A stretch of 41,865 bases of DNA from the IMG/VR virus record IMGVR_UViG_3300043803_001112, positions 1-41,865 of that record; one strand, written 5' to 3'. The position numbers were made by a program, and so were the translations under genes. This document shows positions 1-41,865 of this stretch, piece after piece (the first letter of the stretch is position 1; each line of letters begins with the position of its first letter). The notes under the pieces are model-generated. The model was given only the letters and a program-made list of their open reading frames with translations. It was not told the DNA's origin and ran no database searches. Source of the DNA: a virus.

Positions 1-2
1 AT

Positions 3-3000
3 AATACCACAGGCAGTAGAAATACTGCGGTTGGTATGGAATCGTTGTATTACAATAATGTTGGTAATAATAATAGTGCATTTGGTTATCAAGCGTTACT
101 AAACAATACCACAAATAATAACAGTGCATTTGGTTATAAATCATTACATAGTAATACAACAGGTGCATTTAATGTCGCTGTTGGATATATCTCATTACAA
201 TCAAATACCAGAGGATCTTATAATACAGCCGTTGGTTATAACTCACTATCTGCTAACACGTTTGGTAATTATAATAGTGCATTCGGTTACAAAGCTTTAA
301 ATTCTAATACAACTGGTAATCGTAATAGTGCGTTTGGTTATAGCTCGCTAAGATTAAATACGATTGGTGTGCGTAATACTGCATTTGGTTATGCCTCAAT
401 GTTATTTAATACAACAGGTAGTTATAATGTGGCATTTGGCACAATGGCTTTATATGTTAATACAATTGGTACAGCAAATACTGCGGTTGGTTTTGAATCT
501 TTATACAATAATACCACAGGCGCAAATAATACTGCTGTAGGACATAAATCTTTGCAAAATAATACAATTGGTCAACAAAATTGTGCATTTGGTTATGGTT
601 CTTTACAAAATAATACAACAGGCGGAATAAATAGCTCTTTTGGTTATAAAGCATTATTATCAAATACTACTGGCACAAATAATACCGCTATTGGTGGAAG
701 TTCTTTACAAAATAATACATTTGGTGGTTATAATGCAGCTTTAGGGCGTGCAACTTTATTTAGTAATACGACTGGCATACAAAATGTAGCAATTGGCGCT
801 CTTTCATTATATAATAATACGATTGGACAATATAATGTTGCGGTTGGAGCGTATTCATTGTATTCTAATTCAACAGGTAGTCGTAATACCGCAGTTGGTC
901 TTGCTGCGTTGGGAAATAATACAAGTGGTGTACAAAACAGTGCGTTTGGTTTTTATGCTTTAAAGTCTAATACCACAGGTCAAGCTAACAGTGCGTTTGG
1001 TTTTTATGCTTTATATACTAATACATTTGGTAACTTTAATAGTGCTTTTGGTAGAGATGCGTTAGTTTATAATACCACTGGTGGTAATAATACCGCAGTT
1101 GGTTATAGATCATTATATGCAAATACAAGTGGTTTTAATAATAGCGCATTTGGTCTTTACGCTTTAAGAAATAACACAATAGGTACACATAATGCTGCTT
1201 TTGGGCGTGCTGCTTTACAAAGCAATCTAACAGGTGTTAATAATAGTGCATTTGGAAACTACGCTTTATTAAATAATAATGCAGGTTCTAGAAATTCAGC
1301 ATTTGGTAGAGAAGCTTTATATAGTAATAGTACAGATAATAACAGTGCGTTTGGTTATAAAGCATTAACTGCTAATACAATTGGTACACAAAATGTTGCT
1401 GTAGGTCATGCTGCTTTACAAAATAATACTATAGGAAATAATAATACCGCTGTAGGTTTTCAATCTTTACTTAGTCAGACAACAGGTAGAGCTAATAGCG
1501 CTTTAGGATTTAGATCTTTATACAGTAATACAGTAGGTGTAGCAAATAGTGCTTTCGGTTATTATGCTTTATACGCTAACACAACAAATAATAACAGTGC
1601 ATTTGGTTACAAAGCATTAAATGATAATACAATTGGCACAAATAATAGCGCATTTGGCGCTAACGCTTTAAATTTCAATACAACAGGTTCAAGTAATGTT
1701 GCCGTTGGTGTTTACGCTTTATTGAATAATACTATTGGCAATAATAATGTTGCATTTGGTGTTAACTCTTTAAGATATAATACAACCGGCGCAAATAACG
1801 TAGCAGTTGGCACAAGCGCTTTATCAGCTAATACTACTGGCACGCATAATACTGCTGTTGGTAGATCAGCTTTACAAGAAAATACAGCTGGCATAAAGAA
1901 TACCGCTTTTGGCAGTTACTCTTTAAAAACTAATACCGTAGGTCAAGCTAATAGTGCATTTGGTTATGACGCTTTAAAAGCAAATACTATAGGTAATTTT
2001 AATATCGCTATTGGTAGAAGCGCATTAATAGCAAATACGACTGGTAGTTATAATACAGCGGTAGGCGTTAATTCTTTATTTGGTAATACTACAGGACAGC
2101 AAAATCTCGCATTTGGTGTAAGCGCTTTAGAAGCTAATACAATTGGTGGCAATAATATTGGTATAGGTAATAATGCTTTAGTAGTTAATACTATCGGTAA
2201 TAGAAATGTTGCGGTTGGCAATCAATCTTTATATAGTAATATTAGTGGAAACAATAATAGCGCATTTGGTTATAAAGCGTTATATGGCAATACACAAAGC
2301 AATAATAGCGCTTTCGGATATGTAGCATTATTTGGTAACACAACTGGTGCTAATAATTCAGCTTTTGGTTACAGAGCTTTACAAAATAATACAATTGGTA
2401 CAAACAATACCGCAGTTGGTTCTGATGCATTAAAAATTAATACAATTGGTGGTCAAAATACAGCGGTGGGTGTCCAAGCGTTAAGAGAAAATACAACAGG
2501 TGTTAGAAATACAGCAGTTGGTTTTCAATCGATGGTAGTAAATACAATTGGTACTGAGAATAGTGCATTTGGTTATTTGTCATTATATACTAATACTACA
2601 GGCAGCAACAATAGCGCATTTGGTAGATCAGCTTTACAAAGCAATACAATTGGTGCAAACAATGTCGCCGTTGGTAATTCATCATTATTAAATAATACAA
2701 TAGGTAATAATAATGTTGCTATAGGTTTAAATGCTATGTATTATAACACTACGGGTGTTTCTAATACTGTTGTAGGTAAAAGTGCATTACAAGCAAATAC
2801 AATAGGCGCAAAAAATAATGCATTTGGATATAGCGCTTTATATAGTAACACTACAGGTGTTGGTAACTCTGCTTTTGGAAAAGATTCTTTAGCTCTGAAT
2901 ACTACTGGTCTAAATAATAGTGCATTTGGTTCTTATTCTTGTTACGATATAACTACAGCTAGAGAAAATACCGCTATTGGTTATAACACTGGTCGTGGTA

Positions 3001-3005
3001 TTACC
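3..3005 (+). repeat. In-frame 51-bp tandem repeat array (17 residues per unit, nearly 60 units)
   Basis: Units of 51 bp encode alternating NSAFGYxAL and NTAVGxxSL segments joined by NTTG or NTIG turns; a few units are shorter, for example NTTNNNSAFG near 107, 1330 and 1580. Codons differ between most units, so the array is old. Some neighbours are nearly identical at DNA level: the stretches starting at 936 and 987 share 27 bases exactly, which points to recent duplication. The array is wholly coding and lacks the unique spacers of a CRISPR array. Confidence 0.93.
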
Positions 3006-3767
3006 ACAGGCAACTACAACACAATCCTCGGCGCAAACGTCACAGGATTAAGTGCCACAATTGCCAATAACATTATAATTGCTGACGGCCAAGGTAATAG
3101 AAGAATAAATGTTGATAGTAGTGGTAATGTTGGTATAGGAACAAATAGCCCAAATAGTAAAACACATATCGTAAGCGATAGTAAAGTTATACAATTGCAA
3201 CCAGCAACATCTACTAATCAATTTTATATAGCGTTTTCAAATGATAATTGGGTATCTAATAGAAGTTTAATTGGTTTGGATAATTCTGCTGGTAATAATT
3301 TATGGGCAACTGGCGGATCAGCGTATGCTTTAAGTATAGGTACGGTTGATAGTAGAAATATTATTTTTGCAACGAATAACAATGAAAGAGTTAGAATTGA
3401 TACGAGCGGAAACGTTGGTATAGGTACAACAACTCCAAGCACCAAACTAGAAGTCGTCGGCACAATTACTTGTACAACATTAGTTGAAACATCAAGTGTT
3501 GTCGCCAAAACAAATGTCAAAAAACTAAGCAGTCAAACCGCCAAAATCGCCAAACTGTCGCCTGTATCATTTAATTACAAAAAAGACAACAAACGCAGTC
3601 TAGGATTGATTGCGGAAGAAGTCGCCCAAGTATATCCAGAATTAGTAGAATATGAAAATGGTCGTCCTTTAGGTGTAAACTATTCGAAACTAACTTCTGT
3701 ATTGATTAGTGCAGTAAATGAGTTGGCCGCCGAACTCGCAGAGTTAAAAAAGCAATTAAATAAGTAA
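3..3767 (+). CDS. Tail fibre with ~60 short repeats and C-terminal S74 chaperone domain (5' partial)
   Basis: The reading frame is open to the left edge: in-frame codons from position 3 already encode a repeat unit, so the first ATG (36) is internal and the true start lies upstream. From the edge to about 3005 the protein is a tandem array of 17-residue units of the form NTTGxxNTAVGxxSLxN. This spacing of AxG and Asn/Thr turns recalls the left-handed beta-roll heads of YadA-type trimeric adhesins; that fold is inferred. After it come two NVGIGTxxP fibre motifs (about 3124 and 3412), then a peptidase S74 (intramolecular chaperone) domain, with GLIAEEV, YPELV and VNYSKL signatures, ending in a coiled coil (AAELAELKKQLNK). 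The Ser-Lys pair expected for self-cleavage is present (SSVVAK, Ser codon at 3492). The domain should fold the trimer and then cut itself off. Gene 3790 follows after 22 bases. Confidence 0.9.
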   Translation, partial: NTTGSRNTAVGMESLYYNNVGNNNSAFGYQALLNNTTNNNSAFGYKSLHSNTTGAFNVAVGYISLQSNTRGSYNTAVGYNSLSANTFGNYNSAFGYKALNSNTTGNRNSAFGYSSLRLNTIGVRNTAFGYASMLFNTTGSYNVAFGTMALYVNTIGTANTAVGFESLYNNTTGANNTAVGHKSLQNNTIGQQNCAFGYGSLQNNTTGGINSSFGYKALLSNTTGTNNTAIGGSSLQNNTFGGYNAALGRATLFSNTTGIQNVAIGALSLYNNTIGQYNVAVGAYSLYSNSTGSRNTAVGLAALGNNTSGVQNSAFGFYALKSNTTGQANSAFGFYALYTNTFGNFNSAFGRDALVYNTTGGNNTAVGYRSLYANTSGFNNSAFGLYALRNNTIGTHNAAFGRAALQSNLTGVNNSAFGNYALLNNNAGSRNSAFGREALYSNSTDNNSAFGYKALTANTIGTQNVAVGHAALQNNTIGNNNTAVGFQSLLSQTTGRANSALGFRSLYSNTVGVANSAFGYYALYANTTNNNSAFGYKALNDNTIGTNNSAFGANALNFNTTGSSNVAVGVYALLNNTIGNNNVAFGVNSLRYNTTGANNVAVGTSALSANTTGTHNTAVGRSALQENTAGIKNTAFGSYSLKTNTVGQANSAFGYDALKANTIGNFNIAIGRSALIANTTGSYNTAVGVNSLFGNTTGQQNLAFGVSALEANTIGGNNIGIGNNALVVNTIGNRNVAVGNQSLYSNISGNNNSAFGYKALYGNTQSNNSAFGYVALFGNTTGANNSAFGYRALQNNTIGTNNTAVGSDALKINTIGGQNTAVGVQALRENTTGVRNTAVGFQSMVVNTIGTENSAFGYLSLYTNTTGSNNSAFGRSALQSNTIGANNVAVGNSSLLNNTIGNNNVAIGLNAMYYNTTGVSNTVVGKSALQANTIGAKNNAFGYSALYSNTTGVGNSAFGKDSLALNTTGLNNSAFGSYSCYDITTARENTAIGYNTGRGITTGNYNTILGANVTGLSATIANNIIIADGQGNRRINVDSSGNVGIGTNSPNSKTHIVSDSKVIQLQPATSTNQFYIAFSNDNWVSNRSLIGLDNSAGNNLWATGGSAYALSIGTVDSRNIIFATNNNERVRIDTSGNVGIGTTTPSTKLEVVGTITCTTLVETSSVVAKTNVKKLSSQTAKIAKLSPVSFNYKKDNKRSLGLIAEEVAQVYPELVEYENGRPLGVNYSKLTSVLISAVNELAAELAELKKQLNK

Positions 3768-3789
3768 CATAATAAATATATAAAAAAAT

Positions 3790-6700
3790 ATGGCAATTCT
3801 TAATCATGGTTCAACACTAAGAACAGCGGATGGTGGACAATCAACAACAACCATAGTAACCGCCAGTAACATTGGCAGTTATGCTGTAGCAAGTAATGCT
3901 ACTTATTATATTGGTACTACACAAAATGTTTTTAATAGAGCGAGCGGCGCACAAACACTAACTGGTGTTAGTATTGATGGTAATGCCGCCAATATAACTG
4001 CATATACAATTAATCAAAACGTAGGAAGTAGCAATAGTCCTACATTTGCCACATTACAATTAACGCGACTAAATTTTGGCGCTGATAACGCTCAACCGTG
4101 GACTGTTGGTGCTGGTGGAACGGCTGGAACCGGCCTAACATTTGGTGGAGATTATACTTCCAGCCAAGCCTATAAAATATTCACCGCGATGGAGAATGTT
4201 GGAGGCAATTACTCTAAGCTCACATTAAACTGGCACACTGGAATAAGAATAGGGGCTTACTATGGCTACGGTGGGACTAGGTTTTATAATAATCTTGTCG
4301 GAGAAGGCACAGAAATTTTTTCAGTTGGAAATGCAGACAGTAATGTAAGAGTTGTAAATAATATTTATGCTCAATCGTTTTATGATATTACAAATACTGC
4401 TTATTATTTAGATCCTGCAAATACTGGAACATCTTTATTAGTTGCGGGCAGCGTAGGGGTAAGTAAAACAAGTATTAGATCCGGTTCAATTCTTGATGTA
4501 AATGGATATGGTTGTTTTGGCGCATCTGCATATGGTTTTTATATAGGAACTGATGCTACAGGGGCTTTCTTAGACGCTGGTAGTCAGTTGATAAGAATGT
4601 TTGCTGGCTCTTCTGAAAAATTACGTATTCAGGCGGATGGTAATGTTGGTATAGGTACAACAAGTCCTAGTGATAAATTACATGTTTACGGAGGATCATT
4701 TAAAGTAACCGGAGGTTCAGATCTCAATACAGGAATTCTTTTGTCTTCTACTAGTACAAATGTACCTGTAGTTAGTTTCAGAGTAAGTGATAATAGTCAA
4801 AGAGCAAAAATAGAAGTAAATGATGCAAATGGTGCTGCCGGTGACAGACTTGGATTTTTTGTATATCAAACAGGCACTTTAAATGAAAGATTAAGTGTTC
4901 TTGGCAATGGTAATGTTGGTATAGGTACAACAAGTCCCGGTTATAAATTAGATATAACTGGAGACGCAAGAATCGCATCAGCAGCAGGGGCTGGAGCGTT
5001 GTATTTTGGAACACTTGATCCTTCAAATGTTTATTTAAAAGTTGATAATAATTATGATTTAACTTTGGCTCAAAATGCTTCATCAGGTAATGGTTTATAT
5101 CTAGCAGGTGCGGGTAATGTATATGTAAGCATTGATAGTAATAATAATGCTACAGCCGATGCGTTTATTGTACAAAATAATGCAATCAAAGCTGGTACAG
5201 AATTATTTAGAGTACAAGAAAATGGAGTTGTTACTGCGTCGTCAGATTTCCGCGCACCTATTTTTTACGATAGCAACGATACAGGATATTACGTTGATCC
5301 AAACAGTGTTTCTCGTTTATCTAGTTTAAGAGTTTATAGCGCATTTGATACTGCAAGTAGCGATGTATACGCTAACATGAGAGTTATGCGTAATAATGCT
5401 ACTAATGATGGTATGTATATTGGTTATGGAAATTTAGGCAGCACTGGCGGTATAACAAGAATTTTTGGTGGTGGAGCGACCACTGGTGAATTAGCAAAAT
5501 ATATTGACTATACTCTTGAACCGAATTCATTTCGTGCGCCAATCTTTTATGATAGTAATGATACTGCTTATTATGTTGATCCCGCTAGTAATTCTCGATT
5601 ATTAAATCTTGGTTTAGGAAATGTAACTCCAGATTTAAGACTAAGCGTAAGCGGTGATGCTCAATTAAGTGGAATTCTTTATTTGGGCGGAACGGCTGGA
5701 TCATATGGTAGTTGGGGATCTAGAACTTATACAACTTCAGGAATTTTGTATAATAATTCAAGCAGTGTAGAGTTTAATAATTATGGTTATGGTTCAACAT
5801 GGACATTTACTCTTGGTGGTGGAAATGCCACATCGTCTGGTTCATTTCGTGCGCCGATATTTTACGATAGTGATAATACTACTTATTATTTAGACGCCGC
5901 AAATTCAGGAACATCTTTATTGGTTGCTGGAAAAGTTGGTATAGGTACAACAAGCCCTACGTCATTATTACATTTAGCAGGTGTTGGTGGTGACGGTGTC
6001 GCTTTTTTAAGAATAGCAGGAACTGCATCAGATGCATTTAATTGGGGATCTTCAGTGATGTACGCAAATTTAGCAGCAACTGAAACCGCAATAAATCTCA
6101 TAGGTAAAGCACAGAGTCAATATAATTGCTCGTATATTGGTTATAGACATGTAGCTGATGGATCAGCACTTAACATGCTTTCTTTAGGGCTATATGCAGC
6201 CGATCATCTTGTTAATATATTGGGTAATGGCAATGTTGGTATAGGCACAACAAGCCCTGCTAATAAATTACATGTAGTTGGTTCGGCTTATTCTGATACT
6301 GATTTCCGAGCGCCGATCTTCTACGACAGTAATGATACTGGTTATTTTCTTAATCCTAATTCTACTAGTAACTTAAATAATTTAAGAGCAGCTACTATAT
6401 CTGCCGCCAATCATGGTTTAACTTGCGTGTATTATGGAGGAGGCGCAACTCCTACAAATGGATATTTAATAACTACAAATATCGATTACAGCACATTCAA
6501 CATGCCTACTGTAATTATTGAGGGCTACGCTTACGGTAATGGGGTGCCAATACATTTAGAAATAGTGTGGTACGCTTATACAAATAGCTGGACAAATTTA
6601 AGTTACACTAATTTAGGCGCTTGGAATCCCGGCACTGTTTCAATCGGAACAAATGCAAGCGGGAAAGTTTGCTTGCATTTATCTGGTCTTATTTATTATG

Positions 6701-9700
6701 GAAGATTTAATGTAAGATGTATTTATGATCAAGGCAATGCTCCTTTAGAAGGATGGACGGTTACAGATGCGACTACATCCGCTTTGACAAGAGTTACTAC
6801 AATATCTAAAGTTGAACTAGCAACAAGTATTACTGGTAACGCGGCGACTGTTACAAATGGATTATATACTAGTTCGACTTTAACCGCTGGTAATCTTAGT
6901 GGAACTATTCCTTCAGGTGTTCTTGGAAACAGCACTCATTTTATTGGCACAACATCTATTGCTCTTAATAGAGGATCAGCATCTCAAACTCTTACTGGAG
7001 TTAGTATTGATGGTAATGCCGCTACAGCTACAAATGGATTAACGACTGGTAATTATGGTGGCTACTCGACGTTCTCTGGAGTCGTCTCCTCTGCTAGTGG
7101 AGGATTCCAGACTGCTACCTACGCTGCTGGTCGTAACCGTATATGGAGTTTTGGTAACTCTGATGGCTATGGACTTGCATACTTTCAGGGATCTGGAGGT
7201 GTAGGTGGTTACGATGTAATTGGAATGCATTTTGGTACAGCTACCGCAGCAGCATCTCAATATCAGTTTAATGCTATTGGTTCATTTACAGCAAGCGGTG
7301 ATGTTCGCGCTCCTATATTTTATGACAGCGGTAATACTGCATATTATTTAGATCCTGCAAGCACAAGTAATTTAAATAATTTAACTGTCGCCAATGATTT
7401 AACGGTTAATGGTAACACATATTTAGGAAATGCTGGTGGTGATACTGTATTTGTAAATGATATAATAAGAATTGGTGCAACAGATTCTGGTGACGCATCA
7501 TTATTTTTCGGTGAAGGTAGTGTTGCTGGTAGTGATTATGGTGCTAGATGGTATTGGGATAGCGGTTATACATTTACTTGGTATACAAGAAATGCTGGAA
7601 CCGATACTGCTTTATTTGATTATGTAACAAATGATACAACTTATTTAAATTGGCGTAGACATTTCCATATGCAAAATAAGGAAATTAACTATAATGCACA
7701 AATTCATTTTAATGCAGGAACAAGATTTGTTGGAAACAACACTCAATATTTAATTTTTAAATCTGATTCAACATCTTTAGGTGGAATTCAAATTAAAGAC
7801 GGAAGTGATGCTCTAAAAGGATATATTGGATATTGGGATTCTGGTGGCGGCGGTATATTAAACAATACAGGAAATTGGGCAGTAAGATATAACTTTGGAA
7901 GTTCAAGTTCAGGAGGAACATTGTATGGCACTTGGAATTCTGATACTGATTTCCGCGCACCAATTTTCTATGATAGTAATAATACAGCATATTATATTGA
8001 TGGCGCTTCTGGTAGTAAATTAAAATATTTACAAATCGATGGCGATTGGGGCAGTTCACCTTTTGGTTCTGGTCATGAAAGTTTTACCATTCGTAGCACA
8101 TACGCTTCGATGGTTCAAAGACAAACAAATGGTGGTTTAGGTTATTGGTTGCATCATATAGCTAGTGATGCTGCATATTATTTATATGGTGGAAAAGGCG
8201 CTACTGATGGTAGCAGTTGGGATTGGTCTTACAAAGCTTATCCAAATCAAGACGGTAGTTATGTAGAATTTAGAACTAGCGCCCGCGCACCTCTTTTTTA
8301 TGATAGTAATGATACTGCTTATTATGTTGATCCAAATGGCACAAGCTCTTTATACAATTTAAGTTTAGTTGGAGCTAAAAATACTTATTTAATAATTAAT
8401 CCTGGAAATGGCTCTGAAGCTATGGTTAGATATATTGGTGGCAGTGGAAGTGGTTGGTACGTTGGAAAAAGAATGTCATCGCAATTAGTAGGAACAGCAG
8501 ATTTTCATTTCTTTTCAGAAGCGGCGGGAGCCACAGTTGGTGGAGTAGATACTTCTGGAAATATATTTTCTAGTGGTAGCGTGAGATCACCTATATTCTA
8601 TGATAGTAATAATACTGCATATTATGTAGATCCTTCAAGTACAGGTTATTCAGCATATTTTGCTGGAGCAATTCAAGCTACAAAAATTGGTATTGAAGAT
8701 GGTGGGCTTGATTGTTATATGGAAATTACTGATGCTAATCCAACTGTTTATGGAGTAGGATATGGTGGTGAGTTTATATTCTATGGAGACAAATCTACAC
8801 CCGCTTCATTTTTATATTATGGTGGAGCAACAGTAACTTACACATTACAAGCTAATTCTAGCTTAAGATCGCCTATTTTTTATGATAGTAATGATACTGG
8901 TTATTATTGTGATCCCGCCAGTAATTCTGTATTGAATGGTTTATACGTTAACGCTTATTATAATCTTTCAAATGATTATAAAGATATATATGTTTATGGT
9001 GATGTTAATACTTATTACGTTGTCTTAATACAAGGAGAATATTTATATAGTTTTGGAAGATATAGTGTTACTAGAGGTTATAATTGGACTGGACCTGATA
9101 CATGGAACACTGCAAGTCATAAAGGCGGTTTAACTTTAGATTGGGAATGGTCTGGTGATACCGCTTGGGGAGGAAATGATAAAGCGATAAGAATAATTGA
9201 GTTCAATGAAAGTTATAGCACAATGGTTGCTGGATTGGGTTATCCAGTAAATGGTGGAGTTATCATATGGTTGAGAGGTGGCGGCGTTGGTGGCGCACAA
9301 TATAGAATTAGAACTCCAATTGGTTCTAATGCCACAGTAACAGCGTATGATGGTGTTTCAGCAACAAATCATTCAACATTAACTACATTTACTGCTGCCG
9401 ATTCAAGTGTATTTACTACAAGAGCTAATGCAAATAACGTCTCAGCAGAAATACTCGCTAGATATCCAGTCAGAAGTGCTGCGAGTCTTTATAATGATAA
9501 TAATTTAGTTGTAGATATAGGATCAGGCACTCAAACTAAATCTGGTATTTTTGCATCTGCCGCTTCAGTAAGAGCGCCAATTTTCTATGATACTGATAAT
9601 ACTGCATATTATTTAGATCCAGCCGCTGGAACTTCTTTAAGAATTGCAGGCGCAATTGTTGGAGACCATGCTGCTTGGACTGGAGAACAAAATAAAATAC

Positions 9701-12219
9701 AATGGCACAGTAGTCATTTGTATTTTCAAAATACCAGTGATGGATATTTTATATTCAGAAAGTCTAATGGCGCTGAACCATTTACACTTAGAATTGCTGA
9801 AGAGGCTGGATACGCAACGGGTTCTTGGAGAGCGCCAATATTCTACGATAGTAATAATACAGCTTATTATACAGATCCAGCAAGTACAAGCAACTTACTT
9901 GGTTTAACTGTCGTTAATACAATTACCGGAAGTATCACAGGTAATGCTGGTGGAAGTTCTGCTTCTTGTACTGGTAATGCTGCAACAGCAACTAGAACAA
10001 GTGGTCAATCTGGATATCCACATGCTGGAACAGGTATGTGGGCATTCTATAACTGGGGTGGTAATGATGGTGGAACATCTGCGCCATCAGCAAGTACATA
10101 CACAACAGGTCTTTCAGTTGGATCTAATCCCGGCGATCAAGCTTATGGATTCCAAATTGCTAATAACATGTGGAATACAGGATTATGGACAAGAAATTAT
10201 AATAGCAGTTTTGGAAGTTGGATTAGATTATTAGATAGTTCTAACTACGTTGGATATTCTGCATTCACTGGAAATGTTGATGGTACTCAATTCAGAGATG
10301 CTAATGATACTACTTATTATTTAGATCCCGCAGGTACTTCTAACTTAAACAAGTTTAGTACTCTTACTATGTCTTACAACGACATGAATTCAATGCATGT
10401 CAATTCACCTTATGTTACTAGATATAACTCTGGGGCAGCTTATCGTAATGGTACAATGGGTTGGAGTACTGTTGATTGTAATCACATGTTTTCTAATTGG
10501 GGTTCTGGTTTTATTGATAGTTGGACTAATCCAGCAAACGGACCGGGTAGTTCAAGTCACTATGTAGGGTTTCAGAGTCTTCATTACAATCATCAAAATA
10601 ATGTAAATGGATATGGCTTCCAGATGCTCTGTGCAGGAGAAGCAGATAACAGGTTTTTTTGGAGAAGTGCTTGGCCGACTTTAAGAAGTTGGGTGGAGAT
10701 GATTCATACTGGTAATATTGCATCACAAACAGTAACTTCATGTACAGGTACTGCCGGTTCAATCAGTGGATTTAACAATCCTACAACCGCTGCTACTGCA
10801 AATACAATTGTTTATAGAGATAGTAGTGGGCATATAATAGGAAATTATATATTTGGTGGATATTTTAATTCCAGTGCGGGAAACAGTGAAAATCCAACAA
10901 TTGGACAAATATGGACACAAAGTACAGGGGATAATTATTTAAGAAAATCAACACCTGCTCATTTTAGAAGTCAAGTAACAGATGGTTCATATCCATCTTT
11001 GACAGGCGCAAATGCAAGCGGTACATGGAGTATAAACATTACAGGTAATGCTGGTGGAAGTTCTGCTTCTTGCACTGGTAATTCCGCCACTACAACTTTA
11101 GCCACAAAAGCAACAAGAGCAAACGGTAATTTTTATATTGATGATAATTATGGAAATACTGTAGTTGGTGTTTATTCTGCAAGCAGATATCAAGGCGTAT
11201 TTGCGATGGGTGATTCTTATAAATTAGCCGCTGATGGAACCACTACTGGTAATTTGTATGGTATTGCTTGGTCTCATCAAAATGCTGGTGGAGCGGCAGG
11301 TAATCTAGCAAGTCATGGATTATTAATACTAGAAAATGGTGTGTTCAAAGGCGCGTGGGGAGGAGGAAGTCTTAGGACTCCAGGCGATGTTCGCGGAACA
11401 CTTTTTTATGATTGGGATAATACTGGATATTATTGTGATCCTGCCAGCACAAGCAACTTAAACGCTATTACCGCAGCCGGTAATATAACAGCAGCACAAT
11501 ATTATACTGCAAATTGGTTTAGAAGTACTACGAGTGGTAATGGTTTATATAATGAAGCAACTGGTCAGCATTTTTATTCTGATAGTGTTAATTATTGGAA
11601 TGTTGCAAGCTCTGCAAGCGCACAAGGAATAAGATTAAGAACTGGAGGACACAATGGAACAGTTCGTGGGTATTTTTACGCAGATACCAATAATGATGTA
11701 GGACTTTTAAATCAAGATGGTAATTGGAGAATAAGAGTCGTTGGTGGAGATTATACATTGGCTGATGGATCGTCCATGAGAGCGCAAATGTTTTATGATA
11801 GTAATGATACCACTTATTATACTGATCCAGCAAGCACAAGTATTTTAAACGTCGTAAGAGCAAACTCATACGTTCAAAAAAGCGCATCTCAATCATTAAG
11901 CGGAACAGTAGGATGCACAATTGATGTCAATGCTGCTGGTATTCATGTTTTAACTTTAGCCGCTTCAACAACAATATCTAGTTTCACATATAACAATAGA
12001 ACTGCCAACCCTTCTGTAAATACAATCATGTTAGTTATAAAATATGGCGGCACAGCTTCTATTACATGGACTAATGTGTTATGGGCGAATGGTATCACCC
12101 CAACAATAACTGGAGTATCTGGTTATGCAGATGTATATATGTTAACCTCTTATCAGGGAACAACAGGTGTTTGGATAGGAACTGTTGTTGCTCAAGGGCT
12201 AGTTAGCACAAGTTTATAA
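3790..12219 (+). CDS. Giant modular tail fibre, 2809 residues
   Basis: This is a very large receptor-binding or tail-fibre protein made of repeated hinge motifs separated by variable domains. The hinge, FRAPIFYDSNDTxYYxDP followed by a short xSNLNNL strand, occurs about 15 times between 4375 and 11842. Four NVGIGTTSP motifs (about 4639, 4909, 5935 and 6229) lie in the first third. An N-terminal module (IGTT...TLTGVSIDGNAA) recurs at about 6945-7025, and a TGNAGGSSASCTGN module occurs at about 9940 and 11040. The last 110 residues (from SASQSLSG) form a beta-rich tip resembling C-terminal domains of marine phage fibres. No S74 domain was found, so trimerisation would need another means, perhaps the small chaperone gene at 13059. 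The start has no Shine-Dalgarno, only an A-rich run. Sugar binding is inferred. Confidence 0.88.
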   Translation: MAILNHGSTLRTADGGQSTTTIVTASNIGSYAVASNATYYIGTTQNVFNRASGAQTLTGVSIDGNAANITAYTINQNVGSSNSPTFATLQLTRLNFGADNAQPWTVGAGGTAGTGLTFGGDYTSSQAYKIFTAMENVGGNYSKLTLNWHTGIRIGAYYGYGGTRFYNNLVGEGTEIFSVGNADSNVRVVNNIYAQSFYDITNTAYYLDPANTGTSLLVAGSVGVSKTSIRSGSILDVNGYGCFGASAYGFYIGTDATGAFLDAGSQLIRMFAGSSEKLRIQADGNVGIGTTSPSDKLHVYGGSFKVTGGSDLNTGILLSSTSTNVPVVSFRVSDNSQRAKIEVNDANGAAGDRLGFFVYQTGTLNERLSVLGNGNVGIGTTSPGYKLDITGDARIASAAGAGALYFGTLDPSNVYLKVDNNYDLTLAQNASSGNGLYLAGAGNVYVSIDSNNNATADAFIVQNNAIKAGTELFRVQENGVVTASSDFRAPIFYDSNDTGYYVDPNSVSRLSSLRVYSAFDTASSDVYANMRVMRNNATNDGMYIGYGNLGSTGGITRIFGGGATTGELAKYIDYTLEPNSFRAPIFYDSNDTAYYVDPASNSRLLNLGLGNVTPDLRLSVSGDAQLSGILYLGGTAGSYGSWGSRTYTTSGILYNNSSSVEFNNYGYGSTWTFTLGGGNATSSGSFRAPIFYDSDNTTYYLDAANSGTSLLVAGKVGIGTTSPTSLLHLAGVGGDGVAFLRIAGTASDAFNWGSSVMYANLAATETAINLIGKAQSQYNCSYIGYRHVADGSALNMLSLGLYAADHLVNILGNGNVGIGTTSPANKLHVVGSAYSDTDFRAPIFYDSNDTGYFLNPNSTSNLNNLRAATISAANHGLTCVYYGGGATPTNGYLITTNIDYSTFNMPTVIIEGYAYGNGVPIHLEIVWYAYTNSWTNLSYTNLGAWNPGTVSIGTNASGKVCLHLSGLIYYGRFNVRCIYDQGNAPLEGWTVTDATTSALTRVTTISKVELATSITGNAATVTNGLYTSSTLTAGNLSGTIPSGVLGNSTHFIGTTSIALNRGSASQTLTGVSIDGNAATATNGLTTGNYGGYSTFSGVVSSASGGFQTATYAAGRNRIWSFGNSDGYGLAYFQGSGGVGGYDVIGMHFGTATAAASQYQFNAIGSFTASGDVRAPIFYDSGNTAYYLDPASTSNLNNLTVANDLTVNGNTYLGNAGGDTVFVNDIIRIGATDSGDASLFFGEGSVAGSDYGARWYWDSGYTFTWYTRNAGTDTALFDYVTNDTTYLNWRRHFHMQNKEINYNAQIHFNAGTRFVGNNTQYLIFKSDSTSLGGIQIKDGSDALKGYIGYWDSGGGGILNNTGNWAVRYNFGSSSSGGTLYGTWNSDTDFRAPIFYDSNNTAYYIDGASGSKLKYLQIDGDWGSSPFGSGHESFTIRSTYASMVQRQTNGGLGYWLHHIASDAAYYLYGGKGATDGSSWDWSYKAYPNQDGSYVEFRTSARAPLFYDSNDTAYYVDPNGTSSLYNLSLVGAKNTYLIINPGNGSEAMVRYIGGSGSGWYVGKRMSSQLVGTADFHFFSEAAGATVGGVDTSGNIFSSGSVRSPIFYDSNNTAYYVDPSSTGYSAYFAGAIQATKIGIEDGGLDCYMEITDANPTVYGVGYGGEFIFYGDKSTPASFLYYGGATVTYTLQANSSLRSPIFYDSNDTGYYCDPASNSVLNGLYVNAYYNLSNDYKDIYVYGDVNTYYVVLIQGEYLYSFGRYSVTRGYNWTGPDTWNTASHKGGLTLDWEWSGDTAWGGNDKAIRIIEFNESYSTMVAGLGYPVNGGVIIWLRGGGVGGAQYRIRTPIGSNATVTAYDGVSATNHSTLTTFTAADSSVFTTRANANNVSAEILARYPVRSAASLYNDNNLVVDIGSGTQTKSGIFASAASVRAPIFYDTDNTAYYLDPAAGTSLRIAGAIVGDHAAWTGEQNKIQWHSSHLYFQNTSDGYFIFRKSNGAEPFTLRIAEEAGYATGSWRAPIFYDSNNTAYYTDPASTSNLLGLTVVNTITGSITGNAGGSSASCTGNAATATRTSGQSGYPHAGTGMWAFYNWGGNDGGTSAPSASTYTTGLSVGSNPGDQAYGFQIANNMWNTGLWTRNYNSSFGSWIRLLDSSNYVGYSAFTGNVDGTQFRDANDTTYYLDPAGTSNLNKFSTLTMSYNDMNSMHVNSPYVTRYNSGAAYRNGTMGWSTVDCNHMFSNWGSGFIDSWTNPANGPGSSSHYVGFQSLHYNHQNNVNGYGFQMLCAGEADNRFFWRSAWPTLRSWVEMIHTGNIASQTVTSCTGTAGSISGFNNPTTAATANTIVYRDSSGHIIGNYIFGGYFNSSAGNSENPTIGQIWTQSTGDNYLRKSTPAHFRSQVTDGSYPSLTGANASGTWSINITGNAGGSSASCTGNSATTTLATKATRANGNFYIDDNYGNTVVGVYSASRYQGVFAMGDSYKLAADGTTTGNLYGIAWSHQNAGGAAGNLASHGLLILENGVFKGAWGGGSLRTPGDVRGTLFYDWDNTGYYCDPASTSNLNAITAAGNITAAQYYTANWFRSTTSGNGLYNEATGQHFYSDSVNYWNVASSASAQGIRLRTGGHNGTVRGYFYADTNNDVGLLNQDGNWRIRVVGGDYTLADGSSMRAQMFYDSNDTTYYTDPASTSILNVVRANSYVQKSASQSLSGTVGCTIDVNAAGIHVLTLAASTTISSFTYNNRTANPSVNTIMLVIKYGGTASITWTNVLWANGITPTITGVSGYADVYMLTSYQGTTGVWIGTVVAQGLVSTSL
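4375..11842 (+). repeat. Dispersed FYDSNDTxYYxDP hinge repeats, about 15 copies
   Basis: Copies begin near 4375, 5248, 5530, 5845, 6304, 7303, 7951, 8281, 8581, 8865, 9569, 9828, 10288, 11389 and 11777, all in the same frame. Spacing varies from about 260 to 1100 bases, and the sequence between copies is largely unrelated. The hinge is strongly conserved in protein and in much of its DNA. First and thirteenth copies lack the RAP part; the fourteenth has RGTLFYDWDNT. They look like joints between exchangeable fibre modules. Confidence 0.85.
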
Positions 12220-12223
12220 AATT

Positions 12224-13036
12224 ATGATAACAAACGCTTCATCAAATATAGTCGGAACCGCATTTCCTTATGGTTTAGGTATTGCGAGTCAATCTGGCGC
12301 AAACTTTTTCACTCTTCTTAATTTTAGACAAGGGCTTAGTTATAATCCTAGGAAAAGCCTAACCGCATGTAGAGATATTTCTATTTATAACGCTTCAAAT
12401 TTTGTGGCTAATAATGTTTCTGCGACTGATTATTATCCAAACAGATATGGAGGAATGTTGCATTTAAATAATACAACTGGGTATAGTCCAGGTACGGGAA
12501 AAACTATTACCAGTGCTGGCAGTAATTACAGCGCTTATGGAACTACAGAGTTCACTTTTATAGTTAGTTGGGAGTACGTAGCATCTAATACTACATATGG
12601 TGCTGATATTATTCTAGGAGCATATCAGGCAAGCACTCACGATTTTTGGTTAGGCACTTCAGGATATGGAGTGACTCCTTATGTTTTTTCTAGGAACGGT
12701 TCTGCGGTTTCTTCTGGCATTTCACCAGTAGCTGGAAGACGTTATATTGCATTAATAGGTCAATCTCAATATTTTAATACAGGATACTTTGCGCTTTACA
12801 GTAGTGCTGGACAATCTTATGTTAACACAAGCATCGGAGGAGTAAATTTAACTACAGCCGGATCTCCTGCTCTTGGCAAATATGGTGGTTTTGATGATAA
12901 TTATTTACCAAATGTTTTAATTGGTGATTGGTTATCAGGATTTGAATATTCAGATAATTCTTATCCCCAAGGATTTACCTATGCTAAAGCTGATGCAATT
13001 CTTCAAAGCTTGAAACCTAAACTTGGAATACCATAA
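12224..13036 (+). CDS. Putative LamG-like (concanavalin A-like) fibre-associated protein
   Basis: This 270-residue protein starts four bases after the giant fibre, so it is probably co-transcribed. It is rich in Ser, Gly, Asn and Tyr, with alternating short strands and no signal peptide or membrane segment. The middle (ITSAGSNYSAYGTTEFTFIV, then a strand with DFWLGTSGYG, then RRYIALIG) and the end (a helix-like YAKADAILQSLK after a GDWLSGFEY strand) match the usual course of LamG-like jelly rolls in phage adhesins, where the last strand is followed by a short helix. A carbohydrate-binding tip or fibre accessory is a reasonable guess; no catalytic motif is seen. Confidence 0.6.
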   Translation: MITNASSNIVGTAFPYGLGIASQSGANFFTLLNFRQGLSYNPRKSLTACRDISIYNASNFVANNVSATDYYPNRYGGMLHLNNTTGYSPGTGKTITSAGSNYSAYGTTEFTFIVSWEYVASNTTYGADIILGAYQASTHDFWLGTSGYGVTPYVFSRNGSAVSSGISPVAGRRYIALIGQSQYFNTGYFALYSSAGQSYVNTSIGGVNLTTAGSPALGKYGGFDDNYLPNVLIGDWLSGFEYSDNSYPQGFTYAKADAILQSLKPKLGIP

Positions 13037-13044
13037 TATAAATA
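13037..13044 (+). promoter_or_regulatory. Possible late promoter box TATAAATA
   Basis: An exact TATAAATA, the T4-type late promoter core, lies in the 22-base gap before gene 13059, 14 bases ahead of its ATG. In DNA this AT-rich such octamers arise by chance, so position in a gap is the only support. Confidence 0.3.
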
Positions 13045-13058
13045 TCTAATATAAGAAC

Positions 13059-13661
13059 ATGAACAACAAACAATATTTTTTAGTCACCAAAATCGATAAT
13101 CAGAATTACTCTATAATTCAAGGCCCAAATTATTTGCCGGAATCATTTGGACCAACAAGTGGATTTAATTTTTTAGAACAAAATTCACCTGAATTGTTAT
13201 CTGATTTAACTTGGCAAGGTAGTCCAAATTTAGCGTTTTGGGTCGCTATCTTTAATGAAAAACCATCAATAAACATTGATCAAAAATTGATAGAAACCAA
13301 AACACTCAATATTAATGAAAAAACTTGCACAATTTCTTATTCAATACAAAACGCAGATACTTCAGAAATAGAAATCCGCACCCAACAATTAAAACAAAGC
13401 ATAAGAACAATAAGAGATAGATATCTTGTGATAACTGATTTTACTCAGTCGTCTGATTCGCCAATGTCTGATGCCGCGAAACTTGATTTTAAAAATTTCA
13501 GACAACAGTTGCGTACAATGTTAGATATCCCAGATATTACTCAAGCGGTGTGGCCCACCATTCCGACATCTGCTCCAAATATAACTATACCTCCATTTCC
13601 TCCAATGCCAAGCTTTAACGGTGTTTCTGGATTCCATCCAATACCAGGCTTTAATGCTTAA
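13059..13661 (+). CDS. Tail fibre assembly chaperone-like protein
   Basis: This is a 200-residue protein directly after the fibre genes. Residues about 110-170 resemble the phage tail assembly chaperone family (Phage_tail_APC type): an RDRYLVITDF segment, an acidic/polar stretch, a FRQQLRTMLDIP helix and a closing VWPTIP. The N-terminal half carries an aromatic-rich beta segment (FWVAIFNEKP) and may bind the fibre. The last 30 residues are Pro-rich with repeated PPFPPMP and FNG/FHP turns, unusual for the family. Expected role: help a fibre fold or attach before tail joining, with the 2809-residue fibre as the obvious client. Family membership rests on motif resemblance. Confidence 0.62.
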   Translation: MNNKQYFLVTKIDNQNYSIIQGPNYLPESFGPTSGFNFLEQNSPELLSDLTWQGSPNLAFWVAIFNEKPSINIDQKLIETKTLNINEKTCTISYSIQNADTSEIEIRTQQLKQSIRTIRDRYLVITDFTQSSDSPMSDAAKLDFKNFRQQLRTMLDIPDITQAVWPTIPTSAPNITIPPFPPMPSFNGVSGFHPIPGFNA

Positions 13662-13671
13662 GTTTTTTTTA

Positions 13672-13677
13672 TATAAT
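13672..13677 (+). promoter_or_regulatory. TATAAT box just before gene 13682
   Basis: The 20-base gap contains a run of eight T followed by TATAAT, which ends four bases before the ATG. If it is a -10 box, the transcript would begin at or next to the start codon and be nearly leaderless. It may instead be an A/T-rich ribosome entry stretch like those before other genes here. Confidence 0.25.
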
Positions 13678-13681
13678 AGTC

Positions 13682-14311
13682 ATGGGTTATTCTTATGACT
13701 ATTATTCTCAAATTTGTTTCTTACTCAGAGACAAAGGATTTTATCCTAAAAATATATTAGATATCGGTGCAAGTGTCTGCCAAACGGCAGACATTATGCG
13801 CCAAATCTGGCCTGTCGCAAACATATTATTATTCGAAGGAAACGCTGAGTGCGAAAAGTTATACCAGAAACAACTTTACGATTATCAAATAAAATTGCTT
13901 GGTAAAATCAACGGTACAACTAAATTTTATAAAACAAAATGGAGTGCAATTTGTTCTGGCAATTCTATATACAAAGAAAACTCGCAAACATATAACGAAC
14001 AAAATTTGATAGTCGAAGAGTTGCCGATTTATAGATTAGATGATTGTGTGAAAGATATTTACGATCTTATAAAAATAGACACTCAAGGTAGTGAATTAGA
14101 TATTATAGAAGGCGGTATAAATACTTTTAAAAACGCTAAAGTTGTTATCACCGAAGTATCTTTTAATAATTATAATGAAGGCGGCTGCAATAAAGATCAA
14201 ATATTAAACAAAATGTTTGATCTAAAATTTGATTATATTATGCCAGTCGAAACAGTTATGAACGATAAGAACGAATTGATTGCCGAAAGTCTATTATTTA
14301 TTAGACCTTAA
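13682..14311 (+). CDS. FkbM-type SAM-dependent methyltransferase
   Basis: This 209-residue protein is the first gene of the modification cassette. The SAM-binding motif I is NILDIGAS at residues 24-31, with an acidic residue after the next strand (LLFEGN, Glu52). The FkbM hallmark follows in the C-terminal half: RLDDCV, then DLIKIDTQGSELDIIEGG (roughly 127-144), then VVITEVSF. FkbM enzymes usually O-methylate sugars or related hydroxyls, so methylation of a glycan made by the neighbouring transferases fits. Its stop codon overlaps that of the convergent glycosyltransferase in a shared TTAA. There is no transmembrane segment. Family call is firm; the substrate is unknown. Confidence 0.85.
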   Translation: MGYSYDYYSQICFLLRDKGFYPKNILDIGASVCQTADIMRQIWPVANILLFEGNAECEKLYQKQLYDYQIKLLGKINGTTKFYKTKWSAICSGNSIYKENSQTYNEQNLIVEELPIYRLDDCVKDIYDLIKIDTQGSELDIIEGGINTFKNAKVVITEVSFNNYNEGGCNKDQILNKMFDLKFDYIMPVETVMNDKNELIAESLLFIRP

Positions 14312-15270
14312 ATCAATACTTTCTTCCACCATTTAATAACCATCTTTGGGCGGAAGTTTCGCGGCGTTTCATTTAAGCTTGAATAAGTTTTAAACATATT
14401 AATGTATTCTTGCATGTCGGTAGTAAGATTTTTATTATTTATTAATTCAGATAAACTTCCTAGACCGTTTATACCATAAACAAACGGTGTCGTCTTTAAT
14501 ATGTCGGATAGTACAACGCTTATGCCAAAAGTCTCGGGCATAGTGTTGACATAAAACATGCCGCGACATTTCGCCATCAGTTCTATAACTTCTTTAAACT
14601 TCAAAGTTCCAAGATAATTAATTCCATAATCTTTTTCGCTTATGTCTTGGGTCGGATTGTCATATCCCGGTAAACACACATTCAATACATCAGTTTTACT
14701 AAGTAGTTTTTCATTTTTTAGATATTTCCATAATGGTAATGTGGATGAATATCCTTTCATTAAACTACTGGCGTATATATAATCTTTCTTGTTCTCTGGT
14801 ATAGAATACTCATATACCCAATCAGGTATCATGAAATAAATTACATGCTTGTCCCAAGATTTTGGAAACAAATCGTTATGAAAATTACTGAGGGTAATTA
14901 AAGTTAGTTTCTTTTCTTCAAATAGTTTATAGAATTTTAGATTATGAACGCCATTCAAATCGGTTGCCCACATGAATGCTTTTTTGTGAGCGATTTTAGG
15001 AATTTCGCTATACCTGTGGATTATTAAATTCTTGCACTTGAATTTATAACTATCAACCAACTTGTTTGGCGCATACAACACTCCATTTACAAAAGATTCT
15101 TTGTTAGAATTGTTTAGGCATATAACTTTATATCCTTCTTTAGCTAACTCTTCAAGAAGTAAAATGGCTTGAAACTCGCTGCCGCCCATTCCACATTTGT
15201 GCATGGTATTTCCATCGTATGAAGAACCTATGCTATCAAATAAAATAATGTCTGCGTAAATATCCGTCAT
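14308..15270 (-). CDS. GT-B fold glycosyltransferase (GT4-like)
   Basis: A 320-residue soluble protein. The N-terminal domain opens with a strand (ADIILFDSIG) and a Gly-rich GMGGSEFQ loop at residues 28-34, followed by a LLLEELAKEGYKV helix-strand, as in the acceptor domain of GT4-type retaining transferases. The C-terminal domain has YASSLMKG, a nucleotide-facing segment near 160-215, and PETFGISVVLSD near residue 240, equivalent to the E-x7-E sugar-nucleotide region. Its ATG overlaps the stop of the upstream transferase gene (ATGA), so the two are translationally coupled. It would add a sugar from a nucleotide donor in the cytoplasm; donor and acceptor cannot be read. Confidence 0.83.
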   Translation of the reverse strand: MTDIYADIILFDSIGSSYDGNTMHKCGMGGSEFQAILLLEELAKEGYKVICLNNSNKESFVNGVLYAPNKLVDSYKFKCKNLIIHRYSEIPKIAHKKAFMWATDLNGVHNLKFYKLFEEKKLTLITLSNFHNDLFPKSWDKHVIYFMIPDWVYEYSIPENKKDYIYASSLMKGYSSTLPLWKYLKNEKLLSKTDVLNVCLPGYDNPTQDISEKDYGINYLGTLKFKEVIELMAKCRGMFYVNTMPETFGISVVLSDILKTTPFVYGINGLGSLSELINNKNLTTDMQEYINMFKTYSSLNETPRNFRPKMVIKWWKKVLI

Positions 15271-16031
15271 ACAAGAACTTTAAAATCATCTTCATCATTA
15301 TTCTTTACAAAATATTTAGACAGATCGGTTGTCGGTTGTGGATTGAAGGTATTTTGATTTTTAAAAGAGTTGATCCATTTACCAACGTCTCCTACGAACG
15401 TCTTCGCGCCTGTGTGCGAACATGTGATGTTGGTATCGAGATAAATGCTATTACCAAGATTGCGCCACTTCTTACACATATAAATATCTTCGCTGATAAG
15501 ATCGCCGTCTTCACAAACGACTTCAAATACCATTCGTGTGTCACCTTTTTCTGAGGTATACGGTTTGGAAATCTCCCATAAAGCGTTCATAGCTTTGCGA
15601 GAAATTTTCATGAACCCGCAACCTAAACCTGCCACTTCAAGAATGCCGTCTTTATCAACGCTCAAATTTAATTTAGAATTATCTTTATCAAGAGCTTTCA
15701 CAACGTAAAGCTCTTCGTTGTCAGTCTTTTTTCTATAAGATCCACCGATAATATCTTTGTCGCTTTTTACCAGCTTGTAAAAATCTTGAGGATTCCAACC
15801 TACATCACCATCAATAAAAAACAAATTATCAATATCGTTACTATAAGCAAGTTTAAATAAATCGTTTCGCGCACGTTGAATAAGAGAGTCGTAACAAATA
15901 AACAATGGATATACTTCTACATTATTCTTTTCAGCTAATGATAAAGTGTTTAGAAGTGAGTCGATATAATAAACATCCAGTTTACCGTCGTAAGATGGAG
16001 TTGCGATTAATACTTTCTTTTTTTCAGCCAT
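15267..16031 (-). CDS. GT-A fold glycosyltransferase
   Basis: This 254-residue protein begins with a nucleotide-binding strand (KKVLIATPSYDG). It has NLFFIDGDVGW (DGD at 74-76), the DxD metal and sugar-nucleotide motif, then a helix KSDKDIIGGSYRKK. AGLGCGFMKISRKA and VCEDGDLISEDIYMCKK supply the acceptor and catalytic-base region. The arrangement matches GT-A enzymes common in large and marine phages. The gene is coupled to the GT-B gene downstream by a four-base overlap. Upstream, the ATG sits seven T after a GAGG that forms part of a hairpin stem (see terminator). Probably cytoplasmic, working in the same glycan pathway as its partner. Confidence 0.85.
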   Translation of the reverse strand: MAEKKKVLIATPSYDGKLDVYYIDSLLNTLSLAEKNNVEVYPLFICYDSLIQRARNDLFKLAYSNDIDNLFFIDGDVGWNPQDFYKLVKSDKDIIGGSYRKKTDNEELYVVKALDKDNSKLNLSVDKDGILEVAGLGCGFMKISRKAMNALWEISKPYTSEKGDTRMVFEVVCEDGDLISEDIYMCKKWRNLGNSIYLDTNITCSHTGAKTFVGDVGKWINSFKNQNTFNPQPTTDLSKYFVKNNDEDDFKVLV

Positions 16032-16078
16032 AAAAAAACCTCAAGAACAATATGTCCTTGAGGTATTTTATGTTTTTT
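16032..16078 (-). terminator. Hairpin plus T-run, overlapping the ribosome-binding site of gene 16031
   Basis: Read on the minus strand, CCTCAAG and CTTGAGG (16063-16057 and 16045-16039) pair across an 11-base loop and are followed by seven T, directly before the ATG of the GT-A gene. It has the form of an intrinsic terminator for the small gene 16381-16100. The 3' arm ends in GAGG, correctly spaced (seven bases) to be the Shine-Dalgarno of the next gene, so folding would also hide that site. The right flank is T-rich on the plus strand too, so it could act in both directions. Confidence 0.68.
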
Positions 16079-16099
16079 TAGTATTGTTTTCTACAGTTA

Positions 16100-16381
16100 T
16101 TATCGTGTCAAAGCGGGAGGATATTCTGCCATTACTAGAGTAACGATGGCGGCAGACAATTGGGCGTCCGTCCATTGACCAGCTTGATCATATGTATCTC
16201 CAGACCATACTGTATACCAGTTATGAGCGTAAGGAGTGGTTGATATCTTTACCAAACTCTTTACAGTCTTACCGATTGGGTCGTCTGTGGTTTGAAGGAT
16301 TTCGATTTGACTGGTATTAGCAGCTTGTTGAATTTCTACAGCACTTGGTAGATTGATAATTGGGAATGTTGGGTCGCTCAT
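16100..16381 (-). CDS. Small protein of unknown function in the modification cassette
   Basis: A 93-residue protein, not recognised. It has a Pro-containing N-terminus (MSDPTFPIINLPSAVEIQ), a polar middle (QTTDDPIGKTVKSLVKIS), then an aromatic WYTVWSGDTYDQAGQWTD segment and a C-terminal helix (AQLSAAIVTLVMAEYP). There is no signal peptide, transmembrane helix or metal-binding motif. It lies between the sulfotransferase (40 bases upstream) and the hairpin before the glycosyltransferases, all on the minus strand. The W-Y/W-GD-W pattern suggests a small folded domain of a kind seen beside phage fibre genes. It may belong to the virion rather than the glycan pathway. Confidence 0.6.
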   Translation of the reverse strand: MSDPTFPIINLPSAVEIQQAANTSQIEILQTTDDPIGKTVKSLVKISTTPYAHNWYTVWSGDTYDQAGQWTDAQLSAAIVTLVMAEYPPALTR

Positions 16382-16421
16382 ATTTGTATTTAATTTTACA
16401 CTATTTTTTTATCTATAGAAA

Positions 16422-17246
16422 TTAATAATCGTAACTAAAAGCTTTATAGAACCAAGAAAACTTGTTGTATATATTATCGCAGTTCTGTTTTCCAAGAATA
16501 TCTATATAGTCGTTAGGCACTGGTTTGATTACTTTTTGAATTGTATGGTCACCAAAAGGAATGTGCATACGATCATCTTCAAAAGTCTTTTGTTCTACAT
16601 TATTAAAGTCGTGTTGATAAAACGGCAATCCAAGATACTCGTACACTCGTTCCATTTCTCTTTGAGGATTACTGGCGAAGTTTTCAAACTTAATAAATAA
16701 ACATTTCTTACTTAATTTACGCATAACGGTATCATACAATACATCAATACTTACAGCAAGTGGCGGCGCTTGCATTAAAAAGTAATCTATTCTCTTATCA
16801 ACCGTAGTGTTACGAAGTTCGTTCCAGTTCTGAAGGCCAGCATCAATGTGCTGATATTGTCGCCACTTCTTTTCCATGCTCGCCACAACTGCTCGCAGAT
16901 CGCGAACCATAACAATAACCTTTGGTTCTGGATAATACCAGTTTAGAAAATCGTATGTAACGCTCCAGCCTCTGCTTTTGTCAATAACATATTTCTTATC
17001 AGTGATGGCGTTAAAATATGCAAACATACCTTCTTTACAAAGAGCTTTGAATGCTGGTTCAACTACATTAATGTCTTGAGCCTTAAATTCAATATTTGTA
17101 GAATAAATATTTCTAGCATTAAGGAAGATTTCAATTAATCCACTAGTTGGTGTTGCATAAAAATCAGGATTTTGCGCCAGCACATTTTGTAAAAGTGTCG
17201 AACCTGCCCGAGGTAGTGAACATTGAAAAAATATCTTTTCAACCAT
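16422..17246 (-). CDS. PAPS-dependent sulfotransferase
   Basis: The chosen start gives 274 residues. Sulfotransferases move a sulfuryl group from PAPS to a sugar hydroxyl or protein side chain. The 5'-phosphosulfate loop is at the N-terminus (SLPRAGSTLLQ, residues 10-20) and the 3'-phosphate motif is VRDLRAVVAS (114-123, with Arg115 and Ser123). YVIDKSRGW near 86-94 and a C-terminal YEYLGLPF segment are also typical of the Sulfotransfer_3-like group found in marine phages. A longer ORF to 17318 exists, but its 24 extra residues precede the first core strand and would overlap the divergent APS kinase gene, so 17246 is preferred. The neighbouring APS kinase would supply PAPS. The acceptor is unknown. 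Confidence 0.85.
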   Translation of the reverse strand: MVEKIFFQCSLPRAGSTLLQNVLAQNPDFYATPTSGLIEIFLNARNIYSTNIEFKAQDINVVEPAFKALCKEGMFAYFNAITDKKYVIDKSRGWSVTYDFLNWYYPEPKVIVMVRDLRAVVASMEKKWRQYQHIDAGLQNWNELRNTTVDKRIDYFLMQAPPLAVSIDVLYDTVMRKLSKKCLFIKFENFASNPQREMERVYEYLGLPFYQHDFNNVEQKTFEDDRMHIPFGDHTIQKVIKPVPNDYIDILGKQNCDNIYNKFSWFYKAFSYDY

Positions 17247-17256
17247 ACCATATAAT
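17247..17256. promoter_or_regulatory. Ten-base divergent gap between sulfotransferase and APS kinase starts
   Basis: The two start codons face away from each other with only ten bases between them, ending in TATAAT directly before the plus-strand ATG. There is no room for full promoters plus leaders, so the promoters must lie inside the 5' ends of the opposite genes, or the transcripts enter from farther off. The gap holds no Shine-Dalgarno for either gene. Confidence 0.3.
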
Positions 17257-17712
17257 ATGCCAATTGGTTCGTTTTTAAAGGTATTAATTATGGGCTTGCC
17301 GGGATCTGGTAAAACCACATTAGCGGCAGATTTATCTTATCTTTTGAGCCATCATTATAAATGTCATTGGTTAAACGCAGATAAAGTTCGTGAACAATTC
17401 AACGATTGGGACTTCAGTGAAGCTGGTCGTGAACGTCAAGGTAAAAGAATGAAAGATTTGGCCGACATGTACGGTCAGTATAATGAAATAGTCATTTGCG
17501 ACTTTGTATGTCCGTTTCAAAAAACCAGAAATCAATTTGATCCTGATTTTTTAATATTTATGAATACCATTAACGAATCAACATACGAAGATACTAATAA
17601 AGTGTTTGAGCCGCCCAAAAAGTTTGATATTGAAGTTCAAAGTAAGAATAGCAGTTATTATTCTAAAATGATATACAACGAATTAGTTCGTAAGTTAAAT
17701 AAAAAAGTGTAA
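17257..17712 (+). CDS. Adenylylsulfate (APS) kinase, short phage form
   Basis: This kinase phosphorylates APS with ATP to give PAPS, the universal sulfuryl donor. The Walker A loop is GLPGSGKTT (13-21) after strand FLKVLIM. LNADKVREQFNDWDFS (39-54) matches the APS-binding D-x-x-R and FS elements of CysC, and the following GRERQGKRMKDLADMY helix is also characteristic. ICDFVCPFQKTR corresponds to the SP-x-x-x-x-R strand region. At 151 residues it is shorter than cellular CysC (about 200), as in phage homologues with the C-terminus trimmed. No ATP sulfurylase is seen, so host APS would be used. It is divergent from the sulfotransferase, ten bases away. Alternative: a related P-loop kinase, but the APS motif favours this call. 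Confidence 0.85.
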   Translation: MPIGSFLKVLIMGLPGSGKTTLAADLSYLLSHHYKCHWLNADKVREQFNDWDFSEAGRERQGKRMKDLADMYGQYNEIVICDFVCPFQKTRNQFDPDFLIFMNTINESTYEDTNKVFEPPKKFDIEVQSKNSSYYSKMIYNELVRKLNKKV

Positions 17713-17721
17713 GATATATAT

Positions 17722-18234
17722 ATGGTAGCTTATAGTGTACATGATTTAGCTGATGAAATATTCGCGAATGAATTTGAGTATGATAGCGGCTATGCTCAAT
17801 TTTATTATATTTCAGGATGGCTTGCTAATAATGTTGGTTTGTTAAATACAAAAATATACAGCCAATATTCAGTACAAAATTCTAATTTTGAACCAACAGG
17901 GTTTTTTCAACAAGAAGAAAGAGCAATATATAAGCAAATGTACTTGTATGAGTTTTATACAAAAAAGACTCGCCAAGTTTTGCGCGGAGTAGATAGCTCT
18001 GTAGATTTCGTGACTTTGCGTGAAGGCGACACAATGATTACGCGTACAAATAAAAACGAACTTGCAAAAACATATCGCGGATTAGCTAATGACGCTAGAG
18101 AAGAAATGGAAAGATTAGTATCTAGTTACAATATTTATCAAGCTGCGCCTGTGCAAGTGGCTGGTGAAGATGGTTCGCCGATATTTACAGGATCTGGATT
18201 TTTTTATTATCCATATGGATATGGTCATCCATAA
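17722..18234 (+). CDS. Unknown protein, possible virion or neck component
   Basis: A 170-residue protein that I do not recognise. Residues 1-75 are rich in Tyr/Phe and probably helical (VHDLADEIFANEF, YAQFYYISGWLANNVG, EERAIYKQMYLYEFYTKK). A short turn (VTLREGDTMITRTNKNE) leads to a long helix (AKTYRGLANDAREEMERLVSSYNIYQA) and a Gly/Tyr-rich tail. The helical layout with a basic/polar loop recalls small head-tail adaptor proteins, and the gene sits beside the neck and tube operon, but it is on the opposite strand and starts nine bases after the APS kinase. It is followed by a strong terminator. Assignment to the virion is only a guess. Confidence 0.6.
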   Translation: MVAYSVHDLADEIFANEFEYDSGYAQFYYISGWLANNVGLLNTKIYSQYSVQNSNFEPTGFFQQEERAIYKQMYLYEFYTKKTRQVLRGVDSSVDFVTLREGDTMITRTNKNELAKTYRGLANDAREEMERLVSSYNIYQAAPVQVAGEDGSPIFTGSGFFYYPYGYGHP

Positions 18235-18240
18235 GTAAAA

Positions 18241-18273
18241 AAAGAACCCCAGTCTTTCGACTGGGGTTTTTTA
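18241..18273. terminator. Bidirectional intrinsic terminator between convergent genes
   Basis: CCCCAGTC (18247-18254), loop TTTC, GACTGGGG (18259-18266): a perfect eight-pair GC-rich stem with a tetraloop, followed by six T on the plus strand and preceded by an A-run that gives a T-run on the minus strand. It ends transcription from gene 17722 (+) and from the tube-protein gene (-). Confidence 0.93.
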
Positions 18274-18285
18274 TTGTTATCTATT

Positions 18286-19620
18286 TTAGATCTTGCCAGT
18301 GCCAAGCTTGAAGAAGCCTGATGTAATAGAGTCTAATTCGTTTTGATAACTTCCAGACATAAACAATCCAGCGGTTGTGTCGTTTGCGCCGCCGATTTGA
18401 ACTGAATATGTTAAATCTACAGTTTGATTATCACCAAGATTTTCAGAATATGTTTCAGAAGATAATAGTGCGCCTCTGATTTCATAAACAATCTTATTTG
18501 CTGATGAGCTATTTTTCAATGTAATTGAAAGAGTTTGAGTTCCACTTGTTAAAGCGTCAAAAAGATTTTGATCTTTTAGTTCAGAAACAATTGCGCTAAT
18601 ACTTACATCCATATTAATAGGAACATTAACAACTCTTGCGAAACCAAATGTATTTCCAAGTCTTTGTAGAATTGTTCTGCTCAATGGAAGAGTAAAACTA
18701 AATGATTGAATATGAGCGTCTGCTAGATTTGTTAAACCAACGCTGTTTCCAAGAGAAAGAACTATATCACCAGGACGCAATGCGCTTACAGAACTTACTC
18801 CAGTGGTGAATCCTGTAAAATCAACACCAGCGGCAGCACCAATTGCTCCAGTGAAATCTCTTGAATAATCAAGTTTATATGCAGAACCAATAGAAGTAAA
18901 TTTAGTAGCTGGAGTAGCAAAAAGATTAATTGCTGCGCTATTTCCAGTTATTGAGGTTATATTTGCGCCAACCACTGATGTTGCGGGTGCATTTCCGGTT
19001 GTTACGGTTGTGACGGTTTCGGCTGAATCAGATTTGATGTTAAAAGCTTCAACAGTTACGCTTGCTGTTGGAATAGCTCCAACAGAAGCTTCAAAACTAT
19101 ATTCGCTAACGAATCCATTACCAATTCCTACTATAGTAGAATTTGGGGTCAATGTTCCGCCAACAACGTCTTCACCTTCATCTACAGTTAAAATGTAATA
19201 ATTATTACCTTGTAGATCAGTTAGTAATCCAGAAATAGCTTGTGCGCCATTAACGATATTTGTATCAGTAACTCCAGTAATATTAAAGCCCATTAATCTT
19301 TCATTATAGCCATCAGTTACATAATAACTGAAATCAAGTCCAACTGTTGGAGCTTCCATAACAATAGAATCGATACGAGCTAGTTTACCGAATTCATTGA
19401 TATCTTGTCTATTAATTGTAAAATTAAAATTACAATTTTGAATGCGATCCATCTTCTTTAGAAGAGAAATACCGGATGCTAGTGAACCTGTATCAGTTGG
19501 AGTAAATGGAGAGGCAGTGAATCCAGTACCTGCGCTATCTACTCCGCTTACTTGTACTCCAGTAGAACTTGGAGCGATAAATAAAGCTTGACTTTGGTAT
19601 ATTACACGATTTCTTGCCAT
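18286..19620 (-). CDS. Major tail tube protein, two-domain
   Basis: This 444-residue protein is the last gene of the leftward neck operon and ends at the terminator. Two regions look like copies of one tube fold. Residues 58-100 (IQNCNFNFTINRQ, FGKLARI, APTVGLDFSYYV) align by pattern with about 300-345 (IQSFSFTLPLSRT, NTFGFARV, VPINMDVSISAIV). A middle stretch (SVGAIPTASVTVEAFN) separates them. A duplicated tube protein is known from T5 (pb6), which builds a trimeric rather than hexameric ring stack, so a T5-like tube is suggested. Position after stopper, gp10-like and terminator-like genes supports the role. The gene is preceded by a 70-base A/T-rich gap that may hold its own promoter, expected for an abundant protein. 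Confidence 0.82.
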   Translation of the reverse strand: MARNRVIYQSQALFIAPSSTGVQVSGVDSAGTGFTASPFTPTDTGSLASGISLLKKMDRIQNCNFNFTINRQDINEFGKLARIDSIVMEAPTVGLDFSYYVTDGYNERLMGFNITGVTDTNIVNGAQAISGLLTDLQGNNYYILTVDEGEDVVGGTLTPNSTIVGIGNGFVSEYSFEASVGAIPTASVTVEAFNIKSDSAETVTTVTTGNAPATSVVGANITSITGNSAAINLFATPATKFTSIGSAYKLDYSRDFTGAIGAAAGVDFTGFTTGVSSVSALRPGDIVLSLGNSVGLTNLADAHIQSFSFTLPLSRTILQRLGNTFGFARVVNVPINMDVSISAIVSELKDQNLFDALTSGTQTLSITLKNSSSANKIVYEIRGALLSSETYSENLGDNQTVDLTYSVQIGGANDTTAGLFMSGSYQNELDSITSGFFKLGTGKI

Positions 19621-19690
19621 ATGTTTTTTATTTGTTTAATTGTTGTTAAATTGTTAATATTTTTTACAGTGATTGGTTGTTTTTGTGAAA
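19621..19690 (-). promoter_or_regulatory. A/T-rich gap before the tube gene, possible extra promoter
   Basis: Seventy bases without a gene, the largest gap in this operon; the others are overlaps or three bases. It is A-rich on the minus strand, with AACAAATAAAAAACAT just before the ATG and no Shine-Dalgarno and no clear hairpin. Placement before a high-copy protein makes a promoter likely, but no consensus is certain. Confidence 0.3.
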
Positions 19691-20551
19691 TTATAATCGA
19701 GGGTATCGATAAGTTTTGATTTCAAAGTCTAAAAATCCAATATGAAGAATCGGATTTAATTCTTTAATAACGCTATCGCGAATCTTTGAAGTTTCAACAT
19801 GGGATATAAAAAGCGTTTGAGAATTGTATGCGTTGTTTAAATTTTTATAATCATATCCTGTAGGATATGCGCCAGTTTTCATTTCATTGAATTCTCCTAA
19901 TGGATGACCTGTCATTGGTATGATACTAAATATTTCATTATATGAATCGCCAAATACGCTAAGAACTCCGTCTAGCTGATATAAGTTTTCACAAAACGCT
20001 ACGACTTTAATAATGCATTTTGTTTCGTCTTCACCGCCAAAAGCAAATGCAGTGTTATGAGATGTTTCAATAGAAGCGAATATACAAGGAGTAACAGGAT
20101 TATATGGAGTAATATAATTTTCAGATACTGTGAATCTGCTATTTGTTACGAATTTGTTTTCAATTATTAAATTATCTTCTGGCTGATCTGTTATATAACT
20201 GTTTACTTCTTTGACTGAATAAGTTCCGGTTATGTTCAGGCCCGTTGAAACTCCGCTATTAAAAATAATTCTGCCATTATCAAAATCAATTCTCATACCG
20301 CTTGTACCAGTAGATACAAATTGATTATTAATTGTGAAACCAGATGGTATTGTTGCGCCAGTTATATTTTTATCGTATACCCATTGTTTATATGGAGATC
20401 CGTAAACAACTTTATCTCCACCAAGTCGAGGATCTTGATAATTATATAGTTTTGTTGTATAAGTTTTATAAGCGTCACCTTTGGTCATTAAGAAATTATC
20501 GAACCAAAGAAAAAAACTGTTAATAACATTATGAGTAAATGTCGGTTTCAT
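19691..20551 (-). CDS. Candidate tail terminator or tail-completion protein
   Basis: A 286-residue protein with no family recognised outright. Its place, between an HK97 gp10-like gene and the tube gene, is where siphophages usually encode the tail terminator that caps the tube and joins it to the neck. It begins with a short helix (FFLWFDNFLMTKG) and has mixed strands. Around residues 155-200, segments such as CIFASIETSHNTAF, CIIKVVAFCENLYQLDGVLSVFGD and FSIIPM alternate strand and helix, as a terminator fold would. The C-terminus (HIGFLDFEIKTYRY) is also beta. It is longer than usual terminators (130-190 residues), with an extra beta-rich N-terminal part. It overlaps its upstream gene by four bases. 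Confidence 0.5.
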   Translation of the reverse strand: MKPTFTHNVINSFFLWFDNFLMTKGDAYKTYTTKLYNYQDPRLGGDKVVYGSPYKQWVYDKNITGATIPSGFTINNQFVSTGTSGMRIDFDNGRIIFNSGVSTGLNITGTYSVKEVNSYITDQPEDNLIIENKFVTNSRFTVSENYITPYNPVTPCIFASIETSHNTAFAFGGEDETKCIIKVVAFCENLYQLDGVLSVFGDSYNEIFSIIPMTGHPLGEFNEMKTGAYPTGYDYKNLNNAYNSQTLFISHVETSKIRDSVIKELNPILHIGFLDFEIKTYRYPRL

Positions 20552-21138
20552 GCTGTAATTTTATTTAAACTTTTTAAATCTTTAGAGAATTTGTTTATTA
20601 AATCAGATATGTATTTTGTATTTTTAAAAACAGTTCCCGGTCTAACTTGATTGGTTGATGATTGAATACCGAATCCAGATCGACTGTTTTTTATTTTTTT
20701 TAAATAATATCCAAGACCCGATATTCCGGTTTCTATTCCTCTCGCCCAACTTCTGCCAACTGCCCAAGGCATAGGCGTTATTTCAAATATTTGCACAGCG
20801 GTAGGTATATCAAAAATAATTGTACTATCTAAAGCTTTATTATTAAAAACAATTCTATAATTAGACTTCTCTAATAAATCTTCAATAGGTTTTATGGGGT
20901 CAGATCCTTCATCAAACCCAATAAAAGAATATAAATTAGTTATACCGGCAAGAGTTCCTGATGTGTTTGTTGCGTCTATGCCTCCTTTTATTTCTTGAGT
21001 GATAGGATGATTAAGAAATTCTTGTAAATATTGGTTTTTTATTTTATTGAATTCTTTTTCAACTATTCTATGAACTTCTTTTTGATACTCTTTGTCGGCT
21101 TGCAAATCTTGCATTATTTTTCTGTAATCTGGGTCCAT
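20548..21138 (-). CDS. HK97 gp10-like neck/tail-completion protein
   Basis: A 196-residue protein. The N-terminus is a long charged helix (DYRKIMQDLQADKEYQKEVHR and onward to about 40). The second half has the gp10-like pattern: a strand FDIPTAVQIFEITPMPWAVGRSWARGIETGISGLG (written here in two parts: FDIPTAVQIFEI and PMPWAVGRSW...GIETGISGLG), then a basic helix. In this family an aromatic W-x-x-G-x-S/G-W turn precedes the last helices. It overlaps the next gene by ATGA and lies three bases after the stopper-like gene, fixing it in a neck operon. Probable role: neck or tail-completion protein in the tail-to-head connection. Confidence 0.6.
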   Translation of the reverse strand: MDPDYRKIMQDLQADKEYQKEVHRIVEKEFNKIKNQYLQEFLNHPITQEIKGGIDATNTSGTLAGITNLYSFIGFDEGSDPIKPIEDLLEKSNYRIVFNNKALDSTIIFDIPTAVQIFEITPMPWAVGRSWARGIETGISGLGYYLKKIKNSRSGFGIQSSTNQVRPGTVFKNTKYISDLINKFSKDLKSLNKITA

Positions 21139-21141
21139 ATT

Positions 21142-21597
21142 TTATGCGTCAGGTTTGAGATAAAGAGTATAATATTGATTGTCAAATAAACCATGAGGTC
21201 TAAATGAAGAATTCAATACAAATCGTTTTCCATCAAGATCAAAACGGCGGGCATCTTTAATATAATCATAATCTTCTGCTCGCATCTTTATTCTTACAGA
21301 TCCAACAACGACTTCTAATTTAATTTGAGAAGCTAGTCCTGATTCGTTCCAGTATTTTTTACTAACGTCGTCGTTATAAAATATTCTTACTTTAAATGTC
21401 TTATAAACTGGTGTATTTACATATGAAGTGGTTTGACCAGCGGTATTATATAATGGATTAAAGTTAGGGTCGGTAATAATTACAATCTGTGAGGCTTCTT
21501 TAAAAACAGTGATTTCGCGAGCAAAAGTCTCATGAACATCATCAATAACCGCATTAAGCGCGATTCTTTCTGAAGCAGATATAAGATTCGTAGCCAT
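21142..21597 (-). CDS. Head-tail stopper-like connector protein
   Basis: A 151-residue protein, first gene of the leftward neck operon. It has an N-terminal helix (SERIALNAVIDDVHETFAREI), then a beta-barrel-like series: ASQIVIITDPNFNPLY, TPVYKTFKVRIFYND, IKLEVVVGSVRIKMRAEDY, RFDLDGKRFVLNSSFRPHG, QYYTLYLKP. This is the course of SPP1 gp16-type head-closure or stopper proteins, which gate DNA exit and bind the tail terminator. The start is supported by AAGG five bases before the ATG, one of the few Shine-Dalgarno-like sites here. It is transcribed from the divergent region 21598-21652. Function is inferred from shape and gene order. Confidence 0.6.
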   Translation of the reverse strand: MATNLISASERIALNAVIDDVHETFAREITVFKEASQIVIITDPNFNPLYNTAGQTTSYVNTPVYKTFKVRIFYNDDVSKKYWNESGLASQIKLEVVVGSVRIKMRAEDYDYIKDARRFDLDGKRFVLNSSFRPHGLFDNQYYTLYLKPDA

Positions 21598-21652
21598 ATA
21601 TACCTTTACACTGGTTGAAAAACTATAGAATATATATTAATATAAATAAATT
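21598..21652. promoter_or_regulatory. Divergent control region between neck/tube and chaperone/tape-measure operons
   Basis: Fifty-five bases separate two divergent operons. On the plus strand an exact TATAAATA (21641-21648) ends four bases before the ATG of gene 21653, so a T4-like late promoter here would give an almost leaderless transcript. On the minus strand there are several TATA-rich stretches (21626-21645) and an AAGG ribosome site before gene 21597. At least one promoter per strand is required by the gene layout; the exact boxes are uncertain. Confidence 0.5.
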
Positions 21653-22432
21653 ATGTCAAAGTCACTGTATAGTTTCAACATTTTTAAAACAGCCGAAGTC
21701 GAAGAGGATAAGACTGAAACGGTTACAAACGAACAAGGCGAACAGGTCGTTCGCACTTATAAGGAAAAAGTTAAGAAACAAATTCCAATAGAAATTCACA
21801 TTCTTCAGCCAAATAGAAAACAAATGCAAGAAGCTGACATGGAATTCAGTATTGAAATGAGCCGATGCATCCGAAATGGAATTTTAACAAAGGCGATGTT
21901 GCTAAATAAGTATAGTGATACTGGTGGTTTGATCAGCGACAATGACGCGAAGATAATGGTTTCTGCCGCTGGAGAAATTGGAGATCTACAAAGTAGACTA
22001 ACTATTCTTAATCTAAAACCAGAATCGGAACGCGATGAAGATTACAAGCTAAAGATTGAAAAAGTAACTTCTGAAATTCTTCAACGTCGTAAGACTCTTA
22101 TTGAAAAAGAAACGAGTTATATGACTTTGTTTAATCATACTGCCGACATTAAAGCTCAAAATAGAGCTATTCTTTGGTATGTACTAAGTCTAACTCAATT
22201 CAAGGATAATAGTAAAAAGAGTCCTGAATATGAATGGCTATTTCCCGGCAAGACATTTGAAATTAAAGAATCTGTCATGTTTGATTACGAAGAGAATAAG
22301 AATGAAATTTATGAAAAATGCTATAGTAAACTAGCTAGTGTTATTAGTTACTGGTTCTTTACCAGCAATACAGAAAAAGAAGAATTCGATAGAATCATTG
22401 GAGAAATAGATGGAACAGTCCCAACAGAGTAA
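21653..22432 (+). CDS. Candidate tail assembly chaperone, first of pair
   Basis: A 259-residue charged, mainly helical protein placed between tube and tape-measure genes, where siphophages encode the G and T chaperones. It starts with a short beta segment (LYSFNIFKTAEV), a strand pair around IPIEIHILQPNRKQMQEAD, then helices including IEKVTSEILQRRKTLIEKE and a Trp-rich AQNRAILWYVLSLTQF, ending in a helical ISYWFFTSNTEKEEF. The ILQPNRKQMQEAD turn is of the kind found in chaperones that bind the tape measure. The gene overlaps 22410 by 23 bases in another frame, which recalls the usual chaperone pair. No sequence family is recognised, so the call rests on position and shape. Confidence 0.55.
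   Translation: MSKSLYSFNIFKTAEVEEDKTETVTNEQGEQVVRTYKEKVKKQIPIEIHILQPNRKQMQEADMEFSIEMSRCIRNGILTKAMLLNKYSDTGGLISDNDAKIMVSAAGEIGDLQSRLTILNLKPESERDEDYKLKIEKVTSEILQRRKTLIEKETSYMTLFNHTADIKAQNRAILWYVLSLTQFKDNSKKSPEYEWLFPGKTFEIKESVMFDYEENKNEIYEKCYSKLASVISYWFFTSNTEKEEFDRIIGEIDGTVPTE
22400..22403 (+). promoter_or_regulatory. Shine-Dalgarno GGAG for gene 22410
   Basis: GGAG lies six bases before the ATG at 22410, inside the end of the upstream gene. It decides that start and argues for independent or coupled initiation of the second chaperone gene rather than obligatory frameshifting. Confidence 0.65.
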
Positions 22433-23405
22433 ATACAAAAAAGCTTTTAGGGATATAAAAAATGGATTCTCTGAGATTAAAGTTTTAGAGAATCTTTTTT
22501 ATTTAAAGCATTTGTCTTTGGAAGATCAAGTCGATATTGATCAAATTTATGATGTCTATTTTGATCAAGCTAAAAAACGCGGCGTTCCTACGAATAATGA
22601 AACTTTAGAACGGTTGGTTGACGAAAAACAATGGTCAAATAAACAAGAATCTTTAATAACACAAGAACAAAATTTAATAGAAAACTTCAATAAACAAAAG
22701 AAAGCGTTATATCTAAAATCAGAAATAACAAGAGTTAATAATGATATTGAATCGGCGCAAAAACGTTTAAACGATTTAAAAAATACAAGAGCAGCATTCT
22801 TTCAAAGAACCGCCGAAAGTTATGCCGAAGAAAGAGTTAATGATTATTATATATTGAAATGTTTGTATAAAGATAAAAAGTTAAGTCAAGAAGCTTTCGA
22901 AGAAGATGAGTTTGATAATATCGATTCTGAAACTCTTACTTGTATTATAAAACAATACTCAGAGGTATACAAAAACATAAATGACAACACAATTCAACAT
23001 CTAATTTTACAAGATTTTTTCAATTTGTATATGCCTTTTGCCGAAAATCCTACTGAATTCTTTGGTAAATGTGTGTGCGAGCTTACTTATAATCAAGTAA
23101 AATTACTTATTTATGCTCGATTTTTTAAGAATGTTTTTCAGCAAAATGATAAAATGCCTCAAGATATTAAAGATGATCCTGATAAAATTATCGATTATGT
23201 CAATGCTAATGAAAACGCTAAAAAGACAATTGAAAACAGAAATAATAAAGAAAACCAAGCGACTTCAATAGTTGGCGCAACATCAGAAGATCTTGAATAT
23301 ATAGGATTAAAGGCTAAAGGTCAAAAGACTTTATCTTTAGCAGACGAAGCCAAAAAGAAAGGCGGCTCATTGAGTATGGACGATATGATGAAAATATTCG
23401 GTTAA
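22410..23405 (+). CDS. Candidate tail assembly chaperone, second of pair
   Basis: A 331-residue protein, highly charged and helical. Coiled-coil segments lie around 75-125 (LIENFNKQKKALYLKSEITRVNND, shortened here to LIENFNKQKKAL and EITRVNNDIESAQKRLNDL). The middle has a Phe/Tyr-rich helical patch (LQDFFNLYMPFAENPTEFFG, KLLIYARFF), and the end is polar with SMDDMMKIFG. It sits directly upstream of the tape measure and overlaps the previous gene by 23 bases with its own GGAG. Expected role: together with the first protein, keep the long tape measure soluble and recruit tube subunits. No homology family is recognised. Confidence 0.52.
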   Translation: MEQSQQSKYKKAFRDIKNGFSEIKVLENLFYLKHLSLEDQVDIDQIYDVYFDQAKKRGVPTNNETLERLVDEKQWSNKQESLITQEQNLIENFNKQKKALYLKSEITRVNNDIESAQKRLNDLKNTRAAFFQRTAESYAEERVNDYYILKCLYKDKKLSQEAFEEDEFDNIDSETLTCIIKQYSEVYKNINDNTIQHLILQDFFNLYMPFAENPTEFFGKCVCELTYNQVKLLIYARFFKNVFQQNDKMPQDIKDDPDKIIDYVNANENAKKTIENRNNKENQATSIVGATSEDLEYIGLKAKGQKTLSLADEAKKKGGSLSMDDMMKIFG

Positions 23406-23419
23406 TAGTAATTTTAACG

Positions 23420-23427
23420 TGTAAATA
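23420..23427 (+). promoter_or_regulatory. Possible late promoter box TGTAAATA before tape measure
   Basis: TGTAAATA, one mismatch from TATAAATA, lies in the 28-base gap and ends six bases before the tape-measure ATG. Position is comparable with the box at 21641. It may be chance. Confidence 0.22.
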
Positions 23428-23433
23428 AAGCAT

Positions 23434-26400
23434 ATGGCCGTTCAAATCAATGTCGCCGCCAATCAAGCAGCATTAACAGCTTCTATTCAAGCTGGTGTTC
23501 AAGCGTACAATCAAAAATTCGCTCAGAACAATCAGGTTAATTTAAGCGTTAATCAACGAGCTTTCTCTCAGCCGCTCGGAAGAATGACTGGTGATGTTAA
23601 GGATTTTGAGGCGGCTCTTGCCGCTTCTAATGCTCGCGTTATCGCCTTCGGAGCTTCAACCGCTGTTCTTGGTGGTGTTATTCGTAGTTTTAAAGAACTA
23701 GCTAATGTTACTATTGATGTCGAAAAGAATCTTGCTGATATTAATCGTGTATTCGGATTAACTACTGGTCAATTACAAAAATTTAGTACAGATTTATTTA
23801 GCGTTGGTAAACAAACGGCTTCTACATTTGATGACGCGTCTAAAGCTGCTCTTGAATTCTCTCGTCAAGGTTTAAAAGCTGAAGAAGTTTTAATAAGAAC
23901 AAAAGACGCATTAACTTTAGCAAGAGTCGCTGGAATTAGCACTGCAAATTCTGTTGACGCTTTAACTTCTACTATAAACGGTTTTTCTGCAACTGGAATA
24001 ACAACAACTCAAATATTAAATAAACTTGTAGCTGTCGAACAGGATTTCGCAGTTGGCGCAGGAGACTTGGCTGAAGCATTGTCTCGTACAGGTCAAGCGG
24101 CGCAAGAAGCAGGAGTTAGTTTTGATCAGTTAAACGCATTAGTTACATCCGCTCAACAAAGTACAGCAAGAGGCGGCGCGGTTATTGGTAACGCATTAAA
24201 AACAATTTTTACTCGCTTACAACGTACTGATACTCTTGACCAATTAGAAGCTTTCAATATAGCTGTAAGAGATGTACAAGGAAATACTTTACCAGCAGTC
24301 TCTATTCTACAAAATTTCGCAGGTGCTTATAAAAACTTAGGAGACGCTCAAAGAGCGCAGTTATCTGAACAAGTCGCTGGTGTTTATCAAGTTAACATTC
24401 TTAAAGCTATTGTTGGTGATTTAAATAAATCTCAAGGCGTGTATGCTGGAGCTTTACAAAGAGGCGCATCAGCAACAAATGAAGCTGAAATCGCTACCGC
24501 CAAACTAAATCAAACTCTTGACGCTTTATTAAAGCAAACTGCCACTTCTACACAACAACTAGCAAATAATATTGGTAAAGTAACATTTGAACCATTGGCT
24601 AGATATGGTACAGAACAATTGAAATCACTTGTCGAAAGCATGAACGAAATTCTTGAAGGAGAAGGAGTTGGTTCTACTTTCGCTAATGGTTTATTAAAAG
24701 GTATTCGTAATATAATAGCTGGTCCCGGCGCTATCGCTGCTTTCTTTACGCTTTTTAAGTTAATACAAAACTCTTTCACTTATCTTGCTCAAGCTTTGCC
24801 TCAGATCGCTGGTATCACGACAGAAACTCAAAATAGAAAAAATATTGAACAATCTATTTTGCAAATCATGCAGCAACAAGGGCCGGTATCGCAAGCTCTT
24901 GCTGGCTCTATGGGCAATCAAGCTGCACAAGCTCAGTTGCTGCTTCAATTAGCCAGACAACAGACAGCAGAATATCAAATACAATCAACTCTTGCAAAAC
25001 AATTAGCCACTCAATTAGCCGGTCAAGGTGTGCGAGTAAAAGGATCTGGTGGTTTGCAGGTCACTCGCGCAGGAGGTTATATTCCTGCTGCAACAAGAAT
25101 GGCTGAAACAGTTGGCGCACAAGCTGGTGGTTATGCTCCCGGTAAAGTAGTGAAATCTCCTGTTGGTGGAGTAATGAATACTGCGGAAGATGTTAAATAC
25201 GTCCCCGGTTTTGCTCAACCTTTTATTAATCCTCCTGCTGGATCAAAAGCTGGCCGCGCACATAGACAAAACGCTATAAGTAGAACGGGTGTTGATCCGT
25301 ATATGAATAGTGGATTTGTGCCTAATTTTGCTTCAAATTATTTAGCAAAGATGGATGCTGGAAAAGTTTTTGATAATACAATAGCGATTGCTATTGGCTT
25401 AAAACAAGCGTACTTAGAAGACAACGATATATTAGATTATAATCCGTTTGAGTTTAAAGATCCACAAGTAAAGGAAAAACTAGGCTTAAATAATAAGACT
25501 TTTTGGGGAGACGCTAAATTATCAGAAAAGCCTATTAATTTAGACAGCTATATTTCTAAAATAATAAGGTCTAATAACGCTACTATTAAGAGTACTAGAT
25601 CAGGCAATTGGTATGTCAAGCCTACAGTAGAAGGCGGGTCTGTGATTTTACCTCAAACAGCAGGTGGGCTTGATAAGAACGTTGTACACAAAACAAATAA
25701 AAGAAATTTAATTGCAAAAAATAAATCGATTGCGGGACGACTTAGTGGCATAAGCGATAAAGACATAATATCTTCAAATCTTTTCTTAGATCGCACTAAA
25801 GTTCCTCTTGAAAAGACGTATGTAGCTAAAGGTTCAAATAAAAAAGAAACTGCTGAAAAATTAGCTTTGGACTATAAGTCTGGAGGTTTTATTCCTAATT
25901 TTGCTCCTCCTACAAGTGCAATAAGAATTCCTTGGTTTAAGAAATTTGGTAATGCTGCTTTTGATAAAATCCAACCTACTTTAGGAATATCTAAAGCTAG
26001 TGATGTAGATACATTTAGACAAATTGGTTTTAGAAGCACTGCTAAAGGTGCAGATGAAAATGGTGATCCTAATATTTTCGGTCCATTATATGAAACTTTT
26101 AGTAGAAAAGCATTACAATTAATAAATAAATCCAATATATTTGGTGAATTTGTTAGAGGCAGTGTATTGCAACCTAGAGCAAAATCTAGTCAAACTGCAT
26201 TTGATGACGCTCTTTTACAAGATGATGGAATTATCGGTCTTGATTTTAAAGGTTTTCCGAAAAAAAATTTATCAGGTGGCTCGGTTGCTAAACACATGAA
26301 TGATAAATTAAAGAGAGTTGCTCAAACTGATCCTGAACAAGCGGCTAAAATAAAAGAAGGTGTCATGGTTTTCAATGAAACTGGCCATGAAAATCAATTG

Positions 26401-29400
26401 CCATCTGAGTTTGGTAAAAACTTTCTTGAATTAGCTGCAACAAGTTATTCTCAAATATTGAAGAATAGCCCTGATCTTGTAAAAGCATTGTCCGCAGAAA
26501 CAAATAGTTTATTAAATAATTATGTAAAAGATCCTGAGTTCTTGGCAATGAATGCTGCAAAAGGTTTTATTCCCAACTTTGCGTATAAACAAGCAGTAAT
26601 GGGCTTAGAAGAAAGCATGAGCGGAGAAAAAGCCGTATTCGATACTAAGCCTTTCCCACACATTAGAAACAAGAGTCAGCCAACATTCAGTTCCGCAATA
26701 TCTGATCATGGTGGTTTAAGTAATGCGTTGAGTGATTCAATGAGAGGACAGAAGAATGCTGGATTGATGAGTAAAGGATATATTCCTAACTTTGCTGATT
26801 TTAGTTCTTCTGGAACAGCAATTAGAGAGAGATCTGGAAGAGTAACAAGTAGAAATTCAATTGATACTGCTATTAATAATTATATAAAAAGTATAGATTT
26901 ATTAAAAACCAATAACGTTCAAATAAACTCAGCAGTACAAAAAATATTAAAAAGTTATAATTTACAGGCAGCATCTTTTAATGAGTTGTTAAAACAAGTT
27001 AAAGCTCATGCTGATGCAGAAAGAAACGCCGCTAATCAAACTACTGCAAATACATCTACTTCTAAATCTTTATCTGAAAAGTTTTTTGGCGCAAAAGGAG
27101 CAAAAGCAGATAAATTTGCAAGTTCAAAATTAGGTGGAATTGCTGGTGTAGTGGGTGGAGCTTTAATTGGTGGTCAGTTAGAAAATCTTATTCAAGGAGG
27201 CAGAGATAGATCTCAGTTAAGTACTGCTGAAAAATTTGCATCGAGCGCATCTAGTGGAGTTTTAACTGCTACAACAACTGGTGCTGAAATTGGATCGATG
27301 ATTCCAGGGTTAGGAACTGCTGCTGGAGCAGCAATTGGAGCTTTAATTGGTTTAGGCAAAGCCGCTTATGACTCTCAAGATTCGTTAGAAGACTTGCAGA
27401 AGTCTTCAGAATTTTATAAAGCACAAGTTGATAATATTATTAGTTCAAGTGGTTCCTACATCCAGCAATTAAAAGAAATTAGTTCTATATCAGATCCATC
27501 TTTATTAAATCAAGCTTCTTTTAAACTATCAGAAACTTTTCAAAATTTATCAAAAGAGTCTCCTGAATTAGGAAGAAAATTTATGGAAGCAGGTGGTGAT
27601 ATAGATAAGATGGGTAAAGCTATTGAAGATTTTACTAGTACTGCAAATATGGTAAAATCAATAAATAATTTAAAAACTTCTTATAAAGAAAGTGGTGATA
27701 AATTATCTTTTACAATACCAGTCCGATCAAATCAATTAGCAAAAAAAGGATATAATATTCAGCAAGGCTCTGGTGATATAAAAGAAACAGAAGCAAGTTT
27801 GCAGACATCTTTCGTGCAATTTCAAGGTTTTTTTGATTTACTCAAAAAGGGCGGATTAACTGCCGAAAATTCTTCTGCATTTATGGAAGAGTTTCAAAAA
27901 GAAATGCAAGGTTATACATCCGAATCTGATTTAGCGGCGATAGCTAAAAAATATAATATATCAGAAACGATTGCTAAAGAGTTAGCGGATTTATCTGATA
28001 ATGTAATAGATGAAATGGGAGTCGAAGGAGATTTTTTTGTAGCTAATAGCGGGGTTTTAGTGAAGAGGTTTTTTGACGCTACAAATGATAAATATAAAAG
28101 CGCCGCTCAACAGCTTGAAAAACAACAATTTAATGCGCGACCAATCATAAAAAGAATAGAAGACTCTATTTCTAATTATGTATTTAACATCGCTTCTCAA
28201 CTTCAAAACATGGAATTTGAATCAAGTAGGTTTAAGATATTGGAAAATGCCGCTAATAATTATTTAGATTCTATTTCAACTCCTTTAGAAAAAGCTTCAA
28301 GAGAAATATCTTCTAGAAATAGAGAAACTCAAACTAAAACAGAAGCATCTAGAATGAAATTCACCTCTGATTTTGAACAAAATATTGGTTCAAAATTACC
28401 TAAAACATTAGGTGGATCTGATGCTGGTACGCTTGGAAAACTTGAAAAATTAATTGAAAGTTTTAAAACTTCATCTCCAGAACAACAATTAAGCCAAATA
28501 AATGAATTAATTAAAAATACAAATTCTGTAGAAGCTACAAGCGCAGCGGGATATAAAAATGTCGATCCAAACGAGGTAAAATCATTAAACGCTGAATTAA
28601 AAAAAGAGCGAGATTCTTTGATGTTATTAATTCAAACTAAAAAAGAAAATCTTTCTTTAAGCGCTCTTGAGAACGATGTTGCTAAAAGAAAAGCAGAAAG
28701 TACAGAAAGATTATTAATCTTACAAAATAAATTAATAGAAAGCGATACAAAACGAGCAATTTCTATTGCTGGTCAAAAAGCAAACATTGATATAAGAGAG
28801 AATGATTTACAAAATACTAGAAAAACGCCTGGTTTTGGATTTGGAGTATCTGAAGGCCGAATAAATAGAGAAACTATAATGCAAAATAGAGGATTGATGA
28901 TGGAAAGACAGTCTTTAACAAGGGCGGATACTTTAGGAAACGTAAAATCGCAACTTAAAAGTACACTTTTTCCTATATTAACCCCAATAAAAACTGCATT
29001 TCAAGAAATTGAAAAAGTATCTATATCAGAACAACCTAATTTATATAAAAATTTAGGTGTTGATAAAGTAAATATATCTGATATGACAGATTTATTTAAT
29101 TTAGATGATATGCTTGATAAAATAAATGATCCAGCTTCATTAGAGAGTTTTAGAAAAAATTTAGAATATATCTTTTCAAATATCGATCAAACTTCAGTTT
29201 TATATAAACCTTTGCAAGAACAAATGGGGATTATATCTCAAACATTAATTGGTCTTGATAAAGAATCTAAAATTTTTGAATCAAATTCTCAAGCTGATAT
29301 CAAAATTGCTGACGTAAACGATAGAATAAATAATGCATATATATATCGCCTTAATACTTTATTGCAAATTGAAAAAGCTCAAAGAGGAATTTTAAATACA

Positions 29401-31209
29401 ATTGAAATTGAAGAGCAAAGATTAGAGGCTGCAAAATCTAGACCAGCAAATTTCTTTGGATTAGGAGTCACAGGAAAAGCTGAAAAACAAATAGGCTTTG
29501 ATGAACAAAATTTAGCATTAAGACAGCGCCGTCAAAATGCACAAGCAACTCAAAACGTTCAACAACAGTTGAGTCAATTTGAAACCTATAGAAGTAAAAT
29601 AAAAGCAGAAAGTATAAATCCTTTGCTTCAAGAAGGATCTTATGGACCTTTAAATAAAGAACAAACAGATAGAGCGGAAAAAGCTAGAACAGCTATAGCA
29701 AATCTTGATACAAGCAAGGTAACTAATGTTGATCAAGCTAAAGCTTTTGTTTCAGAATTATCGAATATTAGAAATCAATATGGTTTGCAAGGTGAAGCCG
29801 CCAAAACATTAGCAGATACAGAAAAAGAAATTAATAGCATATTAAATTCTAATGTTGATGAATTAGATAAAATGCGTTCAATACAAGACATTTTGAATAG
29901 TAAAGTTAGACAAGAAGCTAAAGATAGACAATCGATAAGGATGGGATTCAAAGAAGGTTTCGATCAAATACAAGAAGATGCTGATACTGGATTAAATAGA
30001 TTGGCAAAAGATACGCCTATGCTTTTTAGAGATGGAATGGTAAATGCTATAAAAGCGGCAGTAAAAGAAACTGATAATCTTGGTGATGCTCTTTTAGGTG
30101 TTGCTGCTAATTTCTTAGATACTATTAGTAATAGATTAATGGAGGTTGGTGTTTCAAAATTGATAAGTGGATCAGGAATTGAAAGTCTATTTACGGCTCA
30201 AAAAGGAGGTGTTGTACGCGCACAATCTGGCATGTATGTTTCTGGAACTGGTTCTGGAGATAAATATCCAGCCATGCTTGAGAATGGTGAATATGTATTA
30301 AATAGAAGAGCGGTAATGGCAATGGGTGGTCCTGCCGCTCTTGATACTTTGAATTTCTCTGCTGCGCCTCGTTTCGCTAGTGGTGGAGCGTTCAATGCGG
30401 AATTGAGTGATATAAAGTCAATGGAAGATGGTATGACTACTTTTGGTCTTGAAAATAGTTCATTATACAAAGAATTACGTGACGCTGAAATACAAAAGGC
30501 TGAACAAGCCAGACAAAAGAAACGCGCAAGACAAGCTCAAACAGCCCAAATGGTTGGATCTATTGTAGCTTCTATAGCAACAATTGGAATAGGCGCTGGA
30601 ATATCTAATAAAATGGGAAATATCCAAGCCGGTAAAGCTCAAACTTTATCCGCCAAACTAAATGCAACTGGAGGCGCTGGAATGACAAATTCAGAGCTTG
30701 GGTCTTTAGCTAAATTTCAAAAATCTGGATTATTAGGAAATAATTTTGAGTATAAAGGTCCAACTAATATACAATCAGGATTTAATTCATTTTTATCAGG
30801 ACCATCATTTGGGCCAAATAGAGCTTTAGTTACAAAACCTATGGGTCGTCAGACTGGTGGTTCAATAGGTTCTCGTTTATCAGATACAATTCCTGGTTAT
30901 ATGGAAGGTGGATTATATAATAGCCCAATGGTTAAACAGTATGATGTAGGAATGCAAGGCGGGGGAACATCTGCTGTAGCTAATAATTCTAATACTGTTA
31001 ATAATAGTAATGCTAGTAATTCATTTAATTTTAATACTTCAGTTAATAGAGACGGTGCTATACAAATGGGAGCAGATAGTTCAACATATAAACAGCAAGA
31101 TGTTGAATTATCAAATAATCTTAATACTAAAATATATGGAGCAGTTCTTGATGTTATTCGTGAACAACAAAGATTTGGCGGTTCATTAGCTGGTACAAGA
31201 AAAGCATAA
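23434..31209 (+). CDS. Tape measure protein, 2591 residues
   Basis: This protein sets tail length and is ejected with DNA. Residues about 40-330 resemble the phage tail tape measure (TP901-like) core: GASTAVLGGVIRSFKEL, NLADINRVFGLTTGQL, LEFSRQGLKAEE, RTGQAAQEAGVSFDQL, GNALKTIFTRL. Hydrophobic stretches lie near 420-455 (AGPGAIAAFFTLFKLIQ), near 1240, near 1290 (GLGTAAGAAIGALIGLG) and near 2370 (GSIVASIATIGIGAG). Residues 540-1120 hold G(F/Y)(I/V)PNFA motifs spacing variable domains, then long coiled coils to 2250. The end has ENGEYVLNRRAV, a usual tape-measure motif, and LDVIREQQRFGGSLAG. At about 0.15 nm per residue the tail would be near 390 nm. No peptidoglycan hydrolase domain is recognised. 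The gene follows the chaperone pair and leads into the tip operon. Confidence 0.93.
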   Translation: MAVQINVAANQAALTASIQAGVQAYNQKFAQNNQVNLSVNQRAFSQPLGRMTGDVKDFEAALAASNARVIAFGASTAVLGGVIRSFKELANVTIDVEKNLADINRVFGLTTGQLQKFSTDLFSVGKQTASTFDDASKAALEFSRQGLKAEEVLIRTKDALTLARVAGISTANSVDALTSTINGFSATGITTTQILNKLVAVEQDFAVGAGDLAEALSRTGQAAQEAGVSFDQLNALVTSAQQSTARGGAVIGNALKTIFTRLQRTDTLDQLEAFNIAVRDVQGNTLPAVSILQNFAGAYKNLGDAQRAQLSEQVAGVYQVNILKAIVGDLNKSQGVYAGALQRGASATNEAEIATAKLNQTLDALLKQTATSTQQLANNIGKVTFEPLARYGTEQLKSLVESMNEILEGEGVGSTFANGLLKGIRNIIAGPGAIAAFFTLFKLIQNSFTYLAQALPQIAGITTETQNRKNIEQSILQIMQQQGPVSQALAGSMGNQAAQAQLLLQLARQQTAEYQIQSTLAKQLATQLAGQGVRVKGSGGLQVTRAGGYIPAATRMAETVGAQAGGYAPGKVVKSPVGGVMNTAEDVKYVPGFAQPFINPPAGSKAGRAHRQNAISRTGVDPYMNSGFVPNFASNYLAKMDAGKVFDNTIAIAIGLKQAYLEDNDILDYNPFEFKDPQVKEKLGLNNKTFWGDAKLSEKPINLDSYISKIIRSNNATIKSTRSGNWYVKPTVEGGSVILPQTAGGLDKNVVHKTNKRNLIAKNKSIAGRLSGISDKDIISSNLFLDRTKVPLEKTYVAKGSNKKETAEKLALDYKSGGFIPNFAPPTSAIRIPWFKKFGNAAFDKIQPTLGISKASDVDTFRQIGFRSTAKGADENGDPNIFGPLYETFSRKALQLINKSNIFGEFVRGSVLQPRAKSSQTAFDDALLQDDGIIGLDFKGFPKKNLSGGSVAKHMNDKLKRVAQTDPEQAAKIKEGVMVFNETGHENQLPSEFGKNFLELAATSYSQILKNSPDLVKALSAETNSLLNNYVKDPEFLAMNAAKGFIPNFAYKQAVMGLEESMSGEKAVFDTKPFPHIRNKSQPTFSSAISDHGGLSNALSDSMRGQKNAGLMSKGYIPNFADFSSSGTAIRERSGRVTSRNSIDTAINNYIKSIDLLKTNNVQINSAVQKILKSYNLQAASFNELLKQVKAHADAERNAANQTTANTSTSKSLSEKFFGAKGAKADKFASSKLGGIAGVVGGALIGGQLENLIQGGRDRSQLSTAEKFASSASSGVLTATTTGAEIGSMIPGLGTAAGAAIGALIGLGKAAYDSQDSLEDLQKSSEFYKAQVDNIISSSGSYIQQLKEISSISDPSLLNQASFKLSETFQNLSKESPELGRKFMEAGGDIDKMGKAIEDFTSTANMVKSINNLKTSYKESGDKLSFTIPVRSNQLAKKGYNIQQGSGDIKETEASLQTSFVQFQGFFDLLKKGGLTAENSSAFMEEFQKEMQGYTSESDLAAIAKKYNISETIAKELADLSDNVIDEMGVEGDFFVANSGVLVKRFFDATNDKYKSAAQQLEKQQFNARPIIKRIEDSISNYVFNIASQLQNMEFESSRFKILENAANNYLDSISTPLEKASREISSRNRETQTKTEASRMKFTSDFEQNIGSKLPKTLGGSDAGTLGKLEKLIESFKTSSPEQQLSQINELIKNTNSVEATSAAGYKNVDPNEVKSLNAELKKERDSLMLLIQTKKENLSLSALENDVAKRKAESTERLLILQNKLIESDTKRAISIAGQKANIDIRENDLQNTRKTPGFGFGVSEGRINRETIMQNRGLMMERQSLTRADTLGNVKSQLKSTLFPILTPIKTAFQEIEKVSISEQPNLYKNLGVDKVNISDMTDLFNLDDMLDKINDPASLESFRKNLEYIFSNIDQTSVLYKPLQEQMGIISQTLIGLDKESKIFESNSQADIKIADVNDRINNAYIYRLNTLLQIEKAQRGILNTIEIEEQRLEAAKSRPANFFGLGVTGKAEKQIGFDEQNLALRQRRQNAQATQNVQQQLSQFETYRSKIKAESINPLLQEGSYGPLNKEQTDRAEKARTAIANLDTSKVTNVDQAKAFVSELSNIRNQYGLQGEAAKTLADTEKEINSILNSNVDELDKMRSIQDILNSKVRQEAKDRQSIRMGFKEGFDQIQEDADTGLNRLAKDTPMLFRDGMVNAIKAAVKETDNLGDALLGVAANFLDTISNRLMEVGVSKLISGSGIESLFTAQKGGVVRAQSGMYVSGTGSGDKYPAMLENGEYVLNRRAVMAMGGPAALDTLNFSAAPRFASGGAFNAELSDIKSMEDGMTTFGLENSSLYKELRDAEIQKAEQARQKKRARQAQTAQMVGSIVASIATIGIGAGISNKMGNIQAGKAQTLSAKLNATGGAGMTNSELGSLAKFQKSGLLGNNFEYKGPTNIQSGFNSFLSGPSFGPNRALVTKPMGRQTGGSIGSRLSDTIPGYMEGGLYNSPMVKQYDVGMQGGGTSAVANNSNTVNNSNASNSFNFNTSVNRDGAIQMGADSSTYKQQDVELSNNLNTKIYGAVLDVIREQQRFGGSLAGTRKA
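25060..26800 (+). repeat. Dispersed G-F/Y-I/V-P-N-F-A motifs inside the tape measure
   Basis: Near-identical heptads occur at residues 627 (GFVPNFA, base 25312), 818 (GFIPNFA, 25885), 1044 (GFIPNFA, 26563) and 1115 (GYIPNFA, 26776). Looser relatives occur upstream (GGYIPAA near 25069, GGYAPGK near 25126, YVPGFA at 25198). Each is preceded by Gly/Ser/Lys and followed by a change in sequence character. The segments between (about 190, 225 and 70 residues) do not resemble one another. Confidence 0.8.
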
Positions 31210-31210
31210 A

Positions 31211-32110
31211 ATGAAAAATACAATACTTAATTATGAAAATGTTTTTTATCTTGACGGCCAAGCTATTTCAGGGGTTATATCAGTTGATGGTTCGTATTCA
31301 ATTAATTATGCGCCAATTAACACAATAGGAATTGGGTATAATAAACAAGTAATTGCGGATGTACCTACGGCTGAATTTAATGTTAATAAATATTTAGTAT
31401 ATAATGAGCCGTTTTTAAATTTTACAGGTCAAAAAAATAATTTAATAGCTCCTAGTTTTGCTGGAAGCATAAATTATAATAATAGATCAATAGGATTTCA
31501 AAGTGGATATTTAAGTTCTTTTGGCTTGTCTTGTTCGGTGGGTGATATTCCACAGACTTCGATGAGTATTCAAGTTTTTGGAGATATAGGATCTGGATAC
31601 TCAGCATCAGGCACTAGACAAGCAAGATACGTTACTGTTCCGCAGGTAAAAGACATAAGTATAACATGTAGCGGCTCTTCATCTAATAGAATAACTAATT
31701 TCGATTATTCTATAAATTCTCCTAAAAAACCAATTTATACATTGCAAACATCAAATAATTATATTCCATATGAGGTATTGTGTGATTTTCCTATAGAAAT
31801 AAGCGTAAGTTTTAATATTGAAATTGATGATTTTCAATCCAGAAAATTATACGAGCAATTAAATAATGATATTGATTCTTCGTTTAGTTTGTTAATTGTT
31901 GGCGCTGTTCTGCAAGATCAAAATTTATTGGCAGATTCAAATCAAGATTTAGATGTTGGAATAGATGATTTAATTGTGGCTAGGACATCTGTTGGGGTTT
32001 CTTTGTTTAATCAATCTTTTAATAATGTTAAATTAGTGTCTCAAGAATTTAATTCGAATGCGGATGAGATTTTAAGTGTAAAACTTAATTACAAAGGATA
32101 TTTAAATTAA
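31211..32110 (+). CDS. Distal tail protein, paralogue of the tube protein
   Basis: A 299-residue protein, one base after the tape-measure stop. Pattern comparison with the tube protein shows the same series of strands: INTIGIGYNKQVIADVPTAEFNV beside the tube's FGKLARIDSIVMEAPTVGLDF (each shown in part), SCSVGDIPQTSMSIQVF beside ASVGAIPTASVTVEAF, then RITNFDYSIN, FPIEISVSFNIEI and a closing ILSVKLNYKGY strand equal to the tube's VDLTYSVQI. It therefore looks like a two-domain tube-fold protein that would form the ring between tube and tip, the place of Dit-like proteins. Opening gene of the tip operon; all downstream junctions are within a few bases. Confidence 0.68.
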   Translation: MKNTILNYENVFYLDGQAISGVISVDGSYSINYAPINTIGIGYNKQVIADVPTAEFNVNKYLVYNEPFLNFTGQKNNLIAPSFAGSINYNNRSIGFQSGYLSSFGLSCSVGDIPQTSMSIQVFGDIGSGYSASGTRQARYVTVPQVKDISITCSGSSSNRITNFDYSINSPKKPIYTLQTSNNYIPYEVLCDFPIEISVSFNIEIDDFQSRKLYEQLNNDIDSSFSLLIVGAVLQDQNLLADSNQDLDVGIDDLIVARTSVGVSLFNQSFNNVKLVSQEFNSNADEILSVKLNYKGYLN

Positions 32111-32113
32111 AAT

Positions 32114-33856
32114 ATGTCAATAACACTTTCAAGCTTATCGGCAAAATTAGGAAGCGCTGTTGTAGATACAGATATCTTTTTAGTTTCAGATTCTACGTCC
32201 GCCAATAATAATAAAATAGAAAGATCTGAATTAGCCAAGTCTTTTAATTATCTAACAGCACAAAACGCTAGTGGTATTTCTTTATTTGAAAGTGCGGGTC
32301 TTGTTGGTTTAACAGTAAGTGGTAGTAATGGATTTGTTGGTGTAAATGATAAAACTCCTTATGTATCATTAGATGTTGCTGATAATACAAGCGCAACGAA
32401 TGGATCAGGTCAAATTAGAATTAGTACGTCTAGCGCAGCTAGAAAAATTGGAATTTCTATAACAGATCCAAACCTGTATTATCAAATAGCAAAACAACCT
32501 AATGATACAAAATTATATTTAGAATCATCAATAAATAATGGCAGCACTTTTACTAATTTAATGGTTGTTGATCAAAGTGGAAATTTTGCGTTTCATGGAA
32601 CTACTGGAGCTTTAACAAGAAAATTTTTAGTAAGTGGCGAGTTTTCTGAATTTCAAAATTCTGGGAATTCAATTATATTAGATCCGTATAATGGTGAAAT
32701 AAAAACTAACGCTACTGATGAAGTATTTTCAATAAATTATAATAATTTAGCTGATATTAGATTAGGATATAATGCTATATATATTGATAATGATTTATTA
32801 TTACCAAAAGTTGGAATTAATACTACAACTCCTTATGCGCCATTAAACGTAAGCGGATCTGGAATAGTAACTAGATTAGATGGTAATACAAATAATACAA
32901 CTTTAGCTTTAGGAAATACAGTTGATTCTGGATATTTTGGGGTAATAAATAATAAAACTTACCTTGGTCCATCTTATGACGATTCGGTTTCAAATTTAGT
33001 TTATAGTCACGCTGGAGAAGGTTTATTGGGGCTTGGAATAAGCGCTCCACAATATAAATTAGACGTTAATACAATATCTTCTGAAACAGTAGCTCACTTC
33101 GCCAACACTGGAACGGTTAAAACATGTGAAATAATTATAGCTGCTAATAAAGCTATAGGTGGTGCAGATACTGGTCCAAGAAATTCATTTGCAACTTTTT
33201 CTAGATATGATAGTGCAGTAGATACAGATAAATGGTCTATAGGCAATATATATAATGATACAACATTCGGTGGATCAGATGATTTTGTTTTTATAAAAGG
33301 AGGTTATTTTGGAACAAGCCCAAATGTTGTCGCAAAATTATCTACAGTTGGTGATTTTGATATTGATGGGAGATTTACAACAAACTCTTCTTACTGTAAA
33401 GGTCATTTTATTGAAGTGCATAATTCAAGTTTAACTGGCACATCAAATATATATATAGATCCTTTCGGTGTTAATGGTTCTTCTACGGTTAGTAGTGGTA
33501 ACTTTAATAATGATGCTCCATTTGGAGTGTCAATGTATAATGGTAAATTAGAAAGAGTAAAATTATTAACATCAGACACGATTGCCACTAATGTTGTTTT
33601 TCAATTTTACGCAATAACTCCAGCAGTTACGGCTACAAACGGTTATAACAATATAAATACAACTGGAGATTATGCTAATGTCAAATGTAGTGGAACAGTA
33701 ACATTAAATACTAATCAAATAGCTGAAATAGTATTCACTACGTTTGGAAGTTTTACTTCTGGTCAGTTGCTTCAATTTAGATTATTTAAGTCGGATTTTA
33801 CAACATTAAATATTCCAGTAAAAGTAACAAGCTCTTTAAAATACATTATTATTTAA
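32114..33856 (+). CDS. Fibre-like tail-tip protein with GIGTTxP-type motifs
   Basis: A 580-residue protein encoded inside the tip operon. The N-terminal 60 residues (LSSLSAKLGSAVVDTDIFLVSD then KIERSELAKSF) match the short attachment segments that begin many phage fibres. Three degenerate copies of the fibre motif follow: GFVGVNDKTPYVSLDV, VGINTTTPYAPLNV and GLGISAPQYKLDV, the family also seen in genes 3 and 3790. The rest is beta-rich with DQSGNF, GDFDIDGRF and similar turns. The C-terminal 130 residues (from SSLTGTSNIYIDP) look like a separate beta-sandwich. It is probably a fibre or adhesin fixed to the tip. Its stop overlaps the next ATG (TAATG), so translation is coupled. Confidence 0.68.
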   Translation: MSITLSSLSAKLGSAVVDTDIFLVSDSTSANNNKIERSELAKSFNYLTAQNASGISLFESAGLVGLTVSGSNGFVGVNDKTPYVSLDVADNTSATNGSGQIRISTSSAARKIGISITDPNLYYQIAKQPNDTKLYLESSINNGSTFTNLMVVDQSGNFAFHGTTGALTRKFLVSGEFSEFQNSGNSIILDPYNGEIKTNATDEVFSINYNNLADIRLGYNAIYIDNDLLLPKVGINTTTPYAPLNVSGSGIVTRLDGNTNNTTLALGNTVDSGYFGVINNKTYLGPSYDDSVSNLVYSHAGEGLLGLGISAPQYKLDVNTISSETVAHFANTGTVKTCEIIIAANKAIGGADTGPRNSFATFSRYDSAVDTDKWSIGNIYNDTTFGGSDDFVFIKGGYFGTSPNVVAKLSTVGDFDIDGRFTTNSSYCKGHFIEVHNSSLTGTSNIYIDPFGVNGSSTVSSGNFNNDAPFGVSMYNGKLERVKLLTSDTIATNVVFQFYAITPAVTATNGYNNINTTGDYANVKCSGTVTLNTNQIAEIVFTTFGSFTSGQLLQFRLFKSDFTTLNIPVKVTSSLKYIII

Positions 33857-34686
33857 TGAGTAAATTCATAAAATATGAAAATTTAGATTTTAGAATAAAT
33901 AGCGAAATTTTTTATTCTACATCTGTTAAAATTTCTTTAAGATCTAATATTCAACCAGTTTTATTAGCTGATGGAAGTTTATTGAGATACGCTCCTCAAG
34001 AGACTGTGGTTGGATCGTTATCTACAGAATTTTATCTTACTGGATCGTTACCAAATTATCTTAATATAGTAAACTCTTCAGAGTCAAGTATAAATTGTAG
34101 TTTTGGTGGCGTTTCTGTTGAAAATTGTTATGTTAAAAGTATAAGTTTTACAGCATCGCAATTTTCTCCTATTTTATTAAGTATTGATTTTGATTGGTAT
34201 GGAAAAATAAACTCTACAAATAGTACATATAATTTAAAGAATAATGATATAGGTGGGCCAAGTGGGCCAACTGGTCCAGCCGTGCAAAAATTAACACAGA
34301 TTTCTCATTCAAATAATTCTTATATATCTGATTTATCTAATGTTTTTGGATTTTCTGAGATTTTTAGTTATTCATATAATGAAAGTTGTGATAGAGTTCC
34401 ATTTTATAAAAATGGTGAAATAACGCCATTTAGAGTAGCAAAAATAAATAAAGCAAAAGCGGTATCAGTTGATGGTAATTATTTTAAAAAATCTAATGTT
34501 TTAGATATTGAGGGTATAGAATCTATTTGCGATATATATTTAAAAGATTATAATAATAATTTATTAAATACTTTTAGTATATCTGGTAGATTGGATTCAA
34601 GATCTTTGAATATAGATTCAAATGGAATATTACAAAGCACTATGGCAATTAGCCAAAGGGTTGCTCCACTTAGGAATTCATTATGA
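33856..34686 (+). CDS. Second tip protein related to the tube fold
   Basis: A 276-residue protein. The first half carries LADGSLLRYAPQETVVGSLSTEF and a strand set CYVKSISFTASQFSPILLSIDFDWYG that corresponds to the SVGxIPxxS strand pair of gene 31211 and of the tube protein. The second half (SEIFSYSYNESCDRVPFYKNG, then KAKAVSVDGNYF, ICDIYLKDYNNNLLNTFSISGRL) matches their second domain in order. A Gly/Pro-rich GGPSGPTGPA linker, collagen-like, joins the halves. I read it as a third tube-fold paralogue, likely another ring of the distal tail. It starts with TAATG overlap to the fibre-like gene and ends with ATGA overlap to the next. Confidence 0.58.
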   Translation: MSKFIKYENLDFRINSEIFYSTSVKISLRSNIQPVLLADGSLLRYAPQETVVGSLSTEFYLTGSLPNYLNIVNSSESSINCSFGGVSVENCYVKSISFTASQFSPILLSIDFDWYGKINSTNSTYNLKNNDIGGPSGPTGPAVQKLTQISHSNNSYISDLSNVFGFSEIFSYSYNESCDRVPFYKNGEITPFRVAKINKAKAVSVDGNYFKKSNVLDIEGIESICDIYLKDYNNNLLNTFSISGRLDSRSLNIDSNGILQSTMAISQRVAPLRNSL

Positions 34687-36686
34687 GTAAATTTTTAGAC
34701 ACGCAGTTTTCAGTTTCTGGAATAGCTAATTTTGATATTGGCGATTCTTATGTGCAATATAATTTAGTTGACTTTGAATATTTTACTGGCAATTTAAAAG
34801 ATCCAACTAATTTGTCTGGTCTTTACGCATGGTTCAATCTCGATGATTTAAATAATCTAGAATTTGATGCATCAGGACGTATTTATAAATGGTATAATAA
34901 CGCTGTAGGTCATGAAATAGGTCAAGATTTAAATAATACCACTTCAAGTCAAAATCGTCCTTTTTATAATCAAAATAAAAATTGTGTTAGTTTTGAAGCT
35001 GATTTTTCAAATTTTACTCTTAATAGTTTATTTACCACTGGCGACGGTTTTGTTGGTTTTTTGACTGGGGATCGTTGTTGGTTTATTGTTTATGAGTTTG
35101 ATGATTTAAGAAGAGGTGATTACGGCTTTACAATAAAACCAAACATAGCAAGTATAATTGATACAGATTTATACGCCGCTTCAAGATATCCAACAGATTG
35201 CGCAAGCAGCGGTTTTTTAGGGATCTCCGGTAATACTGATATATATAAATGGAATTTAAATACTTCTGTTGGTTCTCAACAATTTGTCATTAATGCAACA
35301 GGAAGTGCAGAGAATAATCCATTAAATGTAAATTCAGCTTTTTCTGCTTCTAAGGTATTGAGCAATAAGAACATTATTTCTATTATAAAAAATGATACGA
35401 CAAATAATTTAAGATTAAGAAACAATGGATATGAATTATTAAATATAAACAGCACAAATCATTTCAATTCTGGATGCAGTGGTTTAATGATAGGCGCGGC
35501 AAATAATAATCATCCTTCTCAAAATAATGTATTTAATTATGATGGTTCAGATATTTCTTATTATGAAATATTGGGTTTTGCTAAAACACCAACTGATGAT
35601 GATATATTGGCGGTAGAAAAATATCTTTTTGAAAAACATTTTACAAATGATGATGGCTTATATATTTGTAAATCTAATTTTACTGTTTCTGATTATCGTT
35701 ATTCTCCAATAAATATAACTGGATCTCAATATCTAACAAAAGAAATCGATTCTGTTTTTAATAAAACATATGGATGTTCGGCCAGTTTTTCTACAAAAGC
35801 CGAAAGAATGAACTATGGAGATAATTATTTTACAAATGTAATACCTAATATAAATAATTTAAATTCACAATTTAATTTAAATTATGATGGTCTTACTGAT
35901 ATTCAAGCTAAATGTCTAATAGGATTTTTTCAAAACACTTTCGAATATACTCCTAAAAATATTCTTGATTCTTATGAAAATGTTAAAATAGATTTATTCT
36001 TTCCATATAAAAACAACTCAAAAATTTATTTTTCTGATTTGCAATATAATTCGGTAGAAGCTAATTTAAATAAGATTTCAATCAAATGCGAATCAGCTTA
36101 TGATTCTAGTTTAGACTATAGAGGGTTTCAGGTTACTGGAAAAGATGTAACTTCTTTTTTTAACGAAACTAAATCTTATTTTAAGAATGACGTAGTCTAT
36201 TATAATACAAATGCAGAAAGTCAAAAAGGTTATTATTGGTATACTGGAATAGATAATACTATTCCCGCACATACGCAAAGACCTTCTGGAGCAAATTCAT
36301 TATTTACAAGATCTTTTTATTTTCAACCAGAATTAGATTTTGAAATTCCAATTTCTCCAAAATTTACAAAAACAGAATTCAATAATTCTGCCGCTGCTTA
36401 TGAGAACTATGGAATTAATAAAACTAATTTAGAATTTACATATAATTTATCAAATAGATCTGATAAAGAAACTGAAGCTATTTTAAAATTTTTAGATTCG
36501 AATGCTGGTTTTAAAATTTTTGAAATGACATTGCCAGCCCCTTATAATAAATTAATAAATGTTTATTGTCCAGAATGGAATCATTCATATAAATTTAAAA
36601 ATAATCATGATCTTTCAGTCAAATTTATAGAATTTAAAGGTTTAACAGAGTCGGACATATATTTTAATACGTTAATAAAATTATGA
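34683..36686 (+). CDS. Minor tail protein, lambda M-like, with inserted LamG-like domain
   Basis: A 667-residue protein. After a short start segment, residues about 37-320 form a LamG-like jelly roll: GLYAWFNLDDLN, a W-containing IYKWYNN strand, NRPFYNQNKNCVSFE, CWFIVYEFDD, then SYYEILGFAKTPTDDDILAVEKYLFEKH, the usual final strand and helix. The remainder holds two copies of an M-like module: first about 360-475 (NLNYDGLTDIQAKCLIGFF ... KIYFSDL), second about 555-665 (LEFTYNLSNRSDKETEAIL, FEMTLPAPYNKLINVYCPEW, LSVKFIEFKG). In lambda, M sits in the tip below the tape measure and next to L. The LamG domain is an added adhesin unit. ATGA overlaps at both ends give strict coupling. Confidence 0.7.
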   Translation: MSKFLDTQFSVSGIANFDIGDSYVQYNLVDFEYFTGNLKDPTNLSGLYAWFNLDDLNNLEFDASGRIYKWYNNAVGHEIGQDLNNTTSSQNRPFYNQNKNCVSFEADFSNFTLNSLFTTGDGFVGFLTGDRCWFIVYEFDDLRRGDYGFTIKPNIASIIDTDLYAASRYPTDCASSGFLGISGNTDIYKWNLNTSVGSQQFVINATGSAENNPLNVNSAFSASKVLSNKNIISIIKNDTTNNLRLRNNGYELLNINSTNHFNSGCSGLMIGAANNNHPSQNNVFNYDGSDISYYEILGFAKTPTDDDILAVEKYLFEKHFTNDDGLYICKSNFTVSDYRYSPINITGSQYLTKEIDSVFNKTYGCSASFSTKAERMNYGDNYFTNVIPNINNLNSQFNLNYDGLTDIQAKCLIGFFQNTFEYTPKNILDSYENVKIDLFFPYKNNSKIYFSDLQYNSVEANLNKISIKCESAYDSSLDYRGFQVTGKDVTSFFNETKSYFKNDVVYYNTNAESQKGYYWYTGIDNTIPAHTQRPSGANSLFTRSFYFQPELDFEIPISPKFTKTEFNNSAAAYENYGINKTNLEFTYNLSNRSDKETEAILKFLDSNAGFKIFEMTLPAPYNKLINVYCPEWNHSYKFKNNHDLSVKFIEFKGLTESDIYFNTLIKL

Positions 36687-39349
36687 CATATGTAAATACA
36701 ACAGGAAAACATATTGGTGAATGCTTGACGGGTTTTGGATCTAGTTATCCAGTAGTAATTTATAATAGTGGAAATTCTGATGTAGAGTACGCTATTGATG
36801 TCAAAAATAATACAAATGTCTTTTCTACATCTAATTCTGAATTAATAATTAATAACGGTTCGACTGGAGTCTTTTATATATTTTATAAACCAACAATCAC
36901 TGCTTCTGCGGCTGATGAAACAGCGGATTTTACAATCTTTAGTCAATCTGTTGAAGATGGAGCTATTGATCCAAGCGGTTTAATAACAATAAATGCAACT
37001 GGATCAAGAATAATAACCAATACAGCAGGAGCAGTGCGTAAATTTGTAGCTTTAAAAAATTACGATGTAAATAATGGAATTAATTATGATTTTAGCTGGT
37101 TACCTCCAACTGGTACTGGATCTTTGAAAAATTATTATTTTACAGGATATCAATTAGATATTGCAACAGGTACTGATTTTGTAACAAATACCGTTTTTAC
37201 GACTGGAATAATTAGCGCTCAAAACACGACAAACAATCCTAAATTTGCGTCTTTTTATGGATATCCAGAATTAGAAAATACAGTAAATGTTTCTAAAAAA
37301 GATTTTCCAACTTTAATTTTAGACACTGGTTATTATGCAAGAATTTATACATATAGCACTAACAATACTGGAATAAGTATTTATGCTACAGGTATAGATT
37401 CGGTTAGTGAACAGTTGTCTGAAGAAGTTATTAATGGAAATTCTGGAGTTAAACCAAACATTGAATTCAAGAAAAAAGCATTAAACGTTTATATAGAAAA
37501 TGGTAATTACATAAATTACGATTTATCACAAAAAATATTAAAAACAAATCAAACAATTTCTGATTTTACATTTTATTCCGGTATAAATGTTTATTTTCCA
37601 GGAAATTCAACGTTCTCTTCTAAAGATGAAAATAGTTATGCTGTCGATTTAAATAATGTAGTATTACAAAACTTCACGGGAGATGCAAATGGTACTTTTA
37701 TTAATTTTTACATACCTTACAATTGCAATATAATTGGAAACTTTGGAAAAGGTGGAGATATTATTACTTCTGATGTGTGGATGAATACTGATAAAAAAGG
37801 GTTTCTACAAAGCGTGTTAGACAAAACAACAGCAGAATACAATAAAACAAACCCAACATTATCAGATTCAAAATCTGGTGGAAATGTATTAAAATTAGAC
37901 GCTAAAACAGATAAGGATATAAAAGATTTTATTTATAATATTTATACGGAAAAAAATAGTTTCATAGCTGCTGGTGGAGGTGGTAATAAAGCTGGCATAG
38001 CTGAAATTGCAGGAGTTGGTGAGGCTTATGGTTTAAGTTCTGATAATTTAATAAAAGGGACTCTTTATCAATTAAATGGAGCTTTTAATAAATATGGAAT
38101 AAATACTAAATATGATCTATTTAGAGGACAAGCCACTCATGTTAGAAATGGAGACGCAATTACTACATCGTCTACTATTGTTGCTTCTTTTTTCTCAAAT
38201 AAATCAGAATATGGAGAAGACGGTTCTAATACTTTTTATTTTAAATATTTAGATCAGATTTCTACTTTTAGTTTTAGTAGAGATAAGTATTATCAACCTG
38301 AAATATACACTGACGTAAATAGTTTTCCTATAGATGGTAATCCAAGAGGTTTAAGTTTTGTAAGTATGCCTGGCGCAGTTTCTCAAGCTGGAAATTTAAT
38401 TAAAAAATACTCTAATTCGTCGTTAAGGTATTCTTTATACAACACTGATATACCTACTGATTATATTTTTAGATTAGAAAATTCTTTATTGACAAGCTCG
38501 TCATCTTGGGTAGCACAAAACAATAACGCTTCAACAATTTTTACTTTAAATACGTTAAGCGGAGGAGTTTCATATAATTCTAATTTTAATTCAACAGGAT
38601 ACAGAGCTTTAACTATTACAAACGGTTCTCTTTCTGGGCTTATTTCTGGCTCATCAACTTGTAAGAATTTTGATTTGTATCTAGTTGGTTGTTTTGGGGG
38701 AACAATGACTCCACCAAAAACCTTCAACTTGATAAATTGGTATGCAGACGCAACCAAGATAAGCCAAAAACACGTAAATTTCAAACAATTCACTGATACA
38801 AATGTTTCTATTAATAATTTTGCAGAGTCTAATACTTTTAATTTTTTCACTTCTTTATTGTACAATTTTAAAATTAATAATGAAGCGACAAAAGATTTCT
38901 TTTTATTCAATAAAGGGGCTGCAAATTCATATTATCAATTGTCTAAATGTTTGAATACTAGTTCTTTCACGATATATCCATTCATTTTAAATATAAAAAG
39001 AACTGGATCGGTTTATACAATATACGTAAACGGGCAATTGCATACTTTTTATGATTTAAATTTTAGTACAGAATCATCAGCAAGAAATATAAATAACTTT
39101 ATTTCAGAAATATTATCTACAACATTTAGATTAGAAAATAACGACACTGCAATGTCTACTAGTTTTTTTGATATTTTATGTTACAATAGAGTTCTATTTA
39201 ATGATGAAAATAGAAAAGTTAATAATCATTTATTGCAAAGTTATATGAAATTATTTACAGGAATAGCTTCGAATTCTTATTTAAATATTACTGATAGAGT
39301 TAGGTTTCCAAATATTTTTAATTTAGCTGGTAAAATATCATCATTATAA
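36683..39349 (+). CDS. Large multidomain tail-tip adhesin-like protein
   Basis: An 888-residue protein with no single family. Residues 1-110 resemble an Ig-like ASPM/Hydin-type domain (YPVVIYNSGNSDVEYAID, GSTGVFYIFYKP). Residues 115-255 look like fibronectin type III (FSWLPPTG, YYFTGYQLDI, LDTGYYARIYTYS). A mixed middle includes a Gly-rich IGNFGKGGDI and AAGGGGNKAG pair around 350-435, as seen in some tail receptor-binding proteins. The C-terminal third, from about 593, is LamG-like (a FRLENS start, FDLYLVGCFG, YTIYVNGQLHTFYDL, FFDILCYNRVLFNDENR). It lies between M-like and L-like genes, where lambda has nothing of this size, with ATGA and TAATG overlaps. A host-binding tip component is inferred. 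Confidence 0.6.
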   Translation: MTYVNTTGKHIGECLTGFGSSYPVVIYNSGNSDVEYAIDVKNNTNVFSTSNSELIINNGSTGVFYIFYKPTITASAADETADFTIFSQSVEDGAIDPSGLITINATGSRIITNTAGAVRKFVALKNYDVNNGINYDFSWLPPTGTGSLKNYYFTGYQLDIATGTDFVTNTVFTTGIISAQNTTNNPKFASFYGYPELENTVNVSKKDFPTLILDTGYYARIYTYSTNNTGISIYATGIDSVSEQLSEEVINGNSGVKPNIEFKKKALNVYIENGNYINYDLSQKILKTNQTISDFTFYSGINVYFPGNSTFSSKDENSYAVDLNNVVLQNFTGDANGTFINFYIPYNCNIIGNFGKGGDIITSDVWMNTDKKGFLQSVLDKTTAEYNKTNPTLSDSKSGGNVLKLDAKTDKDIKDFIYNIYTEKNSFIAAGGGGNKAGIAEIAGVGEAYGLSSDNLIKGTLYQLNGAFNKYGINTKYDLFRGQATHVRNGDAITTSSTIVASFFSNKSEYGEDGSNTFYFKYLDQISTFSFSRDKYYQPEIYTDVNSFPIDGNPRGLSFVSMPGAVSQAGNLIKKYSNSSLRYSLYNTDIPTDYIFRLENSLLTSSSSWVAQNNNASTIFTLNTLSGGVSYNSNFNSTGYRALTITNGSLSGLISGSSTCKNFDLYLVGCFGGTMTPPKTFNLINWYADATKISQKHVNFKQFTDTNVSINNFAESNTFNFFTSLLYNFKINNEATKDFFLFNKGAANSYYQLSKCLNTSSFTIYPFILNIKRTGSVYTIYVNGQLHTFYDLNFSTESSARNINNFISEILSTTFRLENNDTAMSTSFFDILCYNRVLFNDENRKVNNHLLQSYMKLFTGIASNSYLNITDRVRFPNIFNLAGKISSL

Positions 39350-40395
39350 TGAACACTTTATTTAAACTTAATAATTATGTAATATTAGATTTATTTGAAA
39401 TAGAATTGGAATCTAACGAAGGGTATTTAAGATTTCATGGGTCTAAGAATTTTAACAAAAATTTATTTTTCCAAAATAAAGAATATATTTTTATACCTTG
39501 TGAGTTTTCTTCTTATGAAACCTCCTCGGACGGTAGGCAAAGTAGACCTAAATTGCAAATCGGTAATATAAATAATTATTTTTCTAAAGTGTTGCAAGAC
39601 AGAAACGATCTTATAGGTAAAAATTTTAATAGAAAAAAAATATTAGCTAAAGATTTAGACGTTAGTAATTTTGAAAATAACATTAATCCATATGGAATAT
39701 CTAGTTTTAATACTTATATAGCGTTTGATAGGTTTGTGGTAAACGCAAAGATTGCAGAAAATTTAAATTTAGTAGAGTTGGAATTAACAACAAAAGTCGA
39801 TGTTGAATCATTATCTATTCCTGCAAGAAAAATTACTAATGATACGTGTTCGTGGAATTATAGATGTTATGGATGTAATTATGGAAACAATAGAGATTAT
39901 TCAGGGCCTAAATTACCAGTAACAATAGCGGGTGGTTTCAACGGTTATTTAGGAGCGCCAGTTGCTGATGAAAATGATAAAGTTTTTGTTAAAAAAGCGA
40001 ATAGCACTAATTCAGGAGATTTATATGATTTACCTTATAATGGCAGTTATAATTTAACGAGCTTAACATATAAAAATGAATGGTTGGCTACCACTTCTTA
40101 TGTGGTTGGAGATTTTATTTATGTAGATGCTGTTTCTAACGCTAATTTAGAAAACGATGAATCGGAAATAGTTTCTTTAAACAAACCAAAAAATTATTTT
40201 GTTTGCATAATTAATAATGTAAATAAATATCCTTCACAAAATACTGACGTTTGGAAACAAGATAAATGCTCGCGTACTTTAAGAGGATGTAGATTAAGAT
40301 TTAATGATAATGTTAATTTAACTAAGGATAAGCCGTATTTACCATTTGGGGCCTTTCCAGCTACATTCCCATACAACAATGAATCTAAAACCTGA
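39349..40395 (+). CDS. Lambda L-like minor tail protein (iron-sulfur type)
   Basis: A 348-residue protein. The N-terminal two-thirds carry the L fold (RFHGSKNFNKNLFFQNKEY, then a LEIxL-type strand LVELELTTKVDVESL). The C-terminal part has the L hallmark cysteines: DTCSWNYRCYGC (Cys167, Cys173, Cys176) and DKCSRTLRGCRLRF (Cys307, Cys314), then LPFGAFPATFP. Lambda L uses four such cysteines to hold a 4Fe-4S cluster. The roughly 130 residues between the two cysteine groups are far longer than in lambda, an insertion of an aromatic/polar domain (GGFNGYLGAPVADEND onward). It follows by TAATG overlap; its end overlaps the K-like gene by 17 bases. Role: join the tip ring to the J-type hub. Confidence 0.85.
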   Translation: MNTLFKLNNYVILDLFEIELESNEGYLRFHGSKNFNKNLFFQNKEYIFIPCEFSSYETSSDGRQSRPKLQIGNINNYFSKVLQDRNDLIGKNFNRKKILAKDLDVSNFENNINPYGISSFNTYIAFDRFVVNAKIAENLNLVELELTTKVDVESLSIPARKITNDTCSWNYRCYGCNYGNNRDYSGPKLPVTIAGGFNGYLGAPVADENDKVFVKKANSTNSGDLYDLPYNGSYNLTSLTYKNEWLATTSYVVGDFIYVDAVSNANLENDESEIVSLNKPKNYFVCIINNVNKYPSQNTDVWKQDKCSRTLRGCRLRFNDNVNLTKDKPYLPFGAFPATFPYNNESKT

Positions 40396-40717
40396 AATAC
40401 ATGATGAATTGCGATCTTATTCTAATAAAAATGCTAATGAAGAGGTTTGTGGGTTTATTGTAGAAAAAGACTCGGTAATTAAATTCATTCCAGTCGATAA
40501 TAAACACCCAGAAAAACAAAATCACGTTTTAGTTTCTCCTAAAGATTACTTGCAAATAAAAAATAATTACACAATTTTATACTATTTTCATAGTCATCCT
40601 GAAAGCTTTGATTTTTCTAATGTTGATTTATTTTATCAAAAATATCATAATTTAAATATGATTATCTATGATATTAAACAAAACATCTTTAAAGAAAAGA
40701 AGTGTAAATTAATATAA
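40379..40717 (+). CDS. Lambda K-like JAMM/MPN protease, single domain
   Basis: The start chosen gives 112 residues; a longer ORF from 40346 would add 11 residues overlapping the L-like gene and lies before the natural N-terminal helix (LKPEIHDELRSYS). The zinc-protease motif is present: Glu22 in EEVCGF, then FHSHPESFDFSNVD with His71, His73, Ser80 and Asp83. Spacing between the second His and the Ser is one residue shorter than the usual JAMM pattern. Lambda K joins this domain to an NlpC/P60 peptidoglycan hydrolase; here that second domain is absent. K family proteins act in tail-tip assembly and may process the neighbouring I-like ubiquitin-fold protein. The start overlaps the end of the L-like gene. 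Confidence 0.82.
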   Translation: MNLKPEIHDELRSYSNKNANEEVCGFIVEKDSVIKFIPVDNKHPEKQNHVLVSPKDYLQIKNNYTILYYFHSHPESFDFSNVDLFYQKYHNLNMIIYDIKQNIFKEKKCKLI

Positions 40718-40720
40718 TAT

Positions 40721-41230
40721 ATGGTTAATATTAAATTACATGGTATTTTCGAAAACTATGTGAAAACAGAATGGCATTTAAATGTCAAAACTGTTTTTGA
40801 AGCATTTGAAGCTATTGAGGCTAATAGTGGAAAATTGTTAGAAGCTTTGGGTAATTTTCAGGAATATTTAACACACTTTATCATATATGTTGATGATAAA
40901 CCAGTAGCTCATGAATATTTTAATTCGCCAATATTAAAAAAAGATTCGAAAATAGAGGTTGTTCCATTGATATTGGGATCAACACTTGGTTTTGATATAT
41001 TAATTGCTATTCTTTTGATAGCGATATCGACAGGAATTTCAATGTTAATAACCAGTTTAATGACTCCAAAAGCCCCAAAAGATATTAAAAATAATTCAAG
41101 ACTCTTTTCTGGTTATGAAAACGTAACTAAAAGAAACGTGTCAATTCCTATAGGTTATGGAAGATTGAAAATAGGAAGTATCGTTGTTGCCAATGATGTA
41201 ATATTAACAAATAAAATTAATAATAATTAA
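40721..41230 (+). CDS. Lambda I-like tail assembly protein
   Basis: A 169-residue protein. Residues 1-85 form a beta-grasp (ubiquitin-like) domain: NIKLHGIFENYV, a VKTVFEAFEAIE helix, HFIIYVDDKPV and SKIEVVPLILGS. A hydrophobic stretch (ILIAILLIAISTGISMLIT, about 91-110) is probably a membrane-active or hub-inserting segment. The C-terminal part carries the I-family signature LFSGYENVTKRNVSIPIGYGRLKIGSIV (given here as LFSGYENVT and PIGYGRLKIGS). In lambda I is needed for tail-tip assembly but is not in the finished tail. Three bases follow the K-like gene; J-like follows after three more. The order L-K-I-J is that of lambda. Confidence 0.85.
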   Translation: MVNIKLHGIFENYVKTEWHLNVKTVFEAFEAIEANSGKLLEALGNFQEYLTHFIIYVDDKPVAHEYFNSPILKKDSKIEVVPLILGSTLGFDILIAILLIAISTGISMLITSLMTPKAPKDIKNNSRLFSGYENVTKRNVSIPIGYGRLKIGSIVVANDVILTNKINNN

Positions 41231-41233
41231 TTT

Positions 41234-41865
41234 ATGGGCGCGAATTCAATATATCCAGTAAGATTAACGGAAGACATGGAAAGAGATATTCCGCAAAGTA
41301 TTGGAGCTTCAAATCAGGTTCAGCAGGGTTCTAACAGTTCAGATCCAAATTTATTAATAAACACATCTTCTTTAAGCGCTTCCTCATCTGGAGCAGATGT
41401 AGTTAAAATATTTATAGAAAATGATTTAGTTTCTACGATATCATATGCATCTTCTTTTATAACAGCAGATGCGACTTTAGATACAGAATCTTTTTATGAA
41501 AGCAATGATCTTTTATGTGAAGGGCCTATTGAAGGTTTGGTAGATAAAGATGGTAATATTTTAAATTTGCTTGATTTGAATTCTACGGTTAAAAATAGAA
41601 ATTCTTCATTAGCTTATGGTATTTATTACAACGATATTTCAGTAAAAGATAAAAACACAAATTTATTAAATTTAACAGCAGCTAATTTTAATTTAACTTT
41701 AGGAAATGAAGTAAACAATTTTAATGATATATCAAGCAGTGTCTACTCTTATGATTCTAGAGTTTACGATTTAGATCAAGATCCAAATATAGCTAGTTTT
41801 AATAATTTAGATAAATCGTATATAGGAGAACAGTTTTCTGATTTAACGTCTAATCCATTATATCA
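41234..41865 (+). CDS. Lambda J-like tail hub / host-specificity protein (3' partial)
   Basis: The frame is open from the ATG at 41234 to the window edge, giving 210 residues of an incomplete protein. The first 60 residues are polar and Ser-rich. After a short strand-rich part comes LLCEGPIEGLVDKDGN, the segment that marks the start of J family proteins (lambda has SEGPIEG at the equivalent place), followed by YGIYYNDISVKD and a NFNLTLGNE strand, also in the expected order. J forms the central hub below the tip ring and usually binds the host receptor. It is the last gene of the coupled tip operon as far as visible; it probably continues for another 1000 or more residues, as J proteins do. 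Confidence 0.82.
   Translation, partial: MGANSIYPVRLTEDMERDIPQSIGASNQVQQGSNSSDPNLLINTSSLSASSSGADVVKIFIENDLVSTISYASSFITADATLDTESFYESNDLLCEGPIEGLVDKDGNILNLLDLNSTVKNRNSSLAYGIYYNDISVKDKNTNLLNLTAANFNLTLGNEVNNFNDISSSVYSYDSRVYDLDQDPNIASFNNLDKSYIGEQFSDLTSNPLY

Follow-up and report, generated by a model that had tools for sequence, protein, structure and literature searches.

What does a phage gain from carrying, among its tail genes, a gene for an APS-kinase-like protein and, back to back with it, a gene for a sulfotransferase? The two lie in a virus record of 41.9 kb, very likely a fragment, which was analysed over its whole length and is called the window below. An earlier note had described a divergent APS kinase and sulfotransferase pair at 16422-17712 inside a phage tail region. 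Both genes are found there (KIN and ST, respectively), and PHROG families of the tape measure, minor tail and fibre types occur on both flanks of the pair. Judged by sequence similarity, the tail genes of the window (tape measure, minor tail, tail assembly, fibre-type and fibre-assembly proteins) point to a long-tailed phage, and we infer that it is a siphovirus. A module comprising an FkbM gene, GT320, GT254, a gene for a 93-aa protein, ST and KIN separates the fibre-side genes from the remaining tail genes:

3790..12219, plus strand: 2809-aa repeat-rich protein, a putative tail fibre and candidate acceptor, as judged from its position and repeats
13059..13661, plus strand: tail-fibre assembly/Phage_tail_APC protein, by family match
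13682..14311, plus strand: FkbM-family methyltransferase, convergent with GT320
14308..15270, minus strand: GT320, putative glycosyltransferase by sequence reading
15267..16031, minus strand: GT254, putative GT-A glycosyltransferase with an IDGD (DxD-like) motif; phrog_1574 (function unknown)
16100..16381, minus strand: 93-aa companion of unknown function, between GT254 and ST
16422..17246, minus strand: ST, PAPS-dependent-type sulfotransferase of 274 aa; Sulfotransfer_3, phrog_27463
17257..17712, plus strand: KIN, APS-kinase-fold P-loop kinase of 151 aa with a short lid; phrog_10255
23434..31209, plus strand: tape measure protein of 2591 aa, which marks the tail region of a long-tailed phage

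The start codons of ST and KIN are divergent and 10 bp apart when ST is taken to begin at 17246. This ATG, which yields 274 aa, is a more likely start than the GTG at 17318, and relatives align from its Met. The divergent arrangement is kept in 14 contigs, some of which end within ST, and a 15th contig holds only the first 25 residues of ST. GT254 lies on the same strand as ST and overlaps GT320 by 4 bp. The glycosyltransferase neighbours claimed by the earlier note stand as two putative genes beside the pair, while their family labels are weak: GT254 matches the glycosyltransferase family phrog_12406 at E 0.0012 and no Pfam family above its cut-off, and GT320 has no family match. GT254 is found again near ST in other phages, and the 93-aa companion is also present in other ST cassettes. 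For the 2809-aa putative fibre, a PHROG search gave no match.

ST scored 68.2 bits against PF13469 (cut-off 27) and 44.2 bits against PF00685 (cut-off 22). The earlier note had read 5'-PSB and 3'-PB loops in this gene; the corresponding stretches are SLPRAGSTLL and VRDLRAVVAS, which we take to be 5'-PSB-like and 3'-PB-like, and R13, G15, R115 and S123 are invariant in 25 sequences. An AlphaFold model of ST (pLDDT 91.7) resembles PAP-bound sulfotransferases. Its seven best entries are all tyrosylprotein sulfotransferases (Z 19.4-20.0, rmsd 3.6-4.0 over 239-245 residues), followed by a curacin-pathway sulfotransferase (Z 16.0) and by heparan 3-O-sulfotransferases (Z 14.2 and below). With TPST1/2 (3ap1, 5wri) ST shares the fold over its whole length, the 5'- and 3'-phosphate loops and an aligned Lys (K90), whereas sequence identity is 16-17%, a TPTSG stretch stands opposite the GEETR region of the TPSTs and the phage protein has no membrane segment. 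Similarity to the NoeE-type nodulation sulfotransferase, an enzyme that acts on a glycan, is detectable at 48.7 bits, far under the 500-bit equivalog cut-off. Sulfotransferases of the Synechococcus phages S-SKS1, S-SCSM1 and S-SRM01 match 98-100% of the ST query at 24-30% identity. S-SRM01 has an annotated glycosyltransferase and a nucleotide-sugar epimerase near its sulfotransferase, and none of these three phages is among the five records that matched KIN at E 1e-3.

KIN scored 53.5 bits against PF01583 (APS_kinase, cut-off 21.1), covering only positions 5-91 of the 152 in the profile, and 45.1 bits against the apsK equivalog TIGR00455, well under the cut-off of 138.7. Each of the 30 best PDB entries for its AlphaFold model (pLDDT 93.7; VIA-align, 50 shown) either is an APS kinase or contains an APS-kinase or APS-kinase-like domain (Z 16.4-19.5, rmsd 2.0-3.3, 132-151 residues), and gluconate kinase comes next at Z 15.1. 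The structural comparison therefore bears out the CysC-like and sulfotransferase folds that the earlier note had proposed for the two proteins. KIN also contains the Walker A motif GLPGSGKT. A crystal structure of one CysC gives P-loop Lys456, Asp480, Arg483, Phe492 and Arg497 as the APS-binding residues (PMC4373884, in its accessible part). A motif match to that description through the E. coli CysC row assigns K19, D42, R45, F53 and R58 of KIN as their counterparts, consistent with the Walker A and APS-binding residues that had been noted earlier from the letters. K19, D42, R45 and R58 are invariant in 28 aligned sequences including E. coli CysC, and the key motif residues do not vary among the 31 sequences of alignment A3 (KIN) or the 25 of alignment A4 (ST).

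KIN differs from APS kinases of the CysC and PAPS synthase (APSK domain, PF01583) type in other respects, although it shares their fold, Walker A motif and Asp/Arg/Phe/Arg pocket. The canonical lid has about 30 residues and includes Arg559, Lys562 and Phe576, as far as the accessible text of PMC4373884 describes it. Such a lid is absent from the 151-aa KIN: alignment A2 shows only a short loop in its place, which carries the motif YEDTNKVF. At the Asn position of E. coli CysC, KIN has a Gln, and its relatives are often fused to an NMNAT-like nucleotidyltransferase. The low equivalog score, the short lid and the Asn-to-Gln change count against reading KIN as an APS kinase. On its predicted structure, KIN combines the APS-kinase fold and an APS-like pocket with an unusual lid, and APS is its presumed substrate. 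Both genes are, as far as their substitution ratios go, under purifying selection, with dN/dS of 0.015-0.038 for ST (7/10 pairs with usable dS) and 0.055-0.290 for KIN (9/10 pairs), ratios that high dS makes rough.

To follow the association in other viruses we analysed the best 80 of 569 confirmed stretches from an ST-seeded scan. The kinase and the HxGH nucleotidyltransferase (NT) were detected with domain-only profiles; broader KIN and NT profiles merged through fusions. In the alignment used for seeding (A4), three of the 25 STs came from loci first found via the kinase (two from L021 and one from L044). An APS-kinase-like gene was present in 55 of these 80 loci, each time within 1.2 kb of ST. 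In 32 of the 55, kinase and ST overlap or are at most 40 bp apart, with ORFs called from the first start codon so that overlaps may be overstated, and in 49 they share a strand. Clustering of the STs left kinase-positive members in 27 of 42 clusters at 80% identity and in 4 of 5 at 60%. NT accompanied 45 of the 55 ST and kinase loci, and the membrane protein DUF2061 accompanied 44.

A control seeded with GT254 gave the kinase in 6/7 ST-positive loci and 2/73 ST-negative ones (Fisher p = 6.4e-7), in a set where many loci are short, none were dereplicated and five of the seven ST-positive loci are on contigs within the ST-seeded set. Together with the linkage counts, this control rules out chance proximity of ST and kinase. 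The pair is real, recurrent and functionally linked.

The kinases that accompany ST are of two types. Forty-nine of the 55 are type B (DGD..R ... GR..N), which is nearer classical CysC and is the companion of ST in most other phages. The remaining six are type A (NAD.VR ... GR.RQ), the type of the window, which is often fused or adjacent to NT; in the clade of the window, ST is paired with a lone kinase of this type. The arrangement also varies, being divergent in the window clade and a tandem (ST-K or ST-GT9-K) elsewhere. The varied gene order and strand suggest that the link arose on more than one occasion. The kinase type differs as well, and a pairing that recurs across such variation suggests that ST and kinase are selected as a combination. 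Glycosyltransferase and FkbM genes are also recurrent around ST.

Some ST phages lack a nearby kinase. No kinase was found within 10 kb of ST in 25 of the 80 loci, of which 10 extend less than 1.2 kb on one side of ST and 12 extend at least 5 kb on both. Nineteen ST contigs of other clades had no kinase in the initial 16-kb loci; 17 were searched whole, and four carry one elsewhere. Loci seeded with KIN contained ST in only 15/80 cases, NT in 58/80 and DUF2061 in 22/80, and 37 ORFs were kinase-NT fusions, so this kinase also functions apart from an ST of this kind. No partner family dominated among 101 of 142 ORFs neighbouring KIN at 16 loci (the 25 commonest of 87 Pfam families), all of which except L048 are without a phage-type ST. 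The kinase-less ST loci, the predominance of type B kinases and the scarcity of ST at KIN-type loci count against a sulfonation unit.

The earlier note had claimed that the two gene products together make PAPS and use it. Fold, pocket residues and linkage support such a unit, but KIN alone cannot start from sulfate: a Pfam search found no ATP-sulfurylase domain in the KIN protein itself. Neither ATP sulfurylase (Sat, PF01747) nor any protein of PF01507, the PAPS reductase family to which CysD is related, was detected in the window and 11 contigs of its clade (0/12 each, all fragments). The same 12 fragments gave no credible match to NT. A match of 18.6 bits to the NT region in G131 was judged spurious, as it falls inside the gene for the 2809-aa putative fibre, and the search for NT and a second kinase also discarded a 16.3-bit match in G147 and, in G145, another P-loop protein (18.4 bits). 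The lack of Sat, NT and PF01507 in these 12 fragmentary records is at most a hint that the host supplies APS. The result for PF01507 suggests that PAPS would be available there with no phage-encoded reductive use in the available sequence.

We suggest that ST and KIN form a phage sulfonation cassette that most likely caps a glycan on the phage's own virion, a reading whose chances we put at one in two. The sulfonation chemistry, which is read from the predicted structures, is probable, and strongly so; for a virion glycan as acceptor the odds are about even, and the acceptor is the weakest step. APS would be supplied by host ATP sulfurylase. KIN, to judge from its modelled fold and pocket, would phosphorylate the 3'-OH of APS to give PAPS, and ST, with its modelled fold and PAPS loops, would transfer the sulfuryl group from PAPS to the acceptor. 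The neighbourhood suggests that this acceptor may be a short glycan, which GT254 and GT320 would assemble and to which the FkbM enzyme perhaps adds a methyl group. The glycan would be carried by a virion protein; the simplest choice is the giant putative fibre, a candidate because of its position nearby. Seven module proteins were examined for membrane-like segments and none has one, the mean hydropathy over 19 residues reaching 1.18 at most. Sulfonation would thus proceed in the cytosol during virion assembly, and the simplest target would be a cytosolic one, either a virion protein or the glycan on it.

Who receives the sulfuryl group could be answered differently with the chemistry unchanged. 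The recurrence of GT254, GT9-like and FkbM genes around ST favours a glycan, which need not belong to the virion: a host surface glycan or its precursor could be altered during infection against competing phages or re-adsorption. Surface modification encoded by phages is a known strategy, many relatives have GT9-like genes next to ST (a match to Glyco_transf_9 at E 0.0004, slightly short of the cut-off) and DUF2061 is a predicted membrane protein. We nevertheless consider a host-surface acceptor unlikely, given the lack of membrane-like segments in the module proteins and the constancy of ST. ST is 96% identical to its counterpart at locus L055, compared with 89-90% for the glycosyltransferases, 87% for o170, 64% for KIN and only 46-75% for six other tail-side genes (o331, o259, o151, o196, o286 and o444). 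Compared with the phage of L062, ST is 94% identical (dN 0.046, dS 3.34) while the glycosyltransferases are 66-72% and FkbM 60% identical. Such constancy is more in keeping with a fixed acceptor than with an arms race at the host surface. The fold of ST, nearest to protein-tyrosine sulfotransferases, keeps a protein acceptor in play, and ST could be a tyrosylprotein sulfotransferase whose targets are tyrosines in a virion protein, be it the putative tail fibre or a different one. TPSTs are its nearest solved structures by both sequence and fold, 3.4 Z units over the next protein. Of the 199 Tyr in the putative fibre, 117 have an acidic residue within five positions, and the protein contains 12 repeats of the FYD(S/T)..YY.D type, all of these being raw counts. 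However, an acidic residue occupies position -1 for only 8 of the 199, and the Glu of the GEETR stretch that is aligned with TPTSG (phmmer alignment) is the catalytic base of TPSTs. Few bacterial glycan sulfotransferases are among the solved structures, so the TPST top match says little about the acceptor, and tyrosine sulfation appears distinctly improbable.

Other explanations keep ST as a sulfotransferase and give KIN another role. It could be speculated that KIN is an APS-kinase-fold enzyme with a different substrate, either in NAD salvage together with NT or as a 3'-kinase of another nucleotide, as is cytidine diphosphoramidate kinase in Campylobacter capsule synthesis, and that ST uses host PAPS. 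The missing canonical lid and the 65 of 80 KIN-type loci without ST fit this idea. So does NT, which is matched best by CTP_transf_like among Pfam families and by NMN adenylyltransferases in both NCBIfam and the PDB; NMNAT-kinase fusions exist (NadR). In Stenotrophomonas phage Bhz60 the kinase-NT fusion gene overlaps a NADAR gene, and one NAD synthase gene occurs among the 101 KIN neighbours. On the other side, a profile of the kinase-NT fusion matched APS kinases best (1.5e-11, against 1.6e-5 for NadR), the Arg residues that would bind the phosphosulfate, as assigned from the accessible part of the CysC paper, are invariant, and 55 of the best 80 of 569 ST loci have a kinase along with their PAPS-type sulfotransferase. 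DUF2061, moreover, is an extension of CysN in one bacterium (a weak 25-bit match) and follows CysC in another (2/30 Pseudomonadota loci), yet no link to sulfate activation was seen at six further loci; as a sign of sulfate activation it is suggestive, on flanks of only about 1.5 kb. We regard a substrate other than APS as rather improbable. Least probable of all, and by our estimate very much so, is that KIN is a conventional cysC-type AMG that feeds PAPS to cysteine synthesis, with ST an unrelated neighbour. Phage cysC has been assigned to assimilatory sulfate reduction and so classed, in the accessible part of PMC10914622. Against this are the same linkage counts (55 of the best 80 of 569), the lack of PF01507 in the 12 fragmentary contigs of the window clade and its absence from the 25 commonest of 87 Pfam families among 101 of 142 KIN neighbours at 16 loci.

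The linkage to ST thus argues against filing this phage kinase family under sulfate assimilation, and its recurrence would mean that part of the phage cysC-like family serves sulfonation. In the accessible text of two further papers, the function of a phage-genome sulfotransferase is called unclear (PMC10580990) and a phage sulfotransferase is listed as an AMG (PMC8290583). Among the titles and abstracts listed for DUF2061, for PAPS in phages and for the function of phage sulfotransferases, from a collection with few subscription journals, we found no description of a phage cassette of ST and APS kinase. The virus studied here carries predicted enzymes for both the activation of sulfate and its attachment beside tail-fibre and probable sugar-attaching genes, and the pairing occurs in many phages.

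The frequent company of NT raises a further possibility for phages with both domains. Like bifunctional PAPS synthases (PAPSS; Sat-CysC), relatives of KIN join an APS-kinase-like domain to an HxGH nucleotidyltransferase, but the latter is nearest to CTP_transf_like proteins and NMN adenylyltransferases, scored below the cut-off of PF01747 and is lacking from KIN of the window. The fusion to an APS-kinase-like domain suggests that NT, as ATP sulfurylase does, supplies the kinase with an adenylylated substrate, but a role in NAD salvage is a serious alternative. Kinase and NT might therefore form a compact PAPS synthase, in which NT would make APS from ATP and sulfate and KIN would turn it into PAPS, with which ST would sulfonate virion glycans, whereas the phage of the window would borrow host APS. 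DUF2061 may aid sulfate entry, which is a guess. We put this proposal forward tentatively, as possible but somewhat short of an even chance. If KIN-NT is a maker of PAPS, it would be a new sulfate-activating enzyme architecture, present also in marine bacteria in which no known ATP sulfurylase was found.

In the best 80 of 283 bacterial loci the KIN-NT pair is chromosomal, and its carriers, SAR11 and SAR86 among them, are mostly marine. A CysD model found nothing in eight small marine genomes with KIN-NT, and Sat was not found in five (four small and one large); many of these are single-cell or metagenome assemblies, which makes the absences weak. In all three larger KIN-NT genomes the CysD model gave matches under the equivalog cut-off, with CysN adjoining. 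No clear sulfation cluster was seen in eight bacterial KIN-NT neighbourhoods inspected, and the phage ST profile matched in one of the 80 loci. The PAPS reading is thereby neither proved nor refuted, and a universal link to ST is disfavoured. Sulfotransfer_3 proteins occur in 8 of 11 marine genomes with KIN-NT, including five of the eight small ones. At two loci, L107 and L100, ORFs that look sulfotransferase-like by eye lie near the bacterial KIN-NT pair.

The window's PAPS-type sulfotransferase (ST) belongs to a cassette in which it is followed by a 93-amino-acid companion protein, two putative glycosyltransferases (GT254, then GT320) and an FkbM methyltransferase. This cassette recurs in a different phage backbone at five loci (L061, L062, L063, L066 and L067), where the APS-kinase-fold gene (KIN) does not adjoin it, and it seems to be mobile as one block. 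The companion protein (window 16100-16381; L068 10553-10825) is found alongside ST/glycosyltransferase cassettes of different phages. At L065 (5940-10007) the ST-GT254 unit occurs twice in tandem, and the two STs share 57-58% and 84% identity with that of the window.

ST (window 16422-17246) had the lowest dN among the neighborhood proteins compared (loci L055, L060 and L062). The window and L062 STs are 94% identical, with a dS of 3.34, whereas their cassette partners GT254, GT320 and FkbM share 60-72% identity.

DUF2061 is a small predicted membrane protein of many ST cassettes. One Pseudomonadota genome (L209) encodes CysN with a DUF2061-like C-terminal extension, and in another (L203) DUF2061 lies downstream of one CysH-like and one CysC gene.

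Many marine genomes, among them those of SAR11 and SAR86, encode KIN and an NMNAT-like HxGH nucleotidyltransferase (NT) in neighboring chromosomal genes (best 80 of 283 loci, L100-L179), for example:

L118 7998-8775, adjacent KIN and NT genes
L130 8001-8782, adjacent KIN and NT genes

At the loci inspected, these pairs adjoin apparent housekeeping genes. In Stenotrophomonas phage Bhz60 (L097 5556-6732), a KIN-NT fusion overlaps a NADAR-domain gene, which hints at a role for the fusion in NAD or ADP-ribose metabolism.

On the tail side, the window's 444-amino-acid protein (18286-19620) is single copy, versus three tandem matches on one contig represented by two loci:

L005 1572-4698, tandem matches
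L069 3828-6954, tandem matches

The putative fiber (window 3790-12219, +; 2809 amino acids, named by position and repeats), for which PHROG gave no match, has a repeat of the FYD(S/T)..YY.D type that occurs 12 times.
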